From positions 1 to 55,559 of IMG/VR virus record IMGVR_UViG_3300042293_000428: a DNA stretch of 55,559 nucleotides. One strand, written 5' to 3'. The notes beneath the pieces are model-generated. The model did no database searches and had not been told where the DNA came from. It was given only the letters and a program-made list of their open reading frames with translations. Shown here piece by piece: positions 1-55,559 of this stretch (position 1 is the first letter of the stretch; every line of letters starts with the position of its first letter). The translations under genes were made by a program, and so were the position numbers. The stretch comes from a virus.

Positions 1-88
1 CAGCGATCACACGTGATTTAAAATCATTGATTAGCGTATTTATACTAATACCATTTTGTCCTTGCCCACATGATAATAATGTTAACAT
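1..88 (-). CDS. Unidentified protein, N-terminal fragment (runs off left edge)
   Basis: Only the first 29 codons are inside the window. The ATG lies three bases after the stop of the upstream gene, so the two are probably cotranscribed. The start reads MLTLLSCGQGQNG, a short hydrophobic stretch followed by Cys, then a polar segment rich in Asn and Ile. Too little is present to identify a family. The small spacing to the upstream structural-type protein suggests another virion or lysis-linked product, but that is inference. Confidence 0.45.
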   Translation of the reverse strand, partial: MLTLLSCGQGQNGISINTLINDFKSRVIA

Positions 89-90
89 AA

Positions 91-609
91 TTAAGCATAG
101 GTTAAGTTTACTACCACATCATTTGCCAATATGGCACCTGTATTATTGTCTGCTAATCCACTTGTTATTGCAAGTGCAATTCCTAAAGGGAAATTAACCC
201 CCATAGAAAAAGGAATAGCTATACCAGCTCCTTGTGTATTTGCAGGAATAGGAATAGTCATTAAAGGAACATCAGTTCCTACAGTGGGAGCAGTAGCCTT
301 GTTATACAGCTTCAAGTATCTAACTGTAGATGTTAAACCTATAGCAACAATAGAATACAAATTTCCTCCAGAAGCTTTGACAACATTTGCGTTAGTTGTA
401 GCAAGTGATATTAACTTGTAAGGAGTTGTTCCATTTGATCCAGTAGTGTTAGGCCTTGGACTAATAGGAACAGGATTTGCTCCAGTATTGTCAACTGTAA
501 CATTAGAATTATTTCCTGTAACTTTTGATAATTGTTCTAACTGTTTGGCAATTTGCCATAGTAAATTAGCTTCATAACTACTTCCTATTTGTTTTGCTGG
601 TATAGCCAT
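91..609 (-). CDS. Putative virion structural protein (172 aa)
   Basis: The protein starts with a helical segment (about residues 10-30, ANLLWQIAKQLEQL), then a Pro/Asn/Thr-rich linker around residues 38-62, then a beta-rich domain to the C-terminus (LKLYNKATAPTVGTDVPL, ending VVVNLTYA). A helix-linker-beta layout is common in small phage decoration or fibre-like proteins, and this type recurs in phages of Bacteroidota. No catalytic motif is visible. An AT-rich hairpin and a TATATTTG -7-like box lie 40-75 bases upstream. The structural role is inferred from composition and context. Confidence 0.6.
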   Translation of the reverse strand: MAIPAKQIGSSYEANLLWQIAKQLEQLSKVTGNNSNVTVDNTGANPVPISPRPNTTGSNGTTPYKLISLATTNANVVKASGGNLYSIVAIGLTSTVRYLKLYNKATAPTVGTDVPLMTIPIPANTQGAGIAIPFSMGVNFPLGIALAITSGLADNNTGAILANDVVVNLTYA

Positions 610-649
610 TTTATTTTTTATTTTTTAATTTTTATTTAAATACTACATA

Positions 650-657
650 CAAATATA
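650..657 (-). promoter_or_regulatory. Weak candidate promoter -7 box (TATATTTG)
   Basis: A perfect TAnnTTTG box lies about 35 bases before the likely transcript-to-ATG distance seen at the other promoter candidates in this window. No TTTG element is present 19-21 bases upstream (GACT occupies that place), so it is a low-confidence call. Confidence 0.25.
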
Positions 658-658
658 T

Positions 659-684
659 AAAGATTATTATAAATAATAGTCTTT
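659..684 (-). other. AT-rich hairpin between small gene and structural gene
   Basis: Two 12-base arms (659-670 and 673-684) pair with one mismatch around a 2-base loop, directly after the stop of the 39-residue gene. It has no following T-run on the minus strand, so it is not a typical intrinsic terminator. It could be a 3'-end protecting or processing hairpin. Confidence 0.4.
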
Positions 685-692
685 ATATAATA

Positions 693-812
693 TTATCTAC
701 CTTGTCCTCTGTATTTTTTAGGACGTTCTTCTTTAGGACCATAAGACTTACTATGTTTTCCTGTCTTTTTAGCTCCAAATACAATTTTACGTGAATCAAC
801 TTGTTTTGCCAT
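693..812 (-). CDS. Small basic conserved-type protein (39 aa)
   Basis: A complete 40-codon frame starts MAKQVDSRKIVFGAKKTGKH and ends KYRGQGR before TAA. It is very basic (many Lys and Arg) with no hydrophobic segment, consistent with nucleic-acid or protein binding. It lies 13 bases after the stop of the upstream membrane-protein gene and on the same strand as everything else. Small lysine-rich proteins ending in a YRGQGR-like tail recur near lysis genes in phages of Bacteroidota, but I know no assigned function. Its coding nature rests on composition, position and an intact frame. Confidence 0.55.
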   Translation of the reverse strand: MAKQVDSRKIVFGAKKTGKHSKSYGPKEERPKKYRGQGR

Positions 813-825
813 TACTATAAGATTT

Positions 826-1056
826 TTAAAATATTAATTCCTTAATGAATAAAATAAAAGCTGGTAATAATGTAGCAACAACATCTAACGCTTCTACACT
901 TCCTTTGTGTTTTGAATCATATGCTTCTTTTCCTACAGCAACTATTAATACAATTCCAAGAGAAATTAAATTTGAAAAAATCAATGTTGCTAAAATATAA
1001 ATAACAAATCCATATATAAAATGGTTTGCTTTATCTTGTGGTATTTGTGGTAACAT
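826..1056 (-). CDS. Small membrane protein, YfiM/DUF2279-like (76 aa)
   Basis: Hydrophobic segments at about residues 12-45 and 58-74 suggest two or three membrane passes. The pattern DKANHFIYG near the N-terminus, GKEAYDS in the middle and LDVVATLLP later resembles the DK..HF / GKE..D / D..A pattern of YfiM-like (DUF2279) membrane proteins. It sits just after a homing endonuclease gene and near the lysis genes. A role in lysis or in the envelope is possible but not shown. The resemblance is by eye only. Confidence 0.55.
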   Translation of the reverse strand: MLPQIPQDKANHFIYGFVIYILATLIFSNLISLGIVLIVAVGKEAYDSKHKGSVEALDVVATLLPAFILFIKELIF

Positions 1057-1057
1057 A

Positions 1058-1669
1058 TTAAATTGATTTTAATTGAAAGTGCATTTCTTTTTTAAAAGTA
1101 CCATCTGTATTTCTTAATCTTAACTTAGTTTTTTCAGATGGTGTTATTCTATTATCAAAAACATCAACATTTTGTAATATAAATCCTTTACAACTATATT
1201 GTTTTTGTTGAACAGTTCTTCTTATGTCACAAGGATTTGTTAATAATTCTTTAGAACACTCTTTTATAGAATTCCAAACTTTATAAATATCTCCTTTCAA
1301 AGTAAATCCATATACTCTTTTTTTATTTTTATCATGAGCTTTACTTTGTTTATCTTTAATTTCTTTTGTTCCTACACCACCTTCTCCACCATACGTAAGA
1401 TTGTAACCTTTAGAATCATTTGTAGAATCATAAAAAGAAATCCAATATTTTTCTCTATCATTTATTAAATGATCATCACATTCTTCTAATACATCAAATA
1501 TAAAAATATCTTTACCATATTTATTATATGAATATTGAAGATGTTTATTTATATGTTTTCCGTATTTTAATTTTCTTAAATGTTCTTTTTGTCTAACAAT
1601 AAGAGAAATAGTTTTACCAATATAAACTTTATCGGTTAAAGTGTTTTTTATAATGTATATACAACTCAT
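1058..1669 (-). CDS. GIY-YIG homing endonuclease (203 aa)
   Basis: The N-terminus has the GIY-YIG signature as CIYIIKN followed by KVYIGKT (about residues 3-20), then the expected Arg and His region (RQKEHLRKLKYG) and a catalytic-type Glu/Asn-Lys region through about residue 95. Residues 115-165 (RVYGFTLKGDIYKVWNSIKE) look like a NUMOD1-type DNA-binding module. Such free-standing enzymes nick or cut a target and spread their own gene. It overlaps the endolysin stop by four bases (ATGA), so it is inserted cleanly between lysis-region genes and translated by coupling. No intron is evident. Confidence 0.85.
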   Translation of the reverse strand: MSCIYIIKNTLTDKVYIGKTISLIVRQKEHLRKLKYGKHINKHLQYSYNKYGKDIFIFDVLEECDDHLINDREKYWISFYDSTNDSKGYNLTYGGEGGVGTKEIKDKQSKAHDKNKKRVYGFTLKGDIYKVWNSIKECSKELLTNPCDIRRTVQQKQYSCKGFILQNVDVFDNRITPSEKTKLRLRNTDGTFKKEMHFQLKSI

Positions 1670-2082
1670 ATAGTATTTAACTCAAAATGCATTCCATCTT
1701 TTCTTTTGAAATTTCCTCCCCAATAAAATCCTGCATCTGTAAAACATTTTACAAATCCTGCAGACAATACAGGAGTTACATTAAGTCCATTCCAAGCAGC
1801 ATTAACGTCAATTGCTAATCCCCATGCATGCAATGACATAGAACTTAGTCCTCTTTTCTTTCTAATATTGAAACATCCATCAAAAGTTTTAAGCTCTTTA
1901 ACAAATCCTCTATCAATAAGATTAGTGAAAGCTTTTGTTAATGGACCCACCATATCTTTATTGCAATAAAGTCTTTTAGGTAGAACACCTATTTCTAATT
2001 CTGTTGGTACATCCCAAAGAACCATTCCTGATTCTTTTACAGGATCACCATATTTCTTTAATGCTTGTGCACTTGTCACCAT
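1666..2082 (-). CDS. Endolysin, M15-type zinc peptidase (138 aa)
   Basis: The motif SLHAWGLAIDVN (about residues 83-94) is the S.H..G.A.D zinc-binding signature of peptidase family M15 (VanY / D-Ala-D-Ala carboxypeptidase and phage L-Ala-D-Glu endopeptidases), and GMHFEL near the C-terminus (about 129-134) supplies the last His ligand. At 138 residues it is the bare catalytic domain without a separate wall-binding domain or signal peptide, so it would need a holin to reach peptidoglycan. Membrane-protein genes immediately upstream fit that. It ends in TGA overlapping the next ATG. Confidence 0.85.
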   Translation of the reverse strand: MVTSAQALKKYGDPVKESGMVLWDVPTELEIGVLPKRLYCNKDMVGPLTKAFTNLIDRGFVKELKTFDGCFNIRKKRGLSSMSLHAWGLAIDVNAAWNGLNVTPVLSAGFVKCFTDAGFYWGGNFKRKDGMHFELNTI

Positions 2083-2084
2083 AA

Positions 2085-2357
2085 TTAGTCTGTTTCATTT
2101 GTTAATGAATCTTTTTTGCTTATAATAGATGTAGAATATGTTGTTAATGACAACAAAGCTGCTATTAAACCTGCTTCTACACCAAGAAGTATAGCTACAT
2201 CAGAATAAGTTTGTCCAGGTTTAATATTATTAATAGTCTTTGATATATTCAATACAAGATTAAAAGAAAAAACAAGAGATAGCACTCTACGAATAGACAC
2301 TTTCTTATTTGTTCCTAACCATATAGGTTCTATGTATTTGAATATTTTATATATCAT
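2085..2357 (-). CDS. Putative holin (90 aa, membrane protein)
   Basis: Two hydrophobic segments are visible, about residues 25-40 (VLSLVFSFNLVLNI) and 54-72 (VAILLGVEAGLIAALLSL), with a short charged C-terminal tail. Size, topology and position directly upstream of the endolysin gene fit a class II holin, which forms membrane lesions at lysis. It overlaps the preceding gene by four bases (ATGA). Holins are too diverse to assign by sequence, so the call is contextual. Confidence 0.6.
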   Translation of the reverse strand: MIYKIFKYIEPIWLGTNKKVSIRRVLSLVFSFNLVLNISKTINNIKPGQTYSDVAILLGVEAGLIAALLSLTTYSTSIISKKDSLTNETD

Positions 2358-2974
2358 TTACGTAATTTTATTTTCCAATAAGTTTGTAAGCCTACTTGCA
2401 CTTGACCATTCATATCAAGTCCTGTATATACATTATATATATGATCTGTTTTTGTTTTAAGTAATACCCCTACATTAAATTGATTAATAAGTTGTTGTGG
2501 TCCTCCTTGTAAACCTCCTCCATAATAAATTTGATTATTTCTAAGAGGGGGAAGTGTAATTGTTTTAGTTATAGTTGGATATTTTAAATCCCAAGCTACT
2601 TTTCTATAAGTAATATTGTTATGGTTTACAGTGTCATTAATATATACATGTCCTATACTATCAAGTTTAATTGTATCTTTATATACATTAAGAGCTATGT
2701 GCTCTTCTACTAGCTTAGTGTATTGTAATACTAATTTAGCATAGTTTGGATCAGGGACATAGTTAGTTCCTGGTTTCCCTGGAATAGTCTTAACTAATGT
2801 TGGTTTAGTAATTACAGTGTTCTGTTTAACTACCCACACTGTATCTGTTTTAACAGAAGGTTTTTCTGCAGGAATATTATCTTTATTGCATTTCTGTAAA
2901 AGAATAACTGCTATTAGTATTAGTATAACAACATTAAAGAAATTCTTCTTAACCCATTCTAATATAATCATCAT
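2354..2974 (-). CDS. Membrane-anchored lysis-cassette protein, spanin-like (206 aa)
   Basis: One N-terminal transmembrane segment (about residues 12-27, FNVVILILIAVILLQKC) is followed by a long periplasm-type region with a Pro/Lys/Thr-rich stretch, a helical part near 80-100 and a beta-rich C-terminus (YYGGGLQGGPQQ onward). The Cys after the membrane segment lacks a good lipobox. Overlaps of four bases at both ends tie it to the holin-like and coiled-coil genes. A disruptor of the outer membrane (spanin function) is the natural guess in a cassette for a Gram-negative host, but no family is recognised. Confidence 0.5.
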   Translation of the reverse strand: MMIILEWVKKNFFNVVILILIAVILLQKCNKDNIPAEKPSVKTDTVWVVKQNTVITKPTLVKTIPGKPGTNYVPDPNYAKLVLQYTKLVEEHIALNVYKDTIKLDSIGHVYINDTVNHNNITYRKVAWDLKYPTITKTITLPPLRNNQIYYGGGLQGGPQQLINQFNVGVLLKTKTDHIYNVYTGLDMNGQVQVGLQTYWKIKLRK

Positions 2975-3294
2975 TGTAAATTTTTATAAATTCCTGTAGC
3001 AAATTGAATAAACGCAGCTATTGCTACAATTATACCAACTGTCCATAAAATTCTATTTTTAAAGTCTTCTTGTTGTTCTAGTTTAGATTTTAAAATGTCA
3101 ATTTCTACTTTCAATGTTTTAATATCACTCACCATTCCTCCTTCTTTAGTTAAAGGATTTCCTAAAATTCCATCAATCACTTGTGATAATTTCGTATCAA
3201 TAGAGGTCATTTTATCCTCTAGATCTTCTAATCTTTGATCCATGCTCTTTAACTCTTCTTTGATTTGTCTTTCGATATTTTCCATACTTTCCAT
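2971..3294 (-). CDS. Coiled-coil plus C-terminal membrane protein, XhlA-like (107 aa)
   Basis: From ATG 3294 the protein reads MESMENIERQIKEELKSMDQ, a heptad-rich coiled coil through about residue 80, then one membrane segment (ILWTVGIIVAIAAFIQFATG) near the C-terminus. Coiled coil plus C-terminal membrane helix is the layout of XhlA-type holin partners. An upstream ATG at 3327 is in frame, but it would lie only a couple of bases from the predicted transcript start and adds an odd hydrophobic peptide, so 3294 is preferred. It heads the lysis cassette and overlaps the next gene by four bases. Confidence 0.6.
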   Translation of the reverse strand: MESMENIERQIKEELKSMDQRLEDLEDKMTSIDTKLSQVIDGILGNPLTKEGGMVSDIKTLKVEIDILKSKLEQQEDFKNRILWTVGIIVAIAAFIQFATGIYKNLQ

Positions 3295-3334
3295 AAATAG
3301 TAACAATATAATTAAATGGATTACCATTTATAAG

Positions 3335-3366
3335 CAAATATAAATTTTATTTATTACATATTAAAA
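3335..3366 (-). promoter_or_regulatory. Candidate Bacteroidota-type promoter for lysis cassette
   Basis: A perfect -7 box TATATTTG (3335-3342) has TTTT in place of TTTG 20 bases upstream (3363-3366). The predicted start of transcription is about 35 bases before ATG 3294. It is the first gap upstream of the lysis genes. Confidence 0.5.
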
Positions 3367-3450
3367 CAACTAAAAATTATATTCTTCATAATATAGCATA
3401 AATGAAAATTATTTTTTAGTAATCAATTTCTATATTATTTGTTATTTAAT

Positions 3451-3975
3451 TTACCAAGCTGTTAATGCTGTTCTTCTCCAAGTGTTTGCTGCTATGCAAA
3501 CATATATGAAACCAGCTGTATATCTAATCTCTCCGAGTATTCCTGTTGATGTTGATGTTGCAGGAGCTGGGTTTAAATTAGAAATTGTGTATTGTCCTGC
3601 TTGAATATTATCCGCCAAAATTGGACAATTAAGATTAAAACTTCCAGCTTCAACAGTAATATCACCACTAAAATCATTTATTTCAATAGAAGTAGATCCA
3701 ACTGCTAATATAAGTACATCTCCATCACCACTTATATTAGATGTTATTATACCTCCAGTAAAGCTAATTGTTTTATTAGTAGTCGCTCCAACATCTGTAA
3801 CAGATTGTAAATCTGGAGCAGAAAAATTACTTAAAGAATAATTTATTTTTTCTAAAGCAGTTTGTATACTGTCATTTGTGTTTACTCCTATATATAATAA
3901 ATTAGCCCCTTCGTAAAATACGCAGGTAGAATTTAATATAACAGGACACGGTGTGGCTGAGCAAAGTACATTCAT
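3451..3975 (-). CDS. Miniature tail-fibre-like protein (174 aa)
   Basis: The N-terminus (residues 1-50, Cys-rich then FYEGANLLYIGVNTNDSI) matches the start of the tailspike at 42.9-47.0 kb and of the collar fibre beside it. The C-terminal 40 residues (TGILGEIRYTAGFIYVC, ending RRTALTAW) match the tailspike C-terminus almost position for position. Between them is a short beta-rich segment (about 75-125). It therefore looks like a fibre with docking end and tip but without the long enzymatic middle. A promoter candidate lies just upstream, and it sits alone between the cargo genes and the lysis cassette. Role as short fibre, tip protein or fibre-switching cassette is inferred. Confidence 0.65.
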   Translation of the reverse strand: MNVLCSATPCPVILNSTCVFYEGANLLYIGVNTNDSIQTALEKINYSLSNFSAPDLQSVTDVGATTNKTISFTGGIITSNISGDGDVLILAVGSTSIEINDFSGDITVEAGSFNLNCPILADNIQAGQYTISNLNPAPATSTSTGILGEIRYTAGFIYVCIAANTWRRTALTAW

Positions 3976-4001
3976 AATGTAAGTAGTGTATTAGTAATTT
4001 G

Positions 4002-4032
4002 TAAAAATAATATTTATAAGGTTGATATCAAA
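4002..4032 (-). promoter_or_regulatory. Candidate promoter of the miniature fibre gene
   Basis: TTTG (4029-4032), 19-base spacer, TATTTTTA (4002-4009), about 21 bases from predicted start to ATG 3975. The -33 context CAGTTTGATAT closely resembles CACTTTGATAT at the 55.3 kb promoter. Confidence 0.55.
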
Positions 4033-4068
4033 CTGTTATAAAAAATAACTAACTATAATATAGCGTTG

Positions 4069-7000
4069 TTATCTTCTACTTTCTTTTTGAATTGTTATGT
4101 CAAATTCTTTAGCAAACTCAGAATCAAGTATTGCTCCATATGTCAACAATGATTTTGTTACAGGTAACATCTTAGCTAAATATTTAATAGGTTTTGCTTT
4201 TTCTCTAACTTCTTCTGAAGATAATGATGGGTCAAATAATTCAAAGCCTAATACTTGGCTAGAAAAATGAGACATGAATTTTATTACATCTGAAAAAAGT
4301 CCTATAGCAGGAAACATTGATCCTTCTAAAATTTTCTCTGCTTCTAATGGATTATAAAAGAATGAAAGTTCCCCAACAAATTTATCTACAACTCTTTGAG
4401 AAAATCTATAAAAGTTTTTAGTTGCTATATCATCATCATCATCGTCAGGAGCTAATAGTCCCATAGATAATTTTAAACCAAACAAAACAAGTAACATTGT
4501 TAATTCCTGGACCTGATTTTTTAAATTTGTTTTAATCATGTCATTGAAATCTTCTTTTGTCATAGTAAATTTTTCACCTGTTCTTTTTTGATAAGCTTGT
4601 GCATAGTCTAAATACATTTTATCTAATAAAAGAATACCTTTATCATTAACTTGTAATATATTTAAAACATTAAAACTTTTATCTTGAACAGAAGAAATCA
4701 ATACTCCCCACCAAAGTCTAACTCTACCAATATCATATTTCTCTCCTTCAGTTAAACCATCGTCATCTATTGTTACAGAAAAATCATCTGATATTTTTCT
4801 CAATTCTCCAAAACGTGTATCAACAAGTTTAGGAATCCAGTTCTTAAATACCATCATAGATCTTCCCCAAACACTCATTGACATTCTATTTATGTCAGAA
4901 TCTGACATACCTCCAGTTGCATTTCTAGAAATACGTCTACTAAGTTTTGTAACTCTATCTATTTCTTTATAGTTGTTTAAATCAAAACCAGGAATGACAA
5001 GTTTATCATTTTCCAACTTCATTGTATTAGTTATAGAACTTGTATTTTTTAATTCTATAATTTCATCTTCTATCTTTTTAGAATCTCTTGCATAATCACT
5101 TGCAGAATTATATCTATCTTTATATTTATTTTTTACAAACTCTCTAATGTTAACAATTTTTCCATCAATAATCATTGAGTTATCTAATAATGTCATAAAA
5201 ATAGATTTCTCAACATGTTGTTCAGGTTCTCTCATAAACACCATTAACCAATCAGAAAAATTTTGTTGAGTTATTTTTGATAACCCTGCTTCTTTTAATT
5301 TATCATATGTAGGATCATCTTTAAGTGGCATGAAAGTATCTATTAATTGTAAAAACATTTTACGATCATCATTGTCCTTAAATTTACTACCTATTAAACC
5401 ATTAAAGTTTTTAAAATAATCCCATTTAGTAAAATAGTTACCTGCTTGTGTAATCACCTGAATGTTTGCACCAAATAAATTCACTGCTCCTGATATAATA
5501 TCTAACCCTAATGTTTTTAATTGAAAAGTTCTATTTAGAGTATCCATAGATTTGAACAAAGAAGTGGCACTAGGTTTATCTAAATCTGTAAAAACTTCTT
5601 TACCTGCAACACCATTTATAATTTTTTTCATTTGTTTCATGATACCTGTACTTATAGAAGTATCTGTATCAGAAAGAGGATATTTTTGTTCATATAGTAG
5701 AGCTCTTAGAAAATCATCAAACATTTTAGTGTTTTGTTCATTTCCTTCTAATTCTTCTGGCTTACCGTTAGGTTTTAGTATAACATCTCCTGATCTTGTT
5801 GTAGCTAAATGTTTTTTAAAGCCTTCTACAGTTTTAATAAGCTGTGCTTGTCCTTCTACTTCAGAAAGATATTTGTAGTTATGCATATGATTTATATATA
5901 AAATCATATTCTTGAAAAGATCTTCACTTACATCTGTGTAATCATGTATAGTATTACCTGCTTCATCTTTGCTCATTGAAAAATCTGAAGTGTAATACTT
6001 TGGTATACTATGTTCTATCTCTCCAGTTAATTCATTTACATTACCAAAACCAATATCATCTGCTTGTAAAGATAATCCATTACCAAAATTCATTACAGAA
6101 GAAAGAGAAAAATCCCAAGCAAGACTTTCAGCCATTGATTTTCTTACAAATGGTAAAAATGTAGAATGAACTTTATTCTCTAAGTATCCAATATCAGCTG
6201 ATTTCTTGTTTGTTTTAATTAGGAAGTTATATAAATCAAACAGCTCTTTATCATTTTGAATATTTTTATATTCATCTGTTAACCATGGAGAAGATTCAAT
6301 TCCATTTTTATCTATAGACTTTAGAGGATGTCTTTTAATAATATAATTATTCCATCCTGTAAAATCATTTCTAGTAACGTCAAGCATTCTCTTTTCTTGA
6401 AGAATAAGTTTGGCCATCATTTCTTTATCTTCAGAATAAATTCTTTTAATTCTTTCTATTCTTTTTTCTAAAACTTCTTTTGCTTCTTTTAGATAACCTT
6501 CTCTATCTAAATTATTGTATAACCATTCTTTACTAGGAGATTCTTCAGCAGCATTTTTATCAACTAAATCATAAAATTCTTTTTTATATTTATATATAAT
6601 TTTATTAACTAATTTATTCTTGTCATCTTTTTGATATAACTGTTGTACATACTTTCTAACATCTCCTCCTTTATCAGTTATTCTTTTTCTAATAGACATT
6701 AACTCTTCAACTTCTTTTAATGCATCTCTTCTAGCTCTACCTTTAGCATTTGTAACTAATTTAAATAATATACTAACAGAAGGTAGAGGAACTTCTGAAG
6801 CTCCTCTAAAAAAAGAACCTATTCCAGACCAAACAGCTTGTGGAGATAACAAACCTTGTACAAGATTTCTTTCTCCCATAAACTTATCTGCAAATTTTCC
6901 AGTAATGTCTTCTACTTTTTTAGAAGATAAACGAATAAGTTTTGCTTCACTATCTATACTTTCTAAATAAGTTTTACGTTTAGCTAAATCTTCTTTTTGT

Positions 7001-9507
7001 TTATCAGTTTTAGCATTCTTTATTTCAGATTTATCATATATTAAATTTCCTATCAAATCATTCATAGAACCAAACACTTTTGATATAGCCATATATTCCC
7101 TAAGACTATCTGCATATTCAGAAAGTTGTACATCATTTATATCATCAGTAGAAGCTGTTTTTTTATTGTAAATTGTTTCCCAATCATTAATAAGATTTTG
7201 TCCTTCCTTTCTCATCAATTTAATTACTTGAATCAATGGAACAAGATTATTAGCACTTTGTGCAGCACGAATAGCTTTAGAAATAGCATTCATCCTCTCA
7301 CCTTTAAATCTTTTATCATCTTCGTTGGTAACCTCTTCTTTTCCTACTTGCTTCAACACTGCATTTAATTGTGCAATGGCTTCATCTAATTCCTCATTCC
7401 CAGTTGATTCAGTTTCTTCTGAAACAGGAACTAATGTAAAATCTTTTATATTACCAACATTTACAGAACCAATTTCAATTCCTTTAACTATTAAATCAGA
7501 ATCTGGATTTCTCCAGTTCTTACGTTTAACATCCATTAATATAGGAATAGCTCGCATTTGTCCAAACTCTTTTACTCCATAAGAGTCTCTTAATATATCT
7601 TTATATCTACCAAGTTGTATATTATATGCTCCTTGTTTATACCAAGCTACATCTTCTGCAGTGGCAGATACAGTCATAAACTTCCAATCAAATATATTAG
7701 CCTTACCATTTTCCTCTATTATTAAAAGGTCAATAGTTCCAGCTTCTTGTTCTTTAGGATCATATACAACTACTTCTGAAAATACCAAAGGATTCTTCTT
7801 ACCTTCAGAAAACTTTTTAACTAAATCAACATAGTATTGTTCAAGTCTTTCATAAACTTCTTCATCAGGACCAATCAGATCTATAGTTCTAGAAATAGGA
7901 GTTTCTCTTCTAGTTCCATCTTCTTTAAAATATCTATTATGTACATCTTCGAAATAGAAATGATACTTTATACCATGATCTCTTTTAAAGTCATTGATGA
8001 ACTCTTCTTCTTTAGTAAACTTTTTATTCTTTCCAAATCTTTGTTCATACCAAGCCTTCACTCTATCAGTTACACGTTTGGTGATTCTTCTTTCGTTACC
8101 AGTAGTTTCTAATTCTACATAATAATTAGATGCTTCTTCGCTATCTGCTAATAGAGGATCAACTTTTTCAGAAGATTCTCTTTTTTTAATTCTATCTTTT
8201 GTATCAAGAATACTTTGTTGTAATTCTTTTTGTTTATCAGATAATTTAGATTCTCCTTTTTTAAAGAATACACCTTCTCCTTGAAATTCAACAGGAGCAG
8301 ATTCCATGAAAGTTTTAAATCCTTCTATATCTTGTTTACTGCCTAATACATATATTTGTGAAGTATCTCTAACTACATATTGTGTTTCTAGACCTCCTAA
8401 TGGATCTTTAATGTTTAATCCTATAATACCATCGCCTCCTCTGTTAGTTTCTGTTTCTGTGTAATTTACACCATCTAAAACAACAGGGTTCTCTAAGTTA
8501 ATAACAGCAGCAACTAATTGCGGATTAGCTTCTTCTTCAGGAGCATTTAGTAATCTATTAGTAGCATCCCAATCAGCATATCTAGAAGCAGTTAAATCAT
8601 CACTAAAATAAACTCTCCCATCTCTAGGAGTTAATGATTCTAGTTTAGTAGCAGAACCTGTTCCATGGTAAACAATTTGTTCAACTTTACTATTAGGGAA
8701 TATTCTATCTATGTACATAGAATATTGTTCCTGTGTTCCTATGTTTGCTAGTTCAGGATTTTGTTCAAATATAAAATCTAACCCTTCTTGTTTACGAGCA
8801 TAAGACATTCCTATATCTCCAGAGATAATTTTAGAAGTTGCTTTTTCAAATATATCTATGTTAGCTTTTCTATATCTTCCTGAGAAGAAATCAAGGATAG
8901 CATTCCATATTTTTTGAACCATTGTTCTAGGAAGTTCTTCCATTAGTTCAGGAAACTCTACAGAGCCTTCAGATTGATTGATAATAAGCTCAACTATAAG
9001 TTTATCTACAGCTTCTTTTTTAATCTTTCTAATATTAGGTTTTCCATTAGGTAATTGATAGTTCTTATCATCTCTATAAGCTTCAAGCACTTTGTTATAG
9101 ATAGCAAACCTATCTATTTTAGAAATCATTTCTGTTACAAACTTTGGTTCTAATTTTTCTATCATAGCTGTAGCAATGTGCACCATCTCCTCTGTAAGAG
9201 TAACATCTTCTTTTCCTTCAGCAATAGCAATAATTCCTTTTACAAGATCTGCTAAACCATTTAAATCAGTTGCTTTCACATCAGGATTCCCTTTTAGATA
9301 ATCTTGAAGATCTTGCATCTTGACACCCATTTTAGCAATGAGTGCCTTCACTTTATTTAAAGTTTCTTCTGATGCCTTAGATGATAGAAGTTCTTGTTTA
9401 GGAACATTTCCTTCATAGGTATCCCACAAGTAGTAAGCTAAATCCTCTCCTTTTGATGCTACTAATAATTTCCAAGCTTCTGTATTCTTATTTGGACATG
9501 TTGCCAT
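4069..9507 (-). CDS. Giant virion cargo protein with ADP-ribosyltransferase-like and PD-(D/E)XK nuclease-like domains (1812 aa)
   Basis: Residues 1-270 are helical and include TEEMVHIATAM (H110), a degenerate zincin-like helix. Residues 275-390 carry VYHGTG (H281), YFSDD (300-304), SRYAD and ETQYVVRDTSQIYVLG (374-389), a pattern like the ADP-ribosyltransferase domains of phage polyvalent proteins. Residues 570-650 read E578, GTIDLLI (D593), IFDWKF (D607, K609) and Q631..RY635, matching the E-D-DxK and QxxxY arrangement of RecB-like nucleases. The rest is mostly helical, with a hydrophobic stretch near the C-terminus (LTMLLVLFGLKLSMGLLAP) followed by a run of Asp. It starts three bases after the polymerase gene stop. 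Ejection with the DNA is inferred from context; catalytic activity is untested. Confidence 0.7.
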   Translation of the reverse strand: MATCPNKNTEAWKLLVASKGEDLAYYLWDTYEGNVPKQELLSSKASEETLNKVKALIAKMGVKMQDLQDYLKGNPDVKATDLNGLADLVKGIIAIAEGKEDVTLTEEMVHIATAMIEKLEPKFVTEMISKIDRFAIYNKVLEAYRDDKNYQLPNGKPNIRKIKKEAVDKLIVELIINQSEGSVEFPELMEELPRTMVQKIWNAILDFFSGRYRKANIDIFEKATSKIISGDIGMSYARKQEGLDFIFEQNPELANIGTQEQYSMYIDRIFPNSKVEQIVYHGTGSATKLESLTPRDGRVYFSDDLTASRYADWDATNRLLNAPEEEANPQLVAAVINLENPVVLDGVNYTETETNRGGDGIIGLNIKDPLGGLETQYVVRDTSQIYVLGSKQDIEGFKTFMESAPVEFQGEGVFFKKGESKLSDKQKELQQSILDTKDRIKKRESSEKVDPLLADSEEASNYYVELETTGNERRITKRVTDRVKAWYEQRFGKNKKFTKEEEFINDFKRDHGIKYHFYFEDVHNRYFKEDGTRRETPISRTIDLIGPDEEVYERLEQYYVDLVKKFSEGKKNPLVFSEVVVYDPKEQEAGTIDLLIIEENGKANIFDWKFMTVSATAEDVAWYKQGAYNIQLGRYKDILRDSYGVKEFGQMRAIPILMDVKRKNWRNPDSDLIVKGIEIGSVNVGNIKDFTLVPVSEETESTGNEELDEAIAQLNAVLKQVGKEEVTNEDDKRFKGERMNAISKAIRAAQSANNLVPLIQVIKLMRKEGQNLINDWETIYNKKTASTDDINDVQLSEYADSLREYMAISKVFGSMNDLIGNLIYDKSEIKNAKTDKQKEDLAKRKTYLESIDSEAKLIRLSSKKVEDITGKFADKFMGERNLVQGLLSPQAVWSGIGSFFRGASEVPLPSVSILFKLVTNAKGRARRDALKEVEELMSIRKRITDKGGDVRKYVQQLYQKDDKNKLVNKIIYKYKKEFYDLVDKNAAEESPSKEWLYNNLDREGYLKEAKEVLEKRIERIKRIYSEDKEMMAKLILQEKRMLDVTRNDFTGWNNYIIKRHPLKSIDKNGIESSPWLTDEYKNIQNDKELFDLYNFLIKTNKKSADIGYLENKVHSTFLPFVRKSMAESLAWDFSLSSVMNFGNGLSLQADDIGFGNVNELTGEIEHSIPKYYTSDFSMSKDEAGNTIHDYTDVSEDLFKNMILYINHMHNYKYLSEVEGQAQLIKTVEGFKKHLATTRSGDVILKPNGKPEELEGNEQNTKMFDDFLRALLYEQKYPLSDTDTSISTGIMKQMKKIINGVAGKEVFTDLDKPSATSLFKSMDTLNRTFQLKTLGLDIISGAVNLFGANIQVITQAGNYFTKWDYFKNFNGLIGSKFKDNDDRKMFLQLIDTFMPLKDDPTYDKLKEAGLSKITQQNFSDWLMVFMREPEQHVEKSIFMTLLDNSMIIDGKIVNIREFVKNKYKDRYNSASDYARDSKKIEDEIIELKNTSSITNTMKLENDKLVIPGFDLNNYKEIDRVTKLSRRISRNATGGMSDSDINRMSMSVWGRSMMVFKNWIPKLVDTRFGELRKISDDFSVTIDDDGLTEGEKYDIGRVRLWWGVLISSVQDKSFNVLNILQVNDKGILLLDKMYLDYAQAYQKRTGEKFTMTKEDFNDMIKTNLKNQVQELTMLLVLFGLKLSMGLLAPDDDDDDIATKNFYRFSQRVVDKFVGELSFFYNPLEAEKILEGSMFPAIGLFSDVIKFMSHFSSQVLGFELFDPSLSSEEVREKAKPIKYLAKMLPVTKSLLTYGAILDSEFAKEFDITIQKESRR

Positions 9508-9510
9508 AAC

Positions 9511-12500
9511 TTAACATTTATATTTTTTTATGAATTTACCAATTTCTGAAGGTGTGTACCCCATATCTGACATCATTTGATTAGTTATTTCACTAACTAG
9601 ATATGTGTTTTGATCTTTCAGTTGTAAAGATAACACATTTACATTATTAATCTCTGAAAAAAGTTTATCATCTGAAGAATCATCTACATCTGATAATGGA
9701 ATATCATCTTTTTGTTCAAATAAATTTTCTTTTAGCTTACGTTTATTTTTAGAAGCATCACTTATCTTACTACTTAAAGTTTTCTTACCAGTTCTACCAA
9801 AAGTATTTATAACTGCAGTGTCTCCTGTCTCATCAACTTTAATGAATCCATTATCTATAACTGATTCACGAGCATCATCATAGAATTCTTGAGCTCTAAA
9901 GCCATCTCCCCAAGCATTAACAGCTTTATAAACAAAATAGTCTTTATCATTTGATGAATGAATATATTCTAAATCTCTTATGTCATAAACCTTTTTGAAC
10001 AATCCTTTTTTCAAGAAAGAAAAATCACCTTCTTCTCTCATAGTAGACTCCTTCATTCCTTTAGGTATTTCTTTCCATGTGTATACAATGTACTCACTTT
10101 TACCTTCTGGAGATAATGTAGAAACAGATAATACTGGAGGGATATTTCCTTCTGCAATTTCAGCTTTGACATTTTTTGGTAAATATTTCATCGCAGGATT
10201 ATATATTCCAGTAAATGTTTTAATGGCTGATTTAGTTGGAACAATATCATCATTATTCCAATTGTTTCTTTGAAACACTCCTAAGTTATAGAAATCTTCC
10301 ATTTTAGGAAGTTCTTCTAACTTATCTAACACTCTACTATATATTTCTGAAAAATCTTCATAAGGAATAAGATTAGTAAATGATATAGGAGAAGTAGATA
10401 ATCCAGATTGTAAAACTGCCAATAATTTTAATTTATCATATATATTAGATTCTGATTTGTTTTGTCCTTTTAAATAATCACGAAGTTCTCTAAAAGCAAA
10501 TATGATATTGTTTTGATCATACACTTTATTATCTAAGCCCTTAATTTTAATATTAGTAGGATGACCTTCTCCAGATAGTTTAGAAGGAACCACTTCAATA
10601 ATATTAATTATTTCATTATCATATAGTTCATGTTCTGGATTTCGTTTTACAGATTTTACAAAATTTGTAACTTCTTCACCAATTCCACCTTCTTCTAATA
10701 ATATTCTAGCAATATCTTTATTGATAGATTCATTTCCTCCTTTAGTTTGTACTGCCCAATCAAAGAAATCATTTACAGCTTTACGAGAAAGTTTAACAAA
10801 ATCATTATCACTCATATCCACGTAAGGCTCAAGAACTTTTTGTATAATAGTTCTAGTTCTACGTTTATCTGATTTTAATATTTCAGCAAGAGCATTTCTA
10901 AAATCTCCAATTTTGTTTTGTAAATCCCCTAAGAAAGAATTATCAAGAATTTCATCAACATCAGAGATCACTGTCTTACGAGCTTTTTCTAATTGTTTTA
11001 ATTTTTTCCAAACAAGATTAGGGTCATTAAAGTTAGCTGTATCAAAGTTTGTTCCTTGTGTTACATGAAATAACTGTTCTCCCAGTTTAGCATATTTCAT
11101 AAACTCTAATAACATCATTTGTTGATTATACTTTTCAGATCTAGTTAATTCACTTATACTTTTTCCTAACATTCCTTCAAGTTCAGATTCACTTGGAATT
11201 CTAAAACCTTTTCTATCATTGAATAATTTTTTAGCATCCACCTCTCCTTTAGGATTATATTCACTTAACATATTTGTAACAAACTTAGGCATGAATAAAT
11301 AAGAATATCCAGCTTTCTCAATTGATTTTAAGTAATCTCTTATTATAGGTTGATTCATGAAATAAGCAATGTCATTGATAGGAACTCCTATCTTAACTAG
11401 AAACAACCAAGTAGAAGTTACATTTGGTGTAGCACCAAGTTCCATAATCCATGGACCTGCAGATATATCTACATATCCATCAATAAACTGTCCAATGATA
11501 TCAGAAATATCCTGACCATTTGGAAACTTTTTACTTCTTTCAGCATTTCTGATTTTTGATAATGTAGCTACACTTCCTTTATCTTTTGCTACTACAGAAT
11601 TATAATTTCTAAAATGTATAGACGCATCAGCTAACCACAATGCATCTTTATCATCAACATTGGCTAATCTTGATCTATCTATATAAACTAACTGTCTTTG
11701 ATTTAATGAATGATTAGTTTGATTTACAGCAGCAATACCAATAGCATATTTACCTGTAACAAAAGCATGTCTTAAAGATGACATAAACATTCTATTTAAC
11801 ATATTCCCTGCGTCTTTATAATTGAATGTACTTCCTGAAACTTTTTTAGCAATTTTTTCAGAAAGAGATTTCATATCCTCTGCAGAGTTAGGTTGAATCA
11901 ATCTTTCGTAATTAGATTTATGTACTGTAATATCTTGTAATGATTTTATATATGCATTCTCAACAGCTTTTCTAGTGTTTTGTTCATACTCTGACAGTTT
12001 AGAAAATTCTTCTAATGTAGGTAATTCATCAGTTTCTGCTATCTCTTTAGCAACTTCTAAATTATTAGTTGTCGTTTCTATTCCATATTTTTCTTCAACC
12101 TCATCTCTAATGGTATTCATTTTTGATGTAATCTCTAATACTGAAATATTTTTATTCTGTCTGAACATCTCTAGTGCATCTTTTGTAATAGTATTTACAT
12201 ACTCTTGTTTTGCACCAATAGCTACTAATTGTTGTTTGTAATATTCAGCAAGATCATTTAATGTATCAATCACTTCAGCATCTTCAGAAGATTCTATTTT
12301 TAATAATGTAAGTCCTAAATAGTTTTCTAATTCTACAGGACCATCTAGTCCTCTTAAACGTAATTCAATTTTTAAATCAGTATAATCATCTATCTCTTCT
12401 TGAGGAAGATTAAAAAACACTGTAGAAGATTCAGCAAACAATTCTTTAATATACAATTCTTGATCTGTAAGTTTTTCTTTTGCTACAGATACATTTTCTT

Positions 12501-15500
12501 GATATGAATTATAAAGTTCTTCTCTTCTTGTTCTAACATCTCCTTTATATTTAGCTTTAATCTCGTTTCTTAGATCATTGAATTTTTCTTTGATTTCTTT
12601 TACTGAAGGTTTAGCTAACCATTGAATATACTTCTTTGTATCTCTATTAGAATTTTCTAATACCCAGTCATAATAACGACTAGTTAATTTTTCTTCACCT
12701 TTTGTAAACTTAATTAGTTCAGGATAACCTTTACTGTTAACTTTTACATTCTTAAAATACATAGAAAGTTTATCGATATCAAAATCCGATCCAACTTTAG
12801 CAACTAGTGCAGAAGGAACCACAACAGAGTCTTTAAACTCTACAGGAAGAAATTGTTTTATTTTAAATACATCAATAGAGTTTTGTTTTTGTGTAGGAAT
12901 ACGATATGCAAATCCTTTAAGCATCTCTTGTCCTTCTTCTGTATTGTTTAAATAATCTAAAAGATCTTTATCTGATAGTTTACTTTTAAACCATCTTCCA
13001 ACCATCATTTCACATACATTGATTTCTTTATCTCCTTCTTTCATAGAATAGAAATCTAAAATATCAGACTGAAACACTAATGTATTTTTACCTTTTACTT
13101 TTCTAGTGATAGGTTTAATTTTATTTTCCTCTAATAATGCTGAAGAAATTTGTACTTTCATACCACCTGAAATTTTTGAAGATATAACTTCTCTATCAGC
13201 AATAGAATATAAAATGTTTCTAATTTGTTGATATGCTGGCGTAGCTTCTAATACTGAGTCACCTTTAATAAAATCATTTAAAGCCATCATGATATTACTA
13301 TTAACATGTCTTTTTAAAATTTCATTACGTAAAGTTGTAGCAGCTGAAGAAAAATTAACAATCTTAAATGATTTGGTTTTTACACCTTCTTTAGATTTAT
13401 AAATTATTTCTTCTATCCCTAAAGATCTTAGTAAGTTATTATATCCTTTATTAATAATAGATTCAAGAAGAGCTTGATTGTTTTGTATTTCTTTAAATAA
13501 AGGAGATGCTTCTTTTTTAGCATTCTCATCTAAAGTGTACCAAGCTTCATATCTATCTTCAAAACTTCCATCAGTCATAAAGTCTGTTGGAACTCCTGCC
13601 TCTAATGCATCTAATGTAACAAGTTTCGTAACTTGTGTTCCTCTTTTGATTTCATCTTTTTCTTTAAAAGGAACTTCTGATTGAACAGACATTATTTCAA
13701 AAGGAACATTCACTATGTTTCTTTTCTTACCTTTAGTTACATAAGGAGCATCATTAAAGTTTCCTTCAGCATCATATGTTGGATGAGCATTTATTGCTCC
13801 CACCTTTCTTGCTGACTTAAATATTATATAGTCTACACTTTCACTTTGCATTTTATTATACAACTTAACAGCATTTGAGTTAGGATTTAACTCACTCATT
13901 AATCTATAAGACAATGGGTATAGTGCAAACTTATCTAACACTACATCATTAAATGTATTACCATCTGCTTTGTTACCAGATACAATAGGTTTTAAGTCTG
14001 TAAATGCTGATTGAACTTTAGGATTTCCTGCATCTAGTATTTGAGTCTCTTCATAAGATATAGAATTATACAATTTTTCAGCAAGTTTTTTATCACCTGA
14101 TTTCTCAGCCTTCATTGCCTTATCTTGTTTCTCCCAAGCTATGTCATACTTATATTGTTTTTCATCTCCATCAGACCATTGTCCTGCTCTAATTCTAAAA
14201 TTACGATAAGCAGGGTAAGATATAATACCTGCACCATCTGTTTCTTTATACGGTTCATATCCAGGAAGATCAATTTCTCCAACAACATCTTGATGTGTTA
14301 CTGTTCTAAAATAACCTCTTGTAAAATCTGTATAACCTATATCGCCTTTTTTAAATCCTTTGTTCCAAATTGCATTGAACAATTGATTGATAGAATCTTT
14401 TCCACCAACTATTAATTGTCTAGGAGAGTTAAAACTTTTAGTTCTTTTTAACTCATCTTCATATTGATATGGATCAGAATAAAGAAGCTTGTGCATCTCA
14501 ATATTAGCAACCATATAATTAGCAGTGACAACTTTTAATTGTAAGTCCATTTCTTTCTCAGACATTCCTTTAGGAAACATTGTATTCTGAATTGTCAATT
14601 TTCCAAAATCATTTACACCGATTAAGCCATAAGATTCTAATACTTCTTTTAAGTTTTCTGCATCAGCAGTCATATAACTATCAATTGCACTGTTTATTTG
14701 TTTATCAAATTTTGAATATGTTTCTTCAAAAGAATGTGTTTTAGCATATTCAATAATTGTATCGTGTAATTTGTTTCTTTTATCTTCTTCAGATTCTTTT
14801 GTATTAGCCAATATAGATTTAAAGAAACGTAAATCTGTACGTTTTCTTCCTTCAGCTTCTACGAAAGGTCTATCTTTTTCTTGAGATACAGCTAGTTCTG
14901 AAAGAAAATAATCTTTGAATACTTTATGAACAGCAGTCATTCCAGATGATAACATCTTATAATCAAACTCATTGCCCATATAAATCATATGTTCAATAGA
15001 AGCATCTCCAGGAACAAGATTTAAAAACCATCCTTTAATATTAAGATTAAGTTCTTGTAATAATCTATCTTTATAATTTAACTTAGAAGATTGTTTTTTC
15101 TTACCAGTCATGTTGTTTTCAAATCCTCCAACATAACCAACAGTAAATAATGGAGTTTCTGATTTAGATTCTTTTTTAACTCCTTGTGATGTAAACATTC
15201 TTTTAAGAAGAGCAGAACCTTTTGTAAATGTATCTGATAATAAATAAGAGAATTGAGGAGTGGTAGATAACTCTTCTGGTGTTAAAGCATCTATTTGATC
15301 TAATGTTTCAAACAATTGACTTGCTGCATTAGGACCAATGTAAGCTTGTGTCATTTCTCCATTGATGTTGTAAAATGTACTATCTGTTTCTGGATTACTA
15401 ACTAAACTTTTAATTTCTGCAAGTTCATAAAGTCTATTGCCTATAGATAAAGTGGACATATAAAATGATGAAACCTTACCTATTGAATACAGACTACTTT

Positions 15501-18500
15501 TTAATCCTCCTACAGCTGATTTAAATTTTTCATATTGTTTAGGATTTTCTATTTCCAATCTATTTAATTCAGTTACAGTAAAAGGAACACCTAATTTATT
15601 TAAAAAGTTAACCATCCCTGTTTTTGAAACTAGACTAGTTTTATCTAGTTCTTTTCTATTAACAAAATAACCTTTAGATTTTGTAGAATATTTAAAAAAT
15701 CCTTTTTCTGATTTAGCATTTGTTGTAATAGAATTAAGATAAGTTTGTCTCAACTGTTCTGCAGCATTAGATAAGAATGCATTCTTAAGAATAACTTCTC
15801 CATTCTCAAGAACACTTACAACTTTAACTGTGGAATTGTATTTTTTAAATAATGACCATATAGAAGTGATTAATTGTAAATTACCTCTTGTTGTAACTTT
15901 ATTTAAAGCAAGTCCATTTTCAGCAACATCTTTTTTAGTAATACGTTTATAAAGTGTTTTGTAATTAATGTCACTCTTTGCTAGAGTTTTTAATTTCTCT
16001 AACATTTCATCTATGTTTCTTGCATCTGCTAATGTATTCAATAATGTAATATTAACTTGACTTACAGGAATAAGTCTAGCTCCATTAATAGAAGATTCAT
16101 CTAATTTACCTTCATCATTCAAATAAGGAACTGTAGAAAGTAAAAGTTTAATAGCTCTGTTTGCTTTTTTAAATGCATCTATTTTAGTTGCATCAAACTT
16201 ATCACTTTCTTTAATGATGTTATCATCATTAAGTTGTATGTTATCATTTTCATCAAACTCTACACTATATCCTTTTAAATAGTCTTCATATTGATCTACA
16301 ATTGAATCCCATCCATCTTGGATTTCTGTAATTAGCCCATCAATTTTTTGTAATTCTTCATTTCTAACTCTCTTTCCTATTTTCTCTTCTTCATATAAGT
16401 CATTTATAATAAAAGTATCTTGAGTTATTCTATTTAAAATATCTTTCTTTAAACCATCATATAAATCTAATTTAGATATTTTAGGATCTTGAAATAAACT
16501 AGCATCATCTTCAGTTAATTTTAATAAGGTGGCATACGTCATATGCTCTATAACTTCATGACGTATCTTATCTGATAGTCTAACCACTTCACTAAACTGT
16601 GCACCTGTAGTATTTGTTACTTCATCTATTTCAATAAATCCTTTATTAGCAAAAGACAATTCTGCAGCATAAGGAGTTGATTTAGCAAAATACCCCGATG
16701 TTATTTTTTCAAATAGTTTATCTGTGTTACTTTGAGAGTTTGGCCCCAAGAACATTTCTTTAATGAACTTAACAAGATCATCAAATAATTTTGCTATAAA
16801 AGATCTTCCTTCAACTGGTTTACTAGGAGTTTTTCCTTCTTGTACATAATCTCTAAATTCTTCTGCTAAATGTTCTTCTAACTGAATATCTGTAGCATCA
16901 GAAAAAGAAATATCTGTTCTTGATGTTCTATCAAAAAAGGTTCCTTTTTTAGTTCTTAATTCGTTAAGTATTGCTTTTTGTTCTTGTGGAGATGTAAACA
17001 TTCTCCATACAGCATGAAATACTTCGTGATATGTTGTACCTACCTCTGCATTCTCATATACATAAACTGCAGCATCTTTAAACATACCATAAGCTTGTCT
17101 TCCATTAGTAGCTTGAATTAAATTTTTAACTCTATAAAAAGGAATTGTAGGAAGAACTTTTTTAATAAAGTCTTCTATACTATTCCAATCTTCTGTTTCA
17201 ATTCCTTCTACATAATTTAATATTTTTTCACGTAATGCCTCTTCCCCACCTTTATTCCTTTTAGCATTTTTCATTAAATTTTTCAAGTTGTCACTAATAG
17301 GAGCTTCATCTTCATCTTCTTTTAAAGATTTTTTTGATTTAGGAGTTGTTTTACCAACTGTAACTCCTTTAGTAAACATGCTATCAAAATCTTCGTCTTC
17401 TTCTTCAACTTGTTCTTCTTCTTCTTCTCTACTTTCAAGAACAGTTATTACATGTTTTGTAATAGTTGATTTTAAAAGTTGTTCAGCATTCTTACCTTTG
17501 TTTGCAGGATTGCTACCAATTTTCTCAACAACAGCATCATAATCTCCTTCATCTGTAACAATAATGACACCCTTACCTTTCATGTTTAAAACATTAGGGT
17601 GAACTACATAACTAATCTTCTTCCCATCAGGAAAGGTGAATGTATTAATAGTTTCCATATCTGGATCTATGTCAGTATTATCTATTTCTACATCTTCTTC
17701 TTTTGAAGGTTTTTTTCCTGGTTCTTTTTTAAATGATTTACCTTTTGCAAAATCTTTTGTTTTTGTAGATTTTTTTGTATTAACTGGAGCTCTTTTTTTA
17801 CTAGGTTTTTTAACAACTTTTTTAGTTTCAGCAAATGCATAATCATCAGCATTGTCTGTTGTATAAAAATAAATACCAGATCTATTTACATCTTCTACAT
17901 CATTCAAAGGACGCATTGCTGTAGATAATGGAGTGTTATTCATTTCTCTAGCTTCTCCTGAAGGTAATGTACTAGATAAAAGATATGATTGGTAGTTTTG
18001 CCATGTTACAGATTCAACTTGACCATCTTCAGAAATAGAAACTATTTGTTCATACTCACGATTAATATCATCGAGCATTTGGGAATTAACATTCCCATAA
18101 ATATCCATAATCTTTTCTATAACAGAATTTTTATTTCTTAAAAGTTCTGTTGGAGTAAATGTAAAATCTAATCCTTCTTTAGATATTGTTAGTTTAAGTG
18201 CGCCAGTCTTTTCATCAGTTTCAAAAAAGATACTATTATACCCAGCTGGTTTTTTATTTCCTTGAGCATCTATAGGAATACCCCAATACACAACAGATTT
18301 TAAATATTCTAGTATACGAGTAGGTTCAGGATCTTTCATATCCTGATATATATCATTAGCGTATTCTGCCAATTTAACTAATGCATCAAATATTGATGAA
18401 GCTTCTTGTTCTGTATGCTTTCTATTTTGTACAGGCACAAGAGCATTTGGTAATTGTACAAACACTTTACCTGTTGCACTATCATAAGATGTTAATCCTT

Positions 18501-21500
18501 GAGAACCTTCTGCTTCTGTTTTTGGAACTCTCAACACTATTTTTGTTTCAAGATCTTCTTGAGAAACTAATCCTGCATCTAGAACACTAGTTCTAGCATC
18601 GTAATCAGGTTCATTGTTTTCATCTAATACAAATTGAGGAATACCAAAAGAAGCTCCTACACTATGAAGATCTTCTACTTTAGTTTGTTTTAAAACTTTT
18701 TTCTTCCAATCAGCATATGCTTTTCTAACTGCTTTTTCAATTTCTTCAGAAGTATTTTTTCTGAACATACTTTCTTCAGTCTTACCATCTTTGCTCCATT
18801 TAGCATTCCATGTAAGTTTATCATCAGCAAATACTTGATACACACCTTTACTAATATATTCTGTTCTATTAGTAATTGGTTGCCCAAATTCATCTACTGG
18901 AATACCTTCTTCATTGACCATTAATAAAGCCACTGTAGAATCAGTATCTATACTATCATCTATGTTACCTCTTTCATTTATTTTTAAATGATCCATCAAT
19001 CCAGGAATCTTTTCATCCTGATTATTCTTTGTAATATAAACTCCATAGACAGATCCTTCAGGAAAACTATCTAGTCTTGCCCCAAAGTTATTTGCTCTTA
19101 CTTGATGTGGCTTTCCTGTATTAGGAGCCATTGTGGCTCTACCAATTACTTCACTTGATTTTTTAGCAACTGGTTCATATTTACCTCCCTGTCTTTTATT
19201 TTGTATAGCCTTTACATCTTTTGTTGCTTCAAGTTCTGCTTTACGCTCCTTGTTAGTAGCCATAGCTTTCTGTTCTTCTTCTATACGATTTTGTTCTTCT
19301 ACAAAAGATTCAAACTTACTTAGCACTTTACCAGTAGCAATGTATCTATTTACAAGATCATCCAATCCTTGAATAAGTTCTTCTAGTTCTTTAGGGAGAG
19401 TTTCAACTTTTCTTGTTAGCTCAGGAAGGCCATGTTCTTCTTGATATTCATATATAGAATCTTGTAGACTAGAAACAAGTTCAGTGAGACCTTCTCTATT
19501 AGCAATGTAATATTTAGCTCCCTCTTCTCCTAACATTTTTTCAACTCTAGATTGTAATTCATCTAAGTATAATGGAACAATTACATTGTCTGTTCTTTTT
19601 ACACTAGCTTTTAAATTATCAATATATTCGTTAAAACTTTCTAATGTTTTTTTGTATAACTCATCAATGAGTTCTGTCATCTTCTTATTATCACTAATAG
19701 CTTTATCAGTCACCTCATATAAATCACTTAGCACTTTAAGATCACTATTTAACTGATCAATAAAATCTTGACTACCTCCTTCAAAGTTTTTGTATTCTTC
19801 AATCAAAGATTCAAAGTAAGGAATGTCATATTCAAGATCAGCTTTTCTATCCAACAACACTTCATTTTCTAACTCAATATCTTCTCTAAGTTTTGATAAA
19901 GAGTCTAAAGTTTTCTGTAAAGTTTTACTAATTCTAGCTCTAGGCTTACCTGTTTTTGTTAACTTAAGATCATCTATCTCTTCAGCAATTTTTTGAATCT
20001 TTTCTTTATTGCTTTGAAGTTTATTATTAATAGATTCAACTTGTTCTACAGCATCTTCGTAAAGATCTTTTATAATTTTATTCCTTGCTTCAACACTTTC
20101 TCTATATTGACTAGCATTGTCTGTAGCCAAAGCTTCAAGAAGTTCTCTAATTGACATCTCTGTTTCAGAATCATATTTCTCAAGAGCTTCAATCATCGGT
20201 AAAGAAAATCCTTTTTGTTTTTCAAATTGCTTTGTTGTAACAGGTTTACTTCTTTCTTTACCTCTAGCATCAATGTAGTAAAATTCTAATGTATCTTTTT
20301 CAGCATTATATCTAACTCTACCTTGTCTAGGATTACCATCTTTATCTTTAAATCCTTTGTGTTGAAATAATTTGTTTCTATTTTTTATTGTAAATTTTGC
20401 AAGAGGATTTGCAAGAGTTTCTTCTAACCCTTGTAAATCATAAGATTCTAATTTCTCTGGAGATACATTAAATGTTTCTTTAGTTTTAACATCATACATT
20501 TGTATGGTGCCATCTTCATTCATTCCTAAAATCTTAACAGTAGGAGTTCTATATATAGGTTGTCCATCTTTTGTATATTCTATAACTTCTCCTAAAAAAT
20601 ACTTCTTTCCTATAACATAATCAGATTCACCAGTTTTAGTTTTAATCTTAACTGTTCCAAGATTTTCATCTTCTTCAGTTTTTGAATAATCAAAAGCTTT
20701 AGCTTTATATTTTTCAGGATTGTTTTTTATATCACTATATTGCTTTAAAAGAAAATCTCTTTTAGCAGTCATGAAAGCAGCATCATCTAATGCTTCAATA
20801 AGTTCTTCTTTATTGATAAGTTTACTTGCTTCAAGATTAGCAACAGCTATATTAAATGTATCTAATTTACCTTCAGAAACATCTTGTAAAATTTCATCTA
20901 TATTATTTACACTTCCTAATAATTGACTCTTTAAAGATGGAATTCTTTGTTCATAGTCTGAAATTTTAGTTGCGCCATATACCATTTTATCAATTACAGC
21001 AGAACTATATATAGGATTTTTTTCTTCATCTACTTGTCCACTATAACGTAAGTTTAAAGTTTGGTATAAAGATTTTACATTATTAGCAGTTTGTTCAAAA
21101 TTATTAAGTCTAGCTAAAAATGCTTCTCTAGTATCTGTAGGAAGAGCTTTTCCTTCTTTTACTAATTCATTAAATCCATCATCAGTACTAGCAAGAGTTC
21201 TATAATCATCTATTTCAGCTTTTACTAAATCAAATCTTCCAAATTTAATTCTAGGAGTAAGATAATTAATAATGTAATCTGTTTCTTTATCTTTACTTTC
21301 AGTAATATTTCCTTCTGTTAATAATTGTTCTCTTTCTTCTTGTAGAACAGTTCCTCTATTTACAGAATCTTTTGTTTCTTTAGTAAAATCAGATAACTGA
21401 TAGTTATTAAATTGTTTTACTGCTTCTGCTGTATTTAATGATTTTGCTCTTGCTTCTTGGAAGTTGCTTTTTCCCATCATTATTGCACCAGACAAACCAC

Positions 21501-22884
21501 CTATTAAAATATTTTTAGCCCCTTCATCTGATAAAAATCCTTCGGTAATTCCTGTTGACAAAGCATCTAACCAATCTGTAGGAGTGTTATTGTACTTTTT
21601 ATTATAATAATCATTTACTCCTACACCAATAGAAAACTGTGCTCCTTCTTCAAATCCTTCTGAAGCAGAGAAAGTGTAAGGTCTTATTTTATTTAAAGTA
21701 TTTAATATTTTACTTTTAGGAGTTTTTACAATAAATTTACCAGCAGCATCTGTGGTTATATCCCCTATTTCTCTAGTAACATTATTTATAATTCCTTTTT
21801 CTGCTTTATAAGAACTTCCTAGTATTTTAGGAAATTGTATATAATTGGTTGCACTAAGTAAAGCAACATTTCCTAAAAAAGAAGCATTACCTATACTATC
21901 AGCAGCTCTATTAATTTTTTCAAGATCGGATCCTGTAGGTTCAACTCCCCTATGAGTATCTTTATATTCTTGTATTTTTTGATTTCTAAAAGCATTAAGA
22001 TGTTGATATGCTTCAAACCCAGCCTCTCCACTAGTAGACAATCCTGCAACAACAGCTCTGTGTCCTTTATCTAAAACATTATATGTTCTTAAATAGGAAT
22101 CAGATAATGCTTTTATTTTACCATAAGCCTCTGTTCCTTTATCAAGTTTTAATAACATTTCTTCTGACTTAGCAACTGCCTCAGCAGCTCTACCCATAGA
22201 TAATAATCTGGATGCGCCTGGAAGAGCTGCAAGTCCTTTTAATCCTGCAGAATATAGACCACCTGTCAAATAAGCTCCAGCAGCAAATCCCATATTTTTA
22301 ACTACACCATCCCATAAAAAGTTTCCTGTCAAAAAGTAATCAGGAGAATACCATTTAGCATTTTTTTCTATATCAGTATAAAAGTTAGGAGCAACGTCTT
22401 CAGCTTTTTTTACTATTTCATCTAAGTTTCTATTAAAATCATTATCATAAAAAGAGGCAAACCTTCCATCTTTTCCCCATTGTATTAAACCATTAACAAG
22501 TCCAAAGGTACCTTGTACAAAAGTAGTACCTGTAAGTAATAATCCTTTACCTACACCGTTAACCATTTTAGCTCCCCAATCTTGTCCATAAGCAGCAAAA
22601 TCTTCATTACTTTTTAATAATGGATTATAAGCGTCATATCTTTTATTAGCTTCTAATTCAGAAAAACCTACTGATATACCTTTTTGTTTACCAGCAGGCA
22701 TGCTTGCAAATAATTCAGCTTTACTTTCCAAATCCCCATCATTAGGTGTTCCTGATATAATATTATTATCATAATCTGGAAACTGTATAGAAGGATATCT
22801 CTTTGATTCCTGAATATTAATTTCAGGAAGAGATAATTTACTTTCTTTAATAATAGGATTTAATAACTTATCAAAGTCTGGCAT
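9511..22884 (-). CDS. Giant virion RNA polymerase with zincin-like protease domain (4457 aa)
   Basis: The RNA polymerase core is marked by DGAGIIS (D2883) in the first double-psi barrel and GSDFDIDKL (D3367, D3369, D3371) in the second; RIPTQKQNSI and FLP precede the latter as in crAss-like polymerases. DFDID is the metal-binding motif of phi14:2 gp66, a virion polymerase that transcribes early genes after ejection. The N-terminal 500 residues hold glycine-rich hydrophobic segments. A beta-rich part lies near 720-870 and coiled coils near 930-1160. A Lys-rich linker lies near 1685-1730, followed by an acidic stretch near 1820. HEVFH (H1953, H1957) with EEF (E2008/E2009) downstream looks like a zinc metalloprotease site. 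It is about twice the length of gp66. It lies between two other cargo genes in a tightly packed block. Confidence 0.85.
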   Translation of the reverse strand: MPDFDKLLNPIIKESKLSLPEINIQESKRYPSIQFPDYDNNIISGTPNDGDLESKAELFASMPAGKQKGISVGFSELEANKRYDAYNPLLKSNEDFAAYGQDWGAKMVNGVGKGLLLTGTTFVQGTFGLVNGLIQWGKDGRFASFYDNDFNRNLDEIVKKAEDVAPNFYTDIEKNAKWYSPDYFLTGNFLWDGVVKNMGFAAGAYLTGGLYSAGLKGLAALPGASRLLSMGRAAEAVAKSEEMLLKLDKGTEAYGKIKALSDSYLRTYNVLDKGHRAVVAGLSTSGEAGFEAYQHLNAFRNQKIQEYKDTHRGVEPTGSDLEKINRAADSIGNASFLGNVALLSATNYIQFPKILGSSYKAEKGIINNVTREIGDITTDAAGKFIVKTPKSKILNTLNKIRPYTFSASEGFEEGAQFSIGVGVNDYYNKKYNNTPTDWLDALSTGITEGFLSDEGAKNILIGGLSGAIMMGKSNFQEARAKSLNTAEAVKQFNNYQLSDFTKETKDSVNRGTVLQEEREQLLTEGNITESKDKETDYIINYLTPRIKFGRFDLVKAEIDDYRTLASTDDGFNELVKEGKALPTDTREAFLARLNNFEQTANNVKSLYQTLNLRYSGQVDEEKNPIYSSAVIDKMVYGATKISDYEQRIPSLKSQLLGSVNNIDEILQDVSEGKLDTFNIAVANLEASKLINKEELIEALDDAAFMTAKRDFLLKQYSDIKNNPEKYKAKAFDYSKTEEDENLGTVKIKTKTGESDYVIGKKYFLGEVIEYTKDGQPIYRTPTVKILGMNEDGTIQMYDVKTKETFNVSPEKLESYDLQGLEETLANPLAKFTIKNRNKLFQHKGFKDKDGNPRQGRVRYNAEKDTLEFYYIDARGKERSKPVTTKQFEKQKGFSLPMIEALEKYDSETEMSIRELLEALATDNASQYRESVEARNKIIKDLYEDAVEQVESINNKLQSNKEKIQKIAEEIDDLKLTKTGKPRARISKTLQKTLDSLSKLREDIELENEVLLDRKADLEYDIPYFESLIEEYKNFEGGSQDFIDQLNSDLKVLSDLYEVTDKAISDNKKMTELIDELYKKTLESFNEYIDNLKASVKRTDNVIVPLYLDELQSRVEKMLGEEGAKYYIANREGLTELVSSLQDSIYEYQEEHGLPELTRKVETLPKELEELIQGLDDLVNRYIATGKVLSKFESFVEEQNRIEEEQKAMATNKERKAELEATKDVKAIQNKRQGGKYEPVAKKSSEVIGRATMAPNTGKPHQVRANNFGARLDSFPEGSVYGVYITKNNQDEKIPGLMDHLKINERGNIDDSIDTDSTVALLMVNEEGIPVDEFGQPITNRTEYISKGVYQVFADDKLTWNAKWSKDGKTEESMFRKNTSEEIEKAVRKAYADWKKKVLKQTKVEDLHSVGASFGIPQFVLDENNEPDYDARTSVLDAGLVSQEDLETKIVLRVPKTEAEGSQGLTSYDSATGKVFVQLPNALVPVQNRKHTEQEASSIFDALVKLAEYANDIYQDMKDPEPTRILEYLKSVVYWGIPIDAQGNKKPAGYNSIFFETDEKTGALKLTISKEGLDFTFTPTELLRNKNSVIEKIMDIYGNVNSQMLDDINREYEQIVSISEDGQVESVTWQNYQSYLLSSTLPSGEAREMNNTPLSTAMRPLNDVEDVNRSGIYFYTTDNADDYAFAETKKVVKKPSKKRAPVNTKKSTKTKDFAKGKSFKKEPGKKPSKEEDVEIDNTDIDPDMETINTFTFPDGKKISYVVHPNVLNMKGKGVIIVTDEGDYDAVVEKIGSNPANKGKNAEQLLKSTITKHVITVLESREEEEEQVEEEDEDFDSMFTKGVTVGKTTPKSKKSLKEDEDEAPISDNLKNLMKNAKRNKGGEEALREKILNYVEGIETEDWNSIEDFIKKVLPTIPFYRVKNLIQATNGRQAYGMFKDAAVYVYENAEVGTTYHEVFHAVWRMFTSPQEQKAILNELRTKKGTFFDRTSRTDISFSDATDIQLEEHLAEEFRDYVQEGKTPSKPVEGRSFIAKLFDDLVKFIKEMFLGPNSQSNTDKLFEKITSGYFAKSTPYAAELSFANKGFIEIDEVTNTTGAQFSEVVRLSDKIRHEVIEHMTYATLLKLTEDDASLFQDPKISKLDLYDGLKKDILNRITQDTFIINDLYEEEKIGKRVRNEELQKIDGLITEIQDGWDSIVDQYEDYLKGYSVEFDENDNIQLNDDNIIKESDKFDATKIDAFKKANRAIKLLLSTVPYLNDEGKLDESSINGARLIPVSQVNITLLNTLADARNIDEMLEKLKTLAKSDINYKTLYKRITKKDVAENGLALNKVTTRGNLQLITSIWSLFKKYNSTVKVVSVLENGEVILKNAFLSNAAEQLRQTYLNSITTNAKSEKGFFKYSTKSKGYFVNRKELDKTSLVSKTGMVNFLNKLGVPFTVTELNRLEIENPKQYEKFKSAVGGLKSSLYSIGKVSSFYMSTLSIGNRLYELAEIKSLVSNPETDSTFYNINGEMTQAYIGPNAASQLFETLDQIDALTPEELSTTPQFSYLLSDTFTKGSALLKRMFTSQGVKKESKSETPLFTVGYVGGFENNMTGKKKQSSKLNYKDRLLQELNLNIKGWFLNLVPGDASIEHMIYMGNEFDYKMLSSGMTAVHKVFKDYFLSELAVSQEKDRPFVEAEGRKRTDLRFFKSILANTKESEEDKRNKLHDTIIEYAKTHSFEETYSKFDKQINSAIDSYMTADAENLKEVLESYGLIGVNDFGKLTIQNTMFPKGMSEKEMDLQLKVVTANYMVANIEMHKLLYSDPYQYEDELKRTKSFNSPRQLIVGGKDSINQLFNAIWNKGFKKGDIGYTDFTRGYFRTVTHQDVVGEIDLPGYEPYKETDGAGIISYPAYRNFRIRAGQWSDGDEKQYKYDIAWEKQDKAMKAEKSGDKKLAEKLYNSISYEETQILDAGNPKVQSAFTDLKPIVSGNKADGNTFNDVVLDKFALYPLSYRLMSELNPNSNAVKLYNKMQSESVDYIIFKSARKVGAINAHPTYDAEGNFNDAPYVTKGKKRNIVNVPFEIMSVQSEVPFKEKDEIKRGTQVTKLVTLDALEAGVPTDFMTDGSFEDRYEAWYTLDENAKKEASPLFKEIQNNQALLESIINKGYNNLLRSLGIEEIIYKSKEGVKTKSFKIVNFSSAATTLRNEILKRHVNSNIMMALNDFIKGDSVLEATPAYQQIRNILYSIADREVISSKISGGMKVQISSALLEENKIKPITRKVKGKNTLVFQSDILDFYSMKEGDKEINVCEMMVGRWFKSKLSDKDLLDYLNNTEEGQEMLKGFAYRIPTQKQNSIDVFKIKQFLPVEFKDSVVVPSALVAKVGSDFDIDKLSMYFKNVKVNSKGYPELIKFTKGEEKLTSRYYDWVLENSNRDTKKYIQWLAKPSVKEIKEKFNDLRNEIKAKYKGDVRTRREELYNSYQENVSVAKEKLTDQELYIKELFAESSTVFFNLPQEEIDDYTDLKIELRLRGLDGPVELENYLGLTLLKIESSEDAEVIDTLNDLAEYYKQQLVAIGAKQEYVNTITKDALEMFRQNKNISVLEITSKMNTIRDEVEEKYGIETTTNNLEVAKEIAETDELPTLEEFSKLSEYEQNTRKAVENAYIKSLQDITVHKSNYERLIQPNSAEDMKSLSEKIAKKVSGSTFNYKDAGNMLNRMFMSSLRHAFVTGKYAIGIAAVNQTNHSLNQRQLVYIDRSRLANVDDKDALWLADASIHFRNYNSVVAKDKGSVATLSKIRNAERSKKFPNGQDISDIIGQFIDGYVDISAGPWIMELGATPNVTSTWLFLVKIGVPINDIAYFMNQPIIRDYLKSIEKAGYSYLFMPKFVTNMLSEYNPKGEVDAKKLFNDRKGFRIPSESELEGMLGKSISELTRSEKYNQQMMLLEFMKYAKLGEQLFHVTQGTNFDTANFNDPNLVWKKLKQLEKARKTVISDVDEILDNSFLGDLQNKIGDFRNALAEILKSDKRRTRTIIQKVLEPYVDMSDNDFVKLSRKAVNDFFDWAVQTKGGNESINKDIARILLEEGGIGEEVTNFVKSVKRNPEHELYDNEIINIIEVVPSKLSGEGHPTNIKIKGLDNKVYDQNNIIFAFRELRDYLKGQNKSESNIYDKLKLLAVLQSGLSTSPISFTNLIPYEDFSEIYSRVLDKLEELPKMEDFYNLGVFQRNNWNNDDIVPTKSAIKTFTGIYNPAMKYLPKNVKAEIAEGNIPPVLSVSTLSPEGKSEYIVYTWKEIPKGMKESTMREEGDFSFLKKGLFKKVYDIRDLEYIHSSNDKDYFVYKAVNAWGDGFRAQEFYDDARESVIDNGFIKVDETGDTAVINTFGRTGKKTLSSKISDASKNKRKLKENLFEQKDDIPLSDVDDSSDDKLFSEINNVNVLSLQLKDQNTYLVSEITNQMMSDMGYTPSEIGKFIKKYKC

Positions 22885-22902
22885 AATAATATTTTTTTAA
22901 TT

Positions 22903-25452
22903 TTATTTAAACAATGCTTTTATTTCTGGAGAAACAACATCATTTGATGATTTTAATACTGTATTTATTAAATCTTGATCTGTAATATTTTTAAAAAATA
23001 GTTCAGCATTTTCAGCTGAGTCAAATTCAGACTCAAGAGGAATAACAGCTACTCCTGCAGGAGTATTAATTCTTAATGTAACAAATTGATTTTCACCATC
23101 TCCTGTTACTAGATCTGCTTTAATATTTAAAGTAGTTTTAGGAAAATTATTTTTTTTGTACCAAGAATTTTGAAAAAGTCCTGTATTATTTGTTGTTCCT
23201 CCTTGAGCTTTTTGTGCATTTCTAACATCTCTATATTTAGTATCTGTATCAATAGGAAGTTGACTATATGCTTGTTCTGACATTGGTAATTTATATACAT
23301 CTTTACCATTTATAACTATTAACACTTTATCATCTCCTTGTTCAAATAATTTATACTGTAAATTCTTTTTGTCTGTTGTACCAAAAACTTCTTGCAATTT
23401 TTCTCTTTCATCTTCAGTAGAATATTTATTTCCTCCTTTTATTCCTGCAAATTCTTCAAGATTTCCCATCAATAAATTAGTTGTGACACTTTCATAAAAT
23501 TGTCTAGAAGTATCATCTTCTCCACTACCTACATTAATGTCAGCTAATTTTGGCATCCATTTTTGATTAAGCTTATTGAACTCTTGATATTTTATTTTAT
23601 TTCTTGTAGTAATTAGATCAGAATTATTTTTTTCTATAACAGCTTTAAATTTGTTATATCTATCAGTTTCTGATGTTGTAAATTTATGAGAAGTTAATTT
23701 TTTTTCTTTATCAGATAATTTAGAAGTATATTCAGTATATCCAAACGCTTGTCCTCCATAACCACCTCCACCATATCCTACTCTTTTTTGTTTAGATAAA
23801 AAAGTAGCTATTTCTTCTGGCGTATAAGTTATAGATCCCGATGGTGTATTAATTGAATAAGCTCCTAAGTTTTTAGTTTCTGTATCAAACTTTGCTTTTA
23901 AATTTCTAACTTCTTTAGAATTATTTGCATTAACCTCTGCTGTTTTTAATGCTGATGTAGATATTCTTATACCTTCTCTTATATTAACAAGTTTTTCAAC
24001 TTGATTTCTATATTGTACAGGAATAACTTTTACAGCATCTGCATATTTCATTTTATCACCATACTGGTAAGCATTTACTGCATTTCTAATTTGTACATTA
24101 CTTGCTCCAGTTTTTTCTGAAAGAAAAGAATAAATGTCATCTCCACTTTGTTTTAAACTTTCTAAACTATTTGCAGCAGTTTTCATAGGATCTCCTAAAT
24201 CAGTATCAAGTCCCATAAAGGTTGCAAATTCTCCCACTTCTCCTTTTTCCTTAGCTAATGCTTTTTTATCAGCTGCAGATAATTCATCTTTCTTTAAATT
24301 ATAATTAAGTATATCCATCTTTTTATCCCAAGCAGCATTAGAGATATCAAGATTTAACTTAGTTTGAGCTTGTGCAAAATCTCTTTCCCAGTTATCTTGT
24401 GCTTTTACTGGATTAGCCATAACATTTTCTTTGTTATGTTCCCATGCATTTGCAGCAGCAAACTGTTCAATTGAGCTATTTTTATATAATAAAATTTTTG
24501 CATTTTCTGGATTAGAAAGTACATAATCATTTTCTTCTTTTAATTGTGTAGTTAGTTGTTTGTTATTTTCTTCTAACTCTCCAATTACTTTTAATGCTCT
24601 GTCTCTTTTAGCAGGCATAGAAGTGTTTAAATTTGCATACCCTCTTAGTTCTTTAATTTTTTCATTATTTTTTTCTATACCAATTGAATATTTTCTTGTA
24701 GCTTGATTTGCTAATTGTTCAGGGGTTGCATCTTTAAATGTATATCTACCACTTATAGATAATTGATTTAGTTCATCTGGAGATAAACTGGATCTTAATG
24801 CATTTTCTATTTTTGCAGTTGATACAGTTTCTTTACTTACACGTTGCATTGCTGCAGCAGTCTTATTATAATTAACTTTTCCATTTTCAACTACATAAGG
24901 AATATCTTGTTCTGTTAAATCAGAATGTAATCCTTTTAAAACTTCAAAATATTTTTTTTCAACATCTATATATGGAGTATATCTATCATTAAATTTATCA
25001 CCAATTTCAGTTGAGTTTAAATATCTATTTGTTTTTTCTGCAAAGTCCCATTGATTTTCTTGAGAAGATTTTCCTTCTGAAATAGCTTTTTCCATTTCAG
25101 CTTTTTGTTTTCTTAACCAAGCAGTAGAACTTACAGCATTAATTACATTCTCATCTTTACTAATTTGATTAGTCATTCCATTAACAGAATTAACTAATTG
25201 AAAATTAGAAAAATCTCCAGCAGCTACAGCAGTTAGATTATTACCTAGTTGATTAAGTTTAGACTGTAGGTATTTTTTATCTACATCTCTAGCAATATCC
25301 ATACCTGCAACATTATCAATATTAGATTGTATTTTTTGAACACCTTCATCATACTGCTGTTGTTTTTGCATACCAACTTTTACCATTGCCTCTACAGGCA
25401 ATTGTTGTACGTAAGGATTAAATTGGGGGATTTTGTCAGTATACGAGGCCAT
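22903..25452 (-). CDS. Virion cargo protein (849 aa), conserved crAss-like type
   Basis: The N-terminus MASYTDKIPQFNPYVQQLPV, then VGMQKQQQYDEGVQKIQSNI, is the characteristic opening of a helical cargo or internal protein found next to the polymerase gene in crAss-like phages. Most of the chain is predicted helical and charged with coiled-coil stretches, apart from a glycine-rich loop near residues 565-575 (GYGGGGYGGQ) and a beta-rich C-terminus. No enzymatic motif is seen. It has its own promoter candidate and a strong hairpin upstream, suggesting it starts a separate transcript leading into the polymerase gene 18 bases later. Function as ejected cargo is from family knowledge and context. 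Confidence 0.75.
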   Translation of the reverse strand: MASYTDKIPQFNPYVQQLPVEAMVKVGMQKQQQYDEGVQKIQSNIDNVAGMDIARDVDKKYLQSKLNQLGNNLTAVAAGDFSNFQLVNSVNGMTNQISKDENVINAVSSTAWLRKQKAEMEKAISEGKSSQENQWDFAEKTNRYLNSTEIGDKFNDRYTPYIDVEKKYFEVLKGLHSDLTEQDIPYVVENGKVNYNKTAAAMQRVSKETVSTAKIENALRSSLSPDELNQLSISGRYTFKDATPEQLANQATRKYSIGIEKNNEKIKELRGYANLNTSMPAKRDRALKVIGELEENNKQLTTQLKEENDYVLSNPENAKILLYKNSSIEQFAAANAWEHNKENVMANPVKAQDNWERDFAQAQTKLNLDISNAAWDKKMDILNYNLKKDELSAADKKALAKEKGEVGEFATFMGLDTDLGDPMKTAANSLESLKQSGDDIYSFLSEKTGASNVQIRNAVNAYQYGDKMKYADAVKVIPVQYRNQVEKLVNIREGIRISTSALKTAEVNANNSKEVRNLKAKFDTETKNLGAYSINTPSGSITYTPEEIATFLSKQKRVGYGGGGYGGQAFGYTEYTSKLSDKEKKLTSHKFTTSETDRYNKFKAVIEKNNSDLITTRNKIKYQEFNKLNQKWMPKLADINVGSGEDDTSRQFYESVTTNLLMGNLEEFAGIKGGNKYSTEDEREKLQEVFGTTDKKNLQYKLFEQGDDKVLIVINGKDVYKLPMSEQAYSQLPIDTDTKYRDVRNAQKAQGGTTNNTGLFQNSWYKKNNFPKTTLNIKADLVTGDGENQFVTLRINTPAGVAVIPLESEFDSAENAELFFKNITDQDLINTVLKSSNDVVSPEIKALFK

Positions 25453-25491
25453 ATTCTTTTTTATATTTTACACACTATGTATGTCGATTAG

Positions 25492-25523
25492 CAAATGTAA
25501 TATGAATTATTAGAACTACCAAA
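25492..25523 (-). promoter_or_regulatory. Candidate promoter for cargo/polymerase block
   Basis: TTTG (25520-25523), 20-base spacer and a perfect TACATTTG (25492-25499), about 34 bases from predicted start to ATG 25452. This is one of the best consensus matches in the window. The -33 element lies inside the 3' arm of a hairpin. Confidence 0.65.
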
Positions 25524-25548
25524 ATTAATAATCAATTCTGGTAATTCT
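25512..25548 (-). other. 15-bp intergenic hairpin overlapping a promoter
   Basis: Arms 25512-25526 and 25534-25548 pair over 15 bases (two G-U wobbles when read as minus-strand RNA) around a 7-base loop. No T-run follows, so it is not a standard terminator. It lies 16 bases after the upstream cargo gene stop and includes the -33 element. Confidence 0.6.
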
Positions 25549-25563
25549 TTATAATTAAATTAG

Positions 25564-28500
25564 TTATAAATTTTTGTATGATTTAACAATAGAGCCATTC
25601 TTAGCGTCTGTTTTTTTCTTTTTCTTTAATATAGTTTCATATTCATATCCTTCTGGTGCAGTTTCTTCTTTATTTCCACTTTCATTTCCTGATATATTAA
25701 ATAGTTGTAAAGGATTCATATTAATAGCTCTTCCTTTTTTGTTAAATCTGTAATTATACATATTTTCCATTACTCCAAGAGTTCTATTTTCAAGTTTGTT
25801 CTTAGCATATTTATCAGCTATTGAATTAAGAGCAGCTTGTGTTGTAGCTTTAGTATTAGATAACGCTTCTGATTGTCTTGTATATTGTTGATCTGCAATA
25901 CCAAGATTTTTAAGCTTAGCATCGTTAAGAATATTTCTATTCTCTCCATACACTTTATCTTTCATAGCTTGGTTAGCTCTAAATTGATCTCCAAGTACTT
26001 GTTGATTAGCTTGATACTTCTGAGCATTTAGATTAGCTTGAGCTGCTGGGTTATAACCCATTGTTCTTTGTGCTGCTCTATAGTCTGCTTGATTAGCATT
26101 CAATTGATCTTGTAAAGAAATATCATAAGGTACTCCTAGTTCTGGTCTATAGAAGTTAGCTTGTACAGGTTCTAATTGATTAGTAGCCATAGCGTACATT
26201 TCTGGATACAATTGTGACGCATCTAAATCTTCTGCATCACTTGGTCTTATTAAAGGAATTAATGAATTAAGTGCAAGTATATACGGATTTATTTGATTAG
26301 TTTCTTTTTCTTCAACTTGTGGTGTAGAGTTTTTAGAAGTCCAATCAACGCCTGTTTGTACACCCTCTTGTTGTTCTGGAGCAGTAATTAAATTAAGAGT
26401 TTTTAGTTCAGGTGCAGCCCACCCAGCACCTAAATGTTCTGGATCCATATAAGCACTTTTGCCATATAAATTTTGATGTCTAGCTTCAATAATTTTTTTA
26501 GCTTCTGGATTATTAAGTAAAAATTCTTCAAATTCTTTATTTCCTTTTCCTTTAAATCCTAGTTTATCTGCAATTTGATCCCAGTCTGTTGTTGAAAACT
26601 CTGAAGCAGTCTTTTTACCTAAGCCTGTTTTATTACCTTGCCAAGGAAGTAAACCATATTTACTAATACCCTCTTGTGCTTTTGTAAACTTACCACCAAA
26701 CTTAGCATATTCTTTTTGAGCTTCTTTGTCTATCTTCACTTTACCTCTTGCAAGATCATCAGCAACTAATCCACGTTCTTCTGCTGTATCATTAATTGCA
26801 TTTTGAAGAGAAGCTGCATTTATTTTTTTATCAGCTATATCTTTAAGTTTCATATTAGCTCCTTGTATGTTAGCTTGTAATGCTGTCATTTTAAGTTTAT
26901 CAAATGATGTCAATGGTGTAAATCCATTTAACTCATTAATTGATTTCTCTATAAGTTTATTTTGTTTAGCTTCTGTTTTAGAAAGATCAGCTACATAGTT
27001 TTTAAACTTTTTACCCTTAGCAGATTTATCTCCTAGCATATCTATATATTGATTAGGTATTTTTAAATTACCGAACACCACACCAGATTTTTGTACTTCT
27101 CCTGTTTGAGGATCTACTACACCACCTTCTTCTAATTCAACCATAGGTTCTCCTCTTTCTACTTCTACTGGATTACCACCATAAGTTACACCTATTCCTG
27201 TTTCTCCGTTAGGAGAATATTCTTCATGTGATTTACCTCTAAACATAACTGTTTCTCCTGTACCAGGTAAATAAGGATTACGTGAAATAGTTTCAGCTCC
27301 TCCACCCCAATGTGTTTGTAACTCTCCACCTAATCCATAAGATTTAACATCTCCACCATCTCTATATGTTTCCATAGCTCTATCACTAGGAGGAGTGTAA
27401 TCTCTTAAATGTCCACCAGCTCTTAAACTATTCATTCCTTCATGAGCATAGTCATAAACTTCTTGTTCATCAAGACCACCAAATGAAGCTATAGTTTGTG
27501 GCTGCCAATCATTAGACACCCATCCACCATCTTCCATAAAAGATTGATTTTGAGATTGAATTCCTTTAGCCATATTAACACTAGCCATTCCCATCATGTT
27601 TTTTTGTGTAGCAGCATTATCTTTTTTTATTCTTTTAGCATAAGGATCTAATAAATTACCTGCCATACCACCAACAAATCCTCCTACAGCTCCTCCAATT
27701 CCTGGAGCAATAGCATTACCTAAAGATGTGCCTACTGTATTTCCTAGTTGTCCTCCAGCATTTTGCCCTCCCATTAATGATTGTCCTAATCCTGTAGCTT
27801 TTTGTGAAATCATTCCCCAAGGCATTCCTCCTCCATCTTGCATTTGATGAACTCTTCCTCCATGATAATATTGTTTTATATTACTATCATTTAATGGTTC
27901 ATATCCACTATCTGTATATATATCATATGGATCATATGTATTTTGTATTTCTGATGGGTTACCTCCTACATATCCACCATCTTGTAACATTCTACCATTT
28001 CTAGCAAGAACATTTGTACCAACACCATTAACAGGGAATAACTCTTCTCCTGTAGTAGGTTGCATCATAGCATTTCTTTGTTTAGAGAATGTATCTTGCA
28101 TTTGTCTACGTGCATCAACATCTGTACTTTGTGCTGCTTGTAAAGAAACATCACTTACTAGTTTTGTTTGTTTAGCTGCTTTAGCTGCTTCTTTCTCTTG
28201 TTTTAATGCTCCTATACCCCCAATAATAGATCCTATAGGACCAGCATATTTACCTAAACCTTTTCCTATTTTACTCCATGCATTTTCTCCTTCAAAAGGA
28301 CTAGCTCCTACAGGGTTTGCACCTTGAAAAATACCTTTAGCCATTGCTGTTCCTGCTTGATCTCCTTGAGGATTATATGCATTAAATTTAGGAGTAGGCA
28401 TTGAAAAACTATTCTGTGCTTGAGGGAATCCTTGTTGCATATTTAAACCTGAACTTGGAGCTTGTCCTAAACTATAATTACCCCCAAATTGAGCTTCAGG

Positions 28501-28839
28501 AATATCTTCATCTTCTTCATCCCCCATAAAACTTTCCATCAAATTACCTTCGCTTGATTTATTAGCCATTTCCTGTAAAGAAGCAGCAGCTTGTTGTTTT
28601 TCAAACATAGCTTGTCTTTCTTTATTTGTAGTACCAGTAATTAACTTATCTACCTTATTATATTCATTAGTAAAATTTATAGGTTTAAATCCTAATGAAC
28701 CACCAGTTACTGCAGCACCCATCTGTGCTTTCTTAAACTCTTTACCATGAACCTTCATGAAGGCTTCTTCCGATGGGTACTTCTTGTAAAATTCTTTCTG
28801 GGTCTTACACCCAGACATCTTTAAAATTTGTGCTTTCAT
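25564..28839 (-). CDS. Virion cargo/ejection-type protein (1091 aa)
   Basis: The opening CKTQKEFYKKYPSEEAFMKV followed by KKAQ is a recurring N-terminal module of large proteins in crAss-like and related phages. Glycine-rich hydrophobic stretches (about 190-210, YAGPIGSIIGGIGAL; about 375-400, IAPGIGGAVGGFVGGMAGNL) look able to insert in membranes, as ejection proteins do. Short motifs of the type QDGG or AQ.GG recur many times (MLQDGGYVGG, HQMQDGGGMP, FMEDGGWVSN). WQPQTIASFGGLDE matches WQPKTISRDGAWLD in the neighbouring 965-residue protein, so the two share modules. The C-terminal 250 residues are Asn/Gln-rich and helical. It starts three bases after the upstream stop. The role in genome ejection is inferred. 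Confidence 0.65.
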   Translation of the reverse strand: MKAQILKMSGCKTQKEFYKKYPSEEAFMKVHGKEFKKAQMGAAVTGGSLGFKPINFTNEYNKVDKLITGTTNKERQAMFEKQQAAASLQEMANKSSEGNLMESFMGDEEDEDIPEAQFGGNYSLGQAPSSGLNMQQGFPQAQNSFSMPTPKFNAYNPQGDQAGTAMAKGIFQGANPVGASPFEGENAWSKIGKGLGKYAGPIGSIIGGIGALKQEKEAAKAAKQTKLVSDVSLQAAQSTDVDARRQMQDTFSKQRNAMMQPTTGEELFPVNGVGTNVLARNGRMLQDGGYVGGNPSEIQNTYDPYDIYTDSGYEPLNDSNIKQYYHGGRVHQMQDGGGMPWGMISQKATGLGQSLMGGQNAGGQLGNTVGTSLGNAIAPGIGGAVGGFVGGMAGNLLDPYAKRIKKDNAATQKNMMGMASVNMAKGIQSQNQSFMEDGGWVSNDWQPQTIASFGGLDEQEVYDYAHEGMNSLRAGGHLRDYTPPSDRAMETYRDGGDVKSYGLGGELQTHWGGGAETISRNPYLPGTGETVMFRGKSHEEYSPNGETGIGVTYGGNPVEVERGEPMVELEEGGVVDPQTGEVQKSGVVFGNLKIPNQYIDMLGDKSAKGKKFKNYVADLSKTEAKQNKLIEKSINELNGFTPLTSFDKLKMTALQANIQGANMKLKDIADKKINAASLQNAINDTAEERGLVADDLARGKVKIDKEAQKEYAKFGGKFTKAQEGISKYGLLPWQGNKTGLGKKTASEFSTTDWDQIADKLGFKGKGNKEFEEFLLNNPEAKKIIEARHQNLYGKSAYMDPEHLGAGWAAPELKTLNLITAPEQQEGVQTGVDWTSKNSTPQVEEKETNQINPYILALNSLIPLIRPSDAEDLDASQLYPEMYAMATNQLEPVQANFYRPELGVPYDISLQDQLNANQADYRAAQRTMGYNPAAQANLNAQKYQANQQVLGDQFRANQAMKDKVYGENRNILNDAKLKNLGIADQQYTRQSEALSNTKATTQAALNSIADKYAKNKLENRTLGVMENMYNYRFNKKGRAINMNPLQLFNISGNESGNKEETAPEGYEYETILKKKKKTDAKNGSIVKSYKNL

Positions 28840-28841
28840 GA

Positions 28842-31739
28842 TTAGTTATATTTATTCAACCAGCCGCCTGATTGTGGTTTATTATAATTTGTAAAGTTAG
28901 TTAGATTATCTAGATTCTGCAAACCTTTCTGTTCTTGTCTTAATCCATTCTTAGCTAGTTTACCTTTTGGATATTCATCAACATATTTAGTACCTTTTTT
29001 AAATTTATGTTTCTCTCCTGGATACATCATTTTCTTTTCTCCTTTATCTGATATTCCTAATAAAGGTTCTGTTAGAGGTTCTCCTGTTAAAGGATCTGGA
29101 CCCATATCTATATATGATCCTGGTTCACTTTGATTAATTCTTGTTGGTTCTCCTTTATGTTCTCCCCATTGTCCTCTATCATCTTTAATGATTCCACCTT
29201 TTTTAAATTTAGGATAGTTTTCTAAATCTTTTAATGCTTCTTCATATCTTGAAAAATTTTTATAATTTAATAATTCTTCTGGAGTTAATGTAGAATTTAA
29301 ATGATTTAATTGTTTATTAATATCAAATTTTATTGTGTTAACATGGTCTGTAGAAGTATAAGGTAAATTACCATGTGACATAAAAGGTTTTCCAAAAACT
29401 TTACTTATAGGAACATTAATACCTTTTGGAGACATTACTCCAGTAGGAGTTTTTTCCCAAAAAAGTTTTTCTAACATAGGACTTCTACCAACTTTAGATG
29501 GCACAAGTGATTTAAGCATAACAGTAGGTTCTAGATCCCATATATCATTATATTGAGTTCCTTCTTTTGTTAAAACTCTGTTGTATCCCCCCATTATATT
29601 TGTATCTCTAGCTATACTAATAGGGTTTTCAAGAAATTTTAAATGTTGATCATTATAAGTAACAAAATCAGGAGGATCTGGAGGAATATATGTAGTTCCT
29701 TCTTTATTAATATTATAAATATCCATTCCTTTTAAAGAACCTGATTTATATGAAGGATGTAATACTGGTGCAGTATCTGCTAAACTAAAAGTATTATTTA
29801 CTTGAGGTTTGCCTAAATATAATTTCCAAGCATCTAATCTGGGTGACAGCTCATTTTCAACAGAATAGCCCCCATTTTTTATATTATTAATTATTTCTGA
29901 AAATTTAGTACCAAAATCACTAGATTGATATCCTCTAGGAGTAATATATTTTTCAGCAAACTCTGATATTCCAGGAGTGTAAGCTTTTCTTTGATTAGAA
30001 GTTATACCAACTTTCTCCATTTGCTTTTTAGCTATCTCATAATCACTTAGTCCTTGAAGCTGTCCTTCTTTTTTTATTTTACTTAGATTTCTATTTATAT
30101 TTACTTCTTGTGATACTTTTCCTATCAGTCCTTCTTCAGGACCTAATACTTTTCCTAATGTTTTTGCAGCAGGTATACCAATAGGTAAAGCCATAAGAGC
30201 ATCTATTGCAGCTCCTTTATAATTACCTTCATATAAATCAGGACCTAGTTTTGTTGCACCCTGTAATGCACCTATTGCAACTCCTTCAGGAGTGAAATAT
30301 CCTGGAGACATTAATGGAGACTTGTAAGCTTCTTCCATACTTTCTTGTACCCAATCTTTGCGTGCTTGTAATTCTGAAGCTTCTTGTGCTTGTTTATTTT
30401 CTTCTATAGCTCGTTGCTCTTTTTCTTTAGCTGTAGCTACTTTACCTATTTTAGGTGTAACAGTTCTTGTATTATCTTTTTTTGTAATAGTAGTTTCTTT
30501 ACCTTTTCCTTTACGTGTTTGAATCTTACGATTCATTGTATCATTAATAAGATCTCTAACTGAAGGAAGATTTATTCCTTCTTGTGCTATATCATATTGA
30601 TCTAACCATGCACCATCTCTACTAATAGTCTTTGGTTGCCAATCTAATCCTTCTCTATAGTATTGCATCTCTTGACCATTCTGTGCACTAGCCATTGTTT
30701 TCTTTGCATACTTTCCTTCACTAGGAATATTTCCTGTACGTGCGTATGAGAAACCTGTAGCTCCTGGAATATTTCCTCCCATTTGTAGATTTTTATTACC
30801 ACGTTTTAATTGATCTTCAATAAGTTTATATTCTTCTTCTTCTTCTTCTTTCGATTTTGGCCAAGAAGTATAATTTTCAATTTGATCTATTAATGATGGT
30901 TGTATTTTATTATGTGTATAATTTTCAACAGTGTTTGGATTATTGTAAACATTTTTTTCAATATTATCTTCAATGTCTCCTGAAGAAAGATAAGATTTTA
31001 TATATCCTGGAACATCATTTGTTAAAAATCTAGGAATAACTTCTGATAAAGGTTGACTGGCATGAGACACTTCGGTTAAATAATCATCTGCGTTATCATA
31101 AGAATTTTCTAAACCTTTAGGTATATTTACTTCATTAGTAAAAGGGTTATAATTTCTTCTAGCGTGAAATGGTAATCCTTTATCTGTTCCTACGTTTACA
31201 GAAGGATTACCTCGTTTATTTTGTACTTTAAGCAATGCTGTAAAATATTCTGGACCTAACTCTTTTTTAATCTTATTAAAAAAATCAACAGTTTCTTTTG
31301 TTGGTAAAGATTTTTCTATTTTGTTTGCTTCTGCTCTAGGATTTTTTATATTACCTGTTCTTGTTCTTTCTGTTTCATCTTTTATAATATTCTTTAATTC
31401 TTGTTTATTAAAAGGTTTTTTATAAACACTTGTTGATTCTGATACTATTTCTGTACCAGGTTGAGCTTTAGGAACATAGTTAACTGGATAGACTGAACCA
31501 CCCATTTGAAACTGTCCTCCCCATGTAGGAGAACTATTTCTTCCTACATTGCTGTATCCATCTCCTTGAAATCCTTCAGGAGCAGATACTTCATAATCAT
31601 TATAATTATCTAGCCAACCACCATTTTGCATGTTGTTGCTATTATCTCTACCACACTCATGACATACGTACATATCTTTCTTACTAGAATCAGATTTGTT
31701 CCATGACCATCCACATGTGCATTTTACTTTACTAGCCAT
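28842..31739 (-). CDS. Virion cargo protein with N-terminal zinc ribbon (965 aa)
   Basis: The first 35 residues form a zinc-ribbon pattern (KCTCGWSW then YVCHECG). NMQNGGWLDNYN follows and is echoed by the last residues QSGGWLNKYN. Residues 210-235 include DYLTEVSHASQP, a degenerate zincin-like helix in which the first His is replaced by Thr (T222, E223, H226). Around 700-720, GGYNRVL followed by YNDIWDLEP matches a domain seen in other large proteins of these phages. Near the C-terminus, DDRGQWGEHKGEPTRI and KKMMYPGEKHKF are another recurring module. The overlap with the upstream gene is one base. No function is established; the context is virion cargo. Confidence 0.65.
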   Translation of the reverse strand: MASKVKCTCGWSWNKSDSSKKDMYVCHECGRDNSNNMQNGGWLDNYNDYEVSAPEGFQGDGYSNVGRNSSPTWGGQFQMGGSVYPVNYVPKAQPGTEIVSESTSVYKKPFNKQELKNIIKDETERTRTGNIKNPRAEANKIEKSLPTKETVDFFNKIKKELGPEYFTALLKVQNKRGNPSVNVGTDKGLPFHARRNYNPFTNEVNIPKGLENSYDNADDYLTEVSHASQPLSEVIPRFLTNDVPGYIKSYLSSGDIEDNIEKNVYNNPNTVENYTHNKIQPSLIDQIENYTSWPKSKEEEEEEYKLIEDQLKRGNKNLQMGGNIPGATGFSYARTGNIPSEGKYAKKTMASAQNGQEMQYYREGLDWQPKTISRDGAWLDQYDIAQEGINLPSVRDLINDTMNRKIQTRKGKGKETTITKKDNTRTVTPKIGKVATAKEKEQRAIEENKQAQEASELQARKDWVQESMEEAYKSPLMSPGYFTPEGVAIGALQGATKLGPDLYEGNYKGAAIDALMALPIGIPAAKTLGKVLGPEEGLIGKVSQEVNINRNLSKIKKEGQLQGLSDYEIAKKQMEKVGITSNQRKAYTPGISEFAEKYITPRGYQSSDFGTKFSEIINNIKNGGYSVENELSPRLDAWKLYLGKPQVNNTFSLADTAPVLHPSYKSGSLKGMDIYNINKEGTTYIPPDPPDFVTYNDQHLKFLENPISIARDTNIMGGYNRVLTKEGTQYNDIWDLEPTVMLKSLVPSKVGRSPMLEKLFWEKTPTGVMSPKGINVPISKVFGKPFMSHGNLPYTSTDHVNTIKFDINKQLNHLNSTLTPEELLNYKNFSRYEEALKDLENYPKFKKGGIIKDDRGQWGEHKGEPTRINQSEPGSYIDMGPDPLTGEPLTEPLLGISDKGEKKMMYPGEKHKFKKGTKYVDEYPKGKLAKNGLRQEQKGLQNLDNLTNFTNYNKPQSGGWLNKYN

Positions 31740-32605
31740 TACTTATAAGATATTTGTGCAGGGGTTAATATGAATTGACTCACTAGATGAACGTTTGAGT
31801 GATTATCGAGTATATGTCTCACTTTTAATTCTTTTGCTCTTAGAGTGGCTTTTTTGAAACTACGTGTATCATAATTCATGTTCTCTTGATTTATAACTTT
31901 ATCAATAGAAAGACTCTCACATCCTGTATTAAATAATGGAACTTGAGAAGATTTTTGAAGAGCCCAGAATGTATTATACTGATAGAAGTTATCACTCTTA
32001 GTATATAGAATTGTTTTGCTATCTGTATTGAACATTGGATACTTCATATACTCATGCATATTGTTTAGAGGTTTAGCAACAAGGTTTAATACTCCTGAAC
32101 TCTGTTGTCCATTGTATAGAATAGCTTTGTTAAACCATTTGTCATTTGTTTCTATTCTTGTATTGTAATTAAAGACACCATCTTGTATAGGAAGATATTC
32201 ATATGCTTTTGTATAATCTACTACATTTTGTAAAATTTCATCTTGAAATTGATATGCGAATGGATATTCAATTATATAAGAATGTATATTCCCATAATAA
32301 GAATTATATAACTGTATATTAGTTAAATGTTTCCATATACATCCAGTTATAGTTTGTGTTAACTTAATATTTGCATATTCTTCTTCAGTTATATCATTTA
32401 AAGATATTGTTTTTTCTGATTTACAGTCTCCTACAGATTTGATTGTAATCATAGATACGTTATCATTTACAATATAACTTATTCCTTTTGTTAAAACTTT
32501 TTTAGTTACACCCTCTGCTATTACATTCCCAAACTGATCAAAGATTGAGAATGGTCCAGCAGTAGAATTTACTTTTGTTAATTTTATTGTTATTACTTTT
32601 GACAT
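31739..32605 (-). CDS. Muzzle-associated tail protein with shared N-terminal docking domain (288 aa)
   Basis: The ATG at 32605 overlaps the muzzle stop as TAATG, so translation is coupled; a GTG two codons earlier is unlikely. Residues 1-75 (TAGPFSIFDQFGNVIAEGVT ... MITIKSVGDC) are homologous by eye to the N-terminus of the 260-residue protein at 42.1-42.9 kb. The remainder has no motif I recognise and is rich in Tyr and Asn. Co-translation with the muzzle suggests a tail-tip component, with the N-terminal domain as an attachment module. Confidence 0.6.
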   Translation of the reverse strand: MSKVITIKLTKVNSTAGPFSIFDQFGNVIAEGVTKKVLTKGISYIVNDNVSMITIKSVGDCKSEKTISLNDITEEEYANIKLTQTITGCIWKHLTNIQLYNSYYGNIHSYIIEYPFAYQFQDEILQNVVDYTKAYEYLPIQDGVFNYNTRIETNDKWFNKAILYNGQQSSGVLNLVAKPLNNMHEYMKYPMFNTDSKTILYTKSDNFYQYNTFWALQKSSQVPLFNTGCESLSIDKVINQENMNYDTRSFKKATLRAKELKVRHILDNHSNVHLVSQFILTPAQISYK

Positions 32606-35600
32606 TAGCACAAACCATTAAAAGTTATTGTTACATCCCCTGAATATCCAGATATACTTATTGCACAGAATGTTACCACTGAAAGACCTCCTCCAGGATT
32701 ACCTACTTGTATAATTGCAGGAGTACCTGTACAATCTATAATATTAATATCAATTGTTCCTGTAGTTGCTTTACTTGCTGTATATGTATTACATGCTCCT
32801 GATATTGTTGTTGTTGTTGTAGTTGTTGTAACACAAGGTATTATTTCAGTTAATACTCCTGACACAACATGATAAACATCTGTAGTAGTATATGCACTCT
32901 CTTCTGTAAAATACCAACCATCTGCTATTACTGAACAATCTGTTGTACCATTATTAACATATATAGTTTGACCAACTGTCAAACTTATAGCATTTACATT
33001 AATTAATGTATAATCATAACCTACATTTGTTGTAACATAAGCAATTGCTGCACATGCATCAACTTGACTTCCTGTAGATACTACTGTTGATGGTGGTGCT
33101 ATTATATTATATCCTGTAATAAATTGATAGTTATTCATAGTTGTTGGTCTTTGACATGGTGGAGGTATTGTTATTATCCCTGTTCCTTCTAATACACAAT
33201 CTGTTAATATAACTTCACCATTCAATGTACAATCTAAAGGAATAGCAGTTGTAGTGGTTGTTGTTGTAGAACTAGTTAAAGAAGTAGTAGTAGTTGTTGT
33301 TGATGGATTAGGAATTAATTCTCCTGCAATAAAATCAAAATCACCACAACATCCATTAATACCAGAATAAAAGAAATTATTTTCTGCTATGTACCAATTA
33401 GGAATATAACTATGAAAACTTATCCAGCTTTTAGTATTTACATTATATGAAAGCGTCCAAGATTTGTTGCAAAAATAATCAGAATCTTTTAAATCAACAA
33501 CTGTTGTCAATACTAAATCATCAACAATTTCTTCAATGTAAAATTCTTTTGTTGTAGAATTATACTTAATATCAGTAATTAGAGGAATATAATCTAATTT
33601 AGTAATTATTACTCTATCAAATTTACTATCATATACAGCATGCAAACCAACACCATTAAAATGATTATCTATGTCTACATTTGGAAAATGTCTTAATATC
33701 TCAAATGCCAAGTGGTCTGTAAAAAATCTATTCATACCTGAACCAAATGCAGATAAGTCTTCTACTTGTGTCCCTTGTATAATAAATACTTGTCCTCTTT
33801 TAGCATCAATTGTTATTTGTCCTTGAGGAATTTTTAATAACATTTTATTTTGACTTCCTACATACCCAAGATCTGTTTCAGCAAAATCAATTGGAGGAGC
33901 ACTAAACATATTAGGGTTACCAACATATGCTGCTTGTGGATTACTTGTATCAATTGTTAAGAGATTGTTATACATTAATGTCTTGTTCTCAAATCTAGCT
34001 AATATAGCTCTGTTTTGAATACCATCTAATGATGTAAGTGCTCCATAGTTTTGAGGAAAATCAAAATAAGAAACTGCTCTATATGTTAACCAACTATTAA
34101 CTCTATTGTCTGCATCTGTATTTTGACTATCAGAATATATTGCTCTAAATGGATAATTTGTATAACAAGCTCTTCCATCCCAATCAGGAGGAAGATGCGT
34201 AAATGTATTTTCTTTATTTTGTTTAGAGAATGTTACATTATATGTATATGTATTATCATTAGCAATACTTACAAAATCTTCTTGCAACCAATCATCAGGA
34301 ATACTTGTGCTTACATGTGGCCAGAAATCACCTTCTCTATTATTAAAAGCTTGACGAAGATCTGTATTATAACTAGACTCACAATAAAAGTTAGGAATAC
34401 CATATGCAAACAAATAGAAATATCCATCATAGAATGTTCTATTAGGATTACTTGAAGCTGCAACTGGAGGTGTTGAGGTTGGTCCAGGCTCTTGACTATT
34501 AGGACAATCAAAATTGTGAGCTTTATAAGATATTATATTTGAAAGTATTCCTGAGTTATTTTTAGAATAGTCAGCTAGTACAGATCTAGCTGAATGCCAA
34601 TATTTTGGATAAGCTATATTACCAATTTCATCATAAAATATATCTGAATCATCAGGAGCATTCACTCTATTATCTATAAAGAATGGGAGTTTAGTTTTAA
34701 ATGCAAAACGAGAAATGAATGTATCTCCTCCAAATATTGTAGCACTTCCTGTACTATTAACAGTTCTTTGAAATCCTGTATCAATTGTTTCATAAGAATA
34801 AATTTGTCCCCATTGGTTAACAAATGTATTTTTTAATGAAGCATAATAAGATAATACTTGAATACCTTGTTCTCTTGCAGGAGTTGAACATGCACGACTT
34901 CCACCAATAGTTATTCTAGATTTATCCGTTATTCCTAATGCAGGGACATTAATACTATTATTAGGAAAAGGAAGTGGAGATAGATATTCTTCAGAATTGT
35001 TTAATTCTTTTGTTTTTATAAATACAGAAGTTTCTCTTTGATAATTATTTATAGGAATGTTATCATCTCCTATTGCTTGAACACCAGGTATTAAATATTT
35101 TGCTAAATCAATATTTCTTTGTTTAATTCCTAAACCATTAGGAATAGATACATTATAATCATAACTAGCAATTGAATTATATGAATATGCATAGTTCTTT
35201 CTAGTTATACCATTTATATATATTTGTAAATATGCTTGATATGCTGTAAACATGGAGGTAGCATTAAACGGAACAGTTCTATTACCTAAATCACTAGAAG
35301 CATCCAATGCATCCTGCTGTGCTTCTTTTGTAAGAAGTCTATATTTAGCATTACTTTTAACTGCTACAAAATGTGCTTTACCAGCACCAAACATTACATT
35401 TTCTAATTTAAGAACATCTCCAAGAAATGGTTGTCCAAATGATGTTTCAGGTGAATTAAATATTTGTCTATATGCAAGATTTGGATCACTTGTAATTGCA
35501 GGTTGCGGACTTTCGCTTTTACATTTTGTACTTACAACTTCTTCTATTGGACCAGTGATACGTTGCCCTGCTTTATCACAGTTGCTTATACAAACTGGTT

Positions 35601-37776
35601 CAGTTCCTTTAATAACTTTTACATCTTTATTTGTATTACCCCCTAAAGCACCATACCACCAATCATTTTTTGTTTCACCAGTCCAATCCTTCCACTCAAC
35701 TCTAAAGCCTATTCCAGGTTCAATTATAGATGGATTAATAACTCTTACATTCCATACATCATATGTATCTATTGTAATAGTTCCTTTAGCAGTTCCTTCT
35801 AATACAGGAAAACCAATTGAACACAATGAATATACTTTTACTTCAGTGTATTCTTGTGTTGCACTTTTATTTGTATTACAATCAATATATCTAACTGTAG
35901 CTTTTCCATCAGCTAATTCTGTAATTGTTACAGTGTATGAGTCACATTCCTTAGACCATGCATTATTAATTTCATTTAAAAATGGATCTTCACCTAAATC
36001 ATTATATGGATAATTAGGAAAATAAAAATCTTGATTTTCTCTTGAATATTTATTTACATTTCTAAGTATTCCTTTAGCTATAATAGATTTATTTGTTCCT
36101 CTATCTCCTCTTAATATTTTAAAACCAACAATAGCTGATTTTTCTTCTTGTGTTAAATTAGAAGACTCAATTAAGGATTTAATTTGTTCAACGTTTATCT
36201 TTACTCCAATAGGAAATACAGCATCATTACCCATCACCATTGATCCAGGACTAGAGAATAGTTTTGATTCAAACATTGGACTAACAAGGACATCTGGAAA
36301 TTTATGATGTCTTATTTTTTGTCCAGCAAGATCTCCCCACACATTTGTATTACATGGATATTCTTCTGTAGATTCCCAATATGCAAATTCTCCATATTTA
36401 TATGGAACAGCATTACCTATATTATTTCCTACAGCATCTCCTATTACAGAAGCTGTATTATATATTTTCCAATAAGGAGCACTTGTACCATCTCCTATAA
36501 AATCTTCATTATCATCTGTTACATCAGGGTATAATGTTTCACTTGGAGATAGTGCTCTACCAGGAATATGAAATCCATCCGTTTGTTTACCATTATCTAA
36601 AAGAAATGCAATTTCAAATGCATATACCTCATCACGTAAATAGCCTCGTAAGTTTGTAGCATTTAATTCATCTGAATAATTTTCATTAGCAGGAAGTTTA
36701 TATGTTTCCCATTTAAGAGTTATTTGTGAAGCTATTGACTGATAATTAATTCTATCAATAGAAATAAGTCCATCCCATATAAGAACATCTTGTGCAGTAG
36801 TTAAATCTTCTGCAATATCATAATATGGAAACTTTTCAAATATATCATTAATAGATAAACGTATAGAAGAAACATCTTGTCCTGTATAGGTTATTTGTCT
36901 TGCAACATTATCAATAAAATATGTTCCTACTAATTCTACTGAACTAATTGCATTTATTGTTTTAATTACTGCAAGATTGAAATATTGAAATCCTCCTGTG
37001 ACATCAAGATTATCAACGTTTACAATAATTGATTTACCTACATTATAATTATAATTAACTGTTGTTATATTTATATCTGCAATAGGTGTAGGGTTTGTAA
37101 CAGAATAATATGATGTATAAGGATTACCAGTCGCATCTGAATATTGAATAGCAAATTGATATGTTCCTGCAAGTAATGCTCCTCCTGTAGTAATATCTAC
37201 TATAGAAAGATCTGGAATATTAAAATTAGGTTGTATTTTTAATTGATTACAATCTAATTCTTTAGTATATGTAGGCTCACATAAATCTGAAGTAGGAGTT
37301 AATAAGAAAGGAATATTATTAATATCTAAATATCTTCTTTGATTAAAGCCATCTGTCCAATAAATCTCTGTTGTACAGTTTGTAATTTTATGTACAGCTT
37401 TATGTATAGGATGATCAATATTAAAATTAAGACATGGAGCATTAACTAATGTGCGATACACACAATCGTTATTATCCATATAACCTATTTCAGAATCTCC
37501 AGTTAATGGGTTAGTGATAAAAAATATATGTTTACTTTGTTCATTAATAAAATGTGTTCCTATTAATACATAACTTTCTGGAAAAGTTAAACAAAGTTCA
37601 TTCCCTTGTTCATTTTGATAATTAACAGAACTAGAATCAAAATTTTCTAAAGCAGCGTTCAACGCATATGTAAGAGTGCCTGGTTTAATCTGGTTCAAAG
37701 TTTGATCCATATTTAAACCAATGTTTGCACTATTATATGCTACTTTAATATTTCCTTGTTGTTGTTCTTCAGCCAT
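32605..37776 (-). CDS. Tail muzzle/nozzle protein with Thr-linked C-terminal domains (1723 aa)
   Basis: The start NIGLNMDQTLNQIKPGTLTY followed by ALNA is the characteristic opening of the crAss-like muzzle, the distal tail tube counterpart of T7 gp12. The chain is beta-rich throughout (propeller-like repeats such as ADINITTVNYNYNVGKSIIV), with LFSSPGSMVMGN and FLGDVLKLENVMFGAGKAHF among the conserved stretches. Residues past about 1480 are different: poly-Thr linkers (near 1485-1505 and 1650) separate two small Cys-containing beta domains that end the protein. Those additions look like exposed extensions. It starts six bases after a ring-protein gene, as expected for tail assembly neighbours. 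Confidence 0.75.
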   Translation of the reverse strand: MAEEQQQGNIKVAYNSANIGLNMDQTLNQIKPGTLTYALNAALENFDSSSVNYQNEQGNELCLTFPESYVLIGTHFINEQSKHIFFITNPLTGDSEIGYMDNNDCVYRTLVNAPCLNFNIDHPIHKAVHKITNCTTEIYWTDGFNQRRYLDINNIPFLLTPTSDLCEPTYTKELDCNQLKIQPNFNIPDLSIVDITTGGALLAGTYQFAIQYSDATGNPYTSYYSVTNPTPIADINITTVNYNYNVGKSIIVNVDNLDVTGGFQYFNLAVIKTINAISSVELVGTYFIDNVARQITYTGQDVSSIRLSINDIFEKFPYYDIAEDLTTAQDVLIWDGLISIDRINYQSIASQITLKWETYKLPANENYSDELNATNLRGYLRDEVYAFEIAFLLDNGKQTDGFHIPGRALSPSETLYPDVTDDNEDFIGDGTSAPYWKIYNTASVIGDAVGNNIGNAVPYKYGEFAYWESTEEYPCNTNVWGDLAGQKIRHHKFPDVLVSPMFESKLFSSPGSMVMGNDAVFPIGVKINVEQIKSLIESSNLTQEEKSAIVGFKILRGDRGTNKSIIAKGILRNVNKYSRENQDFYFPNYPYNDLGEDPFLNEINNAWSKECDSYTVTITELADGKATVRYIDCNTNKSATQEYTEVKVYSLCSIGFPVLEGTAKGTITIDTYDVWNVRVINPSIIEPGIGFRVEWKDWTGETKNDWWYGALGGNTNKDVKVIKGTEPVCISNCDKAGQRITGPIEEVVSTKCKSESPQPAITSDPNLAYRQIFNSPETSFGQPFLGDVLKLENVMFGAGKAHFVAVKSNAKYRLLTKEAQQDALDASSDLGNRTVPFNATSMFTAYQAYLQIYINGITRKNYAYSYNSIASYDYNVSIPNGLGIKQRNIDLAKYLIPGVQAIGDDNIPINNYQRETSVFIKTKELNNSEEYLSPLPFPNNSINVPALGITDKSRITIGGSRACSTPAREQGIQVLSYYASLKNTFVNQWGQIYSYETIDTGFQRTVNSTGSATIFGGDTFISRFAFKTKLPFFIDNRVNAPDDSDIFYDEIGNIAYPKYWHSARSVLADYSKNNSGILSNIISYKAHNFDCPNSQEPGPTSTPPVAASSNPNRTFYDGYFYLFAYGIPNFYCESSYNTDLRQAFNNREGDFWPHVSTSIPDDWLQEDFVSIANDNTYTYNVTFSKQNKENTFTHLPPDWDGRACYTNYPFRAIYSDSQNTDADNRVNSWLTYRAVSYFDFPQNYGALTSLDGIQNRAILARFENKTLMYNNLLTIDTSNPQAAYVGNPNMFSAPPIDFAETDLGYVGSQNKMLLKIPQGQITIDAKRGQVFIIQGTQVEDLSAFGSGMNRFFTDHLAFEILRHFPNVDIDNHFNGVGLHAVYDSKFDRVIITKLDYIPLITDIKYNSTTKEFYIEEIVDDLVLTTVVDLKDSDYFCNKSWTLSYNVNTKSWISFHSYIPNWYIAENNFFYSGINGCCGDFDFIAGELIPNPSTTTTTTSLTSSTTTTTTTAIPLDCTLNGEVILTDCVLEGTGIITIPPPCQRPTTMNNYQFITGYNIIAPPSTVVSTGSQVDACAAIAYVTTNVGYDYTLINVNAISLTVGQTIYVNNGTTDCSVIADGWYFTEESAYTTTDVYHVVSGVLTEIIPCVTTTTTTTTISGACNTYTASKATTGTIDINIIDCTGTPAIIQVGNPGGGLSVVTFCAISISGYSGDVTITFNGLC

Positions 37777-37781
37777 AATTA

Positions 37782-38756
37782 TTAATTGTTACGCCTTCTT
37801 CCATAGCTATTAGTTCTATTTGGAAGTTCATACATATTAAATCTATTAAGATCATTTTTAATTCTCCTTTGTTTTTCCCAAGGAGTTTGTTTCTTAATTT
37901 CAATACTAGCCATTATGAATGATTCTTCATATGCTTGTTTATGATAAAGAAGTTTTTGTTGTAACTGATTAAATGTTTCATCATTAGTTTGATTAGTAAG
38001 CATTTCAAATACTTTAAACTTAATGAATGCTTCTACATACTCTCTAATACGATAGTTATCAGGAATCAATTGATTTCCTATTTCATCATACTCTGTAGCA
38101 TAAAATATTAAATGTACAACCCCTTGTCTAAAATTAGTTACAAACTTATTATCTCGTATATCAAATGAATCAATACTTGCAGATCCAGGAGTAAAGTTAT
38201 TTACAGGAATAGGTTGTGCATTAAAATCCCAGTTACTTGTATACTCAACACCACATTGTTGTTTTGCTGATATACTTCCAGGTTTAAGTAAATATGTATG
38301 AGTGAATGCTCTAGATACACTATTGTTTGTTTTATATACAGCTTGTACTAATGTTGGCATACATGTACCATCACATTGTGGAACTTGACAAACAGGGTTA
38401 TTACAAGGAGTACCTCCAATAGTTAGTGGTGCTATTTGTATAGTTGTTGAACTAGCTGCTTGTGAATAAAATGAATTAGCTGATTGATAAGGATAGGCTG
38501 CTACTTCTGTAGTCATCCAAGCTTCTCTAACAGCATAAAAGTTATCAGGAAGTCTAGCTTGGAAGTCTTCAACAAACAAAACTTCTTCACTTATTACATA
38601 AGTTGTTCTTCCTAACTTCTTTAAAGCTTTGTCTAAATAAGTAGGGAATAATAAATTATCTACAGCCCCCGTATCCATATATGACTTAAGTTCCTCTGAT
38701 ACAATTGCATAAATTGGTTCAGGAGAAACAAAATTATATTTATAATAATAACTCAT
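37782..38756 (-). CDS. Tail ring protein (324 aa)
   Basis: The N-terminal part contains LDKALKKLGRTTYVISEEVL, a typical connector helix-strand motif, followed by a beta-rich insertion with clustered Cys (PCNNPVCQVPQCDGTC, about 125-140). The C-terminal 80 residues form long helices (YRIREYVEAFIKFKVFEMLT, then QQKLLYHKQAYEESFIMASI), the pattern of ring proteins related to P22 gp4 / T7 gp11 that stack between portal and muzzle in crAss-like tails. It lies directly before the muzzle gene. An HNH endonuclease gene ending in an ATGA overlap sits just upstream. Confidence 0.7.
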   Translation of the reverse strand: MSYYYKYNFVSPEPIYAIVSEELKSYMDTGAVDNLLFPTYLDKALKKLGRTTYVISEEVLFVEDFQARLPDNFYAVREAWMTTEVAAYPYQSANSFYSQAASSTTIQIAPLTIGGTPCNNPVCQVPQCDGTCMPTLVQAVYKTNNSVSRAFTHTYLLKPGSISAKQQCGVEYTSNWDFNAQPIPVNNFTPGSASIDSFDIRDNKFVTNFRQGVVHLIFYATEYDEIGNQLIPDNYRIREYVEAFIKFKVFEMLTNQTNDETFNQLQQKLLYHKQAYEESFIMASIEIKKQTPWEKQRRIKNDLNRFNMYELPNRTNSYGRRRNN

Positions 38757-39394
38757 AATTTTTTTGTGTATTTATAGGGTTTTGTTAAAGCTTTTTCTAA
38801 TTCCATTCCTTTATTTAATCTGGATTTTAATGTTTGTTGATTGAGGTTAAACTTTTTAGCTAGATCAGTTAATATATATTTTTTATTTTTATATATTAAA
38901 TATACAGAATTTCTTTTATTTCTATCTTGAACATCTTTACTAGCCCATCTACAATTAGAAGGTTCATAGTTTCCATTTACATCTATTCTATCTATTGAAT
39001 AAGTAGAATCAGGTTTATTTCCCATATCTATATGGAATTTTTTAAAATCTAACCACTCCTCACAAACTTTTATTCCTCTTCCTCCATAATTATGATAAAA
39101 AATATTATTAGAATTTAAACATCTTGATTTCATTGCTTCCCAAGAAGCATACTCAGAAGACTTACTCATATTATGAGTTGTTATTCTTTTAAGTAATCCA
39201 TCTCTTCTAGTACAACCACATGAAATAGTTCTACCATTTCTTACTGACGAAAGTCTAGTAATAAATCTTCTTGTACAAAAACATTCCATTACTACCATTC
39301 TATATTTTTGAAAACCTGTAACTTCTTTTTGGTGAAAATCTTCTTTTATAAAAGTTAGTTTTCCTATTTTATCACCTTTTTCATATTGTATCAT
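38753..39394 (-). CDS. HNH homing endonuclease (213 aa)
   Basis: Residues 120-150 carry YSIDRIDVNGNYEPSNCRWA, the D.ID..G.Y...NCRWA signature of phage HNH homing enzymes. The N-terminal half has Cys pairs (ECFC, SCGC) that may bind zinc and the YGGRGIKVCEEW stretch common in these enzymes. The C-terminus (LTDLAKKFNLNQQTLKSRLN) is a helix-turn-helix-like DNA-binding module. It interrupts the ring-gene series and overlaps the next gene by four bases, and it has its own promoter candidate, as selfish genes often do. It probably targets a homologous site in related phages. Confidence 0.85.
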   Translation of the reverse strand: MIQYEKGDKIGKLTFIKEDFHQKEVTGFQKYRMVVMECFCTRRFITRLSSVRNGRTISCGCTRRDGLLKRITTHNMSKSSEYASWEAMKSRCLNSNNIFYHNYGGRGIKVCEEWLDFKKFHIDMGNKPDSTYSIDRIDVNGNYEPSNCRWASKDVQDRNKRNSVYLIYKNKKYILTDLAKKFNLNQQTLKSRLNKGMELEKALTKPYKYTKKL

Positions 39395-39417
39395 ATTAAT
39401 TAATTTTAAATTATATA

Positions 39418-39449
39418 CAAATATAAATCATTTATAAGACAATACCAAA
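39418..39449 (-). promoter_or_regulatory. Candidate promoter of the HNH endonuclease gene
   Basis: TTTG (39446-39449), 20-base spacer, perfect TATATTTG (39418-39425), about 18 bases from predicted start to ATG 39394. It could also drive the ring and muzzle genes downstream. Confidence 0.6.
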
Positions 39450-39465
39450 AATAAAACTTTTTATT

Positions 39466-39942
39466 TTACTTCTTCCATTCTTTATATAAATGTTGGTACT
39501 TATCGTTGGTTTTTAAGTAATGTGACAATAGTCTTGATGTAAGTCTTGAAGGTTTAAAATACCAAAGGTCTGAGTTTTTGAATCGTGCTGATGGTTTAAA
39601 CCACATCCAACCAAAAAAGTATCCTTCTGTATGATAATTAAAGTTATATATAACCTTTCCTTTTTGTTTAGTTTTTTGCCAGTCAATAGGAAGATTGATA
39701 AACTCCTTCCCATCTATGCCTTTCATTTTTCTTCTTTTCTTTTTATTGATAGAGAACTCACCAAAACCATAAGGAAGTTTTGCTTTATCTCCTGTCTCTA
39801 AAATATATTCTTTAAACAATTCATTATATGTGTAGATTATATTTCTCCATACATCATATGTAAGTTGTGTAGATGGGTGTTTTTTACAAAACAAGTTGTA
39901 ATTATCTTTACTGGAAGATCTCCAATCTACTTTTACTCTCAT
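39466..39942 (-). CDS. Conserved tail-region protein (158 aa), function unknown
   Basis: An ATG at 39942 (MRVKVDWRSSSK) lies just after the upstream stop and avoids the 35-base overlap that the longer frame (start 39981) would need, so it is preferred. The protein is basic and aromatic, with THQLTYDVWRNIIYTYN-type helical segments near residue 25, a KKKRRKMKG basic patch near 70, and GWMWFKPSARFKNSDLWYFK near 125. Basic patch and position among ring genes suggest a nucleic-acid or connector role. I do not recognise a named family. Confidence 0.55.
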   Translation of the reverse strand: MRVKVDWRSSSKDNYNLFCKKHPSTQLTYDVWRNIIYTYNELFKEYILETGDKAKLPYGFGEFSINKKKRRKMKGIDGKEFINLPIDWQKTKQKGKVIYNFNYHTEGYFFGWMWFKPSARFKNSDLWYFKPSRLTSRLLSHYLKTNDKYQHLYKEWKK

Positions 39943-39946
39943 GAAT

Positions 39947-40675
39947 TTAGTTAGTTGGTTTTGAATTAGGAGCTTGTCCATCTATTCCTTCTTGACTAAT
40001 ATCACTCTTAATATTGAAGTAGGTAGATAATAGTTTTTTAGATGTAAGTTCTAACACTTGTTGTTCAAGATAACCAGGAAGAGCAAACTCTTTGTCTAAA
40101 GGATTTTTACAAATCTCATCAATAGTATATTCTGGTGTACCACATCCACACTCAGGATACATAAGATCATTGCTTACATCTTCTTCAAAGAAAGCTACAA
40201 ATCTAATTGCTCTAAGCATTGGATTGTTTACATATAGATATCCATTAGTTATCCAGAAGTATTCTTCATTCTTAATTACAGGAAGTTTAAGTAAGTTTAA
40301 ATATCTATTGATACTAATTTCTTTTAACTTTTTTCCTTTACCACTCATGGCATTAATAGAATAAACTCCTTGTATTACATATTGATAGTTTCCTTCTGAT
40401 ATACGTGGAAGTTTAAACTTAGTTCTAGCTATAGAACATTCATCTACATAATCACAACATTCAGAAATAGATACTTCACACATCTCAAGACATGGTATAG
40501 TGGTAAAAAGTGTGTCGGTAGCCCAAAGCTTTCTAAGATTGGTTTCACGTTTAATAAGCAATAAAGAATTATTTCTTACTTCGCTAGCTATTGCACGGTC
40601 AGTTATTAAACTGTCCGTACTTAATATTTTATGCACTGAACGTACATCACTTACTAATTTCCTTAATGTTGCCAT
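39947..40675 (-). CDS. Tail ring/connector protein (242 aa)
   Basis: The N-terminus (LRKLVSDVRSVHKILSTDSL, then TDRAIASEVRNNSLLLIKRE) is the helical opening of crAss-like ring proteins. A middle beta part with a Cys cluster (CLEMCEVSISECCDYVDECS, about 60-80) follows, then KLKEISINRYLNLLK and YFWITNGYLYV. The C-terminal helix (LPGYLEQQVLELTSKKLL) matches the connector pattern of the other ring-type proteins here. The placement among tail genes and three-base spacing after the phosphoesterase gene support a structural operon. Confidence 0.65.
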   Translation of the reverse strand: MATLRKLVSDVRSVHKILSTDSLITDRAIASEVRNNSLLLIKRETNLRKLWATDTLFTTIPCLEMCEVSISECCDYVDECSIARTKFKLPRISEGNYQYVIQGVYSINAMSGKGKKLKEISINRYLNLLKLPVIKNEEYFWITNGYLYVNNPMLRAIRFVAFFEEDVSNDLMYPECGCGTPEYTIDEICKNPLDKEFALPGYLEQQVLELTSKKLLSTYFNIKSDISQEGIDGQAPNSKPTN

Positions 40676-40678
40676 AAT

Positions 40679-41902
40679 TTATATTCTTTCTTCGAACTCA
40701 CATATCTTGCCTAGTTTAGTATCATATACTAAAGCTAATGCAGCTCTAACTGAGTGTACAAAATTATTATCTAAGTGCCAACGGTCTGTACCAGACAAAC
40801 TGGGCATTTGTTGTATTCTCACTCCTTTAATTTCTTTAGCCATATAGTGATGTTTATCTCCTGTATGGATTTCTCTGTATTTAGCATTACCAAAGAAATG
40901 ACTATATTCTGGATGTGTTGCAAACAATAATGGTAAATCATCTATTTTGCAATTACCATGATGCCATCCTATAAATGTATTACCTACAACTTTTGCTTTA
41001 ATTACACTGTGATGTCTTATAAAATCTACATCATAATCATCTTTAAAATATACATCTAACGCATGTGCTAAATAAAATGATTTAGTTCTATCGTGATTAC
41101 CTTGTACAAGAACAACTGTAACATTACTACAATGTTGTCTTAGCATATTAATTGTATCTACAAGTACTGAAAATCCTAATTCATATTCAGAATGATATTC
41201 AAGAATTGTATCTTGTGGAGTACCATTTGTAGTTTGGTTTTGAATATTATCAGTATGAAAAAAATCATTTGATATAGGAAGAATAATAGTGTCTATGTTG
41301 TAGTTAGCTCTCACCTTCCGAACTAATGATTGTGCTATATTAAAGTATCTTCTAGCTCTGTCTGCTGGGTCATTGTCTCCATCTATAGTTCTTTTAGCTA
41401 AATGATAATCAGCTATTGATATTTCTATATCTACATGATCTTTATTAGGATCAATTAATACTTCATTAACTGGTATATTATTTGGTGTGTAGTTTTCTAA
41501 AAACTTAGCAAAGTCTTCAGGAGAGTAATCTTTTGCTTCTTTTCTTTTTGAAAAGACTGAGGAAGTAAAGTTTCCTCCTGGTAGTAGTTTAGACCAATAG
41601 TTTGTAATAACATATTTGTCTAGATTTATTTTATGTAGCTTAGCTAACTCAATATCATCTTTAGGTTCAAATGTACTAGTGATGGTACTTTCTATTGTTC
41701 CTTTTTCAACATTCACTTTTCTAATTTCTCCTGTAGAAGTGTTAAGTTCTATTGGAGATTCATTATCTTTTTCTTTAAGTTCTTTAAGAAGCTCATTCAC
41801 TTCAAATTCACTTATTCCTAATCTTTCAGCATAAAACTTTTTACTTTTCTTTTGCCTTAATAACTCTTCTAACTTGAACAATAAATCTTGATTCTCAGCC
41901 AT
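40679..41902 (-). CDS. Calcineurin-like metallophosphoesterase with N-terminal helix-turn-helix (407 aa)
   Basis: The metal-ligand series is complete: IADYHLAK (D.H), SNDFFHTDN, VQGNHDRTK (GNHD), GWHHG and HTGDKHH, spread over about residues 155-355. Family members are phosphodiesterases or phosphatases acting on nucleotides, nucleic acid or proteins. The first 45 residues (KFYAERLGISEFEVNELLKE) look like a helix-turn-helix, and 45-140 is an unassigned linker. It heads the ring/muzzle operon behind its own promoter. DNA processing during packaging or ejection is possible; the substrate cannot be told from sequence. Confidence 0.75.
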   Translation of the reverse strand: MAENQDLLFKLEELLRQKKSKKFYAERLGISEFEVNELLKELKEKDNESPIELNTSTGEIRKVNVEKGTIESTITSTFEPKDDIELAKLHKINLDKYVITNYWSKLLPGGNFTSSVFSKRKEAKDYSPEDFAKFLENYTPNNIPVNEVLIDPNKDHVDIEISIADYHLAKRTIDGDNDPADRARRYFNIAQSLVRKVRANYNIDTIILPISNDFFHTDNIQNQTTNGTPQDTILEYHSEYELGFSVLVDTINMLRQHCSNVTVVLVQGNHDRTKSFYLAHALDVYFKDDYDVDFIRHHSVIKAKVVGNTFIGWHHGNCKIDDLPLLFATHPEYSHFFGNAKYREIHTGDKHHYMAKEIKGVRIQQMPSLSGTDRWHLDNNFVHSVRAALALVYDTKLGKICEFEERI

Positions 41903-41930
41903 ATGTAGTGTAATTTACTTAAAATTAGGG

Positions 41931-41962
41931 TAAAGATAAAAATAGTTTTCATACTATCCAAA
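41931..41962 (-). promoter_or_regulatory. Candidate promoter of the phosphoesterase-ring-muzzle operon
   Basis: TTTG (41959-41962), 20-base spacer, TATCTTTA (41931-41938), about 23 bases from predicted start to ATG 41902. It directly follows a strong terminator, so it would restart transcription. Confidence 0.6.
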
Positions 41963-42006
41963 TAAATTTAATTAAATAGATTATTCTTTATAACTAAAAT
42001 AGTTAT

Positions 42007-42039
42007 AAAACAAAAACCTCCTAAGAATATCTTAAGAGG
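42007..42039 (-). terminator. Intrinsic terminator after the fibre operon
   Basis: On the minus strand two 10-base arms (42030-42039 and 42017-42026, CCTCTTAAGA / TCTTAGGAGG) pair with one mismatch around a 3-base loop, followed by TTTTTGTTTT. It lies about 40 bases after the stop of the accessory fibre gene. Confidence 0.8.
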
Positions 42040-42076
42040 AAAACATAGAAAACCAACAAACTATGATTTTTTTATA

Positions 42077-42859
42077 TTATAATATTATTGTTGTAGTAGT
42101 AGTTGTAGTGGGACATGCTCTAATTGAATACCACGCTGTACCAGCAGAACCCCCAGTAGCTCTGATTGTAGCTATAGGATTAATTAAATAATCTGCAGAT
42201 GTGTATTTCCACCATACAATTTGATCATAAGTCACACCACTTATAGTCATATTAGGAATATCATATCCTGTATCAATAGTAAATTCTGATTGTCTTGTAG
42301 GAGCAACTCCTTTATTAGTTCCTATAAATTGATCTACTGGTAAATTTGGATCATTTGGTAACAAATTATCAGGAGGAGTTCCCCAAATATTATCAAATAC
42401 ATTATTATTAGTTGTAGCAGTCATAGAAGTTGTAGACTTTTTGTTTACTCCTCCATTTTCTGGAAGTCCATGATAAATCTCTAGTTTATCAACTTGTCCT
42501 AGTGGATCAAAAAGAAAAGTAATAACTCCACCATCTGGATCTAAATTAACGTATTGATCTTTCAATTCAAGTCCTCCAGAATCAGTAGTTCCTTCACAAG
42601 GAACACTTGGAACAAGTGTTGTAGTGGTGGTAGTTGTAGTTCCTACTAATGTAATATCTATATAGTTTACACAATCCCCTGTAGACTTAACTCTAATAAT
42701 AGTTGCAAAATCTGGGACTGCGGAAGAAGCATACCCTGCAAGTAATGCAGATTTGCTTACTCCTGTTGCAAATGCTGATACATATCCATCAAGATTTGTA
42801 TATAAATCAAAGGGTCCTGAATCTGCCCCTGCTGTTGTTAATGTTATTAATACTGTCAT
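42077..42859 (-). CDS. Fibre-associated protein with Thr linkers (260 aa)
   Basis: Residues 1-75 (GADSGPFDLYTNLDGYVSAF ... IIRVKSTGDCVNYIDITL) match the N-terminal domain of the muzzle-associated protein at 31.7 kb. A Thr-rich linker (TTTTTTTTL, about 77-86) leads to a beta domain of about 150 residues (including GLELKDQYVNLDPDGGVITF), and the chain ends in a second Thr run. It is last in the fibre operon, just before a terminator. The layout of dock, Thr linker and globular domain suggests an exposed accessory fibre or glycan-binding protein. Confidence 0.6.
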   Translation of the reverse strand: MTVLITLTTAGADSGPFDLYTNLDGYVSAFATGVSKSALLAGYASSAVPDFATIIRVKSTGDCVNYIDITLVGTTTTTTTTLVPSVPCEGTTDSGGLELKDQYVNLDPDGGVITFLFDPLGQVDKLEIYHGLPENGGVNKKSTTSMTATTNNNVFDNIWGTPPDNLLPNDPNLPVDQFIGTNKGVAPTRQSEFTIDTGYDIPNMTISGVTYDQIVWWKYTSADYLINPIATIRATGGSAGTAWYSIRACPTTTTTTTIIL

Positions 42860-42871
42860 GTTGGTTTATTT

Positions 42872-45800
42872 TTAAGTCCAAGTTGTTAATGCTGATCTAA
42901 CCCAGGTGTCTGTTGCTACACAAACATAAATAAATCCTGAAGTTACCCTTATCTCTCCAAGGGTTCCTGTTGAGGTTGCACTTGCTGGAGCTATGTTTAA
43001 AGCACTTAATTTGTATTGTGTTGTAACAGCACTACCGTTTATCTGTAACTTGTCTACTCCATTATCAACTGATGTGTTTATACCAATGTTACCATTTGAA
43101 TTAATACGAAGAGCATCTGTACTAGATGAATTTATTAAAAACCTATGGAAAGTATTTGTGTTGTAAATTGCAGAACTACTAACTGCAGTATCTATACCCA
43201 TATTCAGGAACCCTGTTCCATCAAACGTTTGAAAAAATGGAGTATTTGCAGTTTGTAATAAAATATTTGTTCCATTGTCTCTGAGTATACCATTTTTTAT
43301 TGAGTTAGTACCCATTGCAACTGGCATTATTCCAGTGGTTAATGTTCCTGTAATTACATCTTTGTTGTTTTGTTTAACAAATTCACTCCAAGTATTTTCG
43401 TTAATTTTATGTCTTACAAATACAGTTTCATACCCATCACTAGTTATTAATTCCTGTAAAACAGTATCTTCTTCTGTACGCTTTGTTTTTAAAATAACGT
43501 TTCTTGAGCCATCATTATATTCATTTAACGAATCTCCATAAGGAAATCCTTTTGGTAAAATGCCTATTGTAATTATAGCTAAATTATTCATTCTGTCTAT
43601 ATTAGAAAGCATCGTGCCTACTAAATTACCAGTAACTCGGTTGTTGTTGCATTTGTTATTCCCTACTTCTTCGTGAGTTAGATTAAAATTCCCATTGAGG
43701 ACGTAACTTATATTTGAAGTATCAGAATCATCAAACCAGTTTCCTGTTAAGTCTACAATTCCACCTCTAGTAGTATCGGTTATACAGTGTTGTTGAGGAT
43801 TTATAAATTTGTTATCTTTAATAGTAATAAATTTAGAACTAGTTTCAATTTTAAGGCCGTCTACACCAGTCATGTTTTTAATCGTGTTCTCTCTAATTAT
43901 TATATTAGAAGCCCTGTTTATTTGCTCAAAACTAAAAATTACATTTTCATAATAATTATTTTCTATAATAACATCAGATACATTAACTATGTAACCAAAA
44001 CCAGAATTACTAATGTAATTATCTCTAAAAACTACAGATTTTATATTTTTACCGTTTGTTTGTAAATATGTAAGTTGCGAAATAACTGTGAATGATGCAA
44101 ATGTACAATCTACTATTGTATTATTTGAAACAGTAATTTTTGATTGTAACGGACTTGTTTCTGGATAATTTAAGGTGCTATTATTATTTGCTAAAGTAAT
44201 TGCTATTGCTCCTATATTTCCTCCAATATTATAAATTTTATTACCTTTTATTTCGCCTCCCCTTAAAATACTACTTATATAATCAGGTTCTATATCAATC
44301 GCTCCAGGCATATCAGACCTAGTCGTATTCTTTATTTTATTGTAATTAACAGAAAACCCATCGCATGCATAAATAGAAACAGCCTGCCTATTGTCTTTAT
44401 TTACGCCATCAAAAGAATTGTAAATTATATTTACATTTCTATTCATTCTAATGTTTGTAGAACCGACAAGAACATTTGTCACCGCAACTCCATCGCCTAA
44501 AAATCCTATAAATTCACAATTTTTAACCGTAAAATTGCTGACTCCGACTGCACAGATTTGATGGGTTAGCTCGTCAAACTCATCATTAACAACGTCATTT
44601 AAAAAAGTAATACCATCAATAGTTATATCTCTAACAGCTGTACTCTCAAAAGTAGTAACATTTGAAGGAGAGTTTACACCATCGTTAATTAATAAGAATC
44701 CATCAGCTCTTTCATACCTGGCAAAAGACGGAATTGGATACCCACCAACTATTTGCCTAGTTCCTAAAATTTGTTCAAACACAACACCTTTTGAGCCAAT
44801 TAGCGAAATACCGCTGTATTGAGAACCAATTAAATCTAAATGCGTAAACCTATAAGAGTTTTCGCTAGGACTAAACTTTATTTCTTTAATATTAGATGTG
44901 CTTGCAAAGTCAATAGCGTTTTGCAATGCTTCAGTGTTGTCTGTGACTCCGTCCGCTTTTACTCCAAAAATACAAGGATTTATTACATCTACGTTTCTTT
45001 TAAAATATTCAGTGCCCAATTGAAAATAGATAATACCGTCAACTACAGGAGTACCTGTTACTTTCGATAAAGTTATATCTTCTCCTGTGTATTGATCCAA
45101 AATGCCATATAAAACATCTCCTTTTCTTTTTGCCAGAGAAAGAGATTCGTTGGATTTTATCCAATTTTCACCAGAATCTACAGTGTAAGTAAAATCATTA
45201 CCGACTAACAAAAAAGTAATTTTGTATTCAGTTTTATTTGGTAATCCTGTAATCGTAATATCTTGATATGCGGTTCCTCCGTTTAATGTATTTGTTCCAT
45301 AAGGCGTAACTCTCAAGGTTCTTGTTTCGCCTACGGGAATATTTAACATGTTATATTCACCAGTGCATACGTAATTCACCCTTAAATCCCCCATATAGGA
45401 CATCATCGGTATTAAATCCCTAAGATTCAAGTATACAGTTGTTCCTGTTGTTAAATCTTTATATATTTTAAACGTTGGATCGTTTGGCTCTATTGCTGGA
45501 AAATCTTCATTTGGTTTTCCGTAATAATAGTTTGACGTTCTGTCTGTACCATAACCTGATTGGAATTTAACACCTGTTTGCGGAGCAGCGACTTGGATAC
45601 CATCACCCATTAAACAGCCGTTAAAGGTAATCATACTATTTTTTAAAGAATAAACAAACGGTTTATTAGCTGTATTTCCTTCTGTATGTAGCCCTTCAAA
45701 TAAACTTCTAATTGAATATATAGTTTCAGGATTTGATCCATTCATATAAATACCACCAACAACCACATTGGTTCCACATCCTTCTATTTCACCACCATTA

Positions 45801-46951
45801 ACTGTTACTCCATAAGAAGATTGAACTGTAATACTAGAGCCTGCTATAGACCATAAGCGTAATGTTTTATATTCTATAGCTCCATTGTCAGGATGTTTTC
45901 TGTGAAGAACTCCACCTCCTGTATAGTGGTATAATTGTCCTCCATTTGGTAAACTGTAAAAGTTTCCAACATAGTATGTATTTGTCGCTCCAGGTTTTGC
46001 AACGATTGGATATACATTTCCAGCAACAATGATAGTCCCCATATTTGTTAATATAGGCGTAGGCGTTGTTATTTCGCCTATATTATATAATGTTGTATTA
46101 CTAACAAATGCTCCCTTTGTAAACGTAGTTAAGGTTGAACTACTAGTAGAACGAATATCTAATAGATTCCATGCCACTATATTATTATTACCACTTGCTT
46201 CATAATCAACCCCAAGTCCTACATTTGATATATAAACTTTATCAAATGTAGAATTTAATACACCATTTTTTAGAACAATACCTCTTGCAAAACCATCTCT
46301 TTGTATCCCTCTTATAGTTAAACTTCCCGTATGCTTAATAAAAACACTTTGACCATATCCGCCTCCTTGAATAACTAATGCATCTACATTATTTATTGTT
46401 TGCAAAGTACAAACTGTTTCTAATTTTATGCTTTCAGATATTGTTATTGTATCTGATAAAAAATTACCTTCTAATTCTAAAATATCCCCTGAAGTTTGGC
46501 AAAAATTAATAGCAGATTGTATTGCAGATGTATCATTATTTATGCCATCTCCCTTTGCTCCAAATATATATGGATTAATTTTTACTATGTTTCTTCTAAA
46601 ATATTCAGTAACATTATAATTATTAATTAATTGAAAATACATTACTCCATCAACTACTGGCGTTCCTGTTACTTTTGATAAAGTCATTTCTTCGCCTGTA
46701 TACTGGTCTAATATACCATATAGTACATTACCATTTCTTTGGGCTAAAGAAAGAGGTTCATTAGATTTTATAAATTGGTTTGCTTCTGGTATTGCTGTTA
46801 TAGCAGCATCTAGTTTTTGTACTGCTACAGAAATAGTATCATTGTTTTGAATACCTGTATTAGGTAAGTTTGCTCCAACATAGCAAACAGAAGTTGACGG
46901 TGTACATTGTACACATCCACAAGAAGAATCATGATTTAAAGATGTAAACAT
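42872..46951 (-). CDS. Tailspike with two pectate-lyase-like beta-helix modules (1359 aa)
   Basis: An N-terminal docking module (Cys-rich, then CYVGANLPNTGIQNNDTI) is shared with the collar fibre and the miniature fibre. Then the same module occurs twice: IKSNEPLSLAQRNGNVLYG ... FGAKGDGINNDTSAIQSAI (about 58-150) and IKSNESLSLAKRKGDVLYG ... FGVKADGVTDNTEALQNAI (about 598-690). Each leads into a right-handed beta-helix of the Pectate_lyase_3 type. The C-terminal 45 residues are a shared tip module. Such proteins are usually trimeric depolymerases that cut host capsule or surface polysaccharide. Catalytic residues cannot be assigned by eye. Part of the second module has unusual base use. Confidence 0.8.
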   Translation of the reverse strand: MFTSLNHDSSCGCVQCTPSTSVCYVGANLPNTGIQNNDTISVAVQKLDAAITAIPEANQFIKSNEPLSLAQRNGNVLYGILDQYTGEEMTLSKVTGTPVVDGVMYFQLINNYNVTEYFRRNIVKINPYIFGAKGDGINNDTSAIQSAINFCQTSGDILELEGNFLSDTITISESIKLETVCTLQTINNVDALVIQGGGYGQSVFIKHTGSLTIRGIQRDGFARGIVLKNGVLNSTFDKVYISNVGLGVDYEASGNNNIVAWNLLDIRSTSSSTLTTFTKGAFVSNTTLYNIGEITTPTPILTNMGTIIVAGNVYPIVAKPGATNTYYVGNFYSLPNGGQLYHYTGGGVLHRKHPDNGAIEYKTLRLWSIAGSSITVQSSYGVTVNGGEIEGCGTNVVVGGIYMNGSNPETIYSIRSLFEGLHTEGNTANKPFVYSLKNSMITFNGCLMGDGIQVAAPQTGVKFQSGYGTDRTSNYYYGKPNEDFPAIEPNDPTFKIYKDLTTGTTVYLNLRDLIPMMSYMGDLRVNYVCTGEYNMLNIPVGETRTLRVTPYGTNTLNGGTAYQDITITGLPNKTEYKITFLLVGNDFTYTVDSGENWIKSNESLSLAKRKGDVLYGILDQYTGEDITLSKVTGTPVVDGIIYFQLGTEYFKRNVDVINPCIFGVKADGVTDNTEALQNAIDFASTSNIKEIKFSPSENSYRFTHLDLIGSQYSGISLIGSKGVVFEQILGTRQIVGGYPIPSFARYERADGFLLINDGVNSPSNVTTFESTAVRDITIDGITFLNDVVNDEFDELTHQICAVGVSNFTVKNCEFIGFLGDGVAVTNVLVGSTNIRMNRNVNIIYNSFDGVNKDNRQAVSIYACDGFSVNYNKIKNTTRSDMPGAIDIEPDYISSILRGGEIKGNKIYNIGGNIGAIAITLANNNSTLNYPETSPLQSKITVSNNTIVDCTFASFTVISQLTYLQTNGKNIKSVVFRDNYISNSGFGYIVNVSDVIIENNYYENVIFSFEQINRASNIIIRENTIKNMTGVDGLKIETSSKFITIKDNKFINPQQHCITDTTRGGIVDLTGNWFDDSDTSNISYVLNGNFNLTHEEVGNNKCNNNRVTGNLVGTMLSNIDRMNNLAIITIGILPKGFPYGDSLNEYNDGSRNVILKTKRTEEDTVLQELITSDGYETVFVRHKINENTWSEFVKQNNKDVITGTLTTGIMPVAMGTNSIKNGILRDNGTNILLQTANTPFFQTFDGTGFLNMGIDTAVSSSAIYNTNTFHRFLINSSSTDALRINSNGNIGINTSVDNGVDKLQINGSAVTTQYKLSALNIAPASATSTGTLGEIRVTSGFIYVCVATDTWVRSALTTWT
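44925..45170 (-). repeat. Second copy of internal tailspike duplication
   Basis: It encodes IKSNESLSLAKRKGDVLYG through FGVKADGVTDNTEALQ, homologous to the copy at 46540-46790 with most residues identical. It marks the start of the second beta-helix domain. Confidence 0.75.
46540..46790 (-). repeat. First copy of internal tailspike duplication
   Basis: It encodes IKSNEPLSLAQRNGNVLYG through FGAKGDGINNDTSAIQ. DQYTGE and SKVTGTPVVDG are shared with the second copy 1.6 kb away. Confidence 0.75.
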
Positions 46952-46952
46952 A

Positions 46953-48065
46953 TTATAAAGGTATATAAATTATGTAATAAAGAGAAATAACTGGTTGAAT
47001 ATTTGAATGAGGTAGTCCACCTCCTGTAGATGATATAGTTACAGGATGTGTATGTATACCATTAGCTGTGGTTAATCCTGCTGTTCCTTCAAGAGTATCA
47101 CTAATATATGGAGTTTCTGCATATAAAGTACCTGTACCAGCACTCCCATACTTTGTATTATGAGTATGTTCTCCTGCAGCAACTGTAGCTCCTAAATGAG
47201 TATGTGCAGGAAGTTGCGTTTCATTTAAAGTAACTTGATTTGCTCCAAATGTAGTAATACCTTTTGCATTATAATCAGGGTTACCATTAAGTCCTGGTTG
47301 AGTTTGTGATGGAAAACTTGCATTAAGCATTGATGTAACTCCTACAGGAACTCGTCCTCTTAAATCTGGTGTTGAATTTAATCCATTACATAAAAATATT
47401 CTGTCCCAATCTCCTGTTCCTGCACCTGTACCATTAAAATGTGATAAATCTCCATAATAAGGAAGAATAGAATAAGGAACCATTTTAGAACTAACTAATG
47501 TAGAAGTTCCTGTACTAGCTAAATATGCAGCAATGTAATTATTTAAAGGTTCTCCTTTAGGTACATAATTTGTTTCAAGGTCAAGTGCAAGAGCAACTAA
47601 ATCAACTTGTATTGCACAAACTTTATTTATTACAGCTTGTACAATAGCATGTGTATCTGAAGAAGCAGTTACACCTGTTAAGCATGGTGTAAATGTTGGA
47701 CTAGGACCTATTGGTATTGTATAATCAGCATTTAATATTGCAAGCTCTGCATCAATTGCATCAACTTGTTCTTGAAGATCACAAGCAGCTTGTACAAGTG
47801 CTTTTGATATATCTACAATTGTTAAATCTCCACAAGTTGGAAGATATTTCTGTACAACAGTACATACATCTATATTACCAAGATCTATTTTTATCCCAGT
47901 TCCATTCAATGTAGAAAGAAGAAAAGAAATCAAAGCTTGTTCTACAAATGATAATGTATCACCTGTTTGAATTCCTAATGTAGGAATATTTATTCCTGTA
48001 TATTTTACACATCTGTCAGAGACAATCTCTGTACATCCGTTGTAACAATTTGTGCAATTAGACAT
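46953..48065 (-). CDS. Tail fibre with phage tail-collar domain (370 aa)
   Basis: The N-terminal 50 residues (Cys-rich, then KYTGINIPTLGIQTGDTL) are the docking module shared with the tailspike. A helical middle follows (VQAACDLQEQVDAIDAELAI, about 90-115). From about residue 205 the chain has the tail-collar signature: YYGDLSHF, GDWDRIFLCNG, TPDLRGRVPVG, LNETQLPAHTH and the terminal VISLYYIIYIPL. Collar-domain fibres typically bind host surface glycans, with the HTH histidines facing inside the trimer. It starts 12 bases after the upstream gene and is followed directly by the tailspike, so both may attach at the same site. Confidence 0.8.
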   Translation of the reverse strand: MSNCTNCYNGCTEIVSDRCVKYTGINIPTLGIQTGDTLSFVEQALISFLLSTLNGTGIKIDLGNIDVCTVVQKYLPTCGDLTIVDISKALVQAACDLQEQVDAIDAELAILNADYTIPIGPSPTFTPCLTGVTASSDTHAIVQAVINKVCAIQVDLVALALDLETNYVPKGEPLNNYIAAYLASTGTSTLVSSKMVPYSILPYYGDLSHFNGTGAGTGDWDRIFLCNGLNSTPDLRGRVPVGVTSMLNASFPSQTQPGLNGNPDYNAKGITTFGANQVTLNETQLPAHTHLGATVAAGEHTHNTKYGSAGTGTLYAETPYISDTLEGTAGLTTANGIHTHPVTISSTGGGLPHSNIQPVISLYYIIYIPL

Positions 48066-48077
48066 ATTATATTTATT

Positions 48078-48425
48078 TTATAGTGTTGTTGTTGGACAAG
48101 GAGTAGTAGTAGTGGTTGTTGTCACTCTCACTTCAGGTGTAAATACAGGAGCAATTGTACAACCTGCAGTTAATATATTAACTCTACTTGTAATTTTTTT
48201 TATAGATACATCACACATGTAATCATGATTACATTGTTTATATGTAAGTATTCTTTTATATGTTATTAATCGAATCATTGCACCAGCTGGTACAGATTGA
48301 TTTAACATATATGTAATATTATTATATAGACCATTAGCATATTCTGCTAACTTACAATCTATTGATTTAAGTAAATTAGGAATATCTGTACAGTTGATAC
48401 AATTATTTAGTCTAGGTAATAGCAT
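48078..48425 (-). CDS. Small Thr-tailed virion protein (115 aa)
   Basis: The ATG at 48425 (MLLPRLNNCINCTDIPNLLK) lies four bases after the stop of the 29-residue gene and is preferred over a longer start that would overlap that gene. The body is a helical domain with several Cys, then a beta segment (ITSRVNILTAGCTIAPVFTP), and the C-terminus is a poly-Thr tail (TTTTTTTPCPTTTL). The same Thr tail ends two other virion proteins nearby. A head-tail or fibre linker role is plausible; I do not recognise a family. Confidence 0.6.
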   Translation of the reverse strand: MLLPRLNNCINCTDIPNLLKSIDCKLAEYANGLYNNITYMLNQSVPAGAMIRLITYKRILTYKQCNHDYMCDVSIKKITSRVNILTAGCTIAPVFTPEVRVTTTTTTTPCPTTTL

Positions 48426-48429
48426 ATTA

Positions 48430-48519
48430 TTATTTTTTAGCTGCGCATGCTGCACATAATCCATTTTTTAACTGACATCCACACCCCACATTTGCTCCAC
48501 ACCCATTACATTGTGCCAT
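48430..48519 (-). CDS. Cys-rich microprotein, zinc-knuckle-like (29 aa)
   Basis: A complete 30-codon frame encodes MAQCNGCGANVGCGC, then QLKNGLCAACAAKK. Four CxxC/CxC-type pairs in 29 residues suggest one metal site. It starts two bases after the upstream stop and ends four bases before the next ATG, which is the packing expected of a real gene in this operon. Tiny proteins of this look occur in structural regions of phages of Bacteroidota, but I know no assigned function. It might be a zinc-binding assembly factor or virion part. Confidence 0.6.
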   Translation of the reverse strand: MAQCNGCGANVGCGCQLKNGLCAACAAKK

Positions 48520-48521
48520 AA

Positions 48522-49085
48522 TTAATAAAAGTTTAATTGATAATTATTTCCTGAACATCCACAGTTAGATTTTAAAAAATTATCTAACATATTATTTGCT
48601 TGTGTATATAATTTATTTGATTCATATTCTGCACAATTATTAGCTGCAGCAATTGAACCTTGTATAAAGAAATTAATTGTATTTAATGTTACGCTAGATT
48701 GAGTTTTAATAGCCCTATCACATTCAATTAAATCTAATTGAAGGAAAGCTCTATCAAACTTTTCTTGTATTCTCTCCGTACGCATTATTGTTTTATCTAC
48801 ATAATTTATATATGCAGGTGTAATAGAATATCTTAACTTATATATTCCATCAGGTAATGGTTGATCAACCCCAACTTCTGTAATTCCTAAACTTGCTGAA
48901 TTAAATAAATTAAAATCATTAACAACAAAAGGAAGAATAGCTAAACCAAAATTTGGAACAGTTATTTCAATTGTAGGAGCAACAACAAGAGGTGGATCAT
49001 CAGGATAAGTAGACGCATCAGCTATCCCTAAAGTTAAAACATTATATGTTGGAAGTACTAATATATCTAATTTTAAATCTGCCAT
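48522..49085 (-). CDS. Conserved virion/connector protein (187 aa)
   Basis: The N-terminal 95 residues are beta-rich (LDILVLPTYNVLTLGIADAS, PDGIYKLRYSITPAYINYVD) and the C-terminal half is helical (ERIQEKFDRAFLQLDLIECD, then YESNKLYTQANNMLDNFLKS), ending in NCGCSGN. This two-part form fits a collar or fibre-attachment protein found next to ring genes in crAss-like phages. It is the first gene after a strong terminator, so its mRNA must come from readthrough or an unseen promoter. No catalytic motif is seen. Confidence 0.55.
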   Translation of the reverse strand: MADLKLDILVLPTYNVLTLGIADASTYPDDPPLVVAPTIEITVPNFGLAILPFVVNDFNLFNSASLGITEVGVDQPLPDGIYKLRYSITPAYINYVDKTIMRTERIQEKFDRAFLQLDLIECDRAIKTQSSVTLNTINFFIQGSIAAANNCAEYESNKLYTQANNMLDNFLKSNCGCSGNNYQLNFY

Positions 49086-49106
49086 TATTATTTTTTAAAA
49101 GATTAA

Positions 49107-49141
49107 TAAAAAAAAGGAGAGAGTTTTACTTCTCTCCTTTT
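49107..49141 (-). terminator. Intrinsic terminator after the head operon
   Basis: On the minus strand GGAGAGA (49131-49137) pairs perfectly with TCTCTCC (49116-49122) around an 8-base loop and is followed by eight T. It lies about 30 bases after the stop of the 387-residue gene. Confidence 0.85.
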
Positions 49142-49170
49142 AATATTAGGAATTTATATTTCTACTATTC

Positions 49171-50334
49171 TTACGGTATTTGTGTAGATGTAGTAGTTGT
49201 AGTTGAAGGAGCAACAGTACTAGTAGTGGTAGTTGTAGTGATACAAGCATTACCATTAACTAAAGTTCCTAAAGCAGCTTCTAATACATTTTCAATAAGT
49301 CCACCAATTGGATTAGAAGTACCACCAACTTGAGTTTGTGGAGCAGCAATGATCACTGTTGAATCTTCCATGATGTAATCACCCCACTGATAAGCAGACT
49401 TATCAAGTTCGTTGAACTTAATATAATAAGTATCATAAGTAACTCCACTTGAAACATAAGTTTCAAAGTTCTCATTATACCCATTCATTCTGTAAAGGTG
49501 TTTCAAGTAACCAGCTTGGTAGCTATAGAAGTTTTTCTCTAGTTGAGCAATTTCTCCTGATTGTCCTGTTGGATAAGAAGAACGTTGAGTGATTACAGAG
49601 TTAGCAACAATGTTACAGCTATCAGCAACAATAAAGTCAGCAGTAGTAGCTGGACCAGAATATACAAAAGTTCTGAAAGACATTCTGTCATATTCAAAAG
49701 GGAAAGCAGCAACATCACATGGTTGACCATATTTTGTTAAAGGTTTTCCAGTAATACGTAAAATAGTACCACCTACATTTTCAAATGTATAGAATGTGTT
49801 GAAGCTAATGTTATCAGGATTGATACCAGGAGCTTGTGCACGTAATTTTGTAATCAATTGATTAATTAATGCATTATCATCAACGTCAACACATACATCA
49901 CCACCACACTCACAACAAGGAGCTTGAATAGTTACTGAGCGAGTGAATCCATTGAAATACAATGTATCAATATAAGAAGAATGTGCACGCAATGTTAATG
50001 TAAGTGTGTCTCCACATTGTACAGAAAAATTAGTTACATCAGTAATTTGATTAGCTGCTGTTGGGCAACCAATTACTTTATACCATTCAGATACATTAGA
50101 TCCATTAGAAGCAATTCTATCAGATCTTTTAGATGCTTGAAGGTAAGTGTTTTCTCTACCTTGTGCAACGTAGAAATAAGGTTTAGCAGCAATATTAGCA
50201 ACAGTTGCTAATGAATAATCGCTTCTAAATACACCCACTCTACCTGCAGTCAGGTCTTGGGTTGAACCAGAGCTAGGAAGAGTAGTCTGTCCTACTGGAA
50301 CCACGAATAACGTGGTTAATGAAAAATCAGCCAT
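49171..50334 (-). CDS. Abundant-type virion structural protein with Thr-rich tail (387 aa)
   Basis: The protein opens MADFSLTTLFVVPVGQTTLP and is beta-rich, with a Cys cluster APCCECGGDVCVDV (about 137-150), a long middle (FNTFYTFENVGGTILRITGK) and a C-terminal tail of Thr runs (ITTTTTTSTVAPSTTTTTST). Its codon choice looks similar to the MCP gene and a strong terminator follows, both consistent with high expression. Candidates are an auxiliary capsid or head-fibre protein. The Thr tail suggests an exposed C-terminus. Family not recognised with certainty. Confidence 0.6.
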   Translation of the reverse strand: MADFSLTTLFVVPVGQTTLPSSGSTQDLTAGRVGVFRSDYSLATVANIAAKPYFYVAQGRENTYLQASKRSDRIASNGSNVSEWYKVIGCPTAANQITDVTNFSVQCGDTLTLTLRAHSSYIDTLYFNGFTRSVTIQAPCCECGGDVCVDVDDNALINQLITKLRAQAPGINPDNISFNTFYTFENVGGTILRITGKPLTKYGQPCDVAAFPFEYDRMSFRTFVYSGPATTADFIVADSCNIVANSVITQRSSYPTGQSGEIAQLEKNFYSYQAGYLKHLYRMNGYNENFETYVSSGVTYDTYYIKFNELDKSAYQWGDYIMEDSTVIIAAPQTQVGGTSNPIGGLIENVLEAALGTLVNGNACITTTTTTSTVAPSTTTTTSTQIP

Positions 50335-50358
50335 TTTTTATTTATTTAAATTAATAGT

Positions 50359-51090
50359 TTATTCGTTTGTTTGTATTCTGAATTGTGCATTTTGTACAGC
50401 AGATTGATTTTCAGTATACATTGCTAGATTTTGAACTGTTAAATCTAAAAGTTCATCTTCTAAGTATGTTTCAAGCTCACAGTCTTGATCAAATGATGGT
50501 TCACCATCTAACATTATATATCCTGTTTTATTAATGTAAAGAGGATATCGCATGTACATTATTTGTAAATTCTTAGGGGTAAAGGTACCATCAGTAAATA
50601 TACTTATTTCATCAGATGCAAGAAAGTTAAATGTTTCTTGATATTCAAATGATGGTTTGTAATGTTCATTATTTAATATGAATTGAAGATCACCGTGTTT
50701 AGCAAGATCTCTATTAATCCATATCTTTCTATCTTTACATCTTCCTTTGTCAGCTAATGCATAACTGTCAACGTAAAACATATATTTTGGTTCAAGCGTA
50801 TGAAGATTAGCAGCCCATTGATTCAAATCAGCATCCTTTAATGTTAAAGGAAGTGGTTGGTGATTATAGTTCATTACAAGACTTTGTAAATCTTCATAAC
50901 GCTTTTTAAATGAATCTTGTCCTAATCCACTAGCAGTACTTATACCATCAATTTTCTGTTTTATTAATTTGATCTGAGCTTCATTCAAAGCTAATATCTT
51001 ATCTTCTAATTGAATTTGTTGATGTGCATTAGTTGACAGTTTATTCAGTCTTTGATCTACTTTATACAATAAACTATCTACTGGTATCAT
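50359..51090 (-). CDS. Head-tail connector / ring protein (243 aa)
   Basis: Residues 1-60 are a helical coiled coil (LEDKILALNEAQIKLIKQKI), followed by a beta-rich body (KYMFYVDSYALADKG, EISIFTDGTFTPKNLQIMYM) and a C-terminal helix pair (CELETYLEDELLDLTVQNLA, then YTENQSAVQNAQFRI). The acidic final helix that reads ELLDLTVQNLA is the ring/connector signature seen in many phages of Bacteroidota. Its place between the head and fibre genes fits a portal-proximal ring. Confidence 0.65.
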   Translation of the reverse strand: MIPVDSLLYKVDQRLNKLSTNAHQQIQLEDKILALNEAQIKLIKQKIDGISTASGLGQDSFKKRYEDLQSLVMNYNHQPLPLTLKDADLNQWAANLHTLEPKYMFYVDSYALADKGRCKDRKIWINRDLAKHGDLQFILNNEHYKPSFEYQETFNFLASDEISIFTDGTFTPKNLQIMYMRYPLYINKTGYIMLDGEPSFDQDCELETYLEDELLDLTVQNLAMYTENQSAVQNAQFRIQTNE

Positions 51091-51117
51091 ATGCTTTTAT
51101 ATTATTAAACTAACTGC

Positions 51118-52086
51118 TTAAATAGCAGCTAGTTTTTTAGTTTTTAGTTTTCCTTCTAATATTAATAACTCATCTTGGTTATCATCATCAGCTAAGAATC
51201 TAATTAAATCATCTTCATCTTTTGCCACTTCATACTCACCTTCATAAACCTTACCGTTAGGTTTGATTCTATACACTGAATGTGCTGTAGCTTGTTTAAC
51301 TAAATCTTTAATATGGAGTAAGTCATCTTTCATTGTAGCAAATCTATTGAACACTTCAACTGGATTTAATCCTGAATATTTACCATTCTTAAATTCTGTT
51401 TGTTTCAATACGTTATCTACTTGATTGTAAACAACTTCTTCTTTGGTTTCTTCTGTTACTGGAAGACCTAAAAGTCTTGCAACTTTTTTCTTCTTATCAG
51501 GAGTCATTGAATCAAACATAACAATTGCTTTATTAATCAATTGTTTTTTCTTATATATTACAGCATTCTCAATCTCATCATCTACAACATAGAACTGTGT
51601 CTCTGCTGGATACTCACCTCTTTCCCAAGCTTGGTGAGAAGATGCAATTGTAGGATGTACTCTTAACCATGAAAAGGCTAGTTCTTGAAATGGAACTGAT
51701 AAATCATAATAATTATCACCATCCATTAGTTTAACAGATTGAACATGTGTTTGATCATCTGTAGAAGTAGAAAGTCCATAGTTCCAAAATTGTGAACGAG
51801 GTCCTAAATCAATATCACCTAACTCATACTCAAGTTTTTCTTTAAGTTTAGTAACTCTCTCGATTTCTAACTCTTTTTCTAGAGGATCTGAAATTCTTCT
51901 GATGTATGAAGCAGTAGGATCTAATCCTGTTCTGTACTTACCATCTAATTCTTTATAAGGATATTTGAATACTCCTGTTCCAGGGATTCTTGTCATTCCT
52001 TTTTGTGCTAGTCCACTATCCATTGTCTGAAGTTGTGTACTACTGAACTCTCTCTTTATAGTAGAGATTTTTCCTATTTTTGCCAT
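51118..52086 (-). CDS. Conserved head-region structural protein (322 aa)
   Basis: The protein is highly charged, with a coiled-coil part (DPLEKELEIERVTKLKEKLE, about 67-90), a conserved middle (FSWLRVHPTIASSHQAWERG, then AETQFYVVDDE), a Lys-rich helix (DSMTPDKKKKVARLLGLPV) and an acidic C-terminus (ADDDNQDELLILEGKLKTKK). This family accompanies the MCP gene in large phages of Bacteroidota. It may be a head completion or auxiliary capsid protein. No enzymatic motif is seen. Its leader is the tRNA-bearing RNA region, so its expression may be tied to RNA processing there. Confidence 0.55.
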   Translation of the reverse strand: MAKIGKISTIKREFSSTQLQTMDSGLAQKGMTRIPGTGVFKYPYKELDGKYRTGLDPTASYIRRISDPLEKELEIERVTKLKEKLEYELGDIDLGPRSQFWNYGLSTSTDDQTHVQSVKLMDGDNYYDLSVPFQELAFSWLRVHPTIASSHQAWERGEYPAETQFYVVDDEIENAVIYKKKQLINKAIVMFDSMTPDKKKKVARLLGLPVTEETKEEVVYNQVDNVLKQTEFKNGKYSGLNPVEVFNRFATMKDDLLHIKDLVKQATAHSVYRIKPNGKVYEGEYEVAKDEDDLIRFLADDDNQDELLILEGKLKTKKLAAI

Positions 52087-52121
52087 AATGTAGTTTAATT
52101 AATTGTTTTGGTTTATTTTAG

Positions 52122-52192
52122 TTGCGGATTAAGGACTCGAACCTTGCCATTGGGTTATGAGCCCGATATGCTACCAATTACACTAAACCGCC
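52122..52192 (-). tRNA. Initiator-like tRNA, anticodon CAU
   Basis: A 71-base cloverleaf can be drawn. U8, A9, A14, GG in the D loop, anticodon loop CUCAUAA and T loop UUCGAGU are all canonical. Features of initiator tRNA are present: a 1-72 mismatch (G-A), three G-C pairs at the base of the anticodon stem (GGG/CCC), and a 3' end CCGCAAC resembling bacterial tRNA-fMet. Defects are a U-U mismatch at 6-67, C-A mismatches at 28-42 and 49-65, and a variable loop one base short. It could be functional, degenerate or a mimic. CCA is not encoded, as is normal for many bacteria. Confidence 0.6.
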
Positions 52193-52409
52193 TTGCAGAG
52201 TGTTCCAATTGAATGGAATGCGACTGTGGACACCACAATCCATCACTCTTAGACTGTCCAAACTAAATCCTGCTTTCGCTGTCTAGATATTGTTCTGTCT
52301 ATATTTGAGATCAATCCCCTCTAGGAGGGAGAGGAGTTGAGGGGATCTTTCTCGGAAAAAAGAGATGCATGCTGTTCTATAACGGGAAGCAATGCAACTA
52401 CTGTTATTT
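52193..52409 (-). ncRNA. Candidate structured RNA in the MCP 3' gap
   Basis: The 217 bases between the MCP stop and the tRNA hold no gene but several stems when read on the minus strand: TGCAT/ATGCA with bulge (52355-52397), ATCCCCTC/GAGGGGAT (around 52313-52347), TGTGG/CCACA (around 52226-52238) inside ATGGA/TCCAT, and TTCCA/TGGAA (52202-52217) inside GAGTG/CACTC. AGACAG occurs twice. The region looks richer in G and C than the surrounding AT-rich DNA. It may be a 3' untranslated region stabilising MCP mRNA, a processing region for the tRNA, or an independent RNA. Confidence 0.5.
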
Positions 52410-53975
52410 TTAGAATTGTGGGATTTCCTCAATCAACACAGTTCTTGACAAATCTTCGATAAATACATCACATCTGTCTTTCATCCAGATTTCGTATCCT
52501 GGGAATTTGTTAGCACTTGACATACCTTGAGATTTAGCAAAACCTAAGTGATGACGAGTTCCATCAATATAACCCCAAGTCATAGAAGGAGCACCTTTCA
52601 TACGTACTTCTCTAATGTTATTCACCATAGAACCATCACCCATTGGAGAAACATCAAACACCATAAATACAGGAGTAGATTTTTTGTTTTGTCCAAACTC
52701 TAGGTTAGTTTGTGGTAAATCTAATTCTTTTAAGTGAATCAATTCAACACGACCAGTCTCACGTGTAACCATTGCATCAAATGCAAAGTTGTAAGTGATG
52801 TGTTGTCCTTCACCTTGCATATATCTGTTTCCAGAATCTGCCATAAATGTAAGACCAGAGTTTAATGCATCTGTTTTCAAAGCTTGTTGGAATACATCGA
52901 ATCCAGCTTCATTAGTGTACATTTTAACACGTCTGTCTTTTACATCCACTCTTCTGTAGAACAAATCTCCAAAAACTGAACGAATCAAGTTAGCAGAGAA
53001 TTCACCTCTGTTGTATTGAACAAGGTTACCGTTGTTACGCATTCTGTGATAAACACCAGCAGATGTACGTTTAACTTCTTGTTTAGAACCATTAGTTTTA
53101 ACTGTACCTGGTTTAGCCCAAATCATACGTTTAACTTTAAGCTCAAGCATAGATTTACGCATCCAGAACTCAATGAACGGTTCCCATTTAACATCGTTAC
53201 GAGTAAGTGGCAATTGGTTACGTCTTTGTGGAGCATATACCAAGATGTCAAGAGATTTACCTGAAGCATCTTTCATCATTTTGTCATCAGCCCATTCAGT
53301 GATTTTGTGCTCATATCCATATGCAGAACCTAATGATTCAAACATTGTAATTTGCTCACCCAAACGAGGAAGACCTAATAAGTCTTGATCAAATTCTCCA
53401 ATTGCAGCATCAACTAATTCTAGTTCAATACCATGTTGCAAGAACAAAGGATTAACAAAATCAACAGTTGGGTTATCAGTCACAAGAGTGAATGAATACA
53501 AGAATCCCATGTTCCATGGTAAAGGATCTTTAACAACATAGAAACGTGGACCATACTGACGAGTACCTACAGATACGATAGCATTTTTAGAGAATTCATT
53601 AGTATCTAATACTAATTGAAATTCTTGACCATCAATACCAACTTTACCAGAACCAGAAAGGATGTCTGTTGTGAAGTTAGGAACATCAATAATTTTTGGG
53701 AATTTGTAAGGAACTGCTACTTGCCATTTCCATGCATCACTATTATTATCAATGTAATAAGGTGTGCTTTTGTTGATCATGTCCAAGAAGTCGTTACTAT
53801 ACAATGAGCTCTGTGTATATAAAGAGATGATCTTTTTATCATAATCAGCAGGCTCAGTAGAGTGAAAACTCTCTAAGTGATTTGAGTCTGTAAGTTTACC
53901 AACCGCACGTTTGTCCATAGACGCTACACGTGCATACGTAAAACCTGTTAACCCAGGGATTGTTTGTAATGCCAT
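52410..53975 (-). CDS. Major capsid protein, HK97-fold crAss-like (521 aa)
   Basis: The sequence opens MALQTIPGLTGFTYARVASM and contains conserved crAss-like capsid stretches (FEFWMRKSMLELKVKRM-type spine helix near 265-285; MYTNEAGFDVFQQALKTDAL near 350-370; AFDAMVTRETGRVELIHLKE near 400). Length of about 500 residues, position right after the scaffold and a tail of gene order portal-scaffold-MCP support the call. It forms the icosahedral shell. It ends at a structured RNA and tRNA. Codon use looks more even than in neighbours, as expected for the most abundant protein. Confidence 0.85.
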   Translation of the reverse strand: MALQTIPGLTGFTYARVASMDKRAVGKLTDSNHLESFHSTEPADYDKKIISLYTQSSLYSNDFLDMINKSTPYYIDNNSDAWKWQVAVPYKFPKIIDVPNFTTDILSGSGKVGIDGQEFQLVLDTNEFSKNAIVSVGTRQYGPRFYVVKDPLPWNMGFLYSFTLVTDNPTVDFVNPLFLQHGIELELVDAAIGEFDQDLLGLPRLGEQITMFESLGSAYGYEHKITEWADDKMMKDASGKSLDILVYAPQRRNQLPLTRNDVKWEPFIEFWMRKSMLELKVKRMIWAKPGTVKTNGSKQEVKRTSAGVYHRMRNNGNLVQYNRGEFSANLIRSVFGDLFYRRVDVKDRRVKMYTNEAGFDVFQQALKTDALNSGLTFMADSGNRYMQGEGQHITYNFAFDAMVTRETGRVELIHLKELDLPQTNLEFGQNKKSTPVFMVFDVSPMGDGSMVNNIREVRMKGAPSMTWGYIDGTRHHLGFAKSQGMSSANKFPGYEIWMKDRCDVFIEDLSRTVLIEEIPQF

Positions 53976-54003
53976 TTTATTTAAATTTATTAATTATTAA
54001 TTG

Positions 54004-55251
54004 TTATGAAAACCATGATTTTGGATTAGAACCACCAGTGGCTCCAGTTGTTTTAGCTTTAGTAACTTGTCTTGCAACTTCTCCAAACAGTTCATTAGAT
54101 TTTTTCGTAACACCTGTTCTTTGTATGGTTGATAATGTAGGATCTTTTTCTAACATTTTTAAAAGAAGACCTATTTTAACTTTCTGTGCGTGATTCTCTG
54201 GTCTTTTTAAATCCAATATGGCACGATCAAAATCAGTTAAAGTTTCTCCTGAAGGAGTTTTCCACTTATCAACTAATAAGAAGTCTTGTAGTTCTGTTGC
54301 TAATTTTGGATTGATAGGGATACCATCAAACTCTTTTGCTTTCACCTTATCTTGTAAGATGGTTTGCACATTATTTATGTACTGATTTCTGACTTGAGCT
54401 TTTTGTTGTAACTCAGCTTCAGACTTAGATTCTAGATCTTGTAACTTTGCTGCTTCTTTTTTAACCAATACTTTATGGTTTCTAGTAGCAACACTTTCTA
54501 AATCACCGTAATTTTTTAATCTTTCGATTTCTGTTTCTATATCTTCTGATTCAAATCCTTGATTAGTTAATGCTTGTTTCATTATTCTAACTTGGTTATT
54601 CTCATCAGATAAATCCATTTCAGCAAATCCAACAACATTATTATATGTAGTGAAATATTCTTTAGGATTAACTCCTTTTACAAATATGGCATCAAAAGCT
54701 TCTTGGTAATCTTCTCCAAATTGTCCTATGAAATTTTGAACAATTTCACTAGCACCTTTTTTCTTTTCATCATTGAATCTTTCTAGAAACTCTTCTGCAG
54801 TGTTTACTGGTTCTTGCTCATCATCATCAGATGTAAATACACCTAATTTATATAAGTCATTAGCAAGTGCAGTGAATTGTGTTCCTTGTGGTTCATCATC
54901 TGCTTCCTCAGTATTATTAATACTTGCAGATTTTGCAAGTTTTAATACTGGAGCATCTTCTTCTTCTTCATCATCACTATCACTTAGGAAATCAGAAATC
55001 ATTGATTGCCCTTCTAGTTTTTCTTCATCTGTTTTACCATCAACGTTTTTAGGAGGAACTATATCCTTACCTTTTGGTACATCTGGTTTAGCAGGTGCAG
55101 TAGGAGGAGTTGCTTCATCAATGATAGCGGTAACATCTTCTGGATTAGAAGTTGATGTTTCAGGAGAATATAAGTCATTTAATAGTTCCTGGTTGCCCAT
55201 TCCCATTTCCATAGTACCCTGGATACTAAAGTTATCTAAATTATCAGCCAT
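54004..55251 (-). CDS. Capsid scaffold protein (415 aa)
   Basis: The N-terminal 150 residues are acidic and disordered (Pro-rich 45-70; DSDDEEEEDAP near 95). The C-terminal half is helical and charged with coiled-coil character (KKEAAKLQDLESKSEAELQQ, about 255-280) and ends in a Thr/Gly/Ser-rich tail (TGATGGSNPKSWFS). Acidic low-complexity plus coiled coil directly upstream of the MCP gene is the standard scaffold profile: it guides capsid assembly and is removed later. No protease domain is seen. It has its own promoter candidate. Confidence 0.7.
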   Translation of the reverse strand: MADNLDNFSIQGTMEMGMGNQELLNDLYSPETSTSNPEDVTAIIDEATPPTAPAKPDVPKGKDIVPPKNVDGKTDEEKLEGQSMISDFLSDSDDEEEEDAPVLKLAKSASINNTEEADDEPQGTQFTALANDLYKLGVFTSDDDEQEPVNTAEEFLERFNDEKKKGASEIVQNFIGQFGEDYQEAFDAIFVKGVNPKEYFTTYNNVVGFAEMDLSDENNQVRIMKQALTNQGFESEDIETEIERLKNYGDLESVATRNHKVLVKKEAAKLQDLESKSEAELQQKAQVRNQYINNVQTILQDKVKAKEFDGIPINPKLATELQDFLLVDKWKTPSGETLTDFDRAILDLKRPENHAQKVKIGLLLKMLEKDPTLSTIQRTGVTKKSNELFGEVARQVTKAKTTGATGGSNPKSWFS

Positions 55252-55284
55252 ATGTAGTTGTATTTTTGTTTGGTTTATTTAGTG

Positions 55285-55315
55285 TAAATGTATAATAAGA
55301 GTTTCTAATATCAAA
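55285..55315 (-). promoter_or_regulatory. Candidate promoter of the scaffold-MCP operon
   Basis: TTTG (55312-55315), 19-base spacer, TACATTTA (55285-55292), about 28 bases from predicted start to ATG 55251. The context CACTTTGATATTA resembles the 4.0 kb promoter. Confidence 0.6.
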
Positions 55316-55369
55316 GTGTTATGAGTCAATGTGATCCAATTTTCTTGATAATATAGCATTAATATATTT

Positions 55370-55391
55370 TTCTCCTCCGAAGAGGAGAAGT
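55370..55391 (-). other. UUCG-loop hairpin after the portal gene
   Basis: Read as minus-strand RNA, TTCTCCTC pairs with GAGGAGAA over eight bases around TTCG closed by C-G, the very stable cUUCGg tetraloop. No T-run follows on this strand; on the plus strand TTTTTT follows, so it could also end antisense transcription. It starts four bases after the portal stop. Confidence 0.6.
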
Positions 55392-55394
55392 TTT

Positions 55395-55559
55395 TTAACC
55401 TTTTTTGTTATTACGTCCTTTAGCATTCTCACGAGCAACAGCTAAATCATTTGCCATATTTTCTCTTTGCACTGCTAATTTCTCTTTTTCTATAGACATT
55501 TTATCGCTAGCTTGTTTATTCTTAGATTGAATGTCAGCCATTTTTAATCCATAATCTTT
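55395..55559 (-). CDS. Probable portal protein, C-terminal fragment
   Basis: The last 54 codons are present, reading DKMSIEKEKLAVQRENMAND then LAVARENAKGRNNKKG before TAA. The tail is a charged helix with a repeated REN pattern and a basic end, the kind of C-terminus I associate with crAss-like portal proteins. Position directly upstream of scaffold and MCP supports the call, because portal-scaffold-MCP is the usual order. The rest lies beyond the right edge. Confidence 0.55.
   Translation of the reverse strand, partial: KDYGLKMADIQSKNKQASDKMSIEKEKLAVQRENMANDLAVARENAKGRNNKKG

Follow-up and report, generated by a model that had tools for sequence, protein, structure and literature searches.

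An exchangeable predicted ADP-ribosyltransferase and a near-constant predicted nuclease in a giant, probable cargo protein of a crAss-like phage

CrAss-like phages are the dominant group in the human gut virome, and to our knowledge the roles of the cargo that they inject, beyond transcription, are largely unknown. Alt of phage T4 is an ADP-ribosyltransferase (ART) presumed to be packaged in the head and injected. Its active site is of the R-S-E type (PMC5512222); that of the ARTs in polyvalent proteins consists of a histidine in strand 1, a tyrosine in strand 2 and an aspartate in strand 5 (Iyer et al., 2017, PMC5512222). Two parts of the locus described here are already known from other proteins: ARTs occur in polyvalent proteins, the ART-PolyVal proteins including one fused to an N4-like virion RNA polymerase (vRNAP; Iyer et al., 2017, PMC5512222), and a PDDEXK domain occurs in a large protein of the transcription block in some crAss-like phages (Yutin et al., 2021, PMC7886860). 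The latter protein shares domain type and gene block with the nuclease considered below, and the portions of that paper that treat it do not discuss an ART partner or its exchange. No paper treating ART cargo in Crassvirales came up in text searches of the open-licence literature. What is new is that a cassette is exchanged on the backbone of a virion-cargo protein, and that the nuclease apparently moves from one cargo chain to another.

The window, the whole 55,559-nucleotide stretch of viral DNA that was analysed, has Pfam matches to the crAss capsid protein (MCP), muzzle and ring 1 proteins, and is therefore a fragment of a crAss-like phage. An open reading frame of 1812 codons, beginning with ATG and free of internal stops, immediately follows a crAss-like vRNAP gene on its downstream side, four bases away (Table 1). 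The crAss RNA polymerase motif DFDID is found at residues 3367-3371 of this 4457-aa neighbour (window positions 12772-12786), and a zincin-like HEVFH is found at its residues 1953-1957 (17014-17028). The whole 1812-aa protein gave no useful match in Pfam, NCBIfam or PADLOC. An earlier note made from the sequence had read it as two effector enzymes, an ART and a nuclease, in one chain beside the vRNAP. The domain identities given below and the DFDID motif of the neighbour agree with two predicted enzymes in this place, and the motifs quoted for both are present at their residues at a level of conservation that excludes chance. With two unrelated predicted enzymes on a single polypeptide encoded by a mobile element, the protein belongs to a known kind, the polyvalent proteins. 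Like those of the ART-PolyVal type, it is a giant multidomain phage protein tied to a vRNAP, with a predicted H-Y-D ART and further enzymes in the chain; unlike those described, it has the backbone of the crAss cargo protein gp49 and an ART exchanged as a cassette with arms conserved in DNA.

Table 1. Features of the cargo locus, with window positions
Feature	Positions	Strand	Basis
Polyvalent cargo protein, 1812 aa (crAss001 gp49 orthologue with predicted ART and nuclease domains)	4069..9507	-	ORF; hhalign to gp49
vRNAP-type cargo protein, 4457 aa (gp47 N-part + gp50)	9511..22884	-	blastp to gp47 E 7e-28, gp50 E 1e-10; DFDID motif
N-terminal header CPNKNT-EWK..AYYLWD, residues 1-36, one of several interchangeable headers	9400..9507	-	comparison of relatives
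Conserved helical domain with EExxH (E106-H110), residues 37-232, possibly degenerate zincin	8812..9399	-	alignment of 30; also in gp49
Predicted ART domain (ART-PolyVal / H-Y-D type), exchangeable cassette	8278..8811	-	residues 233-410
Left cassette arm, codons 258-281, ending at H281 (strand 1)	8665..8736	-	codon identity above expectation
Y300, ART strand 2	8608..8610	-	among 55 relatives: Y 33, F 15
D359, strand 5 start, predicted third catalytic residue	8431..8433	-	D in 46/55; strand in model
Right cassette arm, codons 382-400	8308..8364	-	codon identity 0.715 vs 0.572 expected
Predicted RecB-type PD-(D/E)XK nuclease, residues 471-720	7348..8097	-	phrog_298 and PDDEXK_1 matches, Foldseek
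G512-xxx-H516-xxx-E520 helix motif	7948..7974	-	kept in 35, 34, 33 of 35
D593 (GTID), predicted metal ligand	7729..7731	-	35/35
D607-W-K609, (D/E)xK motif	7681..7689	-	D and K 35/35
Q631-xxx-Y635 helix motif	7603..7617	-	35/35
Conserved helical backbone, residues 721-1812, hydrophobic stretch 1669-1687	4072..7347	-	common to gp49 and cr10_1

The relationship to gp49 is carried by the backbone. In hhalign, a family profile from which the ART had been left out aligned with the greater part of crAss001 gp49 (probability 97-99; E 1e-10 and 6e-9), with negative shuffled controls and with the nuclease skipped, and the gene order beside the vRNAP is the same as in crAss001. Backbone homology and gene order next to the vRNAP place the protein in the gp49 orthologue group of Crassvirales. 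The two share gene position, the EExxH domain and the C-terminal backbone; they differ in that gp49 has neither enzyme, the PD-(D/E)XK-like region of crAss001 being located in gp47. Since gp49 is a virion protein, the 1812-aa protein is likely to be packaged as well. It could instead be made late, remain unpackaged and act inside the producing cell, as the searches link it to packaging through orthology only. We regard this as unlikely, considering that gp49 and its neighbours gp47 and gp50 were all detected in crAss001 virions by mass spectrometry (PMC10172136) and that polyvalent proteins are predicted to be virion-borne.

The N-terminal part of this likely virion protein is less uniform. 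Its header is 74-77% identical in L004 and L021 and unrelated in L001 and L037. The following domain has low pLDDT and no confidently modelled fold; its EExxH (window positions 9178-9192, also in gp49 and L021-L028) corresponds to HExxH in relatives such as L031 (LLHEIIH), and the domain is possibly a zincin in which the first histidine has been lost family-wide. With HExxH altered and a poor model, an active protease is unsupported.

Residues 233-410 were modelled by AlphaFold on a 55-member alignment with a pLDDT of 90.9 and a pTM of 0.86. A Foldseek search of the PDB with this model gave seven convincing matches, all PARP-type ART domains (best E 8e-4), at low TM-scores of about 0.39, and the next match had a probability of 0.06. 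Forty matches at E <= 0.001 were found in BFVD; several carry the name ART-PolyVal, and crAss-like phages are the source of some. The window ART barely matches Pfam ART-PolyVal (PF18760), at E 0.028 and with a score of 15.6 bits, which is below the cut-off of 31.2 bits. A wider search brought the ART relatives to 64 loci, and 43 of the 55 relatives used for family matching matched ART-PolyVal (E up to 0.1, best 4e-14). The homologous domain of the crAss-like phage cr10_1, 31% identical to the window ART (E 5e-8), does so at E 2e-17 and 64.7 bits. Searches of PDB sequences with the ART profile gave no match, and searches of genome contigs found no close relative of the ART. The ART fold proposed earlier is confirmed in outline by these comparisons, and the domain is a predicted ADP-ribosyltransferase. 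In cr10_1 (NC_055875; 96376 to the record end, and 7-3171), an ORF without annotation, which continues up to the end of the linear record, holds the ART-PolyVal and two HExxH motifs; annotation covers just the remainder, at the record start.

The alignment and the model place H281 and Y300 in the first and second strands, and D359 where strand 5 begins. These three residues form the predicted catalytic set, which has the H-Y-D pattern known from ARTs of polyvalent proteins. The earlier reading of the motifs was right about H281 and the fold, and has to be corrected in the predicted third catalytic residue, which is D359; QYVVRDTSQI was rejected as a catalytic element and is structural, as it forms strand 6 and closes the cassette on the right. 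An Alt-like R-S-E site was also rejected, as the residues at these positions are H, Y and D. The window ART thus differs from Alt, and from the family that it defines, in its site as well as in its fusion to a giant cargo protein. Position 281 is H in 49 and R in 8 of 57 ART relatives, and position 359 is a residue other than D in 9 of 55, so that activity may be absent from some cassettes or depend on a different active site. The same substitutions and the hypervariable ART core would also be expected if the ART were a decaying or inactive passenger maintained by recombination. For the window ART this seems improbable: all three residues are kept, the frame is intact, the model is confident, and L037 retains an almost identical copy.

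Comparison of relatives points to a cassette. L001 is 90% identical to the window protein in both amino acids and nucleotides outside residues 233-410, yet lacks the ART. L037 has an ART about 93% identical in amino acids (residues 241-390) and 92% in nucleotides, against 62% and 68% elsewhere; L052 and L072 share ARTs at 89% in amino acids and 95% in nucleotides, with nucleases at 35%. By these comparisons, which reveal gain or loss as well as exchange, the predicted ART is a recently exchanged cassette. Its slot lies between the EExxH domain and the nuclease in the window, L037 and L040, and before the EExxH domain in L005, L024, L044, L052, L057, L068, L072, L094 and L096; in other phages the ART is inside the ORF with the RNA polymerase motif (e.g., L041 and L056) or stands alone (L046 and L051). 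L003 has a GNAT domain instead of the ART in the N-terminal slot, near its N-terminus (7479-7898; Acetyltransf_1 above cut-off). The arrangement resembles polymorphic toxin systems in combining a constant delivery part with exchangeable effector modules, and differs from them in that the protein is likely phage virion cargo and the module is internal or N-terminal. A swappable ART on a virion-borne backbone would give a direct handle on early host takeover, and the window and L001, which pair a cassette-bearing with a cassette-free version of one phage backbone, are open to comparison.

Other N-terminal regions of relatives carry further modules. Those of L005, L011 and L020 have the pattern GS..A..(H)D(L/I/V)D, which is like that of pol-beta nucleotidyltransferases, with no Pfam match. 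L004, L014, L021, L028 and L029 have in common a module of about 500 aa in the same N-terminal slot (residues about 40-530); it contains the motifs EVQSD and GHAQFATD and has no identity in Pfam.

How could cores be exchanged between such proteins? The ART core is highly variable in length and sequence, but both ends of the cassette are nearly invariant in protein and conserved in DNA. For pairs with core identity below 40%, the agreement of codons for the same residue was compared with the expectation from codon usage. In the left arm, codon 273 (AGY throughout) may reflect the search pattern, and the result for the arms therefore rests on codons outside it: codons 278-281 agree at 0.85 vs 0.53 expected, and the right arm, likewise outside the pattern, also exceeds its expectation (Table 1). 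The corresponding values are 0.632 vs 0.573 for the core codons and, as a comparison, 0.589 vs 0.539 for the conserved nuclease columns in divergent pairs. Exact DNA scans for the arms found 43 and 12 stretches, most of which carry both arms. The simplest reading is that homologous exchange at the arms, a step that we infer, explains the conservation of the DNA; possibly the arms are instead kept by selection on DNA or by recent spread. Recombination at the arms would provide a route of effector spread, and the arms permit systematic collection of variable ART cores. More broadly, we suggest tentatively, as an idea that may well prove wrong, an effector-cassette system in crAss-like virion cargo: recombination at the short arms conserved in DNA would exchange ART cores, and in one relative GNAT, at fixed slots of giant proteins that are ejected, the vRNAP chain among them, rapidly diversifying pre-packaged effectors against host defences.

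The second predicted enzyme behaves differently from the exchangeable ART. PHROG 298 (exonuclease) matches residues 489-647 (E 2e-4), exonuclease PHROGs match 21 of 28 relatives, and Pfam PDDEXK_1 matches 6 of the 28. The RecB-type motif set (GxxxHxxxE, D, (D/E)xK and QxxxY) is present; in an alignment of 35 homologues G512, H516 and E520 are nearly fixed, and E578, D593, D607, K609, Q631 and Y635 are identical in all 35, down to about 27% identity. The domain was modelled for the close relative L001 (90% identical) from an alignment of 28 sequences; its core has block pLDDT values mostly of about 80-96 and the alpha-beta-beta-beta-alpha-beta order expected. The best PDB matches of this model in Foldseek were RecE, EXO5, MGME1 and Cas4, with modest E-values of about 0.01 to 0.06, and AdnAB was also among its fold matches. 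The core model, the RecB-clan matches and the invariant residues uphold the PD-(D/E)XK assignment made in the earlier note, and support a RecB-type predicted nuclease at residues 471-720.

Across the clade of the window protein this predicted nuclease is core, a near-constant part of the cargo set; its carrier can change. A PD-(D/E)XK-like region is detectable in crAss001 gp47 (hhalign E 6e-4; PDDEXK_1 E 0.002), with the motifs AGEVDIL, IYDVKTS and QLSAY; a plain HMMER search with the nuclease profile missed gp47, and this case rests on weaker hhalign, blastp and Pfam evidence. The motifs fall at gp47 residues of about 1775-1875; the only annotation that this virion protein bears is that of a putative RNA-polymerase subunit. 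In cr108_1, the nuclease is located in a 1714-aa protein. As crAss001 has it in gp47 rather than in gp49, the nuclease seems to belong permanently to the cargo set and to be able to sit in different chains.

Our overall proposal, which we consider probable, is that the 1812-aa protein is gp49-type polyvalent cargo with a constant nuclease and an exchangeable, host-modifying ART. The gp49-orthologue backbone would be made with the late structural and transcription block and enter the head; together with the vRNAP it would then be ejected, either before the DNA or along with it. Drawing on host NAD+, the ART would modify macromolecules of the host (proteins of transcription, translation or defence) as infection begins, an action, with putative activity and targets, that may be likened to that of T4 Alt, and its cores would turn over by recombination at the short arms. 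The most likely substrates of the nuclease would be DNA ends or branched DNA, either in early infection or while DNA is being packaged. The earlier suggestion of a takeover or counter-defence device fits the ART better than the nuclease, as the ART alone shows accessory, cassette-like turnover; the nuclease is as well explained by processing of phage DNA as by cutting of host DNA. Its constancy makes the phage's own DNA ends and intermediates the more probable substrate. Taken further, the nuclease would serve only phage DNA metabolism (end trimming, recombination, or resolving branched DNA before packaging), leaving the ART as the sole effector. We lean slightly toward this version: the nuclease is near-universal and invariant in the clade while effectors come and go, a similar nuclease in crAss001 gp47 suggests a function kept with its carrier changed, and RecE, MGME1, EXO5, Cas4 and AdnAB are all DNA-end processors. 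The presence of the nuclease in a protein predicted to be ejected, and the polyvalent context, speak against this version.

In one ART-bearing relative (L149; 245-282 and downstream), YDLGT replaces DWK in the nuclease region, and the nuclease there is possibly inactivated.
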